Of a DNA stretch of 64,000 nt, positions 1 to 64,000 are shown piece after piece. This DNA is from Powellomyces hirtus (lineage: Eukaryota > Chytridiomycota > Chytridiomycetes > Spizellomycetales > Powellomycetaceae). Position 1 is the first letter of the stretch; the number at the start of each line of letters is the position of its first letter. Location of the stretch: positions 1,612,001 to 1,676,000 of the forward strand of contig JAHLKG010000002.1 in assembly GCA_025526995.1 (NCBI GenBank), given 5' to 3'. The position numbers were made by a program, and so were the translations under genes. Under the pieces are notes generated by a model. That model was not told the origin of the DNA and did not search any database. It worked only from the letters and a program-made list of their open reading frames with translations.

Positions 1-213
1 AGCTATGGTGCTCATGGTAGATGCCCTGCATCACACTTCCCCGTTGGGGAGACCACTCAGCGGTTCCCCGGCCATCGTCCAATGATGCCGGTATCTCACC
101 TAGTGAGGTCTACTGCCTCGCAGTCTTCGGCTCATCGCCCAGCGGGATATGCTGCCCAGCAGCCTTCGGCCATCGTCCAACGATGCCGGCATCTCACCTC
201 ATGAGGTCTACTG
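1..213 (-). repeat. Hairpin-array remnant flanking element A
   Basis: This stretch matches 11923-12135 with one mismatch seen (position 1). It is therefore part of the 3' hairpin array of a reverse-oriented family 1 chromovirus, the same sequence that lies left of element B. It contains small inverted repeats such as CATCGT-CCA-ACGATG. It ends in TACTG directly before the LTR of element A, exactly as at element B. The rest of the host copy lies outside the window to the left. Confidence 0.8.
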
Positions 214-488
214 TGTAATGAGGCGTGGCTCACCAGCCTAAGCCTAGACACGCGTCGGGAAGGGTCCCGCGCGAGATGGATGCTAGCGTCAGCATCCCGA
301 AGGGTACTAGACCTCAGAGATGGCCACGGATGGCCATCACGTGACTAGGGCCGCTCCGCGGCCTAGAAGAAAAGTAGGAATGCTCCGACGAGGGCGCATT
401 CAAGACTTAGAGATCTTACAGTAGAACTAGACATAGGGAATTCCCAAATAGAAGACTAGACTCTGGCAACGGACCTAGTAATATTACA
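214..488 (+). repeat. 5' LTR of element A
   Basis: This 275-bp LTR has TGTAAT...ATTACA terminal inverted repeats. It should contain the promoter for the sense transcript and the polyadenylation region. Versus the 3' LTR it differs at cgcgtcg/cacgtcg, cccgcg/cccgtg, cagaga/caggga, tccgcgg/tctgcgg and cccaaa/cccgaa. Most of these are changes at CpG. Confidence 0.95.
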
Positions 489-500
489 TGGTAGCACCAC
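489..500 (+). other. Primer-binding site of element A
   Basis: TGGTAGCACCAC directly abuts the LTR. TGGTAGC is complementary to the 3' CCA end of an initiator methionine tRNA, the usual primer for minus-strand synthesis in this type of element. The same 12 bases follow the 5' LTRs of copies B and C, and of families D and E. Confidence 0.75.
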
Positions 501-516
501 CCCGTAGACGACAACA

Positions 517-1728
517 ATGGCACGTAGCACCAGGAACAGCCCAATGGCAGTAGGAGAACCCGAAGTAGACACACCGACCGACAACCCCGTTGCAATGTTA
601 GCTGCACAATTGGCGGAGACCCAACGCCTACTGCAGGAACAGATCGCAATGGGAGAGGCCCGCTTCGAAGCCCTTCTCTCAAGGATTCCGACTCCAGCCC
701 AACCAGCAGTTGCAACACCGCACGTCGACATCACCCTGGCGGAAGAGAACCGCACACAAATGCAAGCTGAGAAGGAACGCCGCGAGAACCTTCGCAAGCA
801 GCTGACACACTTCGACGGAAAAGGGAACAGTGAAGAGATGGTGTCGAAGGTCGATGAGTTCTTGAAGGTCCACACGCGCTACCTTGAGGCAACCGACTTC
901 AGGACGGACCACCGGGACGTCGACCACATCTCGGGGTACCTCAAGGAAACCGCCGACGAATGGTGGCAAATGCTCAGAGATGCCGGCGACCAGCCCACGA
1001 CATTGGAAGAATTCACGAGGATCCTCCGCATCCGCTTCTACCCCGCCAACTTACGAAACACCGCAGAAGCAAAGATGAAGCGGTTGGTTTTCACCAATAG
1101 CATATCTGAGTATATCGCCAAGTTCAATACCCTTCGGGCCCAGATCGCGACACTCGACGACAAGGAGCGGCTTACCCCAAGGCAAGAACGTGACTATTTC
1201 TTGACGGGATTCTCGACCAACCATGTCGGCCAGCGCATTCGGGACCACTGCTATGCCGCAACCATGAGGAATAATGGCGCCGAGATCCCGATCACCGAGC
1301 TACAGAACGAAGCTCTACTATGCTACAGGATTCGATGATATGCGGACGATGTCGCGCAGGTAACCCCCGACGGGAGGAGACATCAGTACGCTGCAGTCCA
1401 GCCGGCTCAGGTACATCGAGGGAACTATCAAGCCCGAGAAAGGGGACGCCACACCCCCTATGGCTCAGGTCGTCCCACACGCGGTATGGACAACTACCAA
1501 GGGATTTCACGCCGTGAGCGCACCATCTACGACGAACGCCGTGAGCGCAACGAATGTTTCAACTGCGGGGGCAAAGGGCATTACGCCTGTGGGTGCTCAG
1601 CAAGTAAAGGTAAAACCGGTGAGCATAGGACGTTCACCGCCCCTGTAGAGATCACCGAAGGGTCCGGAGACGAGGCGGCCAGCGACGGGGGCTCAGTCAA
1701 CAGCTCGGATTTTCGCCCCGGGTGCTGA
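517..1728 (+). pseudogene. gag: gag of element A (one nonsense codon)
   Basis: This is the structural capsid/nucleocapsid polyprotein of the chromovirus, 403 codons, co-linear with intact copy B. A premature TGA at 1336-1338 replaces GGA of copy B. The frame then continues to the CCHC zinc knuckle (CFNCGGKGHYACGC, where the Arg of B is Cys) and the normal stop. The N-terminal part is a coiled, Gln/Glu-rich capsid region with a conserved tryptophan pair near ADEWWQML. The start is the first ATG after the primer-binding site. Gag would package element RNA in cytoplasmic particles. This copy would need Gag supplied by another element. Confidence 0.88.
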
Positions 1729-4700
1729 ACGCTTGCACTGTCTCAGTACCCCAACCCCGGATGCAAGACAAGATCCCCACGGACAGACCGGGACCCCGCA
1801 TTCACAGGAAGACATTTGTGGTCCACAAGAAGGTACAAGGGCACTTTGCCCGCATCCTAATCGATACCGGATGCAACACCCTGATCATCAGCGACACTTG
1901 GGCCGCCAAACACGGCCTCCGGACCTACACCTCTCCAACTCCGCTGGAGGTCCGGTGGGGCGACAGAGCGGGAAACTACGGGGCAACAAAGATGACCTGT
2001 GGGGACCTCTCGGTGTTCACCGAGGAGAAGATCACCTACCGGGAGGATACCGTACCGTTCATGGTCGCACCAATCAGGGTCGATGCCATACTGGGCTTGC
2101 CATTCATATTGGGGCTGGACGTCCGAGGGCTTTTCGACCAAGAGGGCTTTCCAACGATGACGTTCTACCACGACAGCCAGACCCTCAGCCTTTGAGCCAA
2201 ATCGACCAACCGCCACTGGGAAGCACCGTCCGCGTGCGCCGCCCACCTACTCTCCCCACGAGAGGTACGGCCCCGCAGATTCCAGCCGGCGAAGCCAGCA
2301 CTCAATGCAGAGGGAATCTACACGGCCAAGCAATGGAAACGCTTGATGAAGAAGGGCGAGATCACTGGAGTCTTCGAGGTACACATCGTAGATGCGATTC
2401 CAGTCGCAGAGGCTCAATTTGTACGGACGGTCGACGCCAAGAAAAGGGCAATCTTGGAGGAACGACGCCACACCAACACTGAAGCCAAGGCGGCAGATCA
2501 GGAAGACCCGCTGGAGGCGCTGGCAGCCGACCATCCACTCCGACTGACCCTAGAGAAATACGTCACGACGCTATTCACCGAGCAGTCAGGCATGCCTCCG
2601 GACCGAGGCGAGGACAATTTCACCATTCGGCTCAAACCCGGCTCGAAGCCCGTGATGCAGCCACTCCGGCATTTGAGCCCTGACGAACTGGACGAGCTCG
2701 GCCAGCAGATGCAGCGTTTAATGGACAAGGGCTGGATCTCACACTCTCCCAGTCCGTGGGGCGCGCCCGTCCTATTTGCCCCAAAGAAGGACGGCGGCCT
2801 ACGCTGCTGCATCGACTACCGGGCACTGAACAAGATGACTCACAAGGATGCCACGCCACTTCCGAACCTCTCGGAGCTGCGCGACAGGCTTGTCAACATG
2901 CGGGTATTCACCGCGATCGACATCCGCGACGCGTACCACTGCATCATGATCCGACCAGAAGATAGGGAGAAAACAGCGTTCCGAACACGTTTCGGACATT
3001 TCGAATACAATGTTCTACCTTTCGGCTTAACTAATGCACCTGCTACATTCCAGCGACTAACCAACAAACTCTTGGGCGACAAGTACGACGCCTACGTGAT
3101 CTCGTACCTCGACGATATTCTCATATTCAGCACCGACATGAGTTCGCACATTCAGCACGTTGACGAGGTCCTCAAGACCTTGACGGAACATCGCCTCCAC
3201 GTCAAACCCAGCAAATGTCAATGGGCGGTTGACGAAGTCGAGTTCTGCGGCCACCGAGTCGGCAAGGATGGCCTGAGTATCGCCCCCTCCAAGGTGACCG
3301 CGGTCCGGGAACGACCTCGCCCGACCAACTCCCTGGAGCTCCTTAGCTTCATGGGCCTCGTCAACTATGTCAAGGAATACATCCCCGAGTATGCACAGAT
3401 TGCCCTACCCCTAACGAATCTGCAATCCGGCAACCGCCCATGGCAGTGGGGTGACGAGGAAGATCGAGCGTTCAATCGCTTAAAGGAATTATGCTCCTCG
3501 GCACCCACCCTAGCGTACTTCGACCCGGCGCTCGACACCTACTTGTTCACGGACGCATCGGGCTACGCCTACGGCGGATGGCTGGCGCAACCGGCCAAAG
3601 GGGATTTCCCTTACCCTCACCCACTACCAACCACCAAATCGGGCTTAGCCAACCTCCCGCAACTTCGCCCGGTGACATACTACTCCCGCAAGATGCAACC
3701 CGCCGAGACTCGATACCCCGTGCATGAACAAGAACTACTGGGATTAGTCAAATCCATACGCGCCAACCGCCATTACCTCATCGGCCGCCCATTCCGCGCA
3801 TTTGTTGACCACAAATCCCTGATCTACCTCCAGGAACAACCCCACCTGTCACGTCGCCAAGCAGGCTGGGTCGAGTTTCTCCAACAGTTCGATTTCTCAG
3901 TGGAATACCTCCCCGGCACATGGAATTCAATCGCCGACTTCCTCAGTCGCAACCCGACTTATGCCCCCAAGTGTGCAACCTGCCAGGCCAAGATCGACGT
4001 GGTCACCGCCATTGTGCAGATGGAGAAGCCCGTCCCGACGCACATGCCGACCGCTGCGGACTGGACCCAAGCGCTCGCATCGGATGATTTCGGCCAAAAC
4101 ATCTTACTAACCATCAACAGTCCACCGGAGAACCTATCCGGCCATGCACGCCGGTTCCGGACAGTGGACTCCCCTCCGCACCGCTTCTTGATGTACCATG
4201 ACCGTCGGTACGTCCCCGACAGCTTGCGGGGGCCACTCCTTCAGATTCATCACGACTCCCTCGCGAACGGTGGTCACTCCGGTGTCCAACGAACGCTCGC
4301 CAAACTTCTGGAGTCGTACTATTGGCCTCACATGGAGCGTGATGTGTACCAATATGTCCGCACCTGCCCTACCTGCCAACGTCACAAGCGAACCGCGCCG
4401 ATCGGTTTCCTCCGCAGCTTACCGATCCCCGACGCTCGTTGGCAACAAATCGGCATGGATATATTCTTCCCCACGTCAGGCTCTAAGGGGGGGGAACCTC
4501 GGGTAGAGCCCGACGTGACGAAGAACCCTTCGCACCACACCGGCGAGAGACTGACCAAGACGGCGGACGCCGTACTCCTCATTGTTGACTACCTTTCATG
4601 CCGCGTGATACTTCTACCGACTAACACACGCGCTACAGCTCCAGAGACGGCTCAACTCTTTCTAGAACAGGCATTCCGCCACACGGGGTTACCCCACACC

Positions 4701-5651
4701 ATCGTGAGCGATCGGGACCCCAAGTGGCTAGCAGAATTCTGGCGGTACCTTATGCGGGCACTCGACGTCAAGCAGGAACTTTCGTCGGCACGACATCAGC
4801 AGACCGACGGCAAGGCGGAGAACGCCATCAAGACGATCAAGGGAATCATGGGCCCCTTTCTTGACTATGCCGGCTCCAACTGGAAGAGTTTACTCCCCAC
4901 CCTCGAGTACAACTACAACCGAACGCCGCAGACATCGACGGGACTATCCCCTTTCGAGATTGACCTAGGCCGCGTTCCCCGAGTACCGAACCAATGGGTA
5001 GCACCTAACCCCGGAGAGATAATAAGACAATCGGCACGAACCGCCGTGGAGAGACGGATTAAGGAATTTGCCGACGTGAGTCGCATCGTGCAGCAACGGC
5101 TCCGAGACGCACAGGACCAGCAGGCAAAGTACTACGACCGCAAGAAGCACACGGAAGCATACCGAGAGGGTGACAAGGTCTTACTTCATCGTGAGGGTAT
5201 CGCAATTACCAGCATCACCACAAGGAACAAAAAGCTAGCTGAACAATGGATTGGGCCATTCACAATACGCGGCAAGGGCCCGCATCCTGACACCTACGAG
5301 CTCGAACTACCCAAGGAGTTCACCGGGTTGCACCCAGTCTTTCATGTCAGCATTCTGAGACGTTACCATGACCCGGGCGGTACCCCGTACAGACAGGTCA
5401 CCGCCCCGCCTGAGCCCGAGAAGGACGAAGACGGTCAGGAGACCTACCAAGTGGACAAGATCCTAAATGCCAGATGGCACAGGAACACCGAGCAGTTCTT
5501 AGTCAAGTGGACAGGTTACGACAACACCCAGAACACGTGGGAGCCGTATGCACACGTGAAGGGAACGACCGCACTGGAAGAATGGCTCCGGGAGCACCCC
5601 GGAGAGGACCGCGGCCAAAGGCTAGCGGCCAGGCGACGTAAGAGAGCCTAG
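1722..5651 (+). pseudogene. pol: pol of element A (PR-RT-RNaseH-IN-chromodomain, one nonsense codon)
   Basis: This is the co-linear equivalent of the 1309-codon pol of copy B, lying -1 relative to gag and overlapping its end. It has a DTG aspartic protease (ILIDTGCNT), then a TGA at 2193-2195 where copy B has CGA. The rest is open from 2343 to 5651: RT with YLDD, RNase H (FTDASG), an integrase HHCC zinc finger (GGHSG...CPTCQRHK), a DDE core (GMDIFF, SDRDPKW, TDGKAENA) and a C-terminal chromodomain (FLVKWTGYDNTQNTWEP). The chromodomain is expected to target integration to marked chromatin. No ATG starts the frame near gag, so expression by frameshift is inferred. Confidence 0.9.
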
Positions 5652-5699
5652 ATAGCGAGCTGTACCGTAAATTAACAAGAAAAATGCTACTTGAGGTAG
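5652..5699 (+). other. Short spacer after pol of element A
   Basis: A 48-bp spacer lies between the pol stop and the hairpin array. I see no gene in it. Confidence 0.6.
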
Positions 5700-6440
5700 A
5701 GGACATTATAGTGTGAGATTCCGGCATCGTTGGACGATGGCCGGAGGCTGCTGGGCAGCATACCTCGCTGGGCGAGATGCCGGCATCGTTGGACGATGGC
5801 CGAAGGCTGCTGGGCAGTATACCTCACTAGGTGAGATGCCGGGATCGCTGGGCGATGAGCCGACGGCTTGCCGATGCAAGGTGACCGGCACCAGATTTGC
5901 ATGGCGGCGTACCTCGAGACCCGCGGGGACCATGGCCGTGGTACATACCTATGCGAAGGGGAAGAGAAGGGCTTCGGCCAAGATACCGGAATCGTTTGAC
6001 GATGGGCCGAAGGCCGCTGGGCGGCATACCTCACTGGGTGAGAAGGGTGATGCTGGGCATCGACCGGCTGCCGATGCAAGGTGACCGGCACCAGATTTGC
6101 ATGGCAGCGTACCTCGAGACCCGCGGGGACCATGGCCGTAGTACATACCCACGCGAAGGGGAAGAGAAGGGCTTCGGCCAAGATACCGGCATCGTTTGAC
6201 GATGGGCCGAAGGTCGCTGGGCGACATACCTCGCTGGGCGAGATGCCGGGATCGCTGGGCGATGAGCCGAAGACTGCGAGGCAGTAGACCTCACGAGGTG
6301 AGATGCCGGCATCGTTGGACGATGGCCGAAGACTGCGAGGCAGTAGACCTCACGAGGTGAGATACCAGCATCGTTGGACGATGGCCGGGGAACCGCTGGG
6401 CGGTCTTCCCAATGGGGAAGTGTGATGCAGGGCATCTACC
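5700..6440 (+). repeat. Covarying mini-hairpin array of element A
   Basis: Imperfect tandem units of roughly 60 bp are built from three consecutive mini-hairpins with 5-6 bp stems and 3-nt loops, joined by short linkers such as GCCGAAG. Examples are CATCGT-TGG-ACGATG, GCTGC-TGG-GCAGC, CTCGC-TGG-GCGAG, ACTGC-GAG-GCAGT, CTCAC-GAG-GTGAG and GTCGC-TGG-GCGAC. Stem sequence differs between units but both arms change together. A perfect 12-bp palindrome, GATGCCGGCATC, joins neighbouring units. The array is non-coding and lies between pol and the 3' end of the antisense gene. Its function is unknown; a structured RNA region or a recombination-prone DNA structure are both possible. Confidence 0.85.
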
Positions 6441-6654
6441 ATGAGCACCATAGCCGGGAGGAAGCCGAGTGACATTGGACACAGCGGACGCATACAAAAT
6501 GCTACAAGGCTCAAGGGAGCACAGCGATGAGAAGGCAAGTACAGCGATGAGATTGTGGTACTGAATTTGATTATACGGGCCGAAGGCCAGGCCCCGAAGG
6601 AGCAACAGACAACAAGCGAAAGTATGTACAAGAAGAAGGGGGGGGGAAAACTAA
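6441..6654 (+). other. Spacer between hairpin array and antisense gene
   Basis: About 210 bp of non-coding sequence, conserved in copy B and, after inversion, at 11726-11930 of copy C. It would contain the 3' UTR and terminator of the antisense gene on the minus strand. I see no other gene in it. Confidence 0.5.
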
Positions 6655-7393
6655 TCAACCAATCTTGGTGAAGGAGAATTGGCACCGGATGCCGTGGCAC
6701 CGGTCGCCCAACCCGCACCGGAGGGGGGTGTAATTTGCCACGTTCATCTCGCTGCGAAGAGAGCTGAGTTAGTCAGGTAAGACAGCAGCAGGCCGAAGAG
6801 TACTACTTACGCGCGGACGTGGCCCATGCAGTGGAGATGGTTGCATGGAAACATGCGGAGGTCCGCTCCGACATGGTTGCAGCCAGCGAACTGGCACCCG
6901 GCGGGGATGGCCGCGAAGAAGAGGACCCGGTCGCAGTGGGGGGCGCCGCATGTCAACTGGCCCTGAGGGCCGTCGTTCTGGAAAGCAAAGGAACAAGGGA
7001 ACCATACCGTTAGGAAGACATCAGGCCGCCTCTCAGCGAAGGGGAACATACCGTGTCGTCGGCCGCCGCCGCGATGCAGGGCCGGCACACCAGATGGTGG
7101 CATTCAGACATAAACATCTTGCTCTTGCGGAATTGGCGGCACTTCCAGCAGGCGGGCAAGTCGGCCGACCTCTCGGGGGTGGACTTTTCATGGACCGAGG
7201 GGTCCTGGAGACAACAAGGGAAGACGGGGAACATGAGACGAGTTGCCACAGCCGAGGATGAGCACCGACCCCTACTTACCTGGGCGGGCTGGGCCCGCTT
7301 GGTCGCGCCCTTTGCGAGTTGTTGGGTGGGCCGGCGCTTGCCCGTGGTGGTGGTGTCGGAGGGGAGAGGAGAGTTGTTGGCGACGTCGGCCAT
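6655..7393 (-). CDS. Antisense RING-like Cys/His protein carried by element A, three introns
   Basis: This host-style spliced gene lies inside the retrotransposon on the strand opposite to gag-pol. Exons are 7280-7393, 7052-7204, 6811-6977 and 6655-6751. Introns are 75, 74 and 59 bp with GTAAGT/GTATGT donors and CAG acceptors. The exons sum to 531 nt, exactly 176 aa plus stop. The N-terminus is basic and Thr-rich. Exon 2 has a RING-type core (CWKC, then ECHHLVCRPC). Exon 3 has more paired Cys/His (PCNHLHCMGH) and exon 4 ends with CGLGDRCHG. A zinc-binding, possibly E3 ubiquitin ligase-like role is inferred from the core alone. Because it is antisense, its introns cannot be spliced from the genomic sense RNA, which explains their survival through retrotransposition. 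Copy B has the same gene with few changes. Confidence 0.85.
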
Positions 7394-7835
7394 GTTGTCT
7401 GTATGTATGTATGTGTGTGATGTGTGTGTGTCGGGCTACAAAGGAAAGAAGAGTGAGAGGGGGGAGATTCAACGGGCAGTACCTTTTAAAGGCTCGACCT
7501 GCTTGGGAATGCTCGGAAATTCAGGTGTTAGTGTTTCATCCCCTACGGAGCGCAGCAGATGTTACTTATCGAAATCCACATGGAGGAAGCTACTTGTGAT
7601 TCATCTAGGGCCCCTGCGAAGAGAGAAATAGACTTTCCGACGATTTCGCGCACCACGAAGGGCGGAGACTACCCGTCGGAGACTACCGCGACGCGACCCG
7701 CGCCAGGGCCGCCTCCCCAGCCTCATCTTCCCACAACCACGTCAGCATCCGTTAACCCGCCGCCGCCTGGCTTAGGCAAGCTTCGCCCCGCTGAAGAGAT
7801 TCGAGCCTAAGAGATAGTCGCGAATCTAAGGGGGG
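7394..7835 (-). promoter_or_regulatory. Upstream region of the antisense gene plus polypurine tract
   Basis: About 440 bp lie between the antisense ATG and the 3' LTR. A TATA-like TTTAAAAG lies about 95 bp upstream of the ATG on the minus strand. Much of the block is near 88 percent identical by eye to the equivalent block of divergent copy C (10577-10940), so it is probably the antisense promoter and leader. The sense-strand end, AATCTAAGGGGGG just before the LTR, is the polypurine tract that primes plus-strand DNA synthesis. Confidence 0.6.
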
Positions 7836-8110
7836 TGTAATGAGGCGTGGCTCACCAGCCTAAGCCTAGACACACGTCGGGAAGGGTCCCGTGCGAGATG
7901 GATGCTAGCGTCAGCATCCCGAAGGGTACTAGACCTCAGGGATGGCCACGGATGGCCATCACGTGACTAGGGCCGCTCTGCGGCCTAGAAGAAAAGTAGG
8001 AATGCTCCGACGAGGGCGCATTCAAGACTTAGAGATCTTACAGTAGAACTAGACATAGGGAATTCCCGAATAGAAGACTAGACTCTGGCAACGGACCTAG
8101 TAATATTACA
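7836..8110 (+). repeat. 3' LTR of element A
   Basis: 275 bp, TGTAATGAGG...TAATATTACA, five transitions from the 5' LTR. It is followed by GAAGG, an LTR of element E, rather than by the expected TACTG duplication. The crossover that joined A to E therefore probably occurred in this LTR. Confidence 0.92.
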
Positions 8111-8385
8111 GAAGGGAAAAAGTCCCCCCTTCTCAAACAGAGACAATCCACACACGCGATCGTCTTCCCCTTAAGAAATTTAAGACTTCTACACCTTTTC
8201 TCTACTTCATTCCTCTAAATCGGCACTCCCTCTTGTCACTCTCGCTTGAATCGAACTTCTAGTCCACTCCTCCCGCCTGAAACTCAGGCACCTCACATGG
8301 TAGCACCACTCCCATTCTTTCCTAACAGTACTCACTTCCTCTCCGCTTCTTCCTTTCTTTTCAGTAATCTTTAGTTACATTTGCA

Positions 8386-9597
8386 ATGGCCGCACCTGCC
8401 CCTGCCGCTTGGACTATCGCAGCCCCTATCGGCCCAGTCCTTCAGAACAATGACCGACTCGGCGAATTAACCCTTCGAACTACCCTCGCCGCCAATATTA
8501 AAACCATTCCTTACTATTCCGGTGAACATGACATGGAATTGATCGACCTTTTCGTTACGACTAATGTCCGAGCATGCAATCACCTTGTTGCGGCCCATAC
8601 CGGCATTGTTTATAACGGGTTTACGTACTTTGATGAGTATGCAGTTACCAACATGGATCCTTCGGTTATTCTCTGGCATACGGGCATCATGAATGTTCTT
8701 TGCATTATGCCAGCAGCCCCTGTTGAAGGTGTCACCGCTTGGTGGTCTAATCAGTTCTACCAACGCTGGATGCCTCGGAATGTCACTACGCGCTTACATC
8801 AGGAAATGGCAGCTCTTTCTCTTGATACCTCCTTGGAAGACTATATTCGTGAATTGGAACGCTATTGCCATCTCGAAACGATTGCAGTACGAGCTAACGG
8901 CACTATTACTGAGTGACTCTCGAATGAGGGCGAGATGATTGATCTCTTTCGAGCCAGCCTTTTTCGAAACATGACGTATGGCCTCTACCTCGTTCAAGCC
9001 CTCCAGAATTTTATGACCCTACATTTGACTATGGGTCAGGCCATGACTTGGCCTCTTGCCGTCATCTGCGTTCGAAATGCAGCAGCCTCTCGTAATTTGG
9101 TTGATGGTCAACTTAGCGCACCTAAACCTCAAAACCGAATGCCGACCCGTTTTCATCCATACTCGGGTATTGAACAAGGTCCTTCTCGTCCCTATCATCG
9201 TGGGTTTCAATCCACATGGACAACTCCAGGTGCTCCACAGGGACCCGCGAATGAGAATCCTCGACAAGCAGCTCCGCAAACGCCTGCGAGGAGACCTACT
9301 GCATCGACTCCTAATATCGCACAGCAGAGAATTCCACCGAGACAACCAGCACTTCCTAATACCACGACAACACAAAGGGCTCTTAACCCTTGACGTGGGA
9401 ACGTGATGTTATGTAAACGTTGTGGACGAACTAATCATTTGATGAAAGATTGTTTTGCCAAACGAGATGTCAATGGTGATAGCCTCGGAGACAAGCCTCC
9501 CAGTACATACCGTAATGCAAGAATCGCTCGAATGGAATCTAGGCAAGAAGATCATACTGAAGGAGATTCTACGGATTTTCTGGACAGCTGGGAATAG
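8386..9597 (+). pseudogene. gag: gag of element E (two nonsense codons)
   Basis: One reading frame runs from ATG 8386 to TAG 9597 and is interrupted by TGA at 8914-8916 and 9391-9393. It aligns throughout with the gag of element D (for example YYSGEHDMELIDLFVTTNV). The C-terminal zinc knuckle is CKRCGRTNHLMKDC (C-x2-C-x4-H-x4-C). The first stop lies where D has an Arg codon, consistent with CGA to TGA decay. Gag would form the particle shell; this copy is dead. Confidence 0.85.
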
Positions 9598-9629
9598 AGA
9601 TCGGTTCCTCCCAGCCTAAGGGGGGTCAT

Positions 9630-9929
9630 ATGGTCCTCCCTGAATCCGACATCCCTTGGATGACTTGTAATCGTCCACCCAAGAGCCCTATGGGCAATCC
9701 TACTGCAATCTCCCGTGCTAATCTGGAAGCTAACCTCATACCAGGCAAAGCTTCGAACGCGCCTAGTTGGGTATTCCGTATCAAAATTGGCAATGCACCA
9801 ATTATAGCCCTTCTGGATACTGGCTGTAACACCATGGTCGTCCAAGATCGAATTGCAGAAGAACGACAACTTCAAAGGAAACCCTTTGAACATCCTTACA
9901 ATATCGACACCGCTGGCGTGGGACAAACT
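9630..9929 (+). pseudogene. pol: 5' fragment of pol (protease) of element E
   Basis: A frame in -1 relative to gag encodes PESDIPWMTCNRPP and then the aspartic protease core ALLDTGCNTMVVQDR. It matches element D until IDT-GVGQT, where a family 1 LTR is inserted. RT, RNase H and integrase are missing. Confidence 0.85.
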
Positions 9930-10070
9930 TGTAATGAGGCGTGGCTCACCAGCCTAAGCCTAGATACGCGTCGGAAAGGGCCCCGCGCAAGATGGATGCT
10001 AGCGTCAGCATCCCGAAGGGTACTAGACCTCAGGGATGGCCACGGATGGCCATCACGTGACCAGGACTTG
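9930..10070 (+). repeat. Truncated family 1 LTR inside element E
   Basis: It begins TGTAATGAGGCGTGG directly after protease sequence and follows the family 1 LTR for about 140 bp, to near CATCACGTGACCAGGAC. Homology then stops. The remaining half of the LTR and any internal sequence are missing here. Confidence 0.85.
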
Positions 10071-10301
10071 TTGGTCTGAGAGTATCTGGGTAGATAGTTG
10101 AGGAAGCTTTCAGGGTAGTTGACTGAGCAAAACAACGAAGTAACTTAATCCCGCTCTTGTTGGAGAAAAAGAGAAAAGTCCCACCGATATATTAAGTATG
10201 GAAGGAAAACTACTTATATCGGAGTTGATCACGTGGATTCATGTGATCGCTTGATACGCCCTGCGATGGCGCAGTTGTGACTCGATGACAGAGTCTGTAC
10301 G
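10071..10301. other. Unassigned 230-bp segment between two LTR pieces
   Basis: Non-coding sequence that matches nothing else in the window that I can see. It separates the truncated LTR from the inverted LTR at 10302. It may be a fragment of another repeat. Confidence 0.4.
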
Positions 10302-10576
10302 TGTAATAATACTAGGTCCGTTGCCAGAGTCTAGTCTTCTATTCAGGGATTCCCTATCTCTAATTCTACTGTAAGATTTCTAAGTCTTGAATACGCCCTC
10401 GTCGGAGTATTCCTACTTTTCTTCTGGACCGCGGGGCGGTCCCGGTCACGTGATGGCCATCGGTGGCCATCCCTAATGTCTAGTACCCTTCGGGATGCTG
10501 ACGCTAGCATCCATCTCGCGCGGGGCCCTTCCCGGCGCGTATCTAGGCTTAGGCTGGCGAGCCACGCCCCATTACA
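10302..10576 (-). repeat. Left (3') LTR of element C, divergent subfamily
   Basis: 275 bp, read on the minus strand as TGTAATGGGGCGTGG...ATTATTACA. About 24 differences from the right-hand LTR of element C are visible by eye, much more than the 3-5 differences within A or B. The adjacent CCCCCCAT on the plus strand is the polypurine tract. Confidence 0.88.
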
Positions 10577-10991
10577 CCCCCCATAGATTCGCGACTATCT
10601 CTCAGGCTCGAATCTCTTCAGCGAGGCGAAGCTTGCCTAAGCCGAACGGCTGCGGTTGAACGGATGCTGACGTGGTTGTGGGAAGATGAGGCTGGGGAGG
10701 CGGCCCTGATGCGGGTCGCGTCGCGGTAGTCTCCGGCGGGTAGTCTCCGCCCTTCGTAGGGCGCGAATTCGTCGAAAAGTCTATTTTCTCGTCGCAGGGG
10801 CCCTAAATGACTCACAACTAGTTTTCTCCATGCAAAATCTGATAAGTAACATCTGCTGCGCTTCGTAGGGAATGAAACACTGACACCTGAATTTCTGAGC
10901 GTTCCCAGCCATGACGAGCCTTCAAAAGGCGCTGCCCGCTAAGTTCCCCCTCGCTTCCTTCTTTCTTCTGTAACTAACAACAGGAACAACA
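10577..10991 (+). promoter_or_regulatory. Upstream region of the antisense gene in element C
   Basis: About 415 bp between LTR and ATG. The outer part is close to the reverse complement of 7440-7835 of copy A, including CGCGACTATCTCT and ACATCTGCTGCGCT. Similarity falls away in roughly the last 50-100 bp before the ATG. It probably contains the promoter and leader of the spliced gene. The TATA-like TTTAAAAG of copy A is TTCAAAAG here. Confidence 0.5.
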
Positions 10992-11725
10992 ATGGACGTC
11001 GACCGCAACAACTCCCCGTCCCCCAACACCACCACCACCACCACCACGGCTAAACGCCGTAGCAACAAACAGCTGCAGAAGGCAGCCGCGAAGAAGGTCC
11101 AGCTCGCCGGGGTGAGTGAAGTCTTGACTGTTCCCGTCGGTCGCGGTAATCCCCTTACGCCGTCTCACAGGAGCCGACCGTCCACTACGATTCGGCCCCG
11201 GAGGTCGTGGCCGCAACCAGCACCTGCTGGAAATGCCGCCTGCACAAGGGTGGCAAGATGTTCCTCGGGGAATGTCACCACATGATTTGTCGGCCATGTA
11301 TCGTGGCCTTGGCCGACGCCACAGTACGTTCCCGCTGGCTATGAGGCTTCCCGGTGTCGTTTGGTACTCATTTCCTCTCTCTCTTCTTCCCTTCTGTAGG
11401 ACACTGGCCCTCTGGGCCAGTTTGTGTGTGGTGTCGACCGGTGCGGGAGGACGCTGCACTTCGGTGCAATCCCGGTCTGTTGCGTCCATGACGCATGCCC
11501 CTCCGCCGTGGTGGCCCTCCGTTGGCTCCCCTGCGCCCATGTCAACTGCATGGCGCACATTCGCGCGTAAGTCATCTCTTCTTGTCGATTGTGCGCTTAC
11601 CTTACCGGCTGATCCATTTCTCCCATAGCGAAATGAACATTGCGAATTTCACTCCGCTCCGATGCGGCATGGGGGAGCGCTGCCACGGGGCAAAATGCCT
11701 CTTCTCATTCACCCGTATCAACTAG
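10992..11725 (+). CDS. Divergent antisense RING-like Cys/His protein of element C, three introns
   Basis: Exons are 10992-11111, 11171-11323, 11400-11566 and 11629-11725, totalling 537 nt (178 aa plus stop). Exons 2, 3 and 4 have exactly the same lengths (153, 167, 97) and intron phases as in copy A, although the introns themselves are unlike. The product has a basic Thr-rich N-terminus (KRRSNKQLQKAAAKK), CWKC...ECHHMICRPC in exon 2, LPCAHVNCMAH in exon 3 and CGMGERCHG at the end. Exon 2 is about 55 percent identical to copy A at protein level, yet all Cys and His of the cores are kept. It is antisense to element C (plus strand). This looks like a functional protein under constraint; its activity is not known. 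Confidence 0.85.
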
Positions 11726-11929
11726 TTGGTTCCCCCCCCCTTTTTCCTTTTTTCTTGTACATAATTTCGTCCTGTTGCTCCCTTGGGGCCTGGCCCTCGG
11801 GCCGTAATCAAATTCAGTACCAAAATCTCATCGCTGTACTTGCCTTCTCATCGCTGTGCTCCTTTGAGCCTTGTAGCATTTCGTATGCGTCCGCTGTGTC
11901 CAATGTCACTCGGCTTCCTCCCGGCTATG

Positions 11930-12135
11930 GTGCTCATGGTAGATGCCCTGCATCACACTTCCCCGTTGGGGAGACCACTCAGCGGTTCCCCGGCCATCGT
12001 CCAATGATGCCGGTATCTCACCTAGTGAGGTCTACTGCCTCGCAGTCTTCGGCTCATCGCCCAGCGGGATATGCTGCCCAGCAGCCTTCGGCCATCGTCC
12101 AACGATGCCGGCATCTCACCTCATGAGGTCTACTG
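11930..12135 (-). repeat. Hairpin array of element C, left part
   Basis: The same kind of mini-hairpin array as in A and B, in reverse orientation. It is interrupted after TACTG (12131-12135) by element B and resumes with TACTG at 20034. Confidence 0.85.
12131..12135. other. Target-site duplication of element B, left copy
   Basis: TACTG directly precedes the 5' LTR of B. TACTG at 20034-20038 directly follows the 3' LTR. Five bases is the usual length for Ty3/gypsy integration. Confidence 0.85.
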
Positions 12136-12410
12136 TGTAATGAGGCGTGGCTCACCAGCCTAAGCCTAGACACGCGTTGGGAAGGGTCCCGCGCGAGATG
12201 GATGCTAGCGTCAGCATCCCGAAGGGTACTAGACCTCAGGGATGGCCACGGATGGCCATCACGTGACTAGGGCCGCTCCGCGGCCTAGAAGAAACGTAGG
12301 AATGCTCCGACGAGGGCGCATTCAAGACTTAGAGATCTTACAGTAGAACTAGACATAGGGAATTCCCGAATAGAAGACTAGACTCTGGCAACGGACCTAG
12401 TAATATTACA
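12136..12410 (+). repeat. 5' LTR of element B
   Basis: 275 bp, TGTAAT...ATTACA. It differs from the 3' LTR at gcgttggg/gcgtcggg, gaaacg/gaaaag and atagaag/ataggag. The primer-binding site TGGTAGCACCAC follows at 12411-12422. Confidence 0.95.
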
Positions 12411-12438
12411 TGGTAGCACCACCCCGTAGACGACAACA

Positions 12439-13650
12439 ATGGCACGTAGCACCAGGAACAGCCCAATGGCAGTAGGAGAACCCGAAGTCGACACACCGAC
12501 CGACAACCCCGTCGCAATGTTAGCTGCACAATTGGCGGAGACCCAACGCCTACTGCAGGAACAGATCGCAATGGGAGAGGCCCGCTTCGAAGCCCTTCTC
12601 TCAAGGATTCCGACTCCAGCCCAACCAGCAGTTGCAACACCGCACGTCGACATCACCCTGGCGGAAGAGAACCGCGCACGAATGCAAGCTGAGAAGGAAC
12701 GCCGCGAGAACCTTCGCAAGCAGCTGACACACTTCGACGGAAAAGGGAACAGTGAAGAGATGGTGTCGAAGGTCGATGAGTTCTTGAAGGTCCACACGCG
12801 CTACCTTGAGGCAACCGACTTCAGGACGGACCACCGGGACGTCGACCACATCTCGGGGTACCTCAAGGAAACCGCCGACGAATGGTGGCAAATGCTCAGA
12901 GATGCCGGCGACCAGCCCACGACATTGGAAGAATTCACGAGGGTCCTCCGCATCCGCTTCTACCCCGCCAACTTACGAAACACCGCAGAAGCAAAGATGA
13001 AGCGGTTGGTTTTCACCAATAGCATATCGGAGTATATCGCCAAGTTCAATACCCTTCGGGCCCAGATCGCGACACTCGACGACAAGGAGCGGCTTACCCC
13101 AAGGCAAGAACGTGACTATTTCTTGACGGGATTCTCGACCAACCATGTCGGCCAGCGCATTCGGGACCACTGCTATGCCGCAATCATGAGGAATAATGGC
13201 GCCGAGATCCCGATCACCGAGCTACAGAACGAAGCTCTACTATGCTACAGGATTCGAGGATATGCGGACGATGTCGCGCAGGTAACCCCCAACGGGAGGA
13301 GACGTCAGTACGCTGCAGTCCAGCCGGCTCAGGTACATCGAGGGAACTATCAAGCACGAGAAAGGGGACGCCACACCCCCTATGGCTCAGGTCGTCCCAC
13401 ACGCGGTATGGACAACTACCAAGGGATTTCACGCCGTGAGCGCACCATCTACGACGAACGCCTTGAGCACAACGAATGTTTCAACTGCGGGGGCAAAGGG
13501 CATTACGCCCGTGGGTGCTCAGCAAGTAAAGGTAAAACCGGTGAGCATAGGACGTTCGCCGCCCCTGTAGAGATCACTGAAGGGTCCGGAGACGAGGCGG
13601 CCAGCGACGGGGGCTCAGTCAACAGCTCGGATTTTCGCCCCGGGTGCTGA
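12439..13650 (+). CDS. gag: Gag polyprotein of element B
   Basis: Intact 403-aa Gag. Residues about 1-110 are acidic and coiled (REER-type repeats near AEKERRENLRK). Residues about 110-270 form the capsid-like region typical of chromoviral Gag (ETADEWWQMLRDAG, then FTNSISEYIAKFNTL). The tail has a CCHC zinc knuckle, CFNCGGKGHYARGC (C-x2-C-x4-H-x4-C), for RNA binding. The start is the first ATG, 28 bases after the LTR, in a good context (ACAATGG). The end overlaps pol, which lies in the -1 frame. It assembles the cytoplasmic particle in which reverse transcription takes place. Confidence 0.92.
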   Translation: MARSTRNSPMAVGEPEVDTPTDNPVAMLAAQLAETQRLLQEQIAMGEARFEALLSRIPTPAQPAVATPHVDITLAEENRARMQAEKERRENLRKQLTHFDGKGNSEEMVSKVDEFLKVHTRYLEATDFRTDHRDVDHISGYLKETADEWWQMLRDAGDQPTTLEEFTRVLRIRFYPANLRNTAEAKMKRLVFTNSISEYIAKFNTLRAQIATLDDKERLTPRQERDYFLTGFSTNHVGQRIRDHCYAAIMRNNGAEIPITELQNEALLCYRIRGYADDVAQVTPNGRRRQYAAVQPAQVHRGNYQARERGRHTPYGSGRPTRGMDNYQGISRRERTIYDERLEHNECFNCGGKGHYARGCSASKGKTGEHRTFAAPVEITEGSGDEAASDGGSVNSSDFRPGC

Positions 13651-16600
13651 ACGCTTGCACCGTCTCAGTACCCCAACCCCGGATGCAAGACAAGATCCCC
13701 ACGGACAGACCGGGACCCCGCATTCACAGGAAGACATTTGTGGTCCACGGGAAGGTACAAGGGCACTTTGCCCGCATCCTAATCGATACCGGATGCAACA
13801 CCCTGATCATCAGCGACACTTGGGCCGCCAAACACGGCCTCCGGACCTACACCTCTCCAACTCCGCTGGAGGTCCGGTGGGGCGACAGAGCGGGAAACTA
13901 CGGGGCAACAAAGATGACCTGTGGGGACCTCTCGGTGTTCACCGAGGAGAAGATCACCTACCGGGAGGATACCGTACCATTCGTGGTCGCGCCGATCAGG
14001 GTCGATGCCATACTGGGCTTGCCATTCATATTGGGGCTGGATGTCCGAGGGCTTTTCGACCAAGAGGGCTTTCCAACGATGACGTTCTACCACGACGGCC
14101 AGACCCTCAGCCTTCGAGCCAAATCGACCAACCGCCACTGGGAAGCACCGTCCGCGTGCGCCGCCCGCCTACTCTCCCCACGAGAGGTACGGCCCCGCAG
14201 ATTCCAGCCGGCGAAGCCAGCACTCAATGCAGAGGGAATCTACACGGCCAAGCAATGGAAACGCTTGATGAAGAAGGGCGAGATCACTGGAGTCTTCGAG
14301 GTACACATCGTAGATGCGATTCCAGTCGCAGAGGCTCAATTTGTACGGACGCTCGACGCCAAGAAAAGGGCAATCTTGGAGGAACGACGCCACACCAACA
14401 CTGAAGCCAAGGCGGCAGATCAGGAAGACCCGCTGGAGGCGCTGGCAGCCGACCATCCACTCCGACTGACCCTAGAGAAATACGTCACGACGCTATTCAC
14501 CGAGCAGTCAGGCATGCCTCCGGACCGAGGCGAGGACAATTTCACCATTCGGCTCAAACCCGGCTCGAAGCCCGTGATGCAGCCACTCCGGCATTTGAGC
14601 CCTGACGAACTGGACGAGCTCGGCCAGCAGATGCAGCGTTTAATGGACAAGGGCTGGATCTCACACTCTCGCAGTCCGTGGGGCGCGCCCGTCCTATTTG
14701 CCCCAAAGAAGGACGGCGGCCTACGCTGCTGCATCAACTACCGGGCACTGAACAAGATGACTCACAAGGATGCCACGCCACTTCCGAACCTCTCGGAGCT
14801 GCGTGACAGGCTGGTCAACATGCGGGTATTCACCGCGATCGACATCCGCGACGCGTACCACTGCATCATGATCCGACCGGAAGATAGGGAGAAAACAGCG
14901 TTCCGAACACGTTTCGGACATTTCGAATACAATGTTCTACCTTTCGGCGTAACTAATGCACCTGCTACATTCCAGCGACTAACCAACAAACTCTTGGGCG
15001 ACAAGTACGACGCCTACGTGATCTCGTACCTCGACGATATTCTCATATTCAGCACTGACATGAGTTCGCACATTCAGCACGTCGACGAGGTCCTCAAGAC
15101 CTTGACGGAACATCGCCTCAACGTCAAACCCAGCAAATGTCAATGGGCGGTTGACGAAGTCGAGTTCTGCGGCCACCGAGTCAGCAAGGATGGCCTGAGT
15201 ATCGCCCCCTCCAAGGTGACCGCGGTCCGGGAACGACCCTGCCCGACCAACTCCCTGGAGCTCCTTAGCTTCATGGGCCTCGTCAACTATGTCAAGGAAT
15301 ACATCCCCGAGTATGCACAGATTGCCCTACCCCTAACGAATCTGCAATCCGGCAACCGCCCATGGCAGTGGGGTGACGAGGAAGATCGAGCGTTCAATCG
15401 CTTAAAGGAATTATGCTCCTCGGCACCCACCCTAGCGTACTTCGACCCGGCGCTCGACACCTACTTGTTCACGGACGCATCGGGCTACGCCTACGGCGGA
15501 TGGCTGGCGCAACCGGCCAAAGGGGATTTCCCTTACCCTCACCCACTACCAACCACCAAATCGGGCTTAGCCAACCTCCCGCAACTTCGCCCGGTGACAT
15601 ACTACTCCCGCAAGATGCAACCCGCCGAGACTCGATACCCCGTGCATGAACAAGAACTACTGGGATTAGTCAAATCCATACACGCCAACTGCCATTACCT
15701 CATCGGCCGCCCATTCCGCGCGTTTGTTGACCACAAATCCCTGATCTACCTCCAGGAACAACCCCACCTGTCACGTCGCCAAGCAGGCTGGGTCGCGTTT
15801 CTCCAACAGTTCAATTTCTCAGTGGAATACCTCCCCGGCACATGGAATTCAATCGCCGACTTCCTCAGTCGCAACCCGACTTATGCCCCCAAGTGTGCAA
15901 CCTGCCAGGCCAAGATCGACGTGGTCACCGCCATTGTGCAGATGGAGAAGCCCGTCCCGACGCACATGCCGACCGCTGCGGACTGGACCCAAGCGCTCGC
16001 ATCGGATGATTTCGGCCAAAACATCTTACTAACCATCAACAGTCCACCGGAGAACCTATCCGGCCATGCACGCCGGTTCCGGACAGTGGACTCCCCTCCG
16101 CACCGCTTCTTGATGTACCATGACCGTCGGTACGTCCCCGACAGCTTGCGGGGGCCACTCCTTCAGATTCATCACGACTCCCTCGCGAACGGTGGTCACT
16201 CCGGTGTCCAACGAACGCTCGCCAAACTTTTGGAGTCGTACTATTGGCCTCACATGGAGCGTGATGTGTACCAATATGTCCGCACCTGCCCTACCTGCCA
16301 ACGTCACAAGCGAACCACGCCGATCGGTTTCCTCCGCAGCTTACCGATCCCCGACGCTCGTTGGCAACAAATCGGCATGGATATATTCTTCCCCACGTCA
16401 GGCTCTAAGGGGGGGGAACCTCGGGTAGAGCCCGACGTGACGAAGAACCCTTCGCACCACACCGGCGAGAGACTGACCAAGACGGCGGACGCCGTACTCC
16501 TCATCGTTGACTACCTTACATGCCGCGTGATACTTCTACCGCCTAACACACGCGCTACAGCTCCGGAGACGGCTCAACTCTTTCTAGAACAGGCATTCCG

Positions 16601-17573
16601 CCACACGGGGTTACCGCACACCATCGTGAGCGATCGGGACCCCAAGTGGCTAGCAGAATTCTGGCGGTACCTTATGCGGGCACTCGACGTCAAGCAGGAA
16701 CTTTCGTCGGCACGACATCAGCAGACCGACGGCAAGGCGGAGAACGCCATCAAGACGATCAAGGGAATCATGGGCCCCTTTCTTGACTATGCCGGCTCCA
16801 ACTGGAAGAGTTTACTCCCCACCCTCGAGTACAACTACAACCGAACGCCGCAGACGTCGACGGGACTATCCCCTTTCGAGATTGACCTAGGCCGCGTTCC
16901 CCGAGTACCGAACCAATGGGTAGCACCTAACCCCGGAGAGATAATAAGACAATCAGCACGAACCGCCGTGGAGAGACGGATTAAGGAATTCGCCGACGTG
17001 AGTCGCATCGTGCAGCAACGGCTCCGAGACGCACAGGACCAGCAGGCAAAGTACTACGACCGCAAGAAGCACACAGAAGCATACCGAGAGGGTGACAAGG
17101 TCTTACTTCATCGTGAGGGTATCGTGATTACCAGCATCACCACAAGTAACAAAAAGCTAGCTGAACAATGGATTGGGCCATTCACAATACGCGGCAAGGG
17201 CCCACATCCTGACACCTACGAGCTCGAACTACCCAAGGAGTTCACCGGGTTGCACCCAGTCTTTCATGTCAGCATTCTGAGACGTTACCATGACCCGGGT
17301 GGTACCCCGTACAGACAGGTCACCGCCCCGCCAGAGCCCGAGAAGGACGAAGACGGTCAGGAGACCTACCAAGTGGACAAGATCCTAAATGCCAGATGGC
17401 ACAGGAACACCGAGCAGTTCTTAGTCAAGTGGACAGGTTACGACAACACCCAGAACACGTGGGAGCCGTATGCACACGTGAAGGGAACGACCGCACTGGA
17501 AGAATGGCTCCGGGAGCACCCCGGAGAGGACCGCGGCCAAAGGCTAGCGGCCAGGCGACGTAAGAGAGCCTAG
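13644..17573 (+). CDS. pol: Pol polyprotein of element B (PR-RT-RNaseH-IN-chromodomain)
   Basis: Intact frame of about 1309 aa, open from 13581, in -1 relative to gag and overlapping its last 70 nt. There is no ATG near the gag end, so it is probably made as a Gag-Pol fusion by -1 frameshifting. The start given (GTG) is only the first usable codon. Domains in order are: protease (ILIDTGCNT, residues about 45-55), RT with LPFG and YLDDILIFS (about 450-470), RNase H (FTDASG), integrase zinc finger (HxxxGGHSG, CPTCQRHK), DDE core (GMDIFF, VSDRDPKW, TDGKAENA) and a chromodomain near the C-terminus (FLVKWTGYDNTQNTWEP). All catalytic residues I can check are present. The chromodomain places it in the chromovirus clade. 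Confidence 0.93.
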   Translation: MLNACTVSVPQPRMQDKIPTDRPGPRIHRKTFVVHGKVQGHFARILIDTGCNTLIISDTWAAKHGLRTYTSPTPLEVRWGDRAGNYGATKMTCGDLSVFTEEKITYREDTVPFVVAPIRVDAILGLPFILGLDVRGLFDQEGFPTMTFYHDGQTLSLRAKSTNRHWEAPSACAARLLSPREVRPRRFQPAKPALNAEGIYTAKQWKRLMKKGEITGVFEVHIVDAIPVAEAQFVRTLDAKKRAILEERRHTNTEAKAADQEDPLEALAADHPLRLTLEKYVTTLFTEQSGMPPDRGEDNFTIRLKPGSKPVMQPLRHLSPDELDELGQQMQRLMDKGWISHSRSPWGAPVLFAPKKDGGLRCCINYRALNKMTHKDATPLPNLSELRDRLVNMRVFTAIDIRDAYHCIMIRPEDREKTAFRTRFGHFEYNVLPFGVTNAPATFQRLTNKLLGDKYDAYVISYLDDILIFSTDMSSHIQHVDEVLKTLTEHRLNVKPSKCQWAVDEVEFCGHRVSKDGLSIAPSKVTAVRERPCPTNSLELLSFMGLVNYVKEYIPEYAQIALPLTNLQSGNRPWQWGDEEDRAFNRLKELCSSAPTLAYFDPALDTYLFTDASGYAYGGWLAQPAKGDFPYPHPLPTTKSGLANLPQLRPVTYYSRKMQPAETRYPVHEQELLGLVKSIHANCHYLIGRPFRAFVDHKSLIYLQEQPHLSRRQAGWVAFLQQFNFSVEYLPGTWNSIADFLSRNPTYAPKCATCQAKIDVVTAIVQMEKPVPTHMPTAADWTQALASDDFGQNILLTINSPPENLSGHARRFRTVDSPPHRFLMYHDRRYVPDSLRGPLLQIHHDSLANGGHSGVQRTLAKLLESYYWPHMERDVYQYVRTCPTCQRHKRTTPIGFLRSLPIPDARWQQIGMDIFFPTSGSKGGEPRVEPDVTKNPSHHTGERLTKTADAVLLIVDYLTCRVILLPPNTRATAPETAQLFLEQAFRHTGLPHTIVSDRDPKWLAEFWRYLMRALDVKQELSSARHQQTDGKAENAIKTIKGIMGPFLDYAGSNWKSLLPTLEYNYNRTPQTSTGLSPFEIDLGRVPRVPNQWVAPNPGEIIRQSARTAVERRIKEFADVSRIVQQRLRDAQDQQAKYYDRKKHTEAYREGDKVLLHREGIVITSITTSNKKLAEQWIGPFTIRGKGPHPDTYELELPKEFTGLHPVFHVSILRRYHDPGGTPYRQVTAPPEPEKDEDGQETYQVDKILNARWHRNTEQFLVKWTGYDNTQNTWEPYAHVKGTTALEEWLREHPGEDRGQRLAARRRKRA

Positions 17574-17621
17574 ATAGCGAGCTGTACCGTAAATTAACAA
17601 GAGAAATGCTACTTGAGGTAG

Positions 17622-18362
17622 AGGACATTATAGTGCGAGATTCCGGCATCGTTGGACGATGGCCGGAGGCTGCTGGGCAGCATACCTCGCTGGGCGAGAT
17701 GCCGGCATCGTTGGACGATGGCCGAAGGCTGCTGGGCAGTATACCTCACTAGGTGAGATGCCGGGATCGCTGGGCGATGAGCCGACGGCTTGCCGATGCA
17801 AGGTGACCGGCACCAGATTTGCATGGCGGCGTACCTCGAGACCCGCGGGGACCATGGCTGTGGTACATACCTACGCGAAGGGGAAGAGAAGGGCTTTGGC
17901 CAAGATACCGGCATCGTTTGACGATGGGCCGAAGGCCGCTGGGCGGCATACCTCACTGGGTGAGAAGGGTGATGCTGGGCATCGACCGGCTGCCAATGCA
18001 AGGTGACCGGCACCAGATTTGCATGGCAGCGTACCTCGAGACCCGCGGGGACCATGGCCGTAGTACATACCCACGCGAAGGGGAAGAGAAGGGCTTCGGC
18101 CAAGATACCGGCATCGTTTGACGATGGGCCGAAGGTCGCTGGGCGACATACCTCGCTGGGCGAGATGCCGGGATCGCTGGGCGATGAGCCGAAGACTGCG
18201 AGGCAGTAGACCTCACGAGGTGAGATGCCGGCATCGTTGGACGATGGCCGAAGACTGCGAGGCAGTAGACCTCACGAGGTGAGATACCGGCATCGTTGGA
18301 CGATGGCCGGGGAACCGCTGGGCGGTCTTCCCAATGGGGAAGTGTGATGCAGGGCATCTACC
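17622..18362 (+). repeat. Covarying mini-hairpin array of element B
   Basis: Near-identical to the array of copy A. It has the same hairpin types with coordinated changes in both stem arms, for example CTCAC-TAG-GTGAG next to CTCGC-TGG-GCGAG, and repeated GATGCCGGCATC palindromes. Confidence 0.85.
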
Positions 18363-18577
18363 ATGAGCACCATAGCCGGGAGGAAGCCGAGTGACATTGG
18401 ACACAGCGGACGCATACAAAATGCTACAAGGCTCAAGGGAGCACAGCGATGAGAAGGCAAGTACAGCGATGAGATTGTGGTACTGAATTTGATTATACGG
18501 GCCGAAGGCCAGGCCCCGAAGGAGCAACAGACAACAAGCGAAAGTATGTACAAGAAGAAGGGGGGGGGGAAAACTAA

Positions 18578-19316
18578 TCAACCAATCTTGGTGAAGGAGA
18601 ATTGGCACCGGATGCCGTGGCACCGGTCGCCCAACCCGCACCGGAGGGGGGTGTAATTTGCCACGTTCATCTCGCTGCGAAGAGAGCTGAGTTAGTCAGG
18701 TAAGACAGCAGCAGGCCGAAGAGTACTACTTACGCGCGGACGTGGCCCATGCAGTGGAGATGGTTGCATGGAAACATGCGGAGGTCCGCTCCGACATGGT
18801 TGCAGCCAGCGAACTGGCACCCGGCGGGGATGGCCGCGAAGAAGAGGACCCGGTCGCAGTGGGGGGCGCCGCATGTCAACTGGCCCTGAGGGCCGTCGTT
18901 CTGGAAAGCAAAGGAACAAGGGAACCATACCGTTAGGAAGACATCAGGCCGCCTCTCAGCGAAGGGGAACATACCGTGTCGTCGGCCGCCGCCACGATGC
19001 AGGGCCGGCACACCAGATGGTGGCATTCAGACATAAACATCTTGCTCTTGCGGAATTGGCGGCACTTCCAGCAGGCGGGCAAGTCGGCCGACCTCTCGGG
19101 GGTGGACTTTTCATGGACCGAGGGGTCCTGGAGACAACAAGGGAAGACGGGGAACATGAGACGAGTTGCCACAGCCGAGGATGAGCACCGACCCCTACTT
19201 ACCCGGGCGGGCTGGGCCCGCTTGGTCGCGCCCTTTGCGAGTTGTTGGGTGGGCCGGCGCTTGCCCGTGGTGGTGGTGTCGGAGGGGAGAGGAGAGTTGT
19301 TGGCGACGTCGGCCAT
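18578..19316 (-). CDS. Antisense RING-like Cys/His protein carried by element B, three introns
   Basis: The same gene as at 6655-7393 in copy A, shifted by 11923 bp, with the same four exons and three introns. Two amino-acid changes are visible in the part read: Gln to Arg at the end of exon 1, and Ala to Val after CRPCI. The RING-like core CWKC...ECHHLVCRPC and the downstream PCNHLHCMGH are unchanged, and all splice sites are intact. It lies between the hairpin array and the polypurine tract, opposite in strand to gag-pol. Intactness in an otherwise intact element suggests it is a working part of the transposon rather than a captured passenger in decay. Confidence 0.85.
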
Positions 19317-19758
19317 GTTGTTTGTATGTATGTATGTGTGTGATGTGTGTGTGTCGGGCTACAAAGGAAAGAAGAGCGAGAGGGGGGAGATTCAACGGGC
19401 AGTACCTTTTAAAGGCTCGACCTGCTTGGGAACGCTCGGAAATTCAGGTGTTAGTGTTTCATCCCCTACGGAGCGCAGCAGATGTTACTTATCGAAATCC
19501 ACATGGAGGAAGCTACTCGTGATTCATCTAGGGCACCTGCAAAGAGAGAAATAGACTTTCCGACGATTTCGCGCACCACGAAGGGCGGAGACTACCCGTC
19601 GGAGACTACCGCGACGCGACCCGCGCCAGGGCTGCCTCCCCAGCCTCATCTTCCCACAACCACGTCAGCATCCGTTAACCCGCCGCCGCCCGGCTTAGGC
19701 AAGCTTCGCCCCGCTGAAGAGATTCGAGCCTAAGAGATAGTCGCGAATCTAAGGGGGG

Positions 19759-20033
19759 TGTAATGAGGCGTGGCTCACCAGCCTAAGCCTAGACACGCGT
19801 CGGGAAGGGTCCCGCGCGAGATGGATGCTAGCGTCAGCATCCCGAAGGGTACTAGACCTCAGGGATGGCCACGGATGGCCATCACGTGACTAGGGCCGCT
19901 CCGCGGCCTAGAAGAAAAGTAGGAATGCTCCGACGAGGGCGCATTCAAGACTTAGAGATCTTACAGTAGAACTAGACATAGGGAATTCCCGAATAGGAGA
20001 CTAGACTCTGGCAACGGACCTAGTAATATTACA
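19759..20033 (+). repeat. 3' LTR of element B
   Basis: 275 bp, preceded by the polypurine tract AATCTAAGGGGGG and followed by the duplicated TACTG. Confidence 0.95.
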
Positions 20034-20545
20034 TACTGCCTCGCAGTCTTCGGCCATCGTCCAACGATGCCGGCATCTCACCTTGTGAGGTCTACTACCT
20101 CACAGTCTTCGGCCATCGTCCAACGATGCCGGCATCTCACCTCGTGAGGTCTACTGCCTCGCAGTCTTCGGCTCATCGCCCAGCGATCCCGGCATCTCGC
20201 CCAGCGAGGTATGTCGCCCAGCGACCTTCGGCCCATCGTCAAACGATGCCGGTATCTTGGCCGAAGCCCTTCTCTTCCCCTTCGCGTGGGTATGTACTAC
20301 GGCCATGGTCCCCGCGGGTCTCGAGGTATGCTGCCATGCAAATCTGGTGCCGGTCACCTTGCATCGGCAAGCCGTCGGCTCATCGCCCAGCGATCCCGGC
20401 ATCTCACCCAGTGAGGTATGCTGCCCAGCAGCCTTCGGCCATCGTCCAACGATGCCGGCATCTCGCCCAGCGAGGTATGCTGCCCAGCAGCCTTCGGCCA
20501 TCGTCCAACGATGCCGGAATCTCACACTATAATGTCCTCTACCTC
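20034..20545 (-). repeat. Hairpin array of element C, right part
   Basis: Continuation of the array that stops at 12135. It starts with the second TACTG of the element B target site. It contains the same mini-hairpins in reverse orientation and ends about 40 bp before the stop of the element C pol frame. Confidence 0.85.
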
Positions 20546-20586
20546 AAGTAGCATCTCTCTTGTTAATTTACGGTACAGCTCGCTAT

Positions 20587-21981
20587 CTAGGTTCTCTTAC
20601 GTCGCCTGGCTGCTAGCCTTTGGCCACGGTCCTCTCCGGGCTGCTCCCGGAGCCATTCTTCCAGTGCGGTTGTCCCCTTCACGTGTGCATACAGCTCCCA
20701 CGTGTTCTGGGTGCTGTCGTAACCTGTCCACTTGACTAAGAACTGCTCGGTGTTCCTGTGCCATCTGGCATTTAGGATCTTGTCCACTTGGTAGGTCTCC
20801 TGACCGTCTTCGTCCTTCTCGGGCTCAGGCGGAGCGGTGACCTGTCTGTACGGGGTACCGCCCGGGTCATGGTAACGTCTCAGAATGCTGACATGAAAGA
20901 CTGGGTGCAACCCGGTGAACTCCTTGGGTAGTTCGAGCTCGTAGGTGTCAGGATGCGGCCCCTTGCCGTGTACTGTGAATGGTACAATCCATTGCTCAGC
21001 CAGCTTTTTGTTCCTTGTGGTGACGCTGGTAATCGCGATACCCTCACGATGGAGTAAGACCTTGTCACCCTCTCGGTATGCTTCCGTGTGCTTCTTGCGG
21101 TCATAGTACTTTGCCTGCTGGTCCTGTGTGTCTCGGAGCCGTTGCTGCACGATGCGACTCACGTCGGCGAATTCCTTAATCCGTCTCTCCACGGCGGTTC
21201 ACGCCGATTGCCTTATCATCTCTCCGGAGTTAGGTGCTACCCATTGGTTCGGTACCCGGGGAACGCGGCCTAGGTCAATCTCGAAAGGGGATAGTCCCGT
21301 CGACGTCTGCGGCGTTCGGTTGTTGTTGTACTCGAGTGTGGGGAGTAAACTCTTCCAGTTGGAGCCGGCATAGTCGAGAAAGGGGCCCATGATTCCCTTG
21401 ATCGTCTTGATGGCGTTCTCCGCCTTGCCGTCGGTCTGTTGGTGTCATGCCGACGAGAGTTCTTGCTTGACGTCGAGTGCCCGCATGAGGTACCGCCAGA
21501 ATTCTGATAGCCACTTGGGGTCCCGATCGCTCACGATGGTGTGGGGTAACCCCGTGTGGCGGAATGCATGTTCCAGAAAGAGTTGAGCCGTCTCCTGAGC
21601 TGTAGCACGTGTGTTAGTAGGTAGAAGTATCACGCGGCATGAAAGGTAGTCAACGATGAGGAGTACGGCGTCCGCCGTCTTGGTCAGTCTCTCGCCGGTG
21701 TGGTGCGAGGGGTTCTTCGTCACGTCGGGCTCTACCCAAGGTTCCCCCCCCTTAGAGCCTGACGTGGGGAAGAAAATATCCATGCCGATTTGTTGCCAAC
21801 GAGCGTCGGGGATCGGTAAGCTGCGGAGGAAGCCGATCGGTGCGGCGCGCTTGTGGCGTTGGCATGTAGGGCAGGTGCGGACATATTGGTACACATCACG
21901 TTCCATGTGGGGCCAATAGTACGATTCCAGAAGTTTGGCGAGCGTTCGTTGGACACCGGAGTGACCACCGTTCGCGAGGGA
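20587..21981 (-). pseudogene. pol: 3' part of pol of element C (integrase and chromodomain)
   Basis: Minus-strand frame co-linear with the C-terminal third of pol in copy B: integrase zinc finger, DDE core and chromodomain (FLVKWTGYDSTQNTWEL). Two TGA stops at 21445-21447 and 21199-21201 replace CGA codons of A and B. The frame ends abruptly at 21981 where element D is inserted, and resumes at 28214 in register after one copy of the duplicated AGGGA is removed. Confidence 0.9.
21977..21981. other. Target-site duplication of element D, left copy
   Basis: AGGGA before the D LTR at 21982 is repeated as AGGGA at 28209-28213 after its other LTR. The intact target in copies A and B has a single copy. 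Confidence 0.88.
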
Positions 21982-22405
21982 TGTGAGGTGCCTATGTTTC
22001 AAGGCGGAAGGAGTTGTTTTGGTTTGGAGTTGAGAGGAGCGGTAGAGAGATGAGAAGAGAAGTTGATTTCGATGTACGGATTTTGATGTATTGGATGAGA
22101 TGATGTCTCTATCCGGGAGGAACTTTCCTTCCGTTTTTATATGAGATTCTACCGTCTGAAGGCTCTAGCTAACTTGTGGAGAACGGGGAGATGATCTAGG
22201 GATCTATGGCAGTGCAGCGGGGGCAGTGTATCTCGGCAGTGCAGCTGCGCATTGCGGGGGTATGCTGACAGAGCTGAGACTTGTGGAGATGCTTATGAGG
22301 GATTGGGTAATCGCTTATGAGGCGCGTCGGCCTTAACTTGGGATATGGCTTTTTACTAGCCGAAAAATAAGTAAAGTATAAATATACCATGATGGTCATC
22401 TCACA
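21982..22405 (-). repeat. Left (3') LTR of element D
   Basis: 424 bp, nearly identical to 27785-28208. It contains an AT-rich TATA-like stretch, TATATTTATAC on the minus strand. The polypurine tract is the adjacent CCCCCC on the plus strand (22406 onward). Confidence 0.92.
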
Positions 22406-22687
22406 CCCCCCTTTGCCTCTTGGGCTTTAGTGCAGGAGGCATGAGGTTGCTGAGCCGCAGGTCGAGCTCCCATGCGATCATCAGCTGCTGGCTTGCCATA
22501 GGACGAGCTCCCATATGGTGTCAGCTCCTGGTGCAGCGCTTAGGCTTACACTGGCTTCAATCTCTTTGTCGAGTAGATTGGTACATCGAAACCCCGTCGG
22601 GCTCGGTAAAGTTCGGCTTATAGCCAGGACAGGGAGCGGCTCCTAAGCAGCTTTATCCATGTGAACAGGGAGCTATTGCTTTGTTCG

Positions 22688-25600
22688 CTATCTAAGCGGG
22701 AGAGGGGGATTGTTGACTCGCCATATCTCGAACGCCGCTGTGTCTTTGAGATTGGCTTCGGGTTGCCAGGAGGGTTCGGGCCAGCCGATGTATTTGGTCA
22801 GGAACATTCGGCAGCGGGCTCGGCCTCGGCCGGTTACGGTCTTGTCGAGAATTGCTTCGACCGGGTACTCGAGTTCCCCTTCGATGAGGACCGGCTCTGG
22901 CGGAGGTGGCGTTTGGTCGCGGAGCGGATGCGTGGGGGGCACATGCTTCCGTAGTATGTTAACATGAAAATAGGGCCAGATCGCTTTGAGAACTGTTTGG
23001 GAAAGGTCGAGGCGATACGTGTCTGGATGAGGCCCTTTTGCCGATATTGTGAACGGCCCGATCCACTTGGGTGTGAGATTGGCGGGTTTAACTTGGTCGA
23101 AATTGATCGCAAGTTGCTCTCGATTCAGGTCAACAAGATCGCCTATTTCGAACGCAACGGGGGTACGTCCTTGGTTGAAATATTGTTCGTAGCGGTCTTG
23201 TTCATCGCGAAGAGCCTGTTGAACTGTGAGGTTGATGTCTGCGGCGCGTTCTTGGTATAGACGAACAAGAGCTCGGTTCGGGGGTGCCATCTGAGCGAGT
23301 TGTTCTGGGTCGATGTTCCACCCTGGAGGACGTGGCATTCAGTTCAGTTCAATTTCAAATGGGGCGAGACCATTCAAATGTCGTCGAGGCATAGAGTTAA
23401 GACAGCATTCGACCAATGGTAGGAATTCGCGCCAGTTGGATCCGCTATAATCAAGGTATTTGCGGGTGACGAATTTGGCAACTTGGATCATTCTTTCTAC
23501 TCGGCCGTCAGTTTGTTGATGTCGCGCCGTAGCGAACTCGTGTTTGACGCCGGTTAACTTGGCAAAGGTGGAGAAAAGGTCTGCTAATAACCTGGGTTCT
23601 CGGTCGGATATTATGAGGAGAGGTATGCCGGTATGTTTCCAAACTTGGCTCAGGATGAGTGTCATCAACTCGTTTGTAGAGAGAGTGCTTTCCGCAGGGA
23701 CGAGGTGCGTTCGGCTCGATAAATAGTCGACAATGCATATAATAAACGGACGCTCAGGACTTCCTCGTGGTCGGGGTAACTCGAAAAGATCGAATCCATG
23801 AGTATGGTTAACTGTGGATGGTATTGGGAGTGGTCTTAGGAGGCCATTGCGTGGTGGACGCGAAAATGAGCGACATTTGGCGCAGGTTCGGACGAAAGAG
23901 CGAATGTCCTGTTGCATCTTGGGCCAGAAGTATCGACGCAACATCTTAGCATATGTGACTAATGGCCCTTGATGTCCGCCTTTAGGAAGTTCATCGTGGA
24001 ACTCTCGGAGAACGTGTGGCCTGATCGTATAAGGGACGTAAAGCCGTTCGCCTTTGTAAGTGATGATTCCATCGGGTCGTATGGCGAATCCGCGATAACG
24101 ACCGGGGCGCTCATGCTCTGGTTTTTCGAGTATTTCGGTGATGTGAAGCGCATATTCGTCTTGAAGCAATTCGTCTTTCCATTCCTCAATCCAAATGTAG
24201 TCGGGAATGGGTGCTCGTTGGTATTCATGTACGCTGTGATCATCAGTCGTTTTTGACATTCGACGCATCAGGGTGCATATGTAGGGTTCCTCGAGAGTAG
24301 ATCGGCGATTGTATTGAATCGGCCGGGAAGATATTGAATCGAAAAGTCGAATTCTTGTAGCGTTTCGACCCATCCCGCTTGGCGTTTACTCAAGTGTGGT
24401 TGTGTTTGCAGGTGCACGAGTGATTGATGATCAACAAGAGCAATAAAGGGCCGATTGATAAGGTAAAACCGGTTTGTTTTGAGGAACTTCACGAGGGCTA
24501 GTAGTTCTTGCTCGTGTACCGGATATCGGGTCTCAGCTCCATTCATTTTGCGTGAAAAGAAGAGTACCGGACGAAGCTTGGGCAATTGCTCCATAGCTCG
24601 TACTCGGTGAATTGGCAAAGGCATAGGGAGAGGTTCTCCATTGGCAGTTTGTCCTAGCCATCCAGAGATGGCATAGCCAGATGAATCGGTGTGGACATAG
24701 ATTGGATGGTCTGGGTTGAATGTTGCGAGGACTGGAGCGCTTGTGACAGCAGCCTTGAGGGCGTCGAAGGCTTTTTGCTCCTTGTTCGTCCATTCGAATG
24801 CGCTTTTGATGCCTTGTAAGGCTGATAATGGCGCGGCAATCTTGGCATATCGTTCGATGTAATCGAGGAAGTAGTTTGTTAATCCAAGAAACTGTCGAAT
24901 ATGTCGAGTGGTCCGAGGAGTTGGCCAATCTCGAACGGCTGCGACCTTGCTATCTGCAATACGCATGCCATTGATGCTGAAGAGATGGCCGCAGAATTCG
25001 ATTTCCTTTTGGCCCCATTGACATTTGGCAGCGTTAACATAGAGTGAATGATCTTGTAATCGCTGAAGTACTTCGGCTACGTGTTGTTGATGTGTAATGG
25101 GATCGGGTGAAAAGATAAGAATGTCGTCGAGATAGCAGATGACACAGATGTCATAGAGATCGCCTAGCACTTGGTTCATCAATCGTTGGAAGGCGCCAGG
25201 TGCATTGCAAAGCCCAAAGGGCATGACGACATATTCGAAGAGTCCGAATCTTGTTCGGATAGCGGTTTTCTCACGATCCTCTGGAGCGATAAGCAGTCGA
25301 TGGTATGCATCCTTCAGGTCAATGAGCGTATAGAAGCGGGCGCCGAGAAGTTGGTTACGCATTTCTCGAAGATTGGGGAGCGGAGTGCGGTCCTTGATGG
25401 TAACGGCATTCAATCCGCGATAGTCCCAGCAAACGCGAATCCCGCCAGTTTTCTTGACAGCGAATACAACTGAAGCGCCCCAAGGGGACTTAGAGTGTTG
25501 TATCCATCCTTCGAAAGTAGATGATCGAGTTGTTTTCGGAGTTCGCCCAGTTGATCTTGTGATATAGGGCGTAGGGCTTGGAATACTGGTTTTGATCCGG

Positions 25601-26516
25601 GAATGATGTCAATGTGAAAGTTATTTTCGCCGCAATCGGGGGGTAGGTCATCGGTTTCTTTAAAGAGTGTATTCTCAAATCGTCGAAGAACTGAGTCGAG
25701 GAATTTAGGCCAAGAAGGGTCAGTCTCAGCCTTGTTATCTTTCATAGTAGGGCGTATATGAACTGCGAACGCTTCTCGATATTGCTTATGTCGAAGTTGT
25801 TTGTTGAATCGTTTCGTCGAGATAGCGGCAATACCCTGGAAGGGCTTCTGTCGCTCACGCTTAACGCTTTTAGCAGCTCCATGAATGGTGAACGTTTGAG
25901 CCTTCTTGACGAATGAGTCGGGACACCGAGTGTGCCGCTTGGATGGAAGAGATGAACAGTTGAAAGCTTTTCCATCTAAAGTAAACAGGATGCGGTGTGG
26001 TCGCTCGATAGTAACACAGGTGAAAGTACCAATCGCTTCAAAGAATGGAAGTCCCAAGATGAGCGGGATTCCAATAGGCGCGATCTCGAAGTGGAACGAG
26101 GCAACGGGATCGTAATCTTGCGAAGCGTCATTAAAGATTTGAATTGGTTGAGTTGTGAGAGAAGTGATTCGAATGGTTTGACCGGCGCCGGAGGTATCGA
26201 TGTCATATGGTCTGTCGAGAGCCCTTTTCTCGAGTTTTCGTTCGCTAGCGATGCGATCTTGGACGACCATAGTGTTGCAACCGGTATCTAGGAGGGCTAT
26301 AATTGGCTCGGTACCCATCTTGACTCGGAAGACCCAGCTAGGTGCACTCGAAGCCTTGCCGGGTTGAAGTCGGGTTTGGAAGTCCATTTGTCGAATGGAT
26401 GTAGGATTGCCTTTAGGGCTTTCAGGTGGTCGATTGCATGTCATCCAGGGAATATCGGATTCAGGGAAGATAGTATGTCCCTTATTGGGTTGGGAGGAAC
26501 CGATTTCTACTCCCAA
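22688..26516 (-). pseudogene. pol: pol of element D (PR-RT-RNaseH-IN-chromodomain), broken
   Basis: Read on the minus strand it has protease ALLDTGCNTMVVQDR, RT with YLDDILIFSPD, RNase H (HTDSSGYAI), integrase (GGHQGP, CAKCRSF, SDREPRL, TDGRVERM) and a C-terminal chromodomain (FLTKYIGWPEPSWQPE). A one-base loss near 25500, in what should read LLSKGWIQHS, shifts the frame before RT. TGA stops at 24268-24270 (after NPTYAP) and 23339-23341 (after FEIELN) break the RNase H-integrase and integrase-chromodomain joins. It is clearly homologous to family 1 pol but quite diverged, so it is a separate chromovirus lineage. Confidence 0.9.
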
Positions 26517-27709
26517 CCGTCCAGAAAATCCTGTTCTTGCTCGTCGGTTTCGACTTCACTGATCCGGTTAATTTGTCGAACGGGACAGTTACTACCAGTG
26601 GCTCGTTGTTCAAGAGTTTCACCATTGACGTCTTGTTTGGCAAAACAATCTTGGATGGTGTGATTTGTTCGTCCACATCGTTTGCAGAGCATCGCACTTC
26701 CCCGCTTTGTTGGAGTTTTAGGAGTACCTGGAGTCCTGGGGAATGCTGGTCTGCGTGTAGGAGTTTGTTGCGGAGTCATAACTGGGGTTGGCACGCCAGA
26801 TCTCTTCCTTGGTGTCTGCGGAACGGATTGTTTGGATGTTTGCGATTCTGTCGTTGTCCTTCGAGGAGTAATCGGTGCGGGTTGTTGAAAATTTCGTTGA
26901 GGGGTACGAGAGGGGGCTTGTTCAATGCCCGAGTAAGGATGGAATCAGGCAGGGGTCTTGGCTTGTGCTCGTGCTGGAGTAGTAAGGTAGCCATCAACCA
27001 GATTGCGGGAGGCTGCGGCATTTCGGACACAGATTACGGCCAGGGGCCAGGTGACGGCTTGGCCGATGGTAAGTCTCATTGTCATGAAGTTTTGAAGAGC
27101 TTGGACGAGGTAAAGACCGTAAGTCGGGTTTTGGAGAAGTCCTGCACGGAAGATGTCGATCATCTCGCTTTCGAGTAGAAGACGCTCAGTGGCGTTGCCA
27201 TTAGCGCGCACGGCGATGGTCTCGAGATGTCGATATCGTTCGAGTTTGCGGATATAGTCCTCGAGTGAGTTCCCAAGCGAGAGGGCCGCCATTTCTTGAT
27301 GTAGGCGGTTGGTAACGTTGCGAGGCATCCATCGTTGATAGAACTGGGTGGCCCACCAGGCAGCAACGCCTTCGGCAGGGGCAGCAGGTTGAACACAAAG
27401 ATTGTTCATAATAGCGACATGCCAAGCGACGACTGAAGGGTCCATGTTGGTGATGGCGTATTCGTCGAAGTAGTTGAATTCGTTATAAGCGATGCCTGTA
27501 TAAGCCGTAATGAAATGGTTGCATGCCCTGACATTCGTAGTGACGAAGAGGTCGATCAATTCCATATCATGCTCGCCAGAGAAGTAGGGAATCGTCTTCG
27601 TATTGGCGACAAGGGTTGTACGCAAGGTGATTTCACTGAGCCGATCACCGTTTTGGAGGGCAGGGCCTACGGCAGGGAAGGTCCAGGCGGCAGGTCCAGG
27701 TGCAGCCAT
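26507..27709 (-). pseudogene. gag: gag of element D, one nonsense codon
   Basis: Minus-strand Gag of about 400 codons starting at ATG 27709 (MAAPGPAAWTFPA). It is homologous to the gag of element E throughout. A TGA at 26945-26947 lies where E reads Arg (MPTRFHPYSG), a CpG-type change. The frame continues to a CCHC knuckle, CKRCGRTNHTIQDC, and a DFLDGWE tail that overlaps pol. Confidence 0.87.
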
Positions 27710-27784
27710 CGTGAATCACTCTGTTTCAATCAAAAGAGCAAGCGTAGATGAGTTTGACAGGAAAGAACGGGAGTGGTGCTACCA

Positions 27785-28208
27785 TGTGAGGTGCCTATGT
27801 TTCAAGGCGGAAGGAGTTGTTTCGGTTTGGAGTTGAGAGGAGCGGTAGAGAGATGAGAAGAGGAGTTGATTTCGATGTACGGATTTTGATGTATTGGATG
27901 AGATGATGTCTCTATCCGGGAGGAACTTTCCTTCCGTTTTTATATGAGATTCTACCGTCTGAAGGCTCTAGCTAACTTGTGGAGAACGGGGAGATGATCT
28001 AGGGATCTATGGCAGTGCAGCGGGGGCAGTGTATCTCGGCAGTGCAGCTGCGCATTGCGGGGGTATGCTGACAGAGCTGAGACTTGTGGAGATGCTTATG
28101 AGGGATTGGGTAATCCCTTATGAGGCGCGTCGGCCTTAACTTGGGATATGGCTTTTTACTAGCCGAAAAATAAGTAAAGTATAAATATACCATGATGGTC
28201 ATCTCACA
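27785..28208 (-). repeat. Right (5') LTR of element D
   Basis: 424 bp, directly adjacent to the primer-binding site on its left and to the AGGGA duplication on its right. Confidence 0.92.
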
Positions 28209-28213
28209 AGGGA

Positions 28214-30748
28214 GTCGTGATGAATCTGAAGGAGTGGCCCCCGCAAGCTGTCGGGGACGTACCGACGGTCATGGTACATCAAGAATCGGTGCGGAGGGGA
28301 GTCCATGATCCGGAATCGACGTGCATGGCCGGATAGGTTCTCCGGGGGACTGTTGATGGTTAGTAAGATGTTTTGGCCGAAATCATCCGATGCGAGCGCT
28401 TGGGTCCAGTCCGCATTGGTCGGCATGTGCGTCGTGACGGGCTTCTCCGTCTGCACAATGGCGGTGACCACGTCGATCTTGGCCTGGCAGGTTGCACACT
28501 TGGGGGCGTAAGTCGGGTCGCGACTGAGGAAGTCGGCGATCGAAATCCATGTGCCGGGGAGGTATTCCACTGAGAAATCGAACTGTTGGAGGAACTCGAC
28601 CCAGCCTGCTTGGCGACGTGACAGGTGGGGTTGTTCCTGGAGGTAGATCAGGGATTTGTGGTCAACAAACGCGCGGAATGGGCGGCCGATGAGGTAATGG
28701 CGGTTGGCGCGTATGGATTTGACTAGTCCCAGCAGTTCTTGTTCATGCACGGGGTATCGAGTCTCGGCGGGTTGCATCTTGCGGGAGTAGTATGTCACCG
28801 GGCGAAGTTGCGGAAGGTTGGCTAAGCCCGATTTGGTGGTTGGTAGTGGATGAGGGTAAGGGAAATCCCCTTTGGCCGGCTGTGCCAGCCATCCGCCGTA
28901 GGCGTAGCCCGATGCGTCCGTGAACAAGTAGGTGTCGAGCGCCGGGTCGAAGTACGCTAGGGTGGGTGCCGAGGAGCATAATTCCTTTAAGCGATTGAAC
29001 GCTCGATCTTCCTCGTCACCCCACTGCCTTGGGCGGTTGCCGGATTGCAGATTCGTTAGGGGTAGGGCAATCTGTGCATACTCGGGGATGTATTCCTTGA
29101 CATAGTTGACGAGGCCCATGAAGCTAAGGAGCTCCAGGGGGTTGGTCGGGCGAGGTCGTTCCCGGACCGCGGTCACCTTGGAGGGGGCGATACTCAGGCC
29201 ATCCTTGCCGACTCAGTGGCCGCAGAACTTGACTTCGTCAACCGTCCATTGACATTTGCTGGGTTTGATGTGGAGGTGATGTTCCGTCAAGGTCTTGAGG
29301 ACCTCGTCGACGTGCTGAATGTGCGAACTCATGTCGGTGCTGAATATGAGAATATCGTCGAGGTATGAGATCACGTAGGCGTCGTACTTGTCACCCAAGA
29401 GCTTGTTGGTTAGTCGCTGGAATGTAGCAGGTGCATTAGTTAAGCCGAAAGGTAGAACATTGTATGCGAAATGTCCAAAACGTGTTCAGAACGCTGTTTT
29501 CTCCCTATCTTCCGGTCGGATCATGATGCAGTGGTACGCGTTGCGGATGTCGATCGCGGTGAATACCCGCATGTTGACAAGCCTGTTGCGCAGCTCCGAG
29601 AGGTTCGGAAGTGGCGTGGCATCCTTGTGAGTCATCTTGTTCAGTGCCCGGTAGTCAATGCAGCAGCGTAGGCCGCCGTCCTTCTTTGGGGCAAATAGGA
29701 CGGGCGCGCACCACGGACTGCGAGAGTGTGAGATCCAACCCTTGTCCATTAAACGCTGCATCTGCTGGCTGAGCTCGTCCAGTTCGTCAGGGCTCAAATG
29801 CCGGAGTGGCTGCATCACGGGCTTTGAGCCGGGTTTGAGCCGAATGGTGAAATTGTCCTTGCCTCGGTCCGGAGGCATGCCTGACTGCTCGGTGAATAGC
29901 GTCGTGACGTATTTCTCTAGGGTCAGTCGGAGTGGATGGTCGGCTGCCAGCGCCTCTAGCGGGTCTTCTTGATCTGCCGCCTTGGCTTCAGCGTTGGTGT
30001 GGCATCGTTCCTCCAAGATTGCCCTTTTCTTGGCGTCGACCGTCCGTACAAATTGAGCCTCTGTGACTGGAATCGCATCTACGATGTGTACCTCGAAGAC
30101 TCCAGTGATCTCGCCCTTCTTCATCAAGCGTTTCCATTGCTTGGCCGTGTAGATTCCCTCTGCATTGAGTGCTGGCTTCGCCGGCTGGAATCTGCGGGGC
30201 CGTAGCTCTCGTGGGGAGAGTAGGCGGGCGGCGCACGTGGACGGTGCTTCCCAATGGCGGTTGGTCGATTTGGCTCGAAGGCTGAGGGTCTGGCCGTCAT
30301 GGTAGAACGTCATCGTTGGAAAGCCCTCTTGGTCGAAAAGCCCTCAGACGTCCAGCCCCAATATGAATGGCAAGCCCAGTATGGCATCGACCCTGATCGG
30401 CGCGACCACGAACGGTACGGTATCCTCCCGGTAGGTGATCTTCTCCTCGGTGAACACCGAGAGGTCCCCACAGGTCATCTTTGTTGCTCCGTAGTTTCCC
30501 GCTCTGTCGCCCCACCGGACCTCCAGCGGAGTTGGAGAGGTGTAGGTCCGGAGGCCGTGTTTGGCGGCCCAAGTGTCGCTGATGATCAGGGTGTTGCATC
30601 CGGTATCAATTAGGATGCGGGCAAAGTGCCCTTGTACCTTCCCGTGGACCACAAATGTCTTCCTGTGAATGCGGGGTCCTGGTCTGTCCATGGGGATCTT
30701 GTCTTGCATCCGGGGTTGGGGTACTGAGACGGTGCAAGCGTTCAGCAC
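28214..30748 (-). pseudogene. pol: 5' part of pol of element C (PR-RT-RNaseH-start of IN)
   Basis: Minus-strand frame co-linear with the first two thirds of pol in copy B, overlapping gag at 30742-30748. It has protease DTG, RT with YLDDILIFS and RNase H FTDASG. Three TGA stops at 30344-30346, 29486-29488 and 29213-29215 each replace a CGA of copies A and B. It is interrupted at 28213 by element D. Confidence 0.9.
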
Positions 30749-31953
30749 CCGGGGCGAAAATCCGAGCTGTTGACTGAGCCCCCGTCGCTGGCCGCCTCGT
30801 CTCCGGACCCTTCGGTGATCTCTACAGGGGCGGCGAACGTCCTATGCTCACCGGTTTTACCTTTACTTGCTGAGCACCCACGGGCGTAATGCCCTTTGCC
30901 CCCGCAGTTGAAACATTCGTTGCGCTCACGGCGTTCATCGTAGATGGTGCGCTCACGGCATGAAATCCCTTGGTAGTTGTCCATCCCGCGTGTGGGACGA
31001 CCTGAGCCATAGGGGGTGTGGCGTCCCCTTTCTCGTGCTTGATAGTTCCCTCGATGTACCTGAGCCGGCTGGACTGCAGCGTACTGACGTCTCCTCCCGT
31101 CGGGGGTTACCTGCGCGACATCGTCCGCATAGCCTCGAATCCTGTAGCATAGTAGAGCTTCGTTCTGTAGCTCGGTGATCGGGGTCTCGGCGCCATTATT
31201 CCTCATGATTGCGGCATAGCAGTGGTCCCGAATGCGCTGGCCGACATGGTTGGTCGAGAATCCCGTCAAGAAATAGTCACGTTCTTGCCTTGGGGTAAGC
31301 CGCTCCTTGTCGTCGAGTGTCGCGATCTGGGCCCGAAAGGTATTGAACTTGGCGATATACTCCAATATGCTATTGGTGAAAACCAACCGCTTCATCTTTG
31401 CTTCTGCGGTGTTTCGTAAGTTGGCGGGGTAGAAGCGGATGCGGAGGACCCTCGTGAATTCTTCCAATATCGTGGGCTGGTCGCCGGCATCTCTGAGCAT
31501 TTGCCACCATTCGTCGGCGGTTTCCTTGAGGTACCCCGAGATGTGGTCGACGTCCCGGTGGTCCGTCCTGAAGTCGGTTGCCTCAAGGTAGCGCGTGTGG
31601 ACCTTCAAGAACTCATCGACCTTCGACACCATCTCTTCACTGTTCCCTTTTCCGTCGAAGTGTGTCAGCTGCTTGCGAAGGTTCTCGCGGCGTTCCTTCT
31701 CAGCTTGCATTCGTGCGCGGTTCTCTTCCGCCAGGATGATGTCGACGTGCGGTGTTGCAACCGCTGGTTGGGCTGGAGTCGGAATCCTTGAGAGAAGGGC
31801 TTCGAAGCGGGCCTCTCCCATTGCGATCTGTTCCTGCAGTAGGCGTTGGGTCTCCGCCAATTGTGCAGCTAACATTGCGACGGGGTTGTCGGTCGGTGTG
31901 TCGACTTCGGGTTCTCCTACTGCCATTGGGCTGTGCCTGGTGCTACGTGCCAT
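30742..31953 (-). CDS. gag: Gag of element C (open frame)
   Basis: Intact 403-aa Gag, nearly identical to copy B, with the zinc knuckle CFNCGGKGHYARGC. A few substitutions are visible (for example PTILEEF for PTTLEEF). Pol of this copy is dead, so only Gag could be made, if it is transcribed. Confidence 0.88.
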   Translation of the reverse strand: MARSTRHSPMAVGEPEVDTPTDNPVAMLAAQLAETQRLLQEQIAMGEARFEALLSRIPTPAQPAVATPHVDIILAEENRARMQAEKERRENLRKQLTHFDGKGNSEEMVSKVDEFLKVHTRYLEATDFRTDHRDVDHISGYLKETADEWWQMLRDAGDQPTILEEFTRVLRIRFYPANLRNTAEAKMKRLVFTNSILEYIAKFNTFRAQIATLDDKERLTPRQERDYFLTGFSTNHVGQRIRDHCYAAIMRNNGAETPITELQNEALLCYRIRGYADDVAQVTPDGRRRQYAAVQPAQVHRGNYQARERGRHTPYGSGRPTRGMDNYQGISCRERTIYDERRERNECFNCGGKGHYARGCSASKGKTGEHRTFAAPVEITEGSGDEAASDGGSVNSSDFRPGC

Positions 31954-31981
31954 TGTTGTCGTCTACGGGGTGGTGCTACCA

Positions 31982-32256
31982 TGTAATATTACTAGGTCCG
32001 TTGCCAGAGTCTAGTCTTCTATTCGGGAATTCCCTATGTCTAGTTCTACTGTAAGATCTCTAAGTCTTGAATGCGCCCTCGTCGGAGCATTCCTACTTTT
32101 CTTCTAGGCCGTGGAGCGGCCCTAGTCACGTGATGGCCATCCGTGGCCATCCCTGAGGTCTAGTACCCTTCGGGATGCTGACGCTAGCATCCATCTCGCG
32201 TGGGACCCTTCCCGACGCGTGTCTAGGCTTAGGCTGGTGAGCCACGCCTCATTACA
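31982..32256 (-). repeat. Right (5') LTR of element C
   Basis: 275 bp, read on the minus strand as TGTAATGAGGCGTGG...TAATATTACA. The primer-binding site TGGTAGCACCAC lies at 31970-31981 on the minus strand. Confidence 0.93.
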
Positions 32257-32285
32257 CTTAGGCTGGCAAGCCACACCTCATTACA
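32257..32285 (-). repeat. 29-bp terminal fragment of another family 1 LTR
   Basis: CTTAGGCTGG...CATTACA repeats the outer end of the adjacent LTR with a few changes (GCAAGCCACACC versus GGTGAGCCACGCC). Element C thus abuts the first 29 bp of an older LTR. This marks either a nested insertion or a recombination point. Confidence 0.75.
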
Positions 32286-34062
32286 TTTGCAGAGTTAGGC
32301 AGATTTCCAGATAGCAGCGCCGAAGTATGGTTGTACAGAAGAATTAATATGATTTTTTGCATACATAAGAGAGAACAGCAAAACAAAAAATAAATTATAA
32401 CACACAATGACTGCCGGGGAGACTCAGAGGGTGTAGAGCTTTGGCTAGCTGTTCAAGATTTCAAGACCCGGCATTGGCATCCCTACTCAGTGCTCAAGAC
32501 GACAAATTCGAGCAGATCGGCTGTTGTGGCAGTTGCCGCTGCCGCTGTGTTGAATTCTCTATATGTTGGTTTACACCTCTGTCTTCTATTTGCAGCTTTG
32601 CTTACTGGTGGCTAGTTGGTGTTACATCATACTGTAAAAAATACAATAGCTTTAAAAATAAAATAAATAGTTAACTAAACAAATCAAGCAAAAGAAACTT
32701 AGTTAATAATACAATAAATAAGTATAAGATTTAGGTGGCCCGTGGGGAGCATTAAGTAAAGCAATTCCAGATAAGACAACATAATCCTGTAATAAATACC
32801 AAAAGACTAACTCTTTAAACCTCAACTTAACTAGAAGACAACTAACCATAACCAATTGAGTTGTGAATAGTAATACCGAACCAGAGTAATTTGTAATCAT
32901 CATAATAAGTAGGGCAACTCTTTACTTTTAGTATTCTAATCCTGCTCATACTAATGGTTAGTTCAACTAAGAATCTTAACAATGGGACTCAATCAGGAAT
33001 AATGCAACTTGAAAGCGTAGGTGAAACCAAAATGGATAAGTATACTCTGATGCCTGACCAAGTGAATTAATGGTTAGACTACTAAAATATTAAACACAAT
33101 CTCAATAGTAGCATCATTAATTAGAGTAAAGCTAATGATATTAATAACAGGAAGGCAAGTATAATAAATTGTCAAGAGGATAACCAATGCGAATCATGAT
33201 ATCTATTTGATCCAATCTACTAATACAGTAGTAAGTAAGTAAGTAAGTAAGTAATTCAAACTAAAGTTATTCTACAGTCAAAAGGAATAAAATCACTATA
33301 AGGAAGGAATACAGTGTGAATAATATTCAAGCAAAAACTCTAAGGCTACAATTAACTTTCCACATGGAGCTAACATAATAAAGTAAACCAGGTTTATACC
33401 AGCATGTAGTTCAGTGACTAGCAACTACGAGATAATGTTTTAGTCTTTTTACCAACCCAAAGTAAAGAATAACCATAGATATTAGAATGGAAAGACGAAT
33501 TAAGTAAGAAACAAAATAACAAAAAGTGTAATAATAAATATATAAATAACAAAAGCTAAATAATTCAGAAGCAGGTTATGAAATTAAGTACTAAGTAACA
33601 GAAGATTAATGAAGTTAAAAAGCTTATATAAAAAAACATGACAATTTATGAATTAAGATAAAGTATAATGCTCATCTATCTTGATCTGTTCCAACCCTAA
33701 TATTAAAGTTGAACTAAAAGGAATAAGTAATGCAATGTTAAACTACTTCTACTTGGTATCATTAATAGCATTTGCTACTATTTATGGTTTTGTTCTTTCA
33801 AAATAAAAAATTTAACGATTTGGAGTTTGTTCACAGAACGAGTACTTCGTGCAAGGAAGTTATTTTAAATACTAAACTAAAACCCGGATTACTTTTACAA
33901 CAATCAAAGAAATAAAAACGAATACAATTTATACAGATTCTCTAAATATAAAGCACTTAACAATACAATTATCATCCAACTCATCTTTTAGGTCAGCGAG
34001 GCGCTGCTCTTCCCCCCATGACCAAATCTTCATTGCTATTGCACTGCGGCAGTAAGAGTCGC
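32286..34062. other. AT-rich gene-poor region
   Basis: About 1.8 kb, strongly AT-rich compared with both flanks, with many stop codons in all frames. It includes a short (TAAG)n-type microsatellite near 33230-33252. No convincing gene, RNA or element end is visible. It could be old decayed repeat DNA or an insertion of organellar origin; nothing here settles that. Confidence 0.5.
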
Positions 34063-34512
34063 TCATTGAGGCGATGCTTTCGTCGGCTCCGAACTGCCGC
34101 AGGGCTCCCACAGCTTAGCAATGGTGTGTCCGACTTTGCTCTCCAGCATCATTCGCGTACCACAAGCTGCTGCCAATTTGATTTCAAGAGTTTTTCTCTC
34201 ATTCGCAAGCTCGGCCGTTAGCGCGCCCTGCTCAGCAAGAATTGTCTTGTAATTGGGCGGTGGTGCTATCGCATCTTTCTTGTGAAAACAAAGGTTGATT
34301 GTAGATGCTGGTCGCGTCGACGGTGGCACAATGGTGGACGCAACAGTAAGCGGTGGCCCCAGGGCACAAGACACAGTGGCAGATGCAGCAGCGACTGGTG
34401 GACTGAGGGCAGAAGACACAGTGGCTGCAGTCAGTAATTGGGAACGAAGATGGGTCGGAGCATGATCGGCAGGCCCAACGCCAGACTTGTCCCGTGGCGA
34501 GCGAAATACCAC
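34063..34512 (-). pseudogene. Possible hypothetical or decayed protein fragment
   Basis: A 149-aa minus-strand frame starting at ATG 34512. It has an Ala/Ser/Val/Pro-rich first half and a short helical, charged second half (ALTAELANERKTLEIKLAAA) that could form a coiled coil. An overlapping frame (33929-34111) continues with a charged helix (EEQRLADLKDELDD), suggesting one gene with a frameshift or unseen intron. I do not recognise a family. Confidence 0.3.
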
Positions 34513-34901
34513 ACTGTATGGTATTTTGTATCCTCCAGCTAGGGCTGTCCCAGAGGTCTATCCTTCCGACACAAGAATATTGTAGCTCAAGCAGTTGTTT
34601 GGCTTGAGCGCACTGGGGACTTTGGTGTTGAGGGCAGCTTATTCAGGACAACTCTCGTCGATCCAGAGCTTGTCAACCTCGGAGCATACCCTTGCCTAGA
34701 GCTGCCCGGGAACTCGCTCGGTCAGACCGTCGATGACTATAAATTTTGACTGACTGCCAGGCCGGCAAAGCGTGCTGGCTTTTGCAATCTGAAAGCGCTA
34801 ACAACAATGCAAGAGAAGCAACAGCTCAATACGCAAAGGCTAGTGTTAACACTTACTGATAGGCAAATTACCTACCCCTCCTTGTTGGTCTGGTACGTCG
34901 C
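34513..34901. other. Intergenic or decayed sequence
   Basis: About 390 bp with no gene I can support. A plus-strand open stretch at roughly 34570-34749 has no start codon and no recognised homology. Confidence 0.4.
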
Positions 34902-35067
34902 TTATGGCCCAAAAGCGGCTAACTTTGTCACAAGACCGATTGCAAGCGCCTTTCTGATTTTGACGTTGTCTGCATCGGAAGCAAGAGGCAGACTCAAATG
35001 CTTCATAGCATTGGTGGTCTGTACCTCAATCCACGTGACTTCATCGAAAACGTCAAGACTCAAATTC

Positions 35068-35324
35068 TGTTGTGCGTAGGTCCGGTTAAGGGGTAGTGCA
35101 ACAGAGAAAAGCTAGCTCGACACTCTCGATGACAATGGAATGATTGTGTTATTGTTAAGTGTAAACGATGGGTGAAGGAGAGCTACACTACGAAGAAGAA
35201 AGGTGGCTGTGCAAGCTATCTAAGCATTTGCGGTCAGATGAAGCACCATTGCGCAGCGGGGGTCACGTGGAGTCTTAGAGCGCTGCCGATTTGACAGGTT
35301 TATCTCAAAAGTCCAATCTCAACA
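35068..35324 (-). repeat. Left (3') LTR of the copia element
   Basis: 257 bp. It differs from 40184-40440 at gcattt/gcattc, cttaga/cttgga and ctgccg/ctgtcg. Confidence 0.93.
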
Positions 35325-35348
35325 CTCCCCCGACTTTGGAGACCAAAC

Positions 35349-35789
35349 ATGCCACAAAACGGTCGAGCTCCGAAGTGTCCCGTTTGTCTTTTTCGAGATG
35401 CCGAATTCTGTGGGGACTGCGGGCACCTGCTGTGCTTCCGGTGTTTGAAGTACATTTGGGTGACACCTGACGACGCCGCAAGCAGATGTGTTATCTGCAG
35501 GTGAGGAAGAAGCCCCGTTGTGCTGGTTTCAGGGTACTGATATCTCGCATTGCACAGAAAAGAGTGGATTAACCTCTTTGAAGGGGAAGTAACGAGAAGG
35601 CGGTGTGACAGGTGTTACAAAAGAAAAGACTGTCGGACGCCGCATGCCTGTGGAGAAAGAAACCCCTGTTTTCTGTGTGAGAGCTGTTCACGGGGTCTGG
35701 TGCATCGAAGTGGAGAAATACATTGCCCGAAATGCAACAAGTCGGACCGTCGATTGAGATGGTGGTTGCGGCGGGTGTATTTCAACTAG
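35349..35789 (+). CDS. Antisense RING-finger protein carried by the copia element, one intron
   Basis: Spliced gene opposite in strand to the copia pol. Exons are 35349-35500 and 35558-35789; the intron is 57 bp (GTGAGG...TGCACAG). They sum to 384 nt, 127 aa plus stop. The N-terminal half is a canonical C3HC4 RING: CPVC, ten residues, C-G-H, LLC, FRC, then CVIC. A second Cys/His cluster follows (CDRC, CRTPHAC, CFLCESC, HCPKC). The tail is basic and aromatic (RRLRWWLRRVYFN). RING fingers often recruit ubiquitin-conjugating enzymes, so an E3 ligase role is plausible but inferred. Its stop lies only 18 bp from the stop of pol on the other strand. It is not obviously alignable to the gypsy antisense proteins beyond the zinc motifs. 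Confidence 0.85.
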
Positions 35790-35807
35790 ACTTATAACGG
35801 GTGTATA

Positions 35808-38291
35808 TCAGTGAGATTTGGCGTAATCTGATTTCGTTCGGAGTCCAGTTCGATGTCGCAGGTCATCAAGTAATGGGCGAGGTAGCGGTTTCGTCAGGGC
35901 GTCAGCCAGCATGAGCTTGGACTCAATGTACTGTAGGTGAATGCGCTCGTTACCGACGAGGTCTCGCAGGAAGTGATAACGGACATCGATGTGTTTGGTT
36001 CGTTGGTGATGCGTCGGATTGGCGGCAAGCTTGATAGCGGCCTGATTGTCCTCATAGATGAGAACTGCTGTCTGCTCCGTTGCTGACAGTTCGGATAGGA
36101 GACCCTGGATCCAGAGTGCTTCCTTTGCACATTCCGCGAGTGCAATGTATTCTGCTTCTGCTGTGGATAGCGCCGTTGATTTTTGACGTTGAGATTTCCA
36201 TGAAATAGCAGCTCCGTTGAGCATGAATACATAGCCAGAGGTTGAGCGACGCGTGTCCGTACAGCGTGCGTAGTCGGCATCCGAATATCCGACAATATCT
36301 CCCCCATCTTGGAAGACAAGAGAGAGATCACTGGTTGTGTTTGCGTACGCGCAAACTTTCTTTGCGGCCGTCATGTGTGCGGCCGTCGGTGCTGCCAGAA
36401 ACTGAGATAAACGGGAAACTGAGTAGGCCAGGTCAGGGCGAGTCCCTAACATCAGATACATTAGTGTTCCAATGATCGACTGATATTCCTTGATTCCTGA
36501 TGCGTCGAGGGCGTCGGCTCCATCGTGCGCGTTTAGATGTAAGGTCAGGTCCATCGGGATGTGATGCGGCCGCATGCCGTTAAGGTTAAACTTGTCGATC
36601 ATGTCTTTGATGTACTTCTGTTGGCCGATGGTAATGCATCGCTTTGACCGGTCGCGCGTAATCTGAAGACCGAGAAGGAAAGAGATCTCCCCCATGTCCT
36701 CCATCTTGAAGCGTTCGGCAAGCGCGGATTTGAGAGCGAGCAGGTCATCGAGGTTTGATGCGAAAATCGTGAGATCATCCACGTAGACGGCAACAATCAG
36801 GATCCTTGTGTTGTCAGTCCGCTTAATGTAGAGCGCGGTGTCGAGTTCTGATACTGAGAACCCGAGCTGTTGAAGAAAGGAGTCGAGAACCTTGTTCCAT
36901 AGGCGCGGCGATTGTTTAAGGCCGTAAAGGGAACGGCGGAGTTTGACGACGTCGTCAGCGACGCCGGCTGGGAGCCGCATCCAGATTTCTACGTCGAGAT
37001 CTCCGTTGAGAAATGCGGTGATGACATCCATCTGATGGACGTGAAGGTCGAGCTTAGCGGCAAGCGCGAGTAGCGCCCGCAAGGTGTTAAACTTGACGAC
37101 GGGCGCATATGTTTTGTTGAAGTCAATGCCTTCACGCTGCGTGAAGCCTCGGGCGACGAGGCGGGCTTTGAACTTCTTGATGGAACCTTCGGCGTTGCGT
37201 TTGACTTTGAAGACCCATTTGGAATCAACAAGGTGAGTGCCAGACGGTGTTTGCGTGGTGTCCGTGTCCCACGTCTTGTTAGTGCGGTGAGACGAGAGTT
37301 CAGCGTCGATCGCTTGTTTCCACTCTTTCGCGTACGGCGAGTTGATTGCCGCCTGGTAAGTGGCGGGCTCGTCAATGTCAGTGCTGCATGCGGCATGCAG
37401 TTCGGCGATTACGGGTGTGCCTTCATCTTCGATTCCGGTGAATTGCGTCAGGGCCTCTGAATCCTTGACGTTGTCGAGGGGTTCCCATGTCGGTTCGTCG
37501 TAGCCAAGCCACTTGACCAGGAATTCCTCTCCCCCTTCGCCGTTGCGAGAGAGTAAGATGCGCTCAACCACATATTCAGGAGTGGTGTCGCTCTGAGCGA
37601 CAGGGCTGACGTAATCAGCCTCGTTAATTGTGACGTCTCGTGCGTCGATGATCGAATCCGTCGATGCATCGTAAAGACGATAGTTGCCTTGTTTAGTGGG
37701 GTGATATCCCACTAGTCGGAACGGTCCGACAGCGCGAGCTCCGAGCTTGCGGTGTGTGCGACGGCGCACAGGTTGATGCATATAGGCCACGCTCCAGATG
37801 GTGCGGAGGTTCGATACATCGGCAGGGGTCCCAAACCAACGTTGGTATGGGGTCTCTCCGTTGAGAGACGTTGATGGCGTCCGTTGACGCAGGTAGTTGA
37901 CGGCCATAGCGAGTTCTCCCCAAAGTTTGAAAGGAGCGCGGCTGTCATGAAGAATCGCTCGGACCTGGTCCATGAGCGTACGGTTGAACCGTTCAGCAAT
38001 GCCATTTTGCTGAGAGGAGTACGGGTGAGTGGGGTTTAACGTGATCCCATCGGCGAGCAGCTCAGCCTGTAGGGGATAGTATTCACCGCCGTTATCGCAG
38101 CGCAGCTCCTTGATCTTGGAGTCGAGATGGCGTTCAGCGTACGCGCGATAGTTTTGCCAATAATCGTTGGTTTGATCTTTGGTCTTGAGGAGGTAGATGA
38201 CGGAATACCGTGTGTATTGGTCAATGAACGTGAGGATGTAGCGGGCGCCAGAGAGGGAGAGAAGATTGGCGCCCATGTCAAAAATGTCCAA
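35808..38291 (-). CDS. pol: Copia pol: integrase, RT and RNase H
   Basis: Open frame of 827 aa from the printed Met. The frame continues upstream to include the pre-integrase zinc region (LWHQRFGHIG...CSGCSLGKS) near 38290-38500. Integrase core is DIFDMGAN, then CDNGGEYY and QQNGIAERFNRT. A chromo-like segment follows (EEFLVKWLGYDEPTWEPLDN). RT has WVFKVKRNAEG, HQMDVITAFLNG and YVDDLTIF. RNase H has GYSDADYA, ALSTAEAEYIAL and the KHIDVRYHFLRD motif. The C-terminus ends LGNERIHL-type, then DALTKPLP. It is in a different frame from gag-protease, so either frameshifting or a one-base mutation near 38520 separates them. Confidence 0.88.
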   Translation of the reverse strand: MDIFDMGANLLSLSGARYILTFIDQYTRYSVIYLLKTKDQTNDYWQNYRAYAERHLDSKIKELRCDNGGEYYPLQAELLADGITLNPTHPYSSQQNGIAERFNRTLMDQVRAILHDSRAPFKLWGELAMAVNYLRQRTPSTSLNGETPYQRWFGTPADVSNLRTIWSVAYMHQPVRRRTHRKLGARAVGPFRLVGYHPTKQGNYRLYDASTDSIIDARDVTINEADYVSPVAQSDTTPEYVVERILLSRNGEGGEEFLVKWLGYDEPTWEPLDNVKDSEALTQFTGIEDEGTPVIAELHAACSTDIDEPATYQAAINSPYAKEWKQAIDAELSSHRTNKTWDTDTTQTPSGTHLVDSKWVFKVKRNAEGSIKKFKARLVARGFTQREGIDFNKTYAPVVKFNTLRALLALAAKLDLHVHQMDVITAFLNGDLDVEIWMRLPAGVADDVVKLRRSLYGLKQSPRLWNKVLDSFLQQLGFSVSELDTALYIKRTDNTRILIVAVYVDDLTIFASNLDDLLALKSALAERFKMEDMGEISFLLGLQITRDRSKRCITIGQQKYIKDMIDKFNLNGMRPHHIPMDLTLHLNAHDGADALDASGIKEYQSIIGTLMYLMLGTRPDLAYSVSRLSQFLAAPTAAHMTAAKKVCAYANTTSDLSLVFQDGGDIVGYSDADYARCTDTRRSTSGYVFMLNGAAISWKSQRQKSTALSTAEAEYIALAECAKEALWIQGLLSELSATEQTAVLIYEDNQAAIKLAANPTHHQRTKHIDVRYHFLRDLVGNERIHLQYIESKLMLADALTKPLPRPLLDDLRHRTGLRTKSDYAKSH

Positions 38292-38428
38292 GTGTATGCG
38301 ATCAAGTGGTTTGGTTGCAGGTCGAGAGTTTTGCCCATTGAAGGGCAGCCGAGTGGATTTACCGAGGGAGCAGCCGGAGCACAGCGCGTGTTCCGGTTCG
38401 ACGTTGTTTGGCAGATCGAGAGAGTAGA

Positions 38429-40102
38429 TCAGATTCGCAGCTTGAAGCGCTCGTTGTCCAATGTGCCCAAAGCGTTGATGCCATAGTTTATAGACATTGC
38501 GGTCCTTTGTTTTGCAGCTTCGGTCGCAAAAGCAGCGGCGGTGGTTTCAACATAACCATCGATAAATGGCAGGTTTCCGTTGTGGCGGAGCGGTAGGATA
38601 ACGCGGCCGTTCTTTAAAATGGAGGAACCGTTAGTTGAGAATGTGATTTCGTAACCGTCCCGGTTCAGTGGCGATGTGGAAACCAAGTTGCGGCTCGCTT
38701 CAGGTACGTAGAGCACGTCGACGCAGACAATGGCTTCGTCCGTGTCGTTATTGCTGATGGTGAGTGTGCCTGCTTCGCAAGCGGTAAGGTTTTCGCCGTT
38801 TGCAACGCTGATTTGGACTGCCGGGATGGGTCGCAGGTCAGTAAGGAGAATAGCGTCCTTGATAATGTGGTGCGTTGCGCAAGAATCAAGGGCAATTGAG
38901 TGCGAGGACCTGTGGTTAGTTGCCAAAACGAGGTTTGCTTCGGCAGCAGGTTCTTGCTGATGTTGTTTAAGGAGCTCGCGCGCGTCCTTCATTTTCGGGC
39001 AGTCCTTCATCCAATGACCGGTTTGTTCGCAGAGGAGGCAGGGAGATCCTGGAACTGAGCGGCGGCGTTGTTTTTTCCACGATTTTCGGGGCGCGTGTTC
39101 ATTGGTGTTGGCGTCCGAATTGCCATGCATCACATGGGCTTCAACGTGAGACTCGGTTTTGGGCACACAAGCGCCCCGTTCTGAGGTAAGCTGTTCCTGT
39201 CGGATTGCGGCTTCCTGCATGGCGTCCAGATCCAAGAGATCCTTTGAGATGATGGCTGAGTAGATAGGACGCTTGAGTCCCTTGAGATAGCAATGCTCGA
39301 TTTCTCCTTTGTTCATGTCGGGAATCTGCATGACGAGTTTGTTGAACGCATTGTTGTATGCAATAACCGACGTGGTCTGCGAAAGATCATCCAGTTTATC
39401 GCGGATCATCGAGCTGAACGCTGGTGGTGTGAATCTCAGGCGTAGCGTTGTTTTGAGATGATTCCATGTTCGAGGGGCGGTCCCCTGGCTTTCCTGGGTC
39501 CTCCACCAGATGTGAGCGGTAGATGTGAGTTTGCTTACCGCCATTTTTGCTTTGAGAAGTGGCGGAAGGTATGCAACCTCGAAAAAGTCGTCCAGTTTTG
39601 CAATGAATTCGAGAAGTAATTGCGGGCTACTCATATCGCCATTGAAGTTGGGAACTTGTTTAAGGAGCTCCTTTGCGACGGAATTCATTGAGGACGACGT
39701 GGGAGAAGAATTCTCTGATGAGCGAGAGTGTGGGCGGTCCTCCGGGAAGACGTGAGGGTTTGCAGCGGCGGCCGTCTGCATTTGCATTTGTGCGAAGGTA
39801 GAAATCAGCTTTTCCATCATCTCTTGTTGGGATTCAGCCGCAAGGTGCTGAGACTCCCTTTGTGACTCGGCGGCGAGTTGCTGCGATTCCAGCAGCATGC
39901 GTTCCTGCATTTCGGCGATAATGCGTTGGGATTCCAACAGCGCCTTCTCCAAATACTCCTTGGTGACGATCTCGTCGTCAGGTCGAGCGGCTCGACTCTT
40001 GTCGTCCTCACTGTGAGGACCCTCATCTGCAGAATCCTGCGTCGGCGCAGGGGCAGTGTTTGTTCCGGACCTGGTCCGAATGGGGCTACGGGACAATGGC
40101 AT
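38429..40102 (-). CDS. gag: Copia gag and protease
   Basis: 557-aa frame from ATG 40102. It has an acidic, Gln/Glu-rich coiled N-terminus with repeated QLAAESQ, a capsid-like region (FNGDMSSPQLLLEFIAKLDDF, read in two parts), then a CCHC knuckle CLLCEQTGHWMKDC. It continues into a protease-like domain whose active site reads LDSCATHH. Most copia proteases have DSGAT or DTGAT, so a Gly to Cys change (GGC to TGC) at the catalytic loop may disable this copy. The frame ends at 38429 just after the join where the pol frame should take over. Confidence 0.85.
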   Translation of the reverse strand: MPLSRSPIRTRSGTNTAPAPTQDSADEGPHSEDDKSRAARPDDEIVTKEYLEKALLESQRIIAEMQERMLLESQQLAAESQRESQHLAAESQQEMMEKLISTFAQMQMQTAAAANPHVFPEDRPHSRSSENSSPTSSSMNSVAKELLKQVPNFNGDMSSPQLLLEFIAKLDDFFEVAYLPPLLKAKMAVSKLTSTAHIWWRTQESQGTAPRTWNHLKTTLRLRFTPPAFSSMIRDKLDDLSQTTSVIAYNNAFNKLVMQIPDMNKGEIEHCYLKGLKRPIYSAIISKDLLDLDAMQEAAIRQEQLTSERGACVPKTESHVEAHVMHGNSDANTNEHAPRKSWKKQRRRSVPGSPCLLCEQTGHWMKDCPKMKDARELLKQHQQEPAAEANLVLATNHRSSHSIALDSCATHHIIKDAILLTDLRPIPAVQISVANGENLTACEAGTLTISNNDTDEAIVCVDVLYVPEASRNLVSTSPLNRDGYEITFSTNGSSILKNGRVILPLRHNGNLPFIDGYVETTAAAFATEAAKQRTAMSINYGINALGTLDNERFKLRI

Positions 40103-40169
40103 GATTGAGTATTGAACAACGTGAAGAAGGATGCAGGATGTTTGTCGTTTTAAGCGTTGAGCGGGCTGA

Positions 40170-40183
40170 CAGGGCTCATAACC
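40170..40183 (-). other. Primer-binding site of the copia element (internal tRNA-iMet type)
   Basis: On the minus strand GGTTATGAGCCCTG directly follows the 5' LTR. It is complementary to the anticodon arm (CAGGGCTCATAACC) of a eukaryotic initiator tRNA-Met, not to its 3' end. Priming by a cleaved half-tRNA is known for Drosophila copia and several fungal copia elements. Confidence 0.8.
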
Positions 40184-40440
40184 TGTTGTGCGTAGGTCCG
40201 GTTAAGGGGTAGTGCAACAGAGAAAAGCTAGCTCGACACTCTCGATGACAATGGAATGATTGTGTTATTGTTAAGTGTAAACGATGGGTGAAGGAGAGCT
40301 ACACTACGAAGAAGAAAGGTGGCTGTGCAAGCTATCTAAGCATTCGCGGTCAGATGAAGCACCATTGCGCAGCGGGGGTCACGTGGAGTCTTGGAGCGCT
40401 GTCGATTTGACAGGTTTATCTCAAAAGTCCAATCTCAACA
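40184..40440 (-). repeat. Right (5') LTR of the copia element
   Basis: 257 bp with TGTTG/CAACA ends, followed by the AATTC duplication at 40441-40445. Confidence 0.93.
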
Positions 40441-40888
40441 AATTCTTGGCAAAAGTTGGCGTGCGACTGTTCAGGTTCTGCGGCAATCGCCTCAAAGATG
40501 GTCAAAATGGTCAAATGGTCGCCCGAGGGGTGAACGAACTGACTTTTGACTACTGCCGCTTTATCCTTGAACCCCCAAGGGGAAAAAAAAAAGTGACCGG
40601 TCACATTCCAGCACGCTCACAATCTTTGCCACTTGAACAGAACAGCGAATAGCTGCAATCACAGCACGGGCAGATTCAGGGCCTAAAGGCAGTGATGAGA
40701 TCTTCCGACCGAGATCAGTGACAGAACCGTCTGCAGTAATGGCCCAAAGGCAAAAGAGGAGTTCCAGACCGCACATGGCCATTTCAGGTGCTGCAAAGAT
40801 AATCTTTAATGAGACACGGTGCTTAGGGCTCTGCGAACAGAAACCAACACATACCTGAAATGGCAGAATCAACCAGATGGCTGTTCAT

Positions 40889-41276
40889 TTAAACAGAATA
40901 ATAAGAAAGTCCCCTCTTTGACTATATATCGATAGTAATAATGGTAATAATAACAATCCACTTGAGCGGGTCAATCAATCAACTCTGGACATAAAACTAG
41001 CTGTTCTAATTGTACAACTAAGGATTTTCACATCACGTTGGGGTCTCGCCTGTCACGCCTGTCAATCCGCGTTTTGACTGGGTTCTTCCGTTCTTCCCAT
41101 CTCATGCCGTCACTTTCTCCCCTGAGCTTTGAGCCTTGTGCGCTCTGGGGTATTGGTGGATTTCTTCAACACTTACCCCCCCCCCCCCCCCCCCCCCGCA
41201 CACCGTTGCAACAGCACCACCACTTTGGCCAAACCCAAGTTTCTTGCATCCCGCGCCGCCGCCTCCGCTTTCAACC
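40889..41276. other. Intergenic region with a C22 tract
   Basis: About 390 bp upstream of the acyltransferase gene, with no gene seen. It contains an uninterrupted run of 22 C at 41176-41197, about 80 bp before the start codon. Confidence 0.6.
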
Positions 41277-43340
41277 ATGACGAAACACTCTTCACCCGCC
41301 GAAATGACAAAGGACAAGCCTCTTCTCAAAGGTCCGCACAACACCACCTACGCTACTGTTTGCGCTGGTGTCACACTTTCCATGGAGACATTTTACCGCG
41401 AAACCAACACTCAGGGTCTCAGCAACCTTCCCAAGTACCGAGGATGCATCATGTAAGTGGGGGGCGTCTGCTTATAGAACCTATCTGCACGTGAGCCTCA
41501 TGCTAAACCCATGGCTTTTTTATTTTAGAGCTTCGTGAGTTCATGACTGACCAAAACGCCCTTGAAAACTGCAAGTCTGACTGATTATTTTTTTTTCCTC
41601 TCCGCAAATGAAGCAATCACTGGAACATGGCTACAGACATTGGCGCTCTGATGCAGACATGTCCCCGCAAAGTTCACTTCTGGACAAAAGCCGAGTTGTT
41701 CAAGGGCCCCGTCCTTGTGAAAATGTTCATGGAAGCCATGGGATGTCTTCCTGTCAAACGAAACTCCCGATCCGGCAAAAAAGAGTCTAACGACAACTTG
41801 TTCCAACACACCATAAACACTTTGATCAGGTATGCGTCTTGTGACGTCACGCCGCATTCATCTCCGGTATGCAAACCCAATGTCGTTCAATTCTCTGTAG
41901 AGGTGGAGTCATTGCGATTTTCCCGGAAGGTCTGTATCATCACAAAGAGTTCGAGTTCCTGTATCTTCCGCGTTGACTGAAATGTGTTGGGATCATAGGG
42001 ACAAGTCACCACACTGCCCATGTCACTGACCTCAAGGACGGCGCGTCATGGGCCGCTCTTCAGAATGCGGCTGCAACCGCTGATCCGGCCGACTACGCCC
42101 CGGTTGTCCCAGTGGGAATAACTTACGAACCCATAAAATACACTTGGAGGAATCGTGTCCATGTCCGGTGAGTGTCCGTCACAACCTTTTCTTCACTGTG
42201 GTATATCTGTGTCCAGTTGTCTGACACATCTTCCCTTGTAGATATGGAACTCCAGTCGAGATGGAGCCATTCCTTGAGGAGTTCGCGACAGATCAGCGAT
42301 CGGCCGTGAAGAAGCTGACGGCCGCTATTCAGCAAGGTCTCAAATCTGTGACCATCAACGCGCCTGATTGGTAAAACGCCTGATGAGATCTGCCCATCGG
42401 AATCAACCGTCATTGACATCATTCTTTGGGGATGACAGGGAAACTTTGGACGAAGCATACCGCATGCAATCGGTGGTCCTGGGCCACACTGCTTGTGCAG
42501 GAGACTTGGAAAGCATTACCATCATTCTCGATTTGTTGAAAGAAAAATCACCCGCGTTTGTTGGTGTCGTTGGACAAGTGGATGAGTATTACCTGCAGCT
42601 GAAGGCGATGGGTCTGAAAGACAGAGATCTGGAGATTGGGAACGTGCCTAAAGTGATCTCCTTGGTAACGAACGTTGCAATCCACCTGTTCTTTGCGCTG
42701 GTGTCACTGATTTACATCCTTCCATGTAAGCGTCTCACAGCCATGTCTTGACTTACGACATTGATATCAGAGGCGAAACTCTTACCTTTCTCCCTTCTTA
42801 GCTTTTGTCCTTCACCTTCCATGGTTCCTCGTGGTCCTGTACCTCAAGCACTCAGAAAGGTTCCCGGAATCCAAGGCCCAGAAGCAAATCTTCTCGTCTT
42901 ATGTCTTGCTGCCCATGTCATACACGCTCGTATACTTTGTGCTGACATCTCTGGCGGGGGCTACAACCTGGTGGGACAAAGTTTGGTACTTTTCAGTACT
43001 CATGATCTCGGGTTTCGTATTTCCGCGGGCCGAAGACTATCGCCGACAAGCTTTCAACACACTGGGGACCTCTGTTCGTTTGTTGTTCGCACGTGCGATG
43101 TGCGGGCGCAGTGCATTGAACGACGTTCTCCACCAGCGAGATCTCGCTCGGGAGGCACTTTCAGCTCATATTGATCCCATTAAGCGAAAGCAGAGGACGA
43201 TCGATGAGCGGAAGGCGGACGGTCTCGTAAATAGGGGAACATCGAACGAAACCAGCATAGAAGCAGACCATAAAGGTGTGAATGGAATCTCGCTCGCCGA
43301 TGGCGCTCTCAAGCAGCGCGTCCCTATATCGACAAAGTGA
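41277..43340 (+). CDS. Glycerolipid acyltransferase, PlsC/GPAT type (SCT1/GPT2-like), 8 exons
   Basis: Exons 41277-41452, 41529-41534, 41614-41829, 41901-41929, 41999-42167, 42242-42370, 42439-42725 and 42802-43340 sum to 1551 nt (516 aa plus stop). PlsC-type motifs are IIASNHWNMATD (motif I, His and Asp present), IFPEGTSH (motif III) and VVPVGITY (motif IV). Hydrophobic stretches near IHLFFALVSLIYILP and FVLHLPWFLVVLYL indicate two or more membrane segments, as in ER acyltransferases. It probably adds the first acyl chain to glycerol-3-phosphate or dihydroxyacetone phosphate. It is shorter than yeast SCT1/GPT2 (about 750 aa). Exon 2 is only 6 nt (AGCTTC), with good splice sites on both sides. 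Skipping it keeps the frame and removes Ala-Ser before NHW. Confidence 0.85.
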
Positions 43341-43726
43341 CGCGGCAAGACCCTACGGGCTTCTCCCCCCCCCCCCCCCCTCCTCCCCCATCATGACTGA
43401 CTCGGAAGCCGGACTTCATCACATCCGAAGCGCGATGGAGGGCCAGAGCTCGACTCGGGGTGTCTGATCAATATAGCAGTAACTTTTTTGTGTATATTTC
43501 TGGTAGAACTTTATATTATTTCTTTCTGTGTATCTGCAGTCTCTCTACTCTTCGTACATACAGACCTTCTCGATCAAGTTGGGGCTTGATGCCGTCAATC
43601 TTGATAACGTAAGCTTCGACGACGCGCCTCAGTGAAGATCAGAGTTGCGGTCAATTTGTAGTTTGCTGTGGTACGTACGTGTGAATAGAGAGCGAAGACA
43701 CCAACTCCCGTAAAACAACCGCCATC
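43341..43726. other. Intergenic region with a C16 tract
   Basis: About 390 bp between the acyltransferase and the SNARE gene. A run of 16 C lies at 43365-43380. No gene seen. Confidence 0.6.
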
Positions 43727-45059
43727 ATGACTGGTCAGTACAGAACTCGAAACTGTGTTTGACTCTAGAATGAATGAAACAGACATGATCTAATCGTTAT
43801 TGGGGGGGAAAACTCAATTGTGTGACTAGAACTCGACGACTATGATGAGGAGATGACAGAGGTCTTGCAGCAGATTGAGGGGATACTGGACCGAGAAATC
43901 AGCAGATTGCGCGGGCAAGAGAAAATAGAGGTGTGTATGGAACCACAAACAAGACAGCGCACATCACCCGTCCACGTACACCCAGAAGACAGGCAAAGAA
44001 ATGACTGGCACTATTTTTCTGATATGTTTCGTCTTGGATGTGTGTGGGTGTTTTAGAAATGCAGCTATCTGAAAAACCGGCTAGCAAGAGCGAAAAAAAT
44101 CCACCGCTCGATTGTGGTCGAGACGCGCGAGTTGTCCGGGTCGCGGCAAGCCGAGTGGGAAAACAAGGCCCGCGCGTACGATACCCAGATTGCCAAACTC
44201 GCGCAGGATGTCGAATGGGCCGAGAAGAGTGCCGAGCGAGATGGGGACGGGGGCGGCGCGGGGATGGCAAAGAAGCGAAGTATGAGCTTTGGGTTTTTGG
44301 TTGGGATTTGTTTTGGCTGGTTTGTGGTAGAGAGTGATAGATGGGTTTGCTAACTCGCCATATGGTGGTGGTGTTGTTTTTTTTTGGTTTTCTTTTTTGG
44401 CGGCGATAGTGGAAGAACAAACGACAAAAGAAATAACAAGCACCGCAATACAAATCCAGGAACAAACACAACAATCCACAACACGGGCAAAACGGATGGT
44501 GGAGGAGACATTAGAGGTACAATCTCCCCCACACCCCACACCATCCCTTATGCCGCAACCCCTTCCAATCAGATTTTGTCGCCCCACATAGATGGGTCTC
44601 GCGGTAAAAGACGAAGTCGTCAAACAAGGCCAACAAATGGGTAAAGTCCAAGAAGATCTCGAGCAGGTTGATAATAACCTCAAACGAGCGGAAAAGCAGC
44701 TGCGGGTGTTTGTGAGGTGAGTGGTCCCCCGCAAATCACCACTATCGATATTCGTCGTCGTTCCGCTATACTCAACGACACAATTTTTTTTTGCTTTGTT
44801 TCGTTTGTTAGACGTATGGCGACGGATAAGATCTTCATCATATTCATCATGCTGATCGTCATCCTCGTTATCGTGGCCATTGTGCTGTACGTGCTCAAGA
44901 CGAAAGGAATCATCGACGGTAAGAAGTTCTGCACCCAAATCTCTGTTTTCTGTTGTATCGGTTACTCACTCCTCCTTCATGTTTTCTCAACACCACCACA
45001 CAGTCGGCGAAGGCGGAATAACAATCCCAGCAAAAGCCGTAGCCCCCGCAGATCCCTAA
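43727..45059 (+). CDS. SNARE protein (Q-SNARE, NPSN/Vti1-like), 7 exons
   Basis: Exons 43727-43733, 43830-43930, 44057-44279, 44410-44516, 44592-44716, 44812-44918 and 45004-45059 sum to 726 nt (241 aa plus stop). The N-terminal half is a charged helical bundle (ILDREISRLRGQEKIE, then RQAEWENKARAYDTQIAKL). A SNARE heptad region follows, ending MGKVQEDLEQVDNNLKRAEK with a central Gln. Next comes RRMATDK and a single transmembrane segment (IFIIFIMLIVILVIVAIVLYV) with a short tail. Tail-anchored topology and the ATDK junction resemble plant NPSN and Vti1-type Qb-SNAREs. It should act in membrane fusion on the secretory or endosomal route. The first exon is only 7 nt. Confidence 0.8.
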
Positions 45060-45503
45060 AACCCACATTAGCCATCCCCCCTTCAGACACCCCCAATACG
45101 CGCCACCATCTTCCTCTTTCACACTTCCGACTTTTTCCTTCCCCTCTGCTTACGGGCGGGCGATCCCGCTGTGGTTTTTGTCCCGCCCACCGTACAATTG
45201 TATTAACATATCCATTATTTCCCGTCAAATGCATACGTCAATGAAGATGTCCGTGAGATGTGCACCCGCGGGACCTGGCAAATGTGAAAGGAATCAGGAT
45301 TTTTTCCATCTGTGTTTGGCCAACGTGACGCTTTCCGGATGCGTTTCCCGGTTGCGGCGCTGGAGAAGAGCAGAGTGTCGCCGTCCACGATGTGGCGTGG
45401 CCGAATGGGATCCAGGACAGGTTCGACGTTGATGCCAGTCGGCTCTCTCTTCAGATTTGATGCACACCCGTGAAATGGGTGACAGGAGCTTGAGCCTTAG
45501 ATA
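45060..45503. other. Convergent intergenic region
   Basis: About 440 bp between the 3' ends of the SNARE and the vezatin-like gene. It would hold both 3' UTRs. Nothing else seen. Confidence 0.5.
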
Positions 45504-47733
45504 TCAAACATCACCCTTGCGCAACTGCAAAACATTCTTCAACTCAAACATGAGCGTTTCCTGAACAAGCCGGTCAGCCTTTGTCCGGCTCTGTTAAAAA
45601 ATGTAAGCATGTTTTGTTACTAACCAATGGCATTCAGATTATCGCATCACGTACCTCAGCTTCCCGTTTGAGTTTCTGCACTCTTATGCGTTCTTCGCGT
45701 GAGATCTTCTGGTTCTGCTCAAGCCGTCAACACTCAACACATGAGATCCGACCGTTTTTCGAACCGTACCTTTGCCCTTACAACCTCTTCATGATACCCC
45801 TCGTAAATAACCTCACTTCCTTCAAGTTCCTCCGGATTGCTCTCCACACTATCATGAATCGCTAACGGTTCGACGTCTGCTCCAACATCCCCGCTTTCTA
45901 GTTGTTCCGCGTCGATAAAAACGGGCATTGAAAGGTCAGCGGTGAAGGAAGGTGTGGTGAGATCAGCGAGGAGATCGCGAGTGTGCTTCCAGGATGTGGA
46001 GAGCGCGGTGATGTCGGTTAATAAGGCATCGAATTGCTGCAAGATCCCGGTTGGGTCACATTCCGCTGTTGGGAGGGAGAAACAGCGTGTGTGTCAAGAA
46101 CGTGATCCAACAAGATTGTGTAAAGTGTTCACGTACCTTGGACGTCTTGCGCCGAGATCAGAACTTTTGTTCTAACTTCTTGCAATCGGTGATTCAAGAA
46201 ATTGAGACTGTCCAGAGCCTTGCTGGTAGCGCGTGTTTTCCCATGCGGTACAGAGCTCTGTTTGTCCTCGCCAACCTTAAGATCTGTGGTACATTGGAAG
46301 GGTCAGTGGGACTGACTATTGAGCATGCAGTTACGAATCCCTCACTTGATTCCAAGTCCGAAGCTTCCTTCATCCACTCGCATCCCATGTCCATAGTCGC
46401 AACCAACGCCTCAAGTACCGATCTCACCACGTTCAAGCGGCCGTACCAGTCACTTGTGCTCGCCGCAGGGACAACCACCAGTAACGTGCTCAACACGTCA
46501 ACATTGAGTTGGTTGGTGATCAGAAGCGCGTCTTTGAGAGCGGCGATGCAGTGATCATCCACATCAGCTGGAGCACTCTGAGCCGGGGGCAAATCGGCAG
46601 GATTCTCGGTTTCGGTTAGGATGATATTGTTGAGGGCGAGACCCCCCATTGCCAGTTCCGTGATGGCGCATTTGATGGCTTTATGGACGGCGTGGCGGAG
46701 TGCAGCACAGCGTTTGGCGCCAGATGATCGTTCCACAAAGCTGATGGGGGACAATGCGGTGGATCTGCGAAAACGCCCACAAGGGTTCAGATGAGATTGG
46801 TTCCCTGCCCAAAATGATTTTTAACGGCGGGGTGTTTTTCTTACAGCCGGTATCCGCGTGCGACCAGTTCAACTTCCTGGATGGTGCGGATGCCCTTTCT
46901 TGCCGTTGAATCAAAGGTGCGGACAGATTGGAGGTAGGTATCGAGAATGATGAGCGTGCGGCGGCGGAAGGACATGGACTGGCATTCGTTCTACGAGAGT
47001 CGCAGTTGGCATCATTTCAAATTTTTTTGGGAGGGGAGGATCTATCAAACAAGACCAACTGACCGCCGTTTTTCCAATCAGGGGAGACAGGGCGATCAGG
47101 AACAGCCCATGAACACTCCATTTGACCTTCAACGGCAGGTTCTTCGCCAACGGATTCAGAAACATCCACCCAACTACCATCCATGATGCAACTCCAGCAG
47201 TCAAGCCCAACACAGCAGGACTCTTCCAAATCCGCTCCCTCGACCTTCTTTCTATACGCGGACCCCCTTGCTCAGATGAACTCAATTGATCGAGCAAGAA
47301 CGCATAGATGCGTTCTTTGAAAGCGCTGTGAAAACCACTACGGGGATCTGAGTTCACATCAAGACGGAACGGGAATGCTCGTGCGGACTGGGCGTTGGAA
47401 ATCAATATATTGTTCCGTATAGGATGCACGACGATGCATATGCTGCACCTTCCAGATCAGTGACCAAAAGTCCCAAAACTTCGTTCTCATGCACGGTTGG
47501 GTATAGACAGCATCTTCCACCGCTTGTACTCGGGCTTCAGCCGGTAAAGCCGGGTCGCCTGTCTCTTCGATGGCTGGGGAGAAAAACGGCGTCGGTATGG
47601 GTCATAGTTTCTCTTTCACGAGGGTCAAACCCTCGACCTGTCAATTCCACGCACATTCAAAGTACGCTCCAAGCGGGGAGTCGTCGTAAATGACCACCTC
47701 TTCCACAGCCTCCACTTTGCACGGGCTCGGCAT
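45504..47733 (-). CDS. Vezatin-like myosin-binding membrane protein, multi-exon
   Basis: The start is taken as ATG 47733 (MPSPCKVEAVEEVVIYDDSPLG). Introns supported by splice sites and frame are 46991-47063, 46765-46854, 46284-46345, 46066-46136, 45715-45769 and 45591-45654. Two more lie in the 5' part, one near 47575-47655 and one near 47355-47440 whose exact ends I could not fix. The middle has two adjacent hydrophobic segments (AVLGLTAGVASWMVVGWMF and VHGLFLIALSPLIG). These are followed by the typical RKGIRTIQEVELVARGYRLS stretch, then coiled helices and a basic C-terminal helix. The pattern matches the myosin-binding/vezatin family, whose fungal members include peroxisome inheritance factors. 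A role in tethering organelles or membranes to myosin is inferred. Confidence 0.65.
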
Positions 47734-48024
47734 GCCAAGCGGGTTGCGGTTTCTGGGAGAGCCCGTTCCTGGTTGTGGTTGTGGCAAAGCGCTGCGCACG
47801 GCGTAGCACCTTGTCGCAGCACCGTGTGTCCCCCGCCCAGTCAAAGAGTCATACCGTCAACACAAGACAACACACAACGATACAACCCTCCCACCAAAAC
47901 GACAGAAGTGATACCAAACACCTCCCTCTCATATCGATATCTGATATTTTGATTGAACCGTCCTTGCCTTTTCTTTGTCCTCAAACTCCTGGTGCACGTC
48001 ACATTTCCATTTTACCCTTTCACA
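47734..48024. promoter_or_regulatory. Divergent promoter region, vezatin-like gene and CDK
   Basis: About 290 bp between two divergently oriented start codons, so both promoters must lie here. It has a CA-rich leader (CAACACAAGACAACACACAACG) typical of genes in this window, and no clear TATA box. Confidence 0.5.
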
Positions 48025-49278
48025 ATGGCTTCGGCCGCGGACAAGTACATTCGGCTGGAAAAGTTGGGCGAAGGCACGTATGCCACCGTCTACAAAGGCA
48101 AGAGCCGGCAAACCGGCGAAATACTAGCTCTCAAAGAAATCAATCTCGATGCGGAAGAAGGCGCTCCCTCCACGGCGATCCGCGAAATATCTCTCATGAA
48201 AGAACTACGACACCCAAATATCGTCCGCCTGCACGATGTCATACACACGGAGAAAACACTCACGCTGGTGTTTGAGTACATGGACCAGGATTTGAAGAAA
48301 TACATGGATGGCCTGGGCACGAATGGAATGATCATGCCTTTTACGGCGAAATCGTTCATGTTCCAACTGTTGAAAGGAATTGCATTCTGCCACGAGAACA
48401 GAGTGTTGCATAGAGACCTCAAGCCGCAAAACCTGGTAAGTGTACGGCTCGTCTTAGAGCCATCGCTGATGAATGGGCGAAATTTGGACCTCTCATCATT
48501 TTACGAATCTGTTCAGTTGATCAACAGCCTAGGCGAGCTGAAATTGGGCGACTTTGGCCTCGCGCGAGCGTTTGGGATTCCCGTCAACACCTTCTCCAAT
48601 GAAGTCGTCACACTGTGGTACCGCGCCCCGGACGTTCTCCTCGGCTCGCGCAACTACTCGACATCCATAGATATATGGTCTGCCGGCTGCATCTTTGCCG
48701 AAATGTTTTCGGGCAAACCGCTGTTCCCGGGCAAGACGAACGAGGATCAGCTGTTCAAAATCTTCAAACTGCTGGGCACCCCCGATGAAACCGTGTGGCC
48801 CAGAGTCGGCGAGCTTCCGGAATACAAAACGAATTGGCCGGTATATCCACGACAAAACTTGATCATGAAGATTCCGACGTTGGATTACACCGGCATAGAG
48901 CTTCTGTCGAGAATGTTGCAATATGACCCGAACCAGCGCATCACGGCCAAGGACGCTCTCAACCACGTGTTTTTTACCGAGCTGCACCGAAGCCAATATG
49001 GTCAGTCGGGTTCACAGCAGTTTAGGCCAGCTGGAATCCCTACCCCGATAATGACTCCTATTGGTCATACGGCCGGTTTCCCAGCAGGCATGCAGCAGCA
49101 AATACAGCAACAGATACAGCAGCCGCAGCACATGCCACACCAACTATACGCTCAGCAGGTGCAGCAACTGCAACAAATGCAGCAGCCGGGTGGAGCTCCC
49201 ATGTTGACCGCGAGCCAAATGGCTGCCATGCAGGGAATGGATGGCTCTGGAAACATGGGTGGTTTTATAGGTCAATAG
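48025..49278 (+). CDS. PHO85: PHO85/CDK5-type cyclin-dependent kinase
   Basis: Two exons, 48025-48435 and 48517-49278; the 81-bp intron would also be in frame if retained. About 390 aa. It has a glycine loop ([12 protein letters not shown]), catalytic Lys (LALKEI), the cyclin-binding helix [35 protein letters not shown] and [21 protein letters not shown]. The [23 protein letters not shown] segment, here split across quotes, is typical of yeast Pho85 and animal CDK5 rather than CDK1. The C-terminus adds a roughly 80-aa Gln/Met-rich tail not needed for kinase activity. It acts with Pcl-type cyclins in phosphate sensing, cell polarity and metabolism. The start is the first ATG after a long CT-rich leader, in the context ACAATGG. 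Confidence 0.9.
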
Positions 49279-49514
49279 GAACCGTCTTTCGACTGAATTC
49301 GTGGAATGCTTGTATGATATTTCTTGTATCTCGCCGATGATCGTTACAGACAAACTAATAGACTGCCCGCCACCAAAAATGCTATTTCATATGCTACTCA
49401 ATCTGTTCCGCGCTTGACATTGTTCAGCAGAATTGGCGTCGGACCTCTTGCAAATAACCTTGACCTCGCCATACTGTGCCCAAGCTTAGAACGTATCCTG
49501 ACGTTACCTTGTTT
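49279..49514. other. Convergent intergenic region
   Basis: About 235 bp between the 3' ends of the CDK and the WD40 gene. No gene seen. Confidence 0.5.
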
Positions 49515-51906
49515 TCATGTTTTCATGCTTCGCCTACCTTGCAAAGATCCCAGTGAAGAGCCTTTCGTAATTGAACAGCTGAGGATTGTGCCCTCCAGTT
49601 CTGGATCCGGGTTCCAAGTTGCGCCCGTGACAGGACCCCTTTTTTACAAAACCGACATGTCAAGTGCATAGAAAGACATAGCAGGATGTTTTTCTCCGGT
49701 CGGCGCTTACCCGTGTTGGACATGAGCTTGAATGCGGTCATCTTTCCTGGTAACAGCCTGCATACGAGCCTGTGACTAGCCCGCGCCGTAGATACTCTCA
49801 GAATCGTGTCAGACTGAACGTACATGCATTTGTCACTCACGTGTGGATCATCCGCTCGAATCTCCACCGTGCCGTCCATGCTTGCACTAAGGTACACATT
49901 TGTAAGATGGGGGCACCATTCCACTGCCGTCACTTTATCGCGATGTCGGAAATGATTGATCGACTGCATTCATGGTGAATAGAGGGAAAGACGCTGACTC
50001 ATGTACGAAGAACCAATACTTACGCTATGCTTTCCTCTCACATCCCAAATCCTGACTGTATTATCCTCTGATCCCGTAATGATACGATGAGGGTCTGACG
50101 GATGACATTGCATGCTTGTGATGGACCGTTGGTGTGCGTTCTCTCTCTTTCACAAACACGCCCAAAATGACACATATGAACTGCTATGTCTTGCCTGTGC
50201 AACCGCAAGTTGACTTACCGGAGAGGCCCCTTTCCCCCCAGGAGCACGGAAATCGAGAAACACGATGTGTCCCATGTCTGTTGACGCAACAGCACGCGAG
50301 TGGGCATCATGTACCATACTCGTTGCAGTGATTTCTCCAAGATCGGCTACTCGACACTTTTCTTTCGGCAGCAGGATTTCCTTAGGGGCAACAGACCCTA
50401 ATTTCCTAATAAGAGGACGTAGTCTAGTCTCAATCTGCCCAGTGGAATGAGCAGCGATCGATTTGCGTTCTCACCACATGTATAAATAGCCGCCGGCACC
50501 TAGTTCAATAATATTAGCCTCTCTTATCAGACTCCTAGCATAAATGAGCTCATGACAAGACATTGCCTTACCTCCAGCGACAACAGTGTCATCACGTCCC
50601 ACACTAAAAACCCCTCGACAGGCGTTCCCACCAGTATCCAGCCGCATTTGAATCTGACCCCAAAACGTGTTTTGAAAGTCCCAGATAGAGACGTAACGGG
50701 TACCCGCTGATGTTAATACCAAGTTTTTACTTGGCATACATCGGATACCATCCCGAATGTCACACGCCGTCCTATATCTGTTTTTAATTTTCTCCGAATT
50801 GTGAGCTTCTGGTAAACCCCTGGCCAGATCCAAAGTCGACTGTCTGAGTGCCGGGTTTATGTGGTCGATGTACAAGTCGACTGCAAACGCTTCCAATTGT
50901 GGAGCGGGAGATCGAGTGGCTACAAAAAACTTTTGTTTCAGGCTTGTGGGGGCAAGCTTGGTTTCGGCGCGTGGTTCCGGCACTCCCCAGGTGACAGAGT
51001 GGATATCCTGAGCCAAAGGCATGGTTTTCATGTAGATAAAGTTGTGTGAGATCGGGGCAAAGCGGTGACCCGGGAGGTCCTCGGAGTCCGTCACGGGCTC
51101 GAGCGAACTGAGTAGGTTATCCATCGACAAAGTTGCAGCCTTCGCCATGATCTTCAAATCTTCCACGTGCTCGAGAGCTTGTTTCGACAAGGGCTTTTCC
51201 TCTTCTGCCGCAGCTTCCTCCACTAGCAGCTTTAGCGCCTCCGCAATGTTCTGCTCCTGTGGTGACCCCGCAGTGACCCTCGGTGGAACCCTTCCGTGTT
51301 TGCCGGGAACAGCAATGAGAGTTCCGCGCTTGACGGGTGGTGATGGTGATGCGATGTGATTGCGTTGATTGTGCGGATGCTTTTTTGACAGGGGCTTTTC
51401 CTTTTCTGGCGCAGCTTCCTTCCCCAGGAGCTTTAGCTTCTCCGCAATGTTCTGCTCCTGTGGTGCGTCCGCAGTGACCCTCCGTGGAACCCTTCCGTGC
51501 TTGCCGGGAACAGCAATGAAAGTTCCGCGCTTGAAGGGTGGTGGTGGTGGTGGTAGCGCAATTTGGTTGCGTCGCTTGTGATTAGGCTTTCTTTTGGAAT
51601 GCTGGTGATTTTTGATGAACAAGAAGGCGTGGGAAAAAAGAAAGTCGGAGAGGTCCTTACGTTTTCCACGTGCTCGAGAGCTCTTTTCGACAGGGGCTTT
51701 TCCTCTTCTGCCGCAGCTTCCTCTACCAGCAGCTTTAGCGCCTCCGCAACGTTCTGCTCCTGTGGTGCCTCCGCAGTGTGCTTGCCGGGAACAGCAATGA
51801 GAGTTCCGCGCTTGAAGGGTGGTGGTGGTGGTAGTGGTGGTAGCGAAATTTGGTTGCGTCGCTTGTGATGAGGTTTTCTTTTGGAATGCGGGTTTTTTTT
51901 TCCCAT
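49515..51906 (-). CDS. WD40-repeat protein with duplicated N-terminal region
   Basis: The start is ATG 51906 (MGKKNPHSKRKPHHKRRN). Intron 1 is 51602-51660 and another is 50500-50571; several more split the C-terminal half. The N-terminus has three tandem versions of a basic and Pro-rich unit (KRGTLIAVPGKHGRVPP, APQEQNIAEALKLLVEEAA, EEEKPLSK). Then come WD40-type blades: VLTSAGTRYVSIWDF, HQRSITSMQCHPSDPH with ITGSEDNTVRIWDVRG, and HRDKVTAVEWCPHLTN with LSASMDGTVEI. The last exon ends GATWNPDPELEGTILS and a short tail. WD40 propellers serve as scaffolds; the specific complex is not recognisable. The join near 50490/50437 (AGGYLYMW to IETRLRP) is out of phase as I read it, so that exon border is uncertain. 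Confidence 0.65.
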
Positions 51907-52102
51907 GGTTGATGAACGAGAGGGCGTGGGAAAAAAGAAAGTCGGAGAGGTCCTTAGGCGGGGGGGGGTTCACGTCTTTGTAAATTGTAAGTGATTGCAC
52001 AGCCACGCTCATAAGCGCGTGCGTCATAATAACTTCTTGCGATCTTTCCAGCGGAGTTGAACCCACGAAGGAAGTAAGAAGAAAGAAGAAGGAAAAAGGA
52101 AC
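51907..52102. promoter_or_regulatory. Divergent promoter region, WD40 gene and permease
   Basis: About 195 bp between divergent start codons. On the minus strand, the part next to the WD40 start (51907-51957) is nearly identical to intron 1 of that gene (51602-51660). A G-run lies at about 51960-51970. Confidence 0.6.
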
Positions 52103-53639
52103 ATGTCCTTTCACAACGCTTTTGATCACGTCAGTTCACCTGGTGAACGGTCACCGGTGGAGGACGAGCTCGTAAGTTATGGTCCCCTCAGCAGTCCTCG
52201 CCGGCGGTCAAGAATTCCTCATTCTAAACGTACTTCTGTGTCCAGGACTGGACAAATGTCGCAACAGCTGCTACTCTCATCCTCGGCAATGCGCTCGTCT
52301 CAATGTTATTCGGGCTTGGTCTTGAGCGGACATTAATTGTATCCGCAATAAGGTGAGCCACAAAATGGCATCGTTGCCCCGATTCGTTACTCGTGTTGAC
52401 CGTTATGTTCTTTTTCCAGATGTGTTGTACAGCTAACCATTATGGGCCAGATACTGCAGCCTGTGTTTGAGAAAGAGAATCCGTGGTTTGTTGCCGGGCT
52501 GTCGGGTACGTTCTGCTCCGGAAGATTCGCCGTACAGTCCGCCAAGTGGCCTGACTTGGTACAATATCTTGCGCAGCGCTGCTTATCATGATATCCGTCC
52601 TCGAGGTTTGCGCTTGGATCAGCAGAGTAGGTTTATACACAGCATGAAGAAACCTGACTCTCCTCTTGCCGGTAGATCTATTTCAACCGAACGAAACACC
52701 GGCACGACTACATGTTTGCGACGGTGCTCTTCTCCATGGTCCTCAGCGTCGTCCTCACATCTGCCATCGGCAATGCTTTTGCCATCCGCGCGGACCCTTG
52801 GTGGCGGCCACGGACCTACATTCCGACGATGGGGATGCTGCTCGGAAACTCCAGTATGTATGGGAATACACAGTGAAGGGATGACTCCCTGGTCTCATAT
52901 CTCATCTCTGACGATTAGTGTCGGGCATGGCCGTCGGCTTGAATGTCGTAATGGGTCAAGCGACCGAAAACAAAGAGCTGATTGAGCTTTACCTTGCATA
53001 TGGGGCTACACGCTGGGAAGCTGGTAAGAGAAACGCACCTTTTTTTTATCTTCCGTTAACTTCCAACTTATTGCGCAAGTCCTCCAGCACGACCGGTGGT
53101 TATTCAAGGGGTCCGGACAGCCTTGTTGCCTGTGCTTAACATGATGAGTGTAATGGGACTCATTTCGATTCCAGGGTATGCGCAAAAGTCATTCCCCGCG
53201 GTAATAATGACGCTTCGCTTACTAGCAGTTCATTAGAATGATGACAGGCCAAATCATGGGTACGCACGTTGTCTCTCCGTCTTTACGTTCTCAAACTGCT
53301 AACCGTTTTCTCTTTTTTTATGTAGGTGGTGCATCTATAGGAGACGCGGTGAGGTACCAGCAGATCATCACCTTCATGATCAGCGCTTGCACGACAATCT
53401 CGACAGTCGCTTCCTGCTGCGCGTGCGTCGCCATCATCTTTGATGACCATGATCGGTTACGACTCGATCGGATTCACAGTAAGAAGAAGAGACCTGCTGC
53501 CTCAGCGACTCCTGCTTCGTCATCATCATCGTGGTCTCCCAAAGCGTTACTTGAACGCTGCTGGCCTCGGAGAAGGCGTGGAGAACAGAGAGAACCGAGC
53601 TCGGCCGAAAGACAGCCGCTCATTTCCAATAGATCATAG
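52103..53639 (+). CDS. UPF0014/FetB-type membrane permease, 9 exons
   Basis: Exons 52103-52171, 52246-52352, 52420-52505, 52577-52626, 52676-52853, 52919-53023, 53088-53175, 53237-53259 and 53326-53639 sum to 1020 nt (339 aa plus stop). Seven or so hydrophobic segments are visible. Family hallmarks are IPTMGMLLGNSMSGMAVGLN, ELYLAYGATRWEAARPVV, SVMGLISIPGMMTGQIMGG and AVRYQQIITFMI. In bacteria FetB pairs with the ATPase FetA in iron export, and plant relatives (ALS3/STAR2) act in aluminium tolerance. The fungal partner and substrate are unknown. The C-terminal 80 residues are basic and Ser/Arg-rich and specific to this protein. Confidence 0.85.
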
Positions 53640-53812
53640 ATGATCGCACTTCAGTACGCGAGCGCTTGAAAGGCGCTATTTGCGACATCATAGGCTTGAA
53701 GCCAAACACCATGTATGTAGCATCTAAATATTAGTCTATATGCTTATTGTTACAGTCTTCCTCGTTCTCTAAGCTATGTAACCCTCAGCTGCCTGATCTA
53801 CAGGAGCTTACT
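53640..53812. other. Convergent intergenic region
   Basis: About 170 bp between the permease and the channel gene. No gene seen. Confidence 0.5.
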
Positions 53813-54659
53813 TTACACAATTTTCTTCCCCTGGGGTCCATCTTGAACAATGTCAATCACGGATTCTGGGACGACTGTTGTTTCTGGCTCCTCGATGTGG
53901 GAGGTGCATTCGGGACACCTGGTCGCCTTGATTGGGATGTCTTTGCAGCAGTAAGAGCATTCCTTGGTAGTCTTGGGCTTGGGTTGCGGTCTGCGAGCAG
54001 CGGTGTAAACTGTGGGAAATTGTCAGATATTATTCTCATTGGTATGATACATTGGTTTTGAGTAGTGTAACGTACTTTTGAGAAGGAAGAAGATGATGCC
54101 GCCGATAACCAGGAAGTTGAGCACGCTATTGACAAAGTTACCCCCTGCGCAAAATTGGTCAGAGACATCAGGATGATTTCAGATGGCCCCCACACTTACA
54201 ATTCCAGGTAACGGCTCCGGCCTTCTGCGCCTCAGTGACCAGCTTCCAGTCTGACTTTGCGCAATTGCTGTACTTTGGCACTGGCACCGTGCCGTTGGTT
54301 GGGTTGAGCGGGCACCGCAGAATCAGATAGTTGTTCTGCAAGTTGGCCTGCATCGCCAGCGAGAAGATGGGAGTCAAGATGTCGGAGACCAGCGAGCTGA
54401 CCACAGAGGCAAAAGCGGCTCCAATAACCAGACCCACGGCGAGATCAACAACGTTGCCCTTGTTGATGAACTTTTTGAAATCGTCCCAAACGCTGCCGGC
54501 AGCTTTGTAACCCTTCCCCATGCCAGCTCCAACCCCGGAAATGCCTTTGAGTGCGTTGTTGCCGACATTGCCCACCAACCGCGTGGCGACATTGCCTTTC
54601 GCTTTGGTAGTGTCCGGAGCCGTCATCATGTACTCTTCGGTGTTCTTGGACATTTCCAT
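53813..54659 (-). CDS. MscL-type large-conductance mechanosensitive channel
   Basis: Exons 54200-54659, 54076-54144 and 53813-54009 sum to 726 nt (241 aa plus stop); introns are 55 and 66 bp. The MscL N-terminal signature is clear ([20 protein letters not shown]), followed by [16 protein letters not shown] and a second membrane segment ([18 protein letters not shown]). The first 70 or so residues are an added Gly/Ala-rich segment before the first helix. The C-terminus has a zinc-ribbon pair, [18 protein letters not shown], seen in a subset of MscL proteins. In bacteria the pentamer is an emergency valve against osmotic downshock. Here it probably sits in an internal or plasma membrane. I chose the ATG at 54659 because it begins just before similarity and lies downstream of a weaker upstream frame. 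Confidence 0.85.
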
Positions 54660-55343
54660 CCGGGAAGGCAAAGGAGTGAGGAGTGGATGGCGCGGAGTTG
54701 GACAAAGGAGGGTCACTAACAGCCCAACTTCTCAGAACAACAGACGAAGAATGAGCAAAAAACTGGGCGATCGATCTCTCAGTGCAGACCCAAGCCTTGC
54801 CGCCGCCGCCGCCTTAAACATTTTGAACAAGGCGCCCCTCCGACCTCCGAGTCCCTAGTTTGAGGATCTGGGGTGTAGGACGTCCTTTATCCAGGGGTGT
54901 GAGAAAGACCATTAAACCTGAGGCGGCCATGTTACTCATATTCGATCCGGAGTCAGACCAGATCATGTGAACAGGCATGGCAGTGGCGGACACTGTAAGA
55001 GACACGCACTGGAGTTTCTTTCAGGAATTTTCTCACCCCCTCCTTCATCACTCCATCGAAATGCAGACAATCATCCCCATCGGGTGGGAGATGCTATATG
55101 TGGGTTCTCAATACTATCGATGGGTGCAGGATTTTTCTGCGAGGAGATTCAATCATCACTGAACCAATTGCCAATTGCAGACTGATTGGCGGCGTACTGA
55201 CCGCCATAGTCCGGTTTGCTTATTATAGAATAGCTTTACGCAAGGGCAGTGCCAAGCAACGCCAAGCCACCCCAGCGACTGACCCCTCAAGTGAATAATT
55301 CATCATCATCACATGACGCGTGCCGTCTGTCAGAAGGCTCCAG

Positions 55344-55351
55344 TGACGTCA
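55344..55351 (+). promoter_or_regulatory. CRE-like palindrome TGACGTCA
   Basis: A perfect 8-bp ATF/CREB-type site 40 bp upstream of a TATA box. This suggests control of the downstream small gene by a bZIP factor; the factor is not identified. Confidence 0.6.
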
Positions 55352-55383
55352 GCCACTCGCTCCCCGCGCGTTTCTCGCTCGGC

Positions 55384-55390
55384 TATAAAA
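55384..55390 (+). promoter_or_regulatory. TATA box of the 49-aa gene
   Basis: TATAAAA, about 140 bp upstream of the start codon and followed by a CA-rich leader. Clear TATA boxes are seen only here and before the BAG gene, which suggests inducible expression. Confidence 0.65.
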
Positions 55391-55530
55391 TCTAGAGAGT
55401 TCTCACGGAGCACTCTCTTGAATATTCTTCAAACACTCTCAAAAACACTCAATCACAACAGACTTCGAAAAGAGCCTCTTCACAATCACACCCGTACAAC
55501 TCTCGTACGAAACACACACCAACTTGCACA

Positions 55531-55755
55531 ATGTCCGCTGAATCAAAAATTGGAGGCGTGCAGCGAGTCCTCTGGAAGGTCCAGAACGTCTTGGCTTTCA
55601 AGCGCAGTCCAGGTATGCATCGCGTGTTTCGCTGCGATAGACAACCAAGAATGAAACTGACCCTGAACCCTTCTGCTCTGCTTCTAGGCGGATATGCCAA
55701 GACCCGAGCGAGGATGAGCATGCGTCGTCGTGTCCTGCGCTTCTTGCACCTGTAA
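55531..55755 (+). CDS. Small basic protein of 49 aa, one intron
   Basis: Exons 55531-55612 and 55688-55755 (intron 75 bp, GTATGC...TTCTAG) sum to 150 nt. The product starts MSAESKIGGVQRVLWKVQNV, has an amphipathic first half and a strongly basic second half (KTRARMSMRRRVLRF) ending LHL. I do not recognise it. The clean intron, CRE, TATA box, and an AATAAA-type signal about 150 bp downstream (near 55898) argue that it is a real, probably inducible gene. If the intron is retained the reading continues in frame to the same stop as a 74-aa form. Confidence 0.6.
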   Translation: MSAESKIGGVQRVLWKVQNVLAFKRSPGMHRVFRCDRQPRMKLTLNPSALLLGGYAKTRARMSMRRRVLRFLHL

Positions 55756-56423
55756 ATGATTGATCATATACCCAGCCCATTGCATGGCGGAATGCATCAA
55801 CCGCTCTCTTGGCGGTGTTTTCACATCAACCATCCCTCGACCCTCGAACGCTGTAAAGTCGTCAATACTGTAAATAACAATCTGTCGTGATCTGTCAATA
55901 AATATAATTTAGAAGCTATCGTGCGCACTCCTTGTTGATACATTCATGTCCGTTCAACAACTGGCCTTCACAGACCCTCTCAAAGCTTAACAGGTTGCCG
56001 TCACATGATACACTAACAGGCCGGCGGAACAGCCGTCGTCGGTCTGTCAAGAAGGAATGTCTGCAAGTCGCCAAGGCTGGGATATTGATACGGGTACAGA
56101 AAGTGACGTGTAGAGGCATGACTAAGCCACTCGAAGCACGTCGAAACGTCTAGAAGAGACGCGCATTGACAGGTTTCCACGCGAAGTGTTCCGAAATGAC
56201 ATTTCAAACGTGTCCCCCGCGACTGGAACAACTGCCCCCCCACAGGAAAATTAGTCAGGATGGGATATATAAAAAGACATCTGCGAGCACCGACCCCTCT
56301 TCCTTTTTTAACACACTCATATACACATAGCCACAACAACACTCACAATCTCTACAAATCCAACACGCATCATCAGTACACATCGAACACTTTTCACCTC
56401 CACTCCTGTCAAAAGTACACACA
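55756..56423. other. 3' UTR and promoter region upstream of the BAG gene
   Basis: About 670 bp. The left part has a polyadenylation-type AATAAA near 55898. The right part is the promoter of the BAG-domain gene, with partial CRE TGACGTG near 56103, GAA/TTC motifs that could be weak heat-shock elements (for example TGTTCCGAAATG), and a TATA box. Confidence 0.45.
56266..56275 (+). promoter_or_regulatory. TATA box of the BAG-domain gene
   Basis: TATATAAAAA, about 150 bp before the ATG, followed by a CA-rich leader like that of the neighbouring 49-aa gene. Confidence 0.65.
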
Positions 56424-58577
56424 ATGTACTACCTTTACCCATCTCACCCAGCGCCTTTCACCGGGTCACAGTTCCGATACCCCAGCCCAAAGCGGCAGTC
56501 GTGGTACAGCTCTGAAGTGCCCGACATTGACATGCGTGCCGCTCTCTACGACGACCTCGAGCGACGACAGTCGATTGCCCGCGAGGTCGAACGTCAACGC
56601 ATGATTGAAGAAGAGGTCCAGCGACGTCTTATCGAGAAGGAAGTCGAGCGTCGTCGCTTGCAACAGGAAAGCTGGCGTCGTGCCGAAGAGGAGCGCCAAA
56701 TCGAACAGCTGCTTGCTGAACGCCGAGCGTGGGAACGCCGTCAACGCTTCGAGGAAGACGAACGCATCGAACGACTCGCCGCTCAACGCGAGTGGCAGCG
56801 CCGTAAGCAACTCGAGGAAGAGGAACGAATCGAGCGACTAGCTGCTCAGCGCGAATGGGAGCGTCGCAAGTTGATTGAAGAGGAGGAGCGCATCGAACGC
56901 CTCGCCGCTCAACGAGAACTCAAGCGCCGTCAACAAATTGAAGAATACGAGCGAGCACAAGCCTTGACCGCCAAGCGTGAGAGAGCCTTGCGTCAACAGG
57001 CTGAGCGGGAAGAGCTTGAACGACAGCAGCAGGAGCAACGCGAGCTTATGGCGGCCAAGGCAGCCTTGGAGCGTCGCCGTCAGCTACAGCAACAGCAGCA
57101 AGAGCAGGAACAAGAGCAACAGAAAGCTCATCAGCGCGACAACCGTCAAAGCTTTGAGAACGCTATCGGCGACAGTCTCCGTTCCTTGTTCGGCATCCCC
57201 TCTCAAGACACACCTGTCCCGACTCGGCCAACCACTTGTCTTCACAAGCAACATCACGATATGGAAGAGTCGAAACCGACAACGCTCCGTGCACCACGAC
57301 CAACTTCCTCTTACGAGATTCCCATAACCTTCGTCTCGCAACCATCGCAACCTGCACCCAAACCCATTCAGTCGAAGCCCGCATCGCCCGAGACACTTTC
57401 GGCCGCGCGTAAATTGCAAGCGCACTTCCGTACCACCCGTCCCAAACTCGTTGCCCTCCACCAGATCGAACGCGATCTTTCCAACGCTGTCTCCGAGCTG
57501 TCCCAACCGGCCCTTTCAACCCCGATTTCATTGGAGGACTCCACAGGAGCGTTTCTCCCTCATCACAACAAGTCTTTCGTCGCTTACGAAGAAGCCCTAA
57601 CCCGCTTACTTATGCGCGCCGACGCAATTGGAAGCGATGGCAGCCACTGCGTGCGTGACCGCAGAAAGGCCGTAGTGAAGGAGGCCAACATGCGCCTGGA
57701 GGAGCTCGATGCTGTGCGCAAAGCCGCTATTGCTGATTGGCAAGCACGTCAACAGCCACAAGTTCCGGAGCTAACGGTCGAAGCCGAGAAGACGGTCGGC
57801 GCTGAAAAGGATGATGGCATGGACGTTGTTGAGAACTCTGCCCCTGCCGAAACCGATGACATCACAACGGCCACCGCCACCCAATCTCCAATTGACGAAC
57901 CGAACCCAGAGAGCAGCGTCGAGGAGCAGGGACAATTGACTCACGCAGATGGTGCGGACGTACCAATGGACGTACCAATGTCGATCAATGAACAAAGCAT
58001 CATCGACTCGGAGGCATCTGCTGATAACATCAATGCACCGGAAGTCGAGATGCAAGATGCGGAACCCGACCCTGAGAGCACCGCTGCACCCGTGCCAGAA
58101 TCGGTCGACTCTGCTTCCGCATCCTCCGACGTACCAATGTCGATCAATGAACAAAGCATCATCGACTCGGAGGCATCTGCTGATAACATCAATGCGCCGG
58201 AAGTTGAGATGCAAGATGCGGAACCCGACACGGAGAGCACCGCTGCACCCGTGCCAGAATCGGTCGACTCTGCTTCCGCATCCTCCGACGTACCTACTAA
58301 ACTTTCTCATGGCCCTGAGCCCACGTCTTCCGAGTCTCCAGAAGGCATCTCGCCCACATTCGACCACACATCTGAACCCACAACCGAACCGGCATCTCCA
58401 ACACGCGCACGTTCCGATGACTTCATAATGGTCGATGCTCCAGCCGTCTCCGCTGCTCAACTGGCAACTCCCCCTCCCGAGCCTGTCGAATCAATACAAG
58501 CAGTAGCGCTACCATGTGGAACCACGGAGCGCTCGGTGTCGTCGACGGCTGACCGTGGGATTGGGATTGAAGCTTAG
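56424..58577 (+). CDS. BAG-domain protein with IQ motif and long charged coiled coil
   Basis: Single exon, 717 aa. Residues about 35-240 are an Arg/Glu/Gln-rich coiled coil with four near copies of a 21-residue unit (EEEERIERLAAQREWERRK type). An IQ-like motif (AARKLQAHFRTTRPK) begins near residue 323. It leads into a BAG domain of about 110 residues (LHQIERDLSNAVSEL through RLEELDAVRKAAIADW). BAG domains bind the ATPase domain of Hsp70 and act as nucleotide-exchange cochaperones. The acidic C-terminal third contains two tandem copies of a 53-residue unit (DVPMSINEQSIIDSEASAD...). The start is the first ATG in a CA-rich leader, in the context ACAATGT. Confidence 0.8.
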   Translation: MYYLYPSHPAPFTGSQFRYPSPKRQSWYSSEVPDIDMRAALYDDLERRQSIAREVERQRMIEEEVQRRLIEKEVERRRLQQESWRRAEEERQIEQLLAERRAWERRQRFEEDERIERLAAQREWQRRKQLEEEERIERLAAQREWERRKLIEEEERIERLAAQRELKRRQQIEEYERAQALTAKRERALRQQAEREELERQQQEQRELMAAKAALERRRQLQQQQQEQEQEQQKAHQRDNRQSFENAIGDSLRSLFGIPSQDTPVPTRPTTCLHKQHHDMEESKPTTLRAPRPTSSYEIPITFVSQPSQPAPKPIQSKPASPETLSAARKLQAHFRTTRPKLVALHQIERDLSNAVSELSQPALSTPISLEDSTGAFLPHHNKSFVAYEEALTRLLMRADAIGSDGSHCVRDRRKAVVKEANMRLEELDAVRKAAIADWQARQQPQVPELTVEAEKTVGAEKDDGMDVVENSAPAETDDITTATATQSPIDEPNPESSVEEQGQLTHADGADVPMDVPMSINEQSIIDSEASADNINAPEVEMQDAEPDPESTAAPVPESVDSASASSDVPMSINEQSIIDSEASADNINAPEVEMQDAEPDTESTAAPVPESVDSASASSDVPTKLSHGPEPTSSESPEGISPTFDHTSEPTTEPASPTRARSDDFIMVDAPAVSAAQLATPPPEPVESIQAVALPCGTTERSVSSTADRGIGIEA
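57969..58286 (+). repeat. Two tandem 159-bp coding repeats in the BAG gene
   Basis: Units 57969-58127 and 58128-58286 are nearly identical and begin GACGTACCAATGTCG. Each is exactly 53 codons. Divergence is only a few bases, so the duplication is recent or homogenised. Confidence 0.9.
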
Positions 58578-59145
58578 TAGCAAAACGTATACATTGTAAT
58601 AAAGTAGTGAAGACCACTGAACTCAGCATAGTGGTCCTTGTAAATAATACATCGTTTTTGAACCTAATGTGATTGCCCACGTCCCATCTGTTTGACTATG
58701 ATACTGTGAACCTGTAATGTTGAGATGGAAAAACTCGACCAACGTCGAATACATAACGGCTATCAGCATGGCAGCTTTGAGAAAGAGGTCGTAGAATCTA
58801 GACGTCCCCACGGCACACATGGTAAACAACCTTCTTTTCGCTTGCAAGTGCTTGCGTGCAATGCCTAATGGGGGCACCATCTTGCGCCACGCCTGCTGTG
58901 CGACGGACACAGTCTGACCCTCTCCAAACTGTGCTAAAGAAGCGATATAGATTGGAATTAATTTAGAATCTCCATTCACTACGGGAATTGGCAGCCATGC
59001 GTCTCGCCATTCTCGCCATTCTCGAATTGGTGCAAGACGCGTGTGGGGGTTGGTCGACGCGCCAGCTACGCGTCAGGACATTCTTCGGTTTTTGCGTTGT
59101 TCCCACGCTTTCCGACCTGCTTCTTTTCTGCTGCTGCTACAATCC
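58578..59145. other. Intergenic region before the kinase gene
   Basis: About 570 bp. AATAAA near 58600 is the likely polyadenylation signal of the BAG gene. A 118-aa minus-strand open frame (58623-58979) has no recognised family and is not supported. Confidence 0.5.
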
Positions 59146-62100
59146 ATGCCGTCGAAACACAATACCTTTCAGATCGGGGACTGCCTTGGGAAAGGCGCTT
59201 TTGGCTGCGTCTATGCGGCGCTTAATATGACAACGGGCGAGGTCGTCGCAGTCAAGCAAATACGCACCAAGAACATCATCGCATCGGATATGACCTTGAT
59301 CATGGTATGGTCCGAGAATGAGTTCAGTGTGGCAATGCGGAGGTCAAGAACAAAGAACAGAATGTGGCAGCTGGGGTAGTTCGAACTGCCGCTGAGAAAG
59401 TGGACGGAAGGATGGAAGCAACGCCCGTTGGATCGAAACGATCATGTTCCGGGACACAATTATGCGTCTTGCTAGTGGACTTTCTTTCCTGATGGATCCG
59501 CCAAATCTGTAATAATCATTGGTCAAATCATCCATCTAATTTGCATGCCCACTTCCAGGCTGAGATCGACCTCCTCAAAGAACTCCATGTAATCAGTGTC
59601 ATGCCATTTTCACATCCCGCCATCCGGCTGATTGATGGCTCTGCCTCAGCATCCAAACATAGTCAAATATCTGGGCTTCTCCAAAACGCCTTCGTCGCTG
59701 AACATTATCATGGAGTACTATCCAGCTATTGGCCCTCATTCCCCTCGCACATCAACCAGTGCTAAGCTAGGCTCCTTTTTGTTTCAGATACTGCGAAAAC
59801 GGCTCCTTGTCCAGCATATCGCGCAAGTTTGGCAAGTTCACGGAGAAGTTGGTCGCCTTCTACACCGCGCAGGTGCTGGATGGGCTCGTCTATTTGCATG
59901 AGCAAGGAGTCATCCATAGGGACATCAAGGGGCCGGTAATGCAACGTGACGGACAGATACCGAGACTGTCCGTATATTGATGAAATCCATACGTGGACTG
60001 CAGAACATTCTTACGACAAAGGATGGGCATGTAAAGTTAGCAGGTATGCATTCCATCCTCGCTCCCTCAGAGAGTTCAGCGTTCGGATGAACATGCATGA
60101 CACACCATCAGAATCAGGCCCCAATTATTGATTCCCGTCATAGACTTTGGAATTGCAAGCAAGGTGAACGCAACCAGCACAGCCGTTGCTGGGTCTCCTT
60201 ATTGGAGTGAGTTTGATCGGCACAGCTTGTCAGGGACTGTGCGGAAATTGTCATCTGACAAGAGTTTATCTGTATGTGGGTAGTGGCTCCTGAGGTAATT
60301 GAGCTATCTGGGGCCACAACAGCTTCCGACGTTTGGTGCGTGTCAAGATCCGGCTTTGAATGACATCGTGATCAAATCACCTTTGCGATGATGCACAGGT
60401 CTGATCTCTATGCATGCTTAGGAGTTTGGGTTGCACGATCATTGAGTTGCTCGAAGGCCATCCACCATACCATGACTTGGCCCCAATGTCAGCGCTCTTC
60501 CGGATTGTTCATGATGAATACCCGCCGATACCAGATCGTGCTTCACCGGTATGTCACAATGCGCTCTACTACAAGATTTGACTTGAATGAACGCCGCGCA
60601 GGTGTGGGGCGCAAATGTGCGATCAGAAACTCATTATCATATGCGCTTCATCAGGTCCTGCGTCATTTCCTGATGGAGTGTTTTCAAAAAGACCCGAATT
60701 TGCGGATCAGCGCCGGAAGACTGCTTCTTCATCCTTTGATTGTAGCAGCGAGAGAGGTGCGTATAGGCCGGCTAGTTTGAGAACTCACGGTAGAACAACA
60801 TGAAAAAACCGATTGGAGTGGGAGGCGGCCCATACTGTCACGAAACGCTGGAGTGCGACATCTGTTGATAAATGCGACGGTGACTGACCACCTTGGGCAA
60901 TCCGCAGGTTTCCAAGCCAATCAGGGAAACGCAATCTCATGATCCATCGGGTATGTGATGCAGCGTTGCTTTGGCATGCGTGACTTCTCGTTAACTTACG
61001 AGCATTGTACGTAGAGCCCAGTGGCAAAGAAGCATCGTCCCGAAGGAATTACTCTCAAATCGGGCAAGGGCATACAGCGGAAAAGTGTGCGAAAGCAAAG
61101 ACATCTCCGAGCACTGTGAGCACGCGGGACACCTCTCGGTCAGTACGAGCGGCCAGCAGTTCACTGTCGCTGGTAGCTGCTGCGGCAGAAGCGGACTCAG
61201 ACAATGAGGTCTGGGACGACGATTTTGTAGAAGGGTTCAACGAAGGGTTCAACGACACGGTAGTAACCCGTGCATCCCAAAGGGGAGAGGCAAAGCAAAA
61301 ACAGCAGCAGCAAGACCCTCTGCTCGATCAACGACAGGGAGAGCTCTCAGAGTCATCAGCTAAAGGACCAACCATTGACGCTAGCTTCATTGAGGATATT
61401 GTAAGCGAACACAACTATACGAACGAGTTTGAGCTTCCAGAAGAGCGACCATCACTACTTGCTTCAGACGTCGTGCGGACTACCAATTTTGAGGATGAGC
61501 TGCCGCTAAGTCAAGTCGAAGATGACGAGCAGGATCCGTTTGCCAACTTGATGCTCGACGATAGTGCTTTTGCTGGAATTGGCGGGAATGACAATGATAA
61601 CGCTGGTCATCACAGCTCGGTTTTGGAGAGCTTTGTTGCCCAAGTCAAGGCATTTCGGCAGCACAAAAAGCCACCGAGCACACTCTCTCTCGCCTGCGAT
61701 ACCGTGATGGATGTCGTGAAAACATATCCTTCAGCTAGCAAGCTGATCATGACACATCACGGCATTGTGCCAGTGATCAGACTCCTGCAGACCCTAGAAG
61801 ATGCCGAATTGGCTCGCAAGCTTCTTGTGCTGCTGAATCAATGCATCCTCTCGTCACCCGAAATCCGCGAGGCAATCTGTCTGCTAGGCGGTTTATCGTC
61901 CGTGCTTCGATTTGCCCACATCCGCTTCCCGTTGATCGTGAGAGCCGAAGTGGCAGTATTTGTGCAGGACATGTGCTGTTCTGCTACAGACCTGAACATG
62001 CCAAAGATGTTTTTGTTTTGCGGCGGATTGCCTGCATTGGTATACATGCTTTCCGGCGACTATTGGGAGAACAGAAAAGTTGTATGGGCAGCTAGCGAGG

Positions 62101-63515
62101 CCCTCGCAAGCATCTTTGCTGTACAGGTATGTACCACGAACCGCCTGCCCCTGCCTTGACCTGCTCGCCAATGTTACTTGATACTAAAATGGGTTTCGTT
62201 TCAGACAAGTGCATCAAGAACTGATTTATGTTTGCTGTTTGCGCATCATGGCCTTCTACCGCATCTCGCAAACATCTTCCGGTCCGCAAACAGTGACCGC
62301 AACGAGCCAATCGCGTCTTCTACATGCGTTGCCAAAATACTCAACGTTTTCCTGGCAATCTCGTTGGCCGATTCTTCCGTGCGTGAGCTGTTGGCACAGG
62401 GAAACTGCTTGCGAGGTGAGATGAGGGTTCATACGTTGAACCGATCAATCTCGAACTGGCATTATAATGTTTCCCCTTGACAGTGCTAGTGGCCGAGCTT
62501 CGTAATGTAGACCCAGAGCGCCTGGTAGTGCTTCTCAAATGTTTAAAGAACGTTTCGATGTGTGGTGAAGCCCTATCGGCGCTCGACAAGGCAGGAGCAA
62601 TTCCACTAGTGTGCAATCTGTTGGCCCGTCACGGCATGCCTCTATTCACCGTGAGTGTTTCCGGCCGCTCCCCATGTGTTACCTTCGCTCATCATATCAT
62701 TTGAACCACCTAGGACGTCCAAAACCAGTCCCTCAACATTTTGTACAACCTCTGCCGTCTGAATCGGGCTCGCCAGCAATCGGCGGCCATCAATGGCTGC
62801 ATTCCTCATTTGCAGTGCTTTGTGCAAAGCAATTCTCCATTACGCCAATTCGCGTTGCCCATCCTCTGCGATCTCGTCAACGGAATCGCGGCCACGAATG
62901 TCACTGTGGATCCTGTTTGGACGCTGCTAAAGCGATGGCGGGTCATCGAGTCATACGTCGCATTGTTGAAGGATCCCGCATGGATCGTACTCGCTGTTGA
63001 GGCAATTGCCAGTTGGTGTGTATCTACCTGCCTTCGTGATCGACCGACGCTCATGCTTGTCAGCAGTCTAACACCGTTTCCGAAACATCAGGGTCTCGAC
63101 CTCCAGCGCATGTTCAGCATCTCCGCCGCTACCGCAACCCATCCATTCACAGTCACTTGCCACAGCCTTCAACTCCGCACCCATTAGCACGCTGGCGAAT
63201 CTGCTCCTGCCACTGCAGCGTATCCTTGTTTCGTCCCCTCTAACCCGGTTTGAATTTTCCAATTCTGCCCCCGTGCACGACAAGATCACGCGAGCACTGT
63301 TGTCTGCCTCGTCTGCTGGAGTGAGGCTTAACCTCCTGCTGATGCTGTTTGTAATAGGAGTTAATGGAGAAGCGGGTCATGCAGGGGATAAGAGACTGCG
63401 GGATGCTAGAAGAAGACTGCACGAGGTGGTTGGGAAGCTGTGTCAGGAGGATCCGGCGGTTCTGGTGCGAGAGCAAGCTAGGAAGTGCTTTGATGCGTTT
63501 GGTGCGCGCGGATAG
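59146..63515 (+). CDS. cdc7: Cdc7/SepH-type septation-initiation protein kinase with helical-repeat tail
   Basis: Multi-exon gene; exon 1 is 59146-59304 and exon 2 is 59559-59588. The N-terminal STE11-like kinase domain is spread over about ten short exons: [89 protein letters not shown] and [21 protein letters not shown] long exon (about 61015-62127) has the WDDDF motif typical of this family. It is followed by armadillo-like helical repeats ([40 protein letters not shown]). The last exon ends [10 protein letters not shown] at 63515. S. pombe Cdc7, Aspergillus SepH and plant MAP3K-epsilon share this layout; the fungal kinases act at spindle poles to trigger septation. Introns in the last kilobase (about 63010-63270) were not fully resolved. 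Confidence 0.8.
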
Positions 63516-63808
63516 ATATTTCTGCTCCGTTATTCGATCTTGTATCTACTGCTGACTCATATGTACATATTTAACTCTCAATCAATATCCGCTTGCAACC
63601 CCCCTTCCCCGGGGGCCGGCTCCGCTTCTACTAATCTCCTGAAAGCAATCTGGCGACGCATTCCTCGAACTCGTTCGCACAGAATTTGACAAAACGTGTG
63701 CTTATGTAATTCAAACTCCGACTGACAGAATCTCCAACTGACAGTTTCTACCGCAAACCGTGAGAAAGAAAGAAAGGAGACGGTGCATCACAAAACAACA
63801 ACACCAGT
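63516..63808. other. Intergenic region
   Basis: About 290 bp between the kinase stop and the next start codon. No gene seen. Confidence 0.5.
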
Positions 63809-64000
63809 ATGCTTTCCCGCACAGATCGGGACCGAGGCACCTCAACACCTCGCCAGAGTTCCACTTCACTCGCCGCACCCTTCCCATCTACTCCGCCGTT
63901 GCCAATGTCGGGTCCATCAGCAGCCGTCTCCATCGCCACCATTTCCGGATCCACCTCTTCCAATGCTTCCACGCCACCGACAACCACCACCGTCTCAACT
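63809..64000 (+). CDS. 5' end of a Ser/Thr/Pro-rich protein gene (cut by window end)
   Basis: Open frame from ATG 63809 to the window end, preceded by an A/C-rich leader (CAAAACAACAACACCAGT) like that of other genes here. The visible 64 residues are low-complexity and Ser/Thr/Pro-rich, with no recognisable domain. No stop or splice site is reached. Confidence 0.5.
   Translation, partial: MLSRTDRDRGTSTPRQSSTSLAAPFPSTPPLPMSGPSAAVSIATISGSTSSNASTPPTTTTVST

Follow-up and report, generated by a model that had tools for sequence, protein, structure and literature searches.

The window, by which we mean the whole 64,000-nucleotide stretch of Powellomyces hirtus DNA analysed here, contains a Ty1/copia retrotransposon on the minus strand and, opposite its pol, a two-exon gene encoding a RING-finger protein. 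The features of this locus are as follows.

35068-35324, minus strand: 3' LTR of the copia element, 257 bp, 254/257 identical to 40184-40440
35325-35348: 5' leader of the RING gene, with a tract that is purine-rich on the minus strand, 6/24 columns variable among 35 copies
35349-35789, plus strand: whole RING gene, two exons, 127 aa, 57-bp intron
35349-35500, plus strand: RING exon 1, C3HC4 RING, terminating in CVICR
35501-35557, plus strand: RING intron, 57 bp, phase 2, GTGAGG...CTGAT...GCACAG
35558-35789, plus strand: RING exon 2, encoding the second Cys-rich cluster (C67-C110) and a basic tail up to the stop
35808-38546, minus strand: copia pol open frame with integrase, SH3, CHROMO domain and RVT_2, convergent with the RING gene
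38429-40201, minus strand: gag open frame (stop to stop) with Retrotrans_gag, Ty3_capsid, CCHC and Pol_BBD
40184-40440, minus strand: 5' LTR of the copia element, aligned to 35068-35324

The carrier element and the structure of its antisense gene

The carrier exhibits the hallmarks of Ty1/copia elements: LTRs ending in TGTTG..CAACA, a target duplication (AATTC at 35063-35067 and 40441-40445) and an integrase located upstream of the RVT_2 reverse transcriptase. In Pfam, its gag did not match the copia-type PF14223, which is present in another copia clade of the same genome, and matched PF03732 and PF19259, which are of Ty3 type. Judging from these domains, the gag looks exchanged, a Ty3-type gag accompanying a copia-type pol. 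With a chromodomain in pol as well, the stretch 35808-40201 is a mosaic of two superfamilies; the available parts of two reports describe Ty1/copia chromodomains solely from diatom CoDi elements (PMC2774666, 2009; PMC5348765, 2017).

The original prediction of a two-exon gene opposite copia pol, lying between the pol stop and the 3' LTR, was borne out by the 127-aa frame spliced over the 57-bp intron and by the coordinates of the LTR pair and of pol. The RING stop ends at 35789 and the pol stop begins, on the plus strand, at 35808, the two genes converging 18 bp apart. The RING gene occupies the whole interval, 24 bp from the LTR at one end and 18 bp from the pol stop at the other. The unspliced frame meets a TGA directly after the RING, and two in-frame TGA codons lie inside the intron. 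Eight GT..AG choices of 40-109 bases leave a frame of at least 100 residues open; three of them preserve the whole RING, the 57-bp intron being the shortest of these. The intron GT and AG are invariant in all 35 near-full-length copies, with an intron length of 56-59, whereas the CTGAT branch-like motif, starting 21 bases upstream of the intron end, is found in 25 of these copies and altered in 10.

As little else lies upstream of the RING gene, the promoter must presumably be located in or near the 3' LTR; this LTR, placed directly upstream, could supply one. A separate antisense mRNA, initiated within the 3' LTR or next to it, would likely be produced and spliced. The survival of the intron is likely explained by the genomic RNA, which would carry only the complement of its splice sites.

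Copies, selection and relatives

The RING gene was found at no fewer than 41 places in a genome DNA search (40 of 43 candidates scored). The pol end was searched separately (150 of 547 candidates scored), and rows with at least 73% identity were taken as the RING-carrying copia family. An antisense RING was located within 250 bp of 36 of the 38 family pol ends among the matches listed, which rules out the one-off host fragment, missing from other copia copies, that had been named as one of the outcomes fatal to the original prediction. The remaining two of these 38 are truncated matches, and 5 of the 41 RING places have no pol end among the matches listed. All 35 near-full-length copies have an LTR match next to the gene, and the pol end was matched in 34 of them; this alignment leaves out the partial matches L063, L064, L066, L069, L071, L076 and L077. 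Most copies therefore carry the frame antisense to pol, in the gap before the 3' LTR, as expected of an antisense accessory ORF. Since it recurs at 41 places and its splice sites and cysteines are preserved, the RING gene is more than a product of chance.

Codons 1-127 are free of stops and indels in 19 of the 35 copies and interrupted by a stop or indel in the other 16. The ATG is at codon 1 in 27 copies, at codon 2 in six, and lost in two. Compared with the window copy, the others differ mainly by transitions (972 vs 363 transversions), including some CGA to TGA changes, and this transition-rich decay possibly reflects methylation or a RIP-like process. With regard to genomic position, the 28 of 41 RING places on contigs with a copia-3 cluster were tested against uniform random positions; 19 lie within 100 kb of such a cluster, compared with 7.8 expected, a number that none of 5000 draws reached.

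The cysteines resist change across the copia RING copies. All 17 cysteines were included in the column test; an alternative set of 17 ligands (H26 in, C76 out), chosen after the alignment was inspected, gives the same counts. Among 18 intact copies, 0/17 Cys columns are variable vs 65/110 other columns (p=1.4e-6). These figures become 4/17 vs 75/110 (p=8e-4) once L070 is added, a copy that is open but has lost four cysteines and whose match ends one base short of the stop with no frameshift, and 6/17 vs 88/110 (p=3e-4) in the 32 in-frame copies. At the codon level, Cys codons changed in 7/544 instances vs 478/3514 for the others, in rows that are related and not independent; all seven changes occur in three decayed copies.

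The dN/dS evidence for selection within the family is weak. In codon models, a free omega beats omega=1 by 2.6 and 3.1 log units at the best kappa of the grid, a gain that depends on kappa, being far larger when kappa is fixed at 2 and shrinking to these values when it is raised; the "all" set of these models comprises 29 of the 35 copies, six frameshifted or ragged-ended ones being left out. The 0-fold sites are as variable as intron sites (p=0.88) and marginally less variable than 4-fold sites (p=0.05). In a neutral simulation, five diverged copies, with 8-20% of their coding bases changed, each remained stop-free with a chance of 0.07-0.29.

Several loci outside the element encode related proteins. 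The product of L073 (C1:350938-351361) is 49% identical to the copia RING protein, and its gene has an intron at the same place and in the same phase. Synonymous change between the two is saturated (pS 0.86, pN 0.36), yet L073 retains 16/17 cysteines (C76 lost) plus H26. No copia gag or pol match was found in the 8 kb examined around this locus, where the start codons of the L073 gene and of a divergently oriented dynein light-chain frame are some 360 bp apart. A segmental duplicate of L073, L074, has a stop in exon 1; the duplicated segment (L073:3942-5404 and L074:2722-4243) comprises the divergent pair of RING and dynein light chain, with one RING intact and one broken. At L072, the match is confined to exon 2, and the RING of L075 is broken. 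These loci may represent the donor lineage or old escapees, and the relative near the dynein light chain may mark the donor lineage.

L075 had been considered as a second copia-like element with a RING and was rejected, its RING being single-copy and broken. An antisense PHD gene near it was also dropped, the PHD-finger-like stretch being a separate repeat present at about nine places (L084:806-1232 and L075:3475-3803 among them); no copia pol was found within 1.4 kb of this stretch in the one other copy examined.

The weak dN/dS signal, the stops and indels in 16/35 copies and the appreciable chance of stop-free survival would all suit a captured host gene that has no function now and rides along with a successful element. 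Such a passenger would not be expected to show invariant cysteine columns in the 18 intact copies (4/17 variable in 19), an invariant intron GT and AG, or 16/17 cysteines kept in the comparison with L073, and this explanation, already disfavoured, is very improbable.

The gypsy counterpart and a second copia clade

The original prediction had also pointed to a gene of the same slot, orientation and intron-bearing nature in a Ty3/gypsy family. Such an antisense, intron-bearing gene does lie between pol and the 3' LTR in the two window copies checked, which are given here with a comparison locus.

6655-7393, minus strand: gypsy antisense RING-like gene, copy 1, with LTRs at 213-488 and 7835-8110 and pol frame at 2196-5651
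18578-19316, minus strand: gypsy antisense RING-like gene, copy 2, with LTRs at 12135-12411 and 19758-20034 and pol frame at 13581-17573
10992-11725, plus strand: diverged gypsy-type RING gene, comparison locus

The exons of the gypsy gene read C-x2-C...C-x-H-x2-C-x2-C. At least 65 exon matches (E 1e-30 or better) were found genome-wide at 64 places or more (150 of 238 candidates scored), and two diverged copies in the window differ with a pS of 0.57 and a pN of 0.30. Tandem repeats separate gypsy pol from the antisense gene (window 5715-6387 and 17635-18309); the available part of a report on plant elements mentions similar repeats for about half of Retand elements (PMC11963269).

As predicted, the copia and gypsy proteins could not be aligned outside their zinc motifs: a profile comparison, with a single sequence on the gypsy side, gave nothing beyond a 20-column Cys/His stretch (probability 1.1%). 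As this similarity does not extend beyond the Cys/His core and the exon structures differ, a separate origin of the two genes is favoured. Judged by these comparisons, two seemingly unrelated genes of one broad class hold one slot in two superfamilies. The reading first proposed, of a strategy shared by the retrotransposons of this genome, is weakened: an antisense RING is not a general rule, because another copia clade of this genome has just 7 bp between the pol stop and the LTR in the one copy examined. The coincidence in intron-bearing nature, although true of both families, should not be counted as independent, since introns would be stable in retroelements solely when the gene is antisense; retrotransposition would usually strip the intron from a gene in sense orientation, which may explain why antisense orientation and introns go together in both families.

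This other copia clade (G000) is represented by at least 112 rows on 21 contigs. Its copies, of near-equal scores, are grouped in one stretch on most multi-copy contigs (C7 has two), for example C28:2374-66838 and C8:379670-440770, a pattern like that of centromeric elements.

Copy numbers bear on another possibility, modelled on the self-control of Ty1, namely that the antisense gene restricts its own element by limiting copy number through antisense RNA or degradation of gag-pol proteins. The RING gene converges on pol, and its transcript could run across the 18 bp into pol antisense; moreover, the family numbers at least 41 RING places, compared with 112 or more rows for the clade whose examined copy has no such gene. 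Two families are too few for copy numbers to prove much, however, and antisense RNA alone requires neither conserved cysteines nor splice sites. We consider self-restriction unlikely.

Protein class, proposed function and meaning

The C3HC4 RING and the second Cys cluster announced in the original prediction are both present in the window protein. By spacing, the RING ligands are C10-x2-C13, C24-x-H26-x2-C29-x2-C32 and C47-x2-C50; C21 is an extra conserved cysteine, and C67-C110 form the second Cys-rich cluster. The eight ligands follow the C3HC4 order and spacing and are invariant in the seven hand-picked members of an alignment. Pfam zf-C3HC4_4 gave E=0.0057 for the window protein (17.2 bits, below the curated cut-off of 30), and the best E value of the other members against Pfam RING models was 7.9e-5. 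When a profile of the seven members was compared with the PDB, the best match was RNF4 (E=1.3e-5, residues 9-54), followed by a RIM2 zinc finger (0.005); of the 51 rows with E up to 10, 48 were RING or E3 proteins by name. The protein shares its RING spacing with RNF4 and other RING E3 ligases, albeit at low similarity; two stretches were matched on the RNF4 chain, which we take to hold two RNF4 RINGs, and this is not informative on the second Cys cluster. The single sequence gave no PDB match below 0.03, the first being a complex I subunit (0.031, not a RING) and the next TRIM21 (0.033). One search of a protein database with the RING protein found no homologue. AlphaFold models of the single exons were poor (pLDDT 54), each exon alone being uninformative.

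E3 RINGs use a hydrophobic residue and a terminal Arg. As both are kept in the copia protein together with the C3HC4 spacing, we regard it as probably a RING E3 ubiquitin ligase. An alternative is a zinc protein that binds nucleic acid or dimerises but has no ligase activity, and that regulates the LTR promoter or reverse transcription, like HBZ or Grande gene23. The tail rich in Arg and Trp, the Pfam RING score below threshold and the weak single-sequence PDB matches could be accommodated by such a protein, and in the available part of one report, other LTR elements are said to encode antisense proteins that are nuclear or possibly DNA-binding (PMC11963269). Conversely, the C3HC4 spacing and a profile that matches mostly RING or E3 proteins in the PDB are better explained by a ligase, and we judge the zinc-protein alternative rather unlikely.

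Taken as a whole, the reading that this copia family carries an antisense RING accessory gene between pol and the 3' LTR, probably encoding an E3 ligase, appears reasonably likely to us. More tentatively, the ligase might help the element persist by acting in trans, either on a chromatin or silencing factor of the host, to which it would attach ubiquitin, or on proteins of the element itself, which it would tune. Within this step, a host factor acting where copies accumulate would be the most likely target: the chromodomain and the proximity to copia-3 clusters suggest heterochromatin, where the ligase could act on silencing factors. It is equally tentative that two unrelated LTR superfamilies independently took RING genes with introns from their host and use them as antisense E3 ligases, driven by the 3' LTR, to disarm host silencing.

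HBZ is a spliced, 3'-LTR-driven bZIP protein of a retrovirus, HTLV-1. It is likewise an antisense accessory protein of an LTR element (PMC11963269). According to the available part of the same report, the plant Ty3/gypsy elements Retand, Grande and RIRE2 carry ORFs in antisense, in the stretch from pol to the 3' LTR, that are conserved across families. The copia RING gene shares their slot and orientation, whereas those elements are plant gypsy, with most Retand clusters encoding TRP28, and the present one is a Ty1/copia element with a RING and an intron; the gap between pol and LTR is about 480 bp here, compared with 2.9-6.6 kb in the plant elements. LTR families of bdelloid rotifers independently acquired ORF3 genes (DEDDy, GDSL), as far as the available part of that report goes (PMC5408684). 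Extra ORFs were thus acquired likewise, but the proteins differ, and the main text of that report has no word beginning with "ring". No RING gene in an LTR retrotransposon was found among the papers listed or the passages covered by our literature search, though this speaks only weakly for absence. Frames in antisense between pol and the 3' LTR are known from plant gypsy elements, and what seems new here is a predicted spliced RING in a copia family.

In the part of the literature available, accounts of antisense accessory genes in LTR elements come chiefly from the gypsy elements of plants and assign them no settled function (PMC11963269). A compact spliced RING in a copia element, together with an unrelated gypsy counterpart, points to a putative activity that can be assayed, ubiquitin transfer. 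It also suggests a rule whereby an intron-bearing gene is stably carried by retroelements only in antisense. Should the tentative scenario of independent uptake by two superfamilies hold, their ligases would be the retrotransposon counterpart of the RING accessory proteins of viruses.
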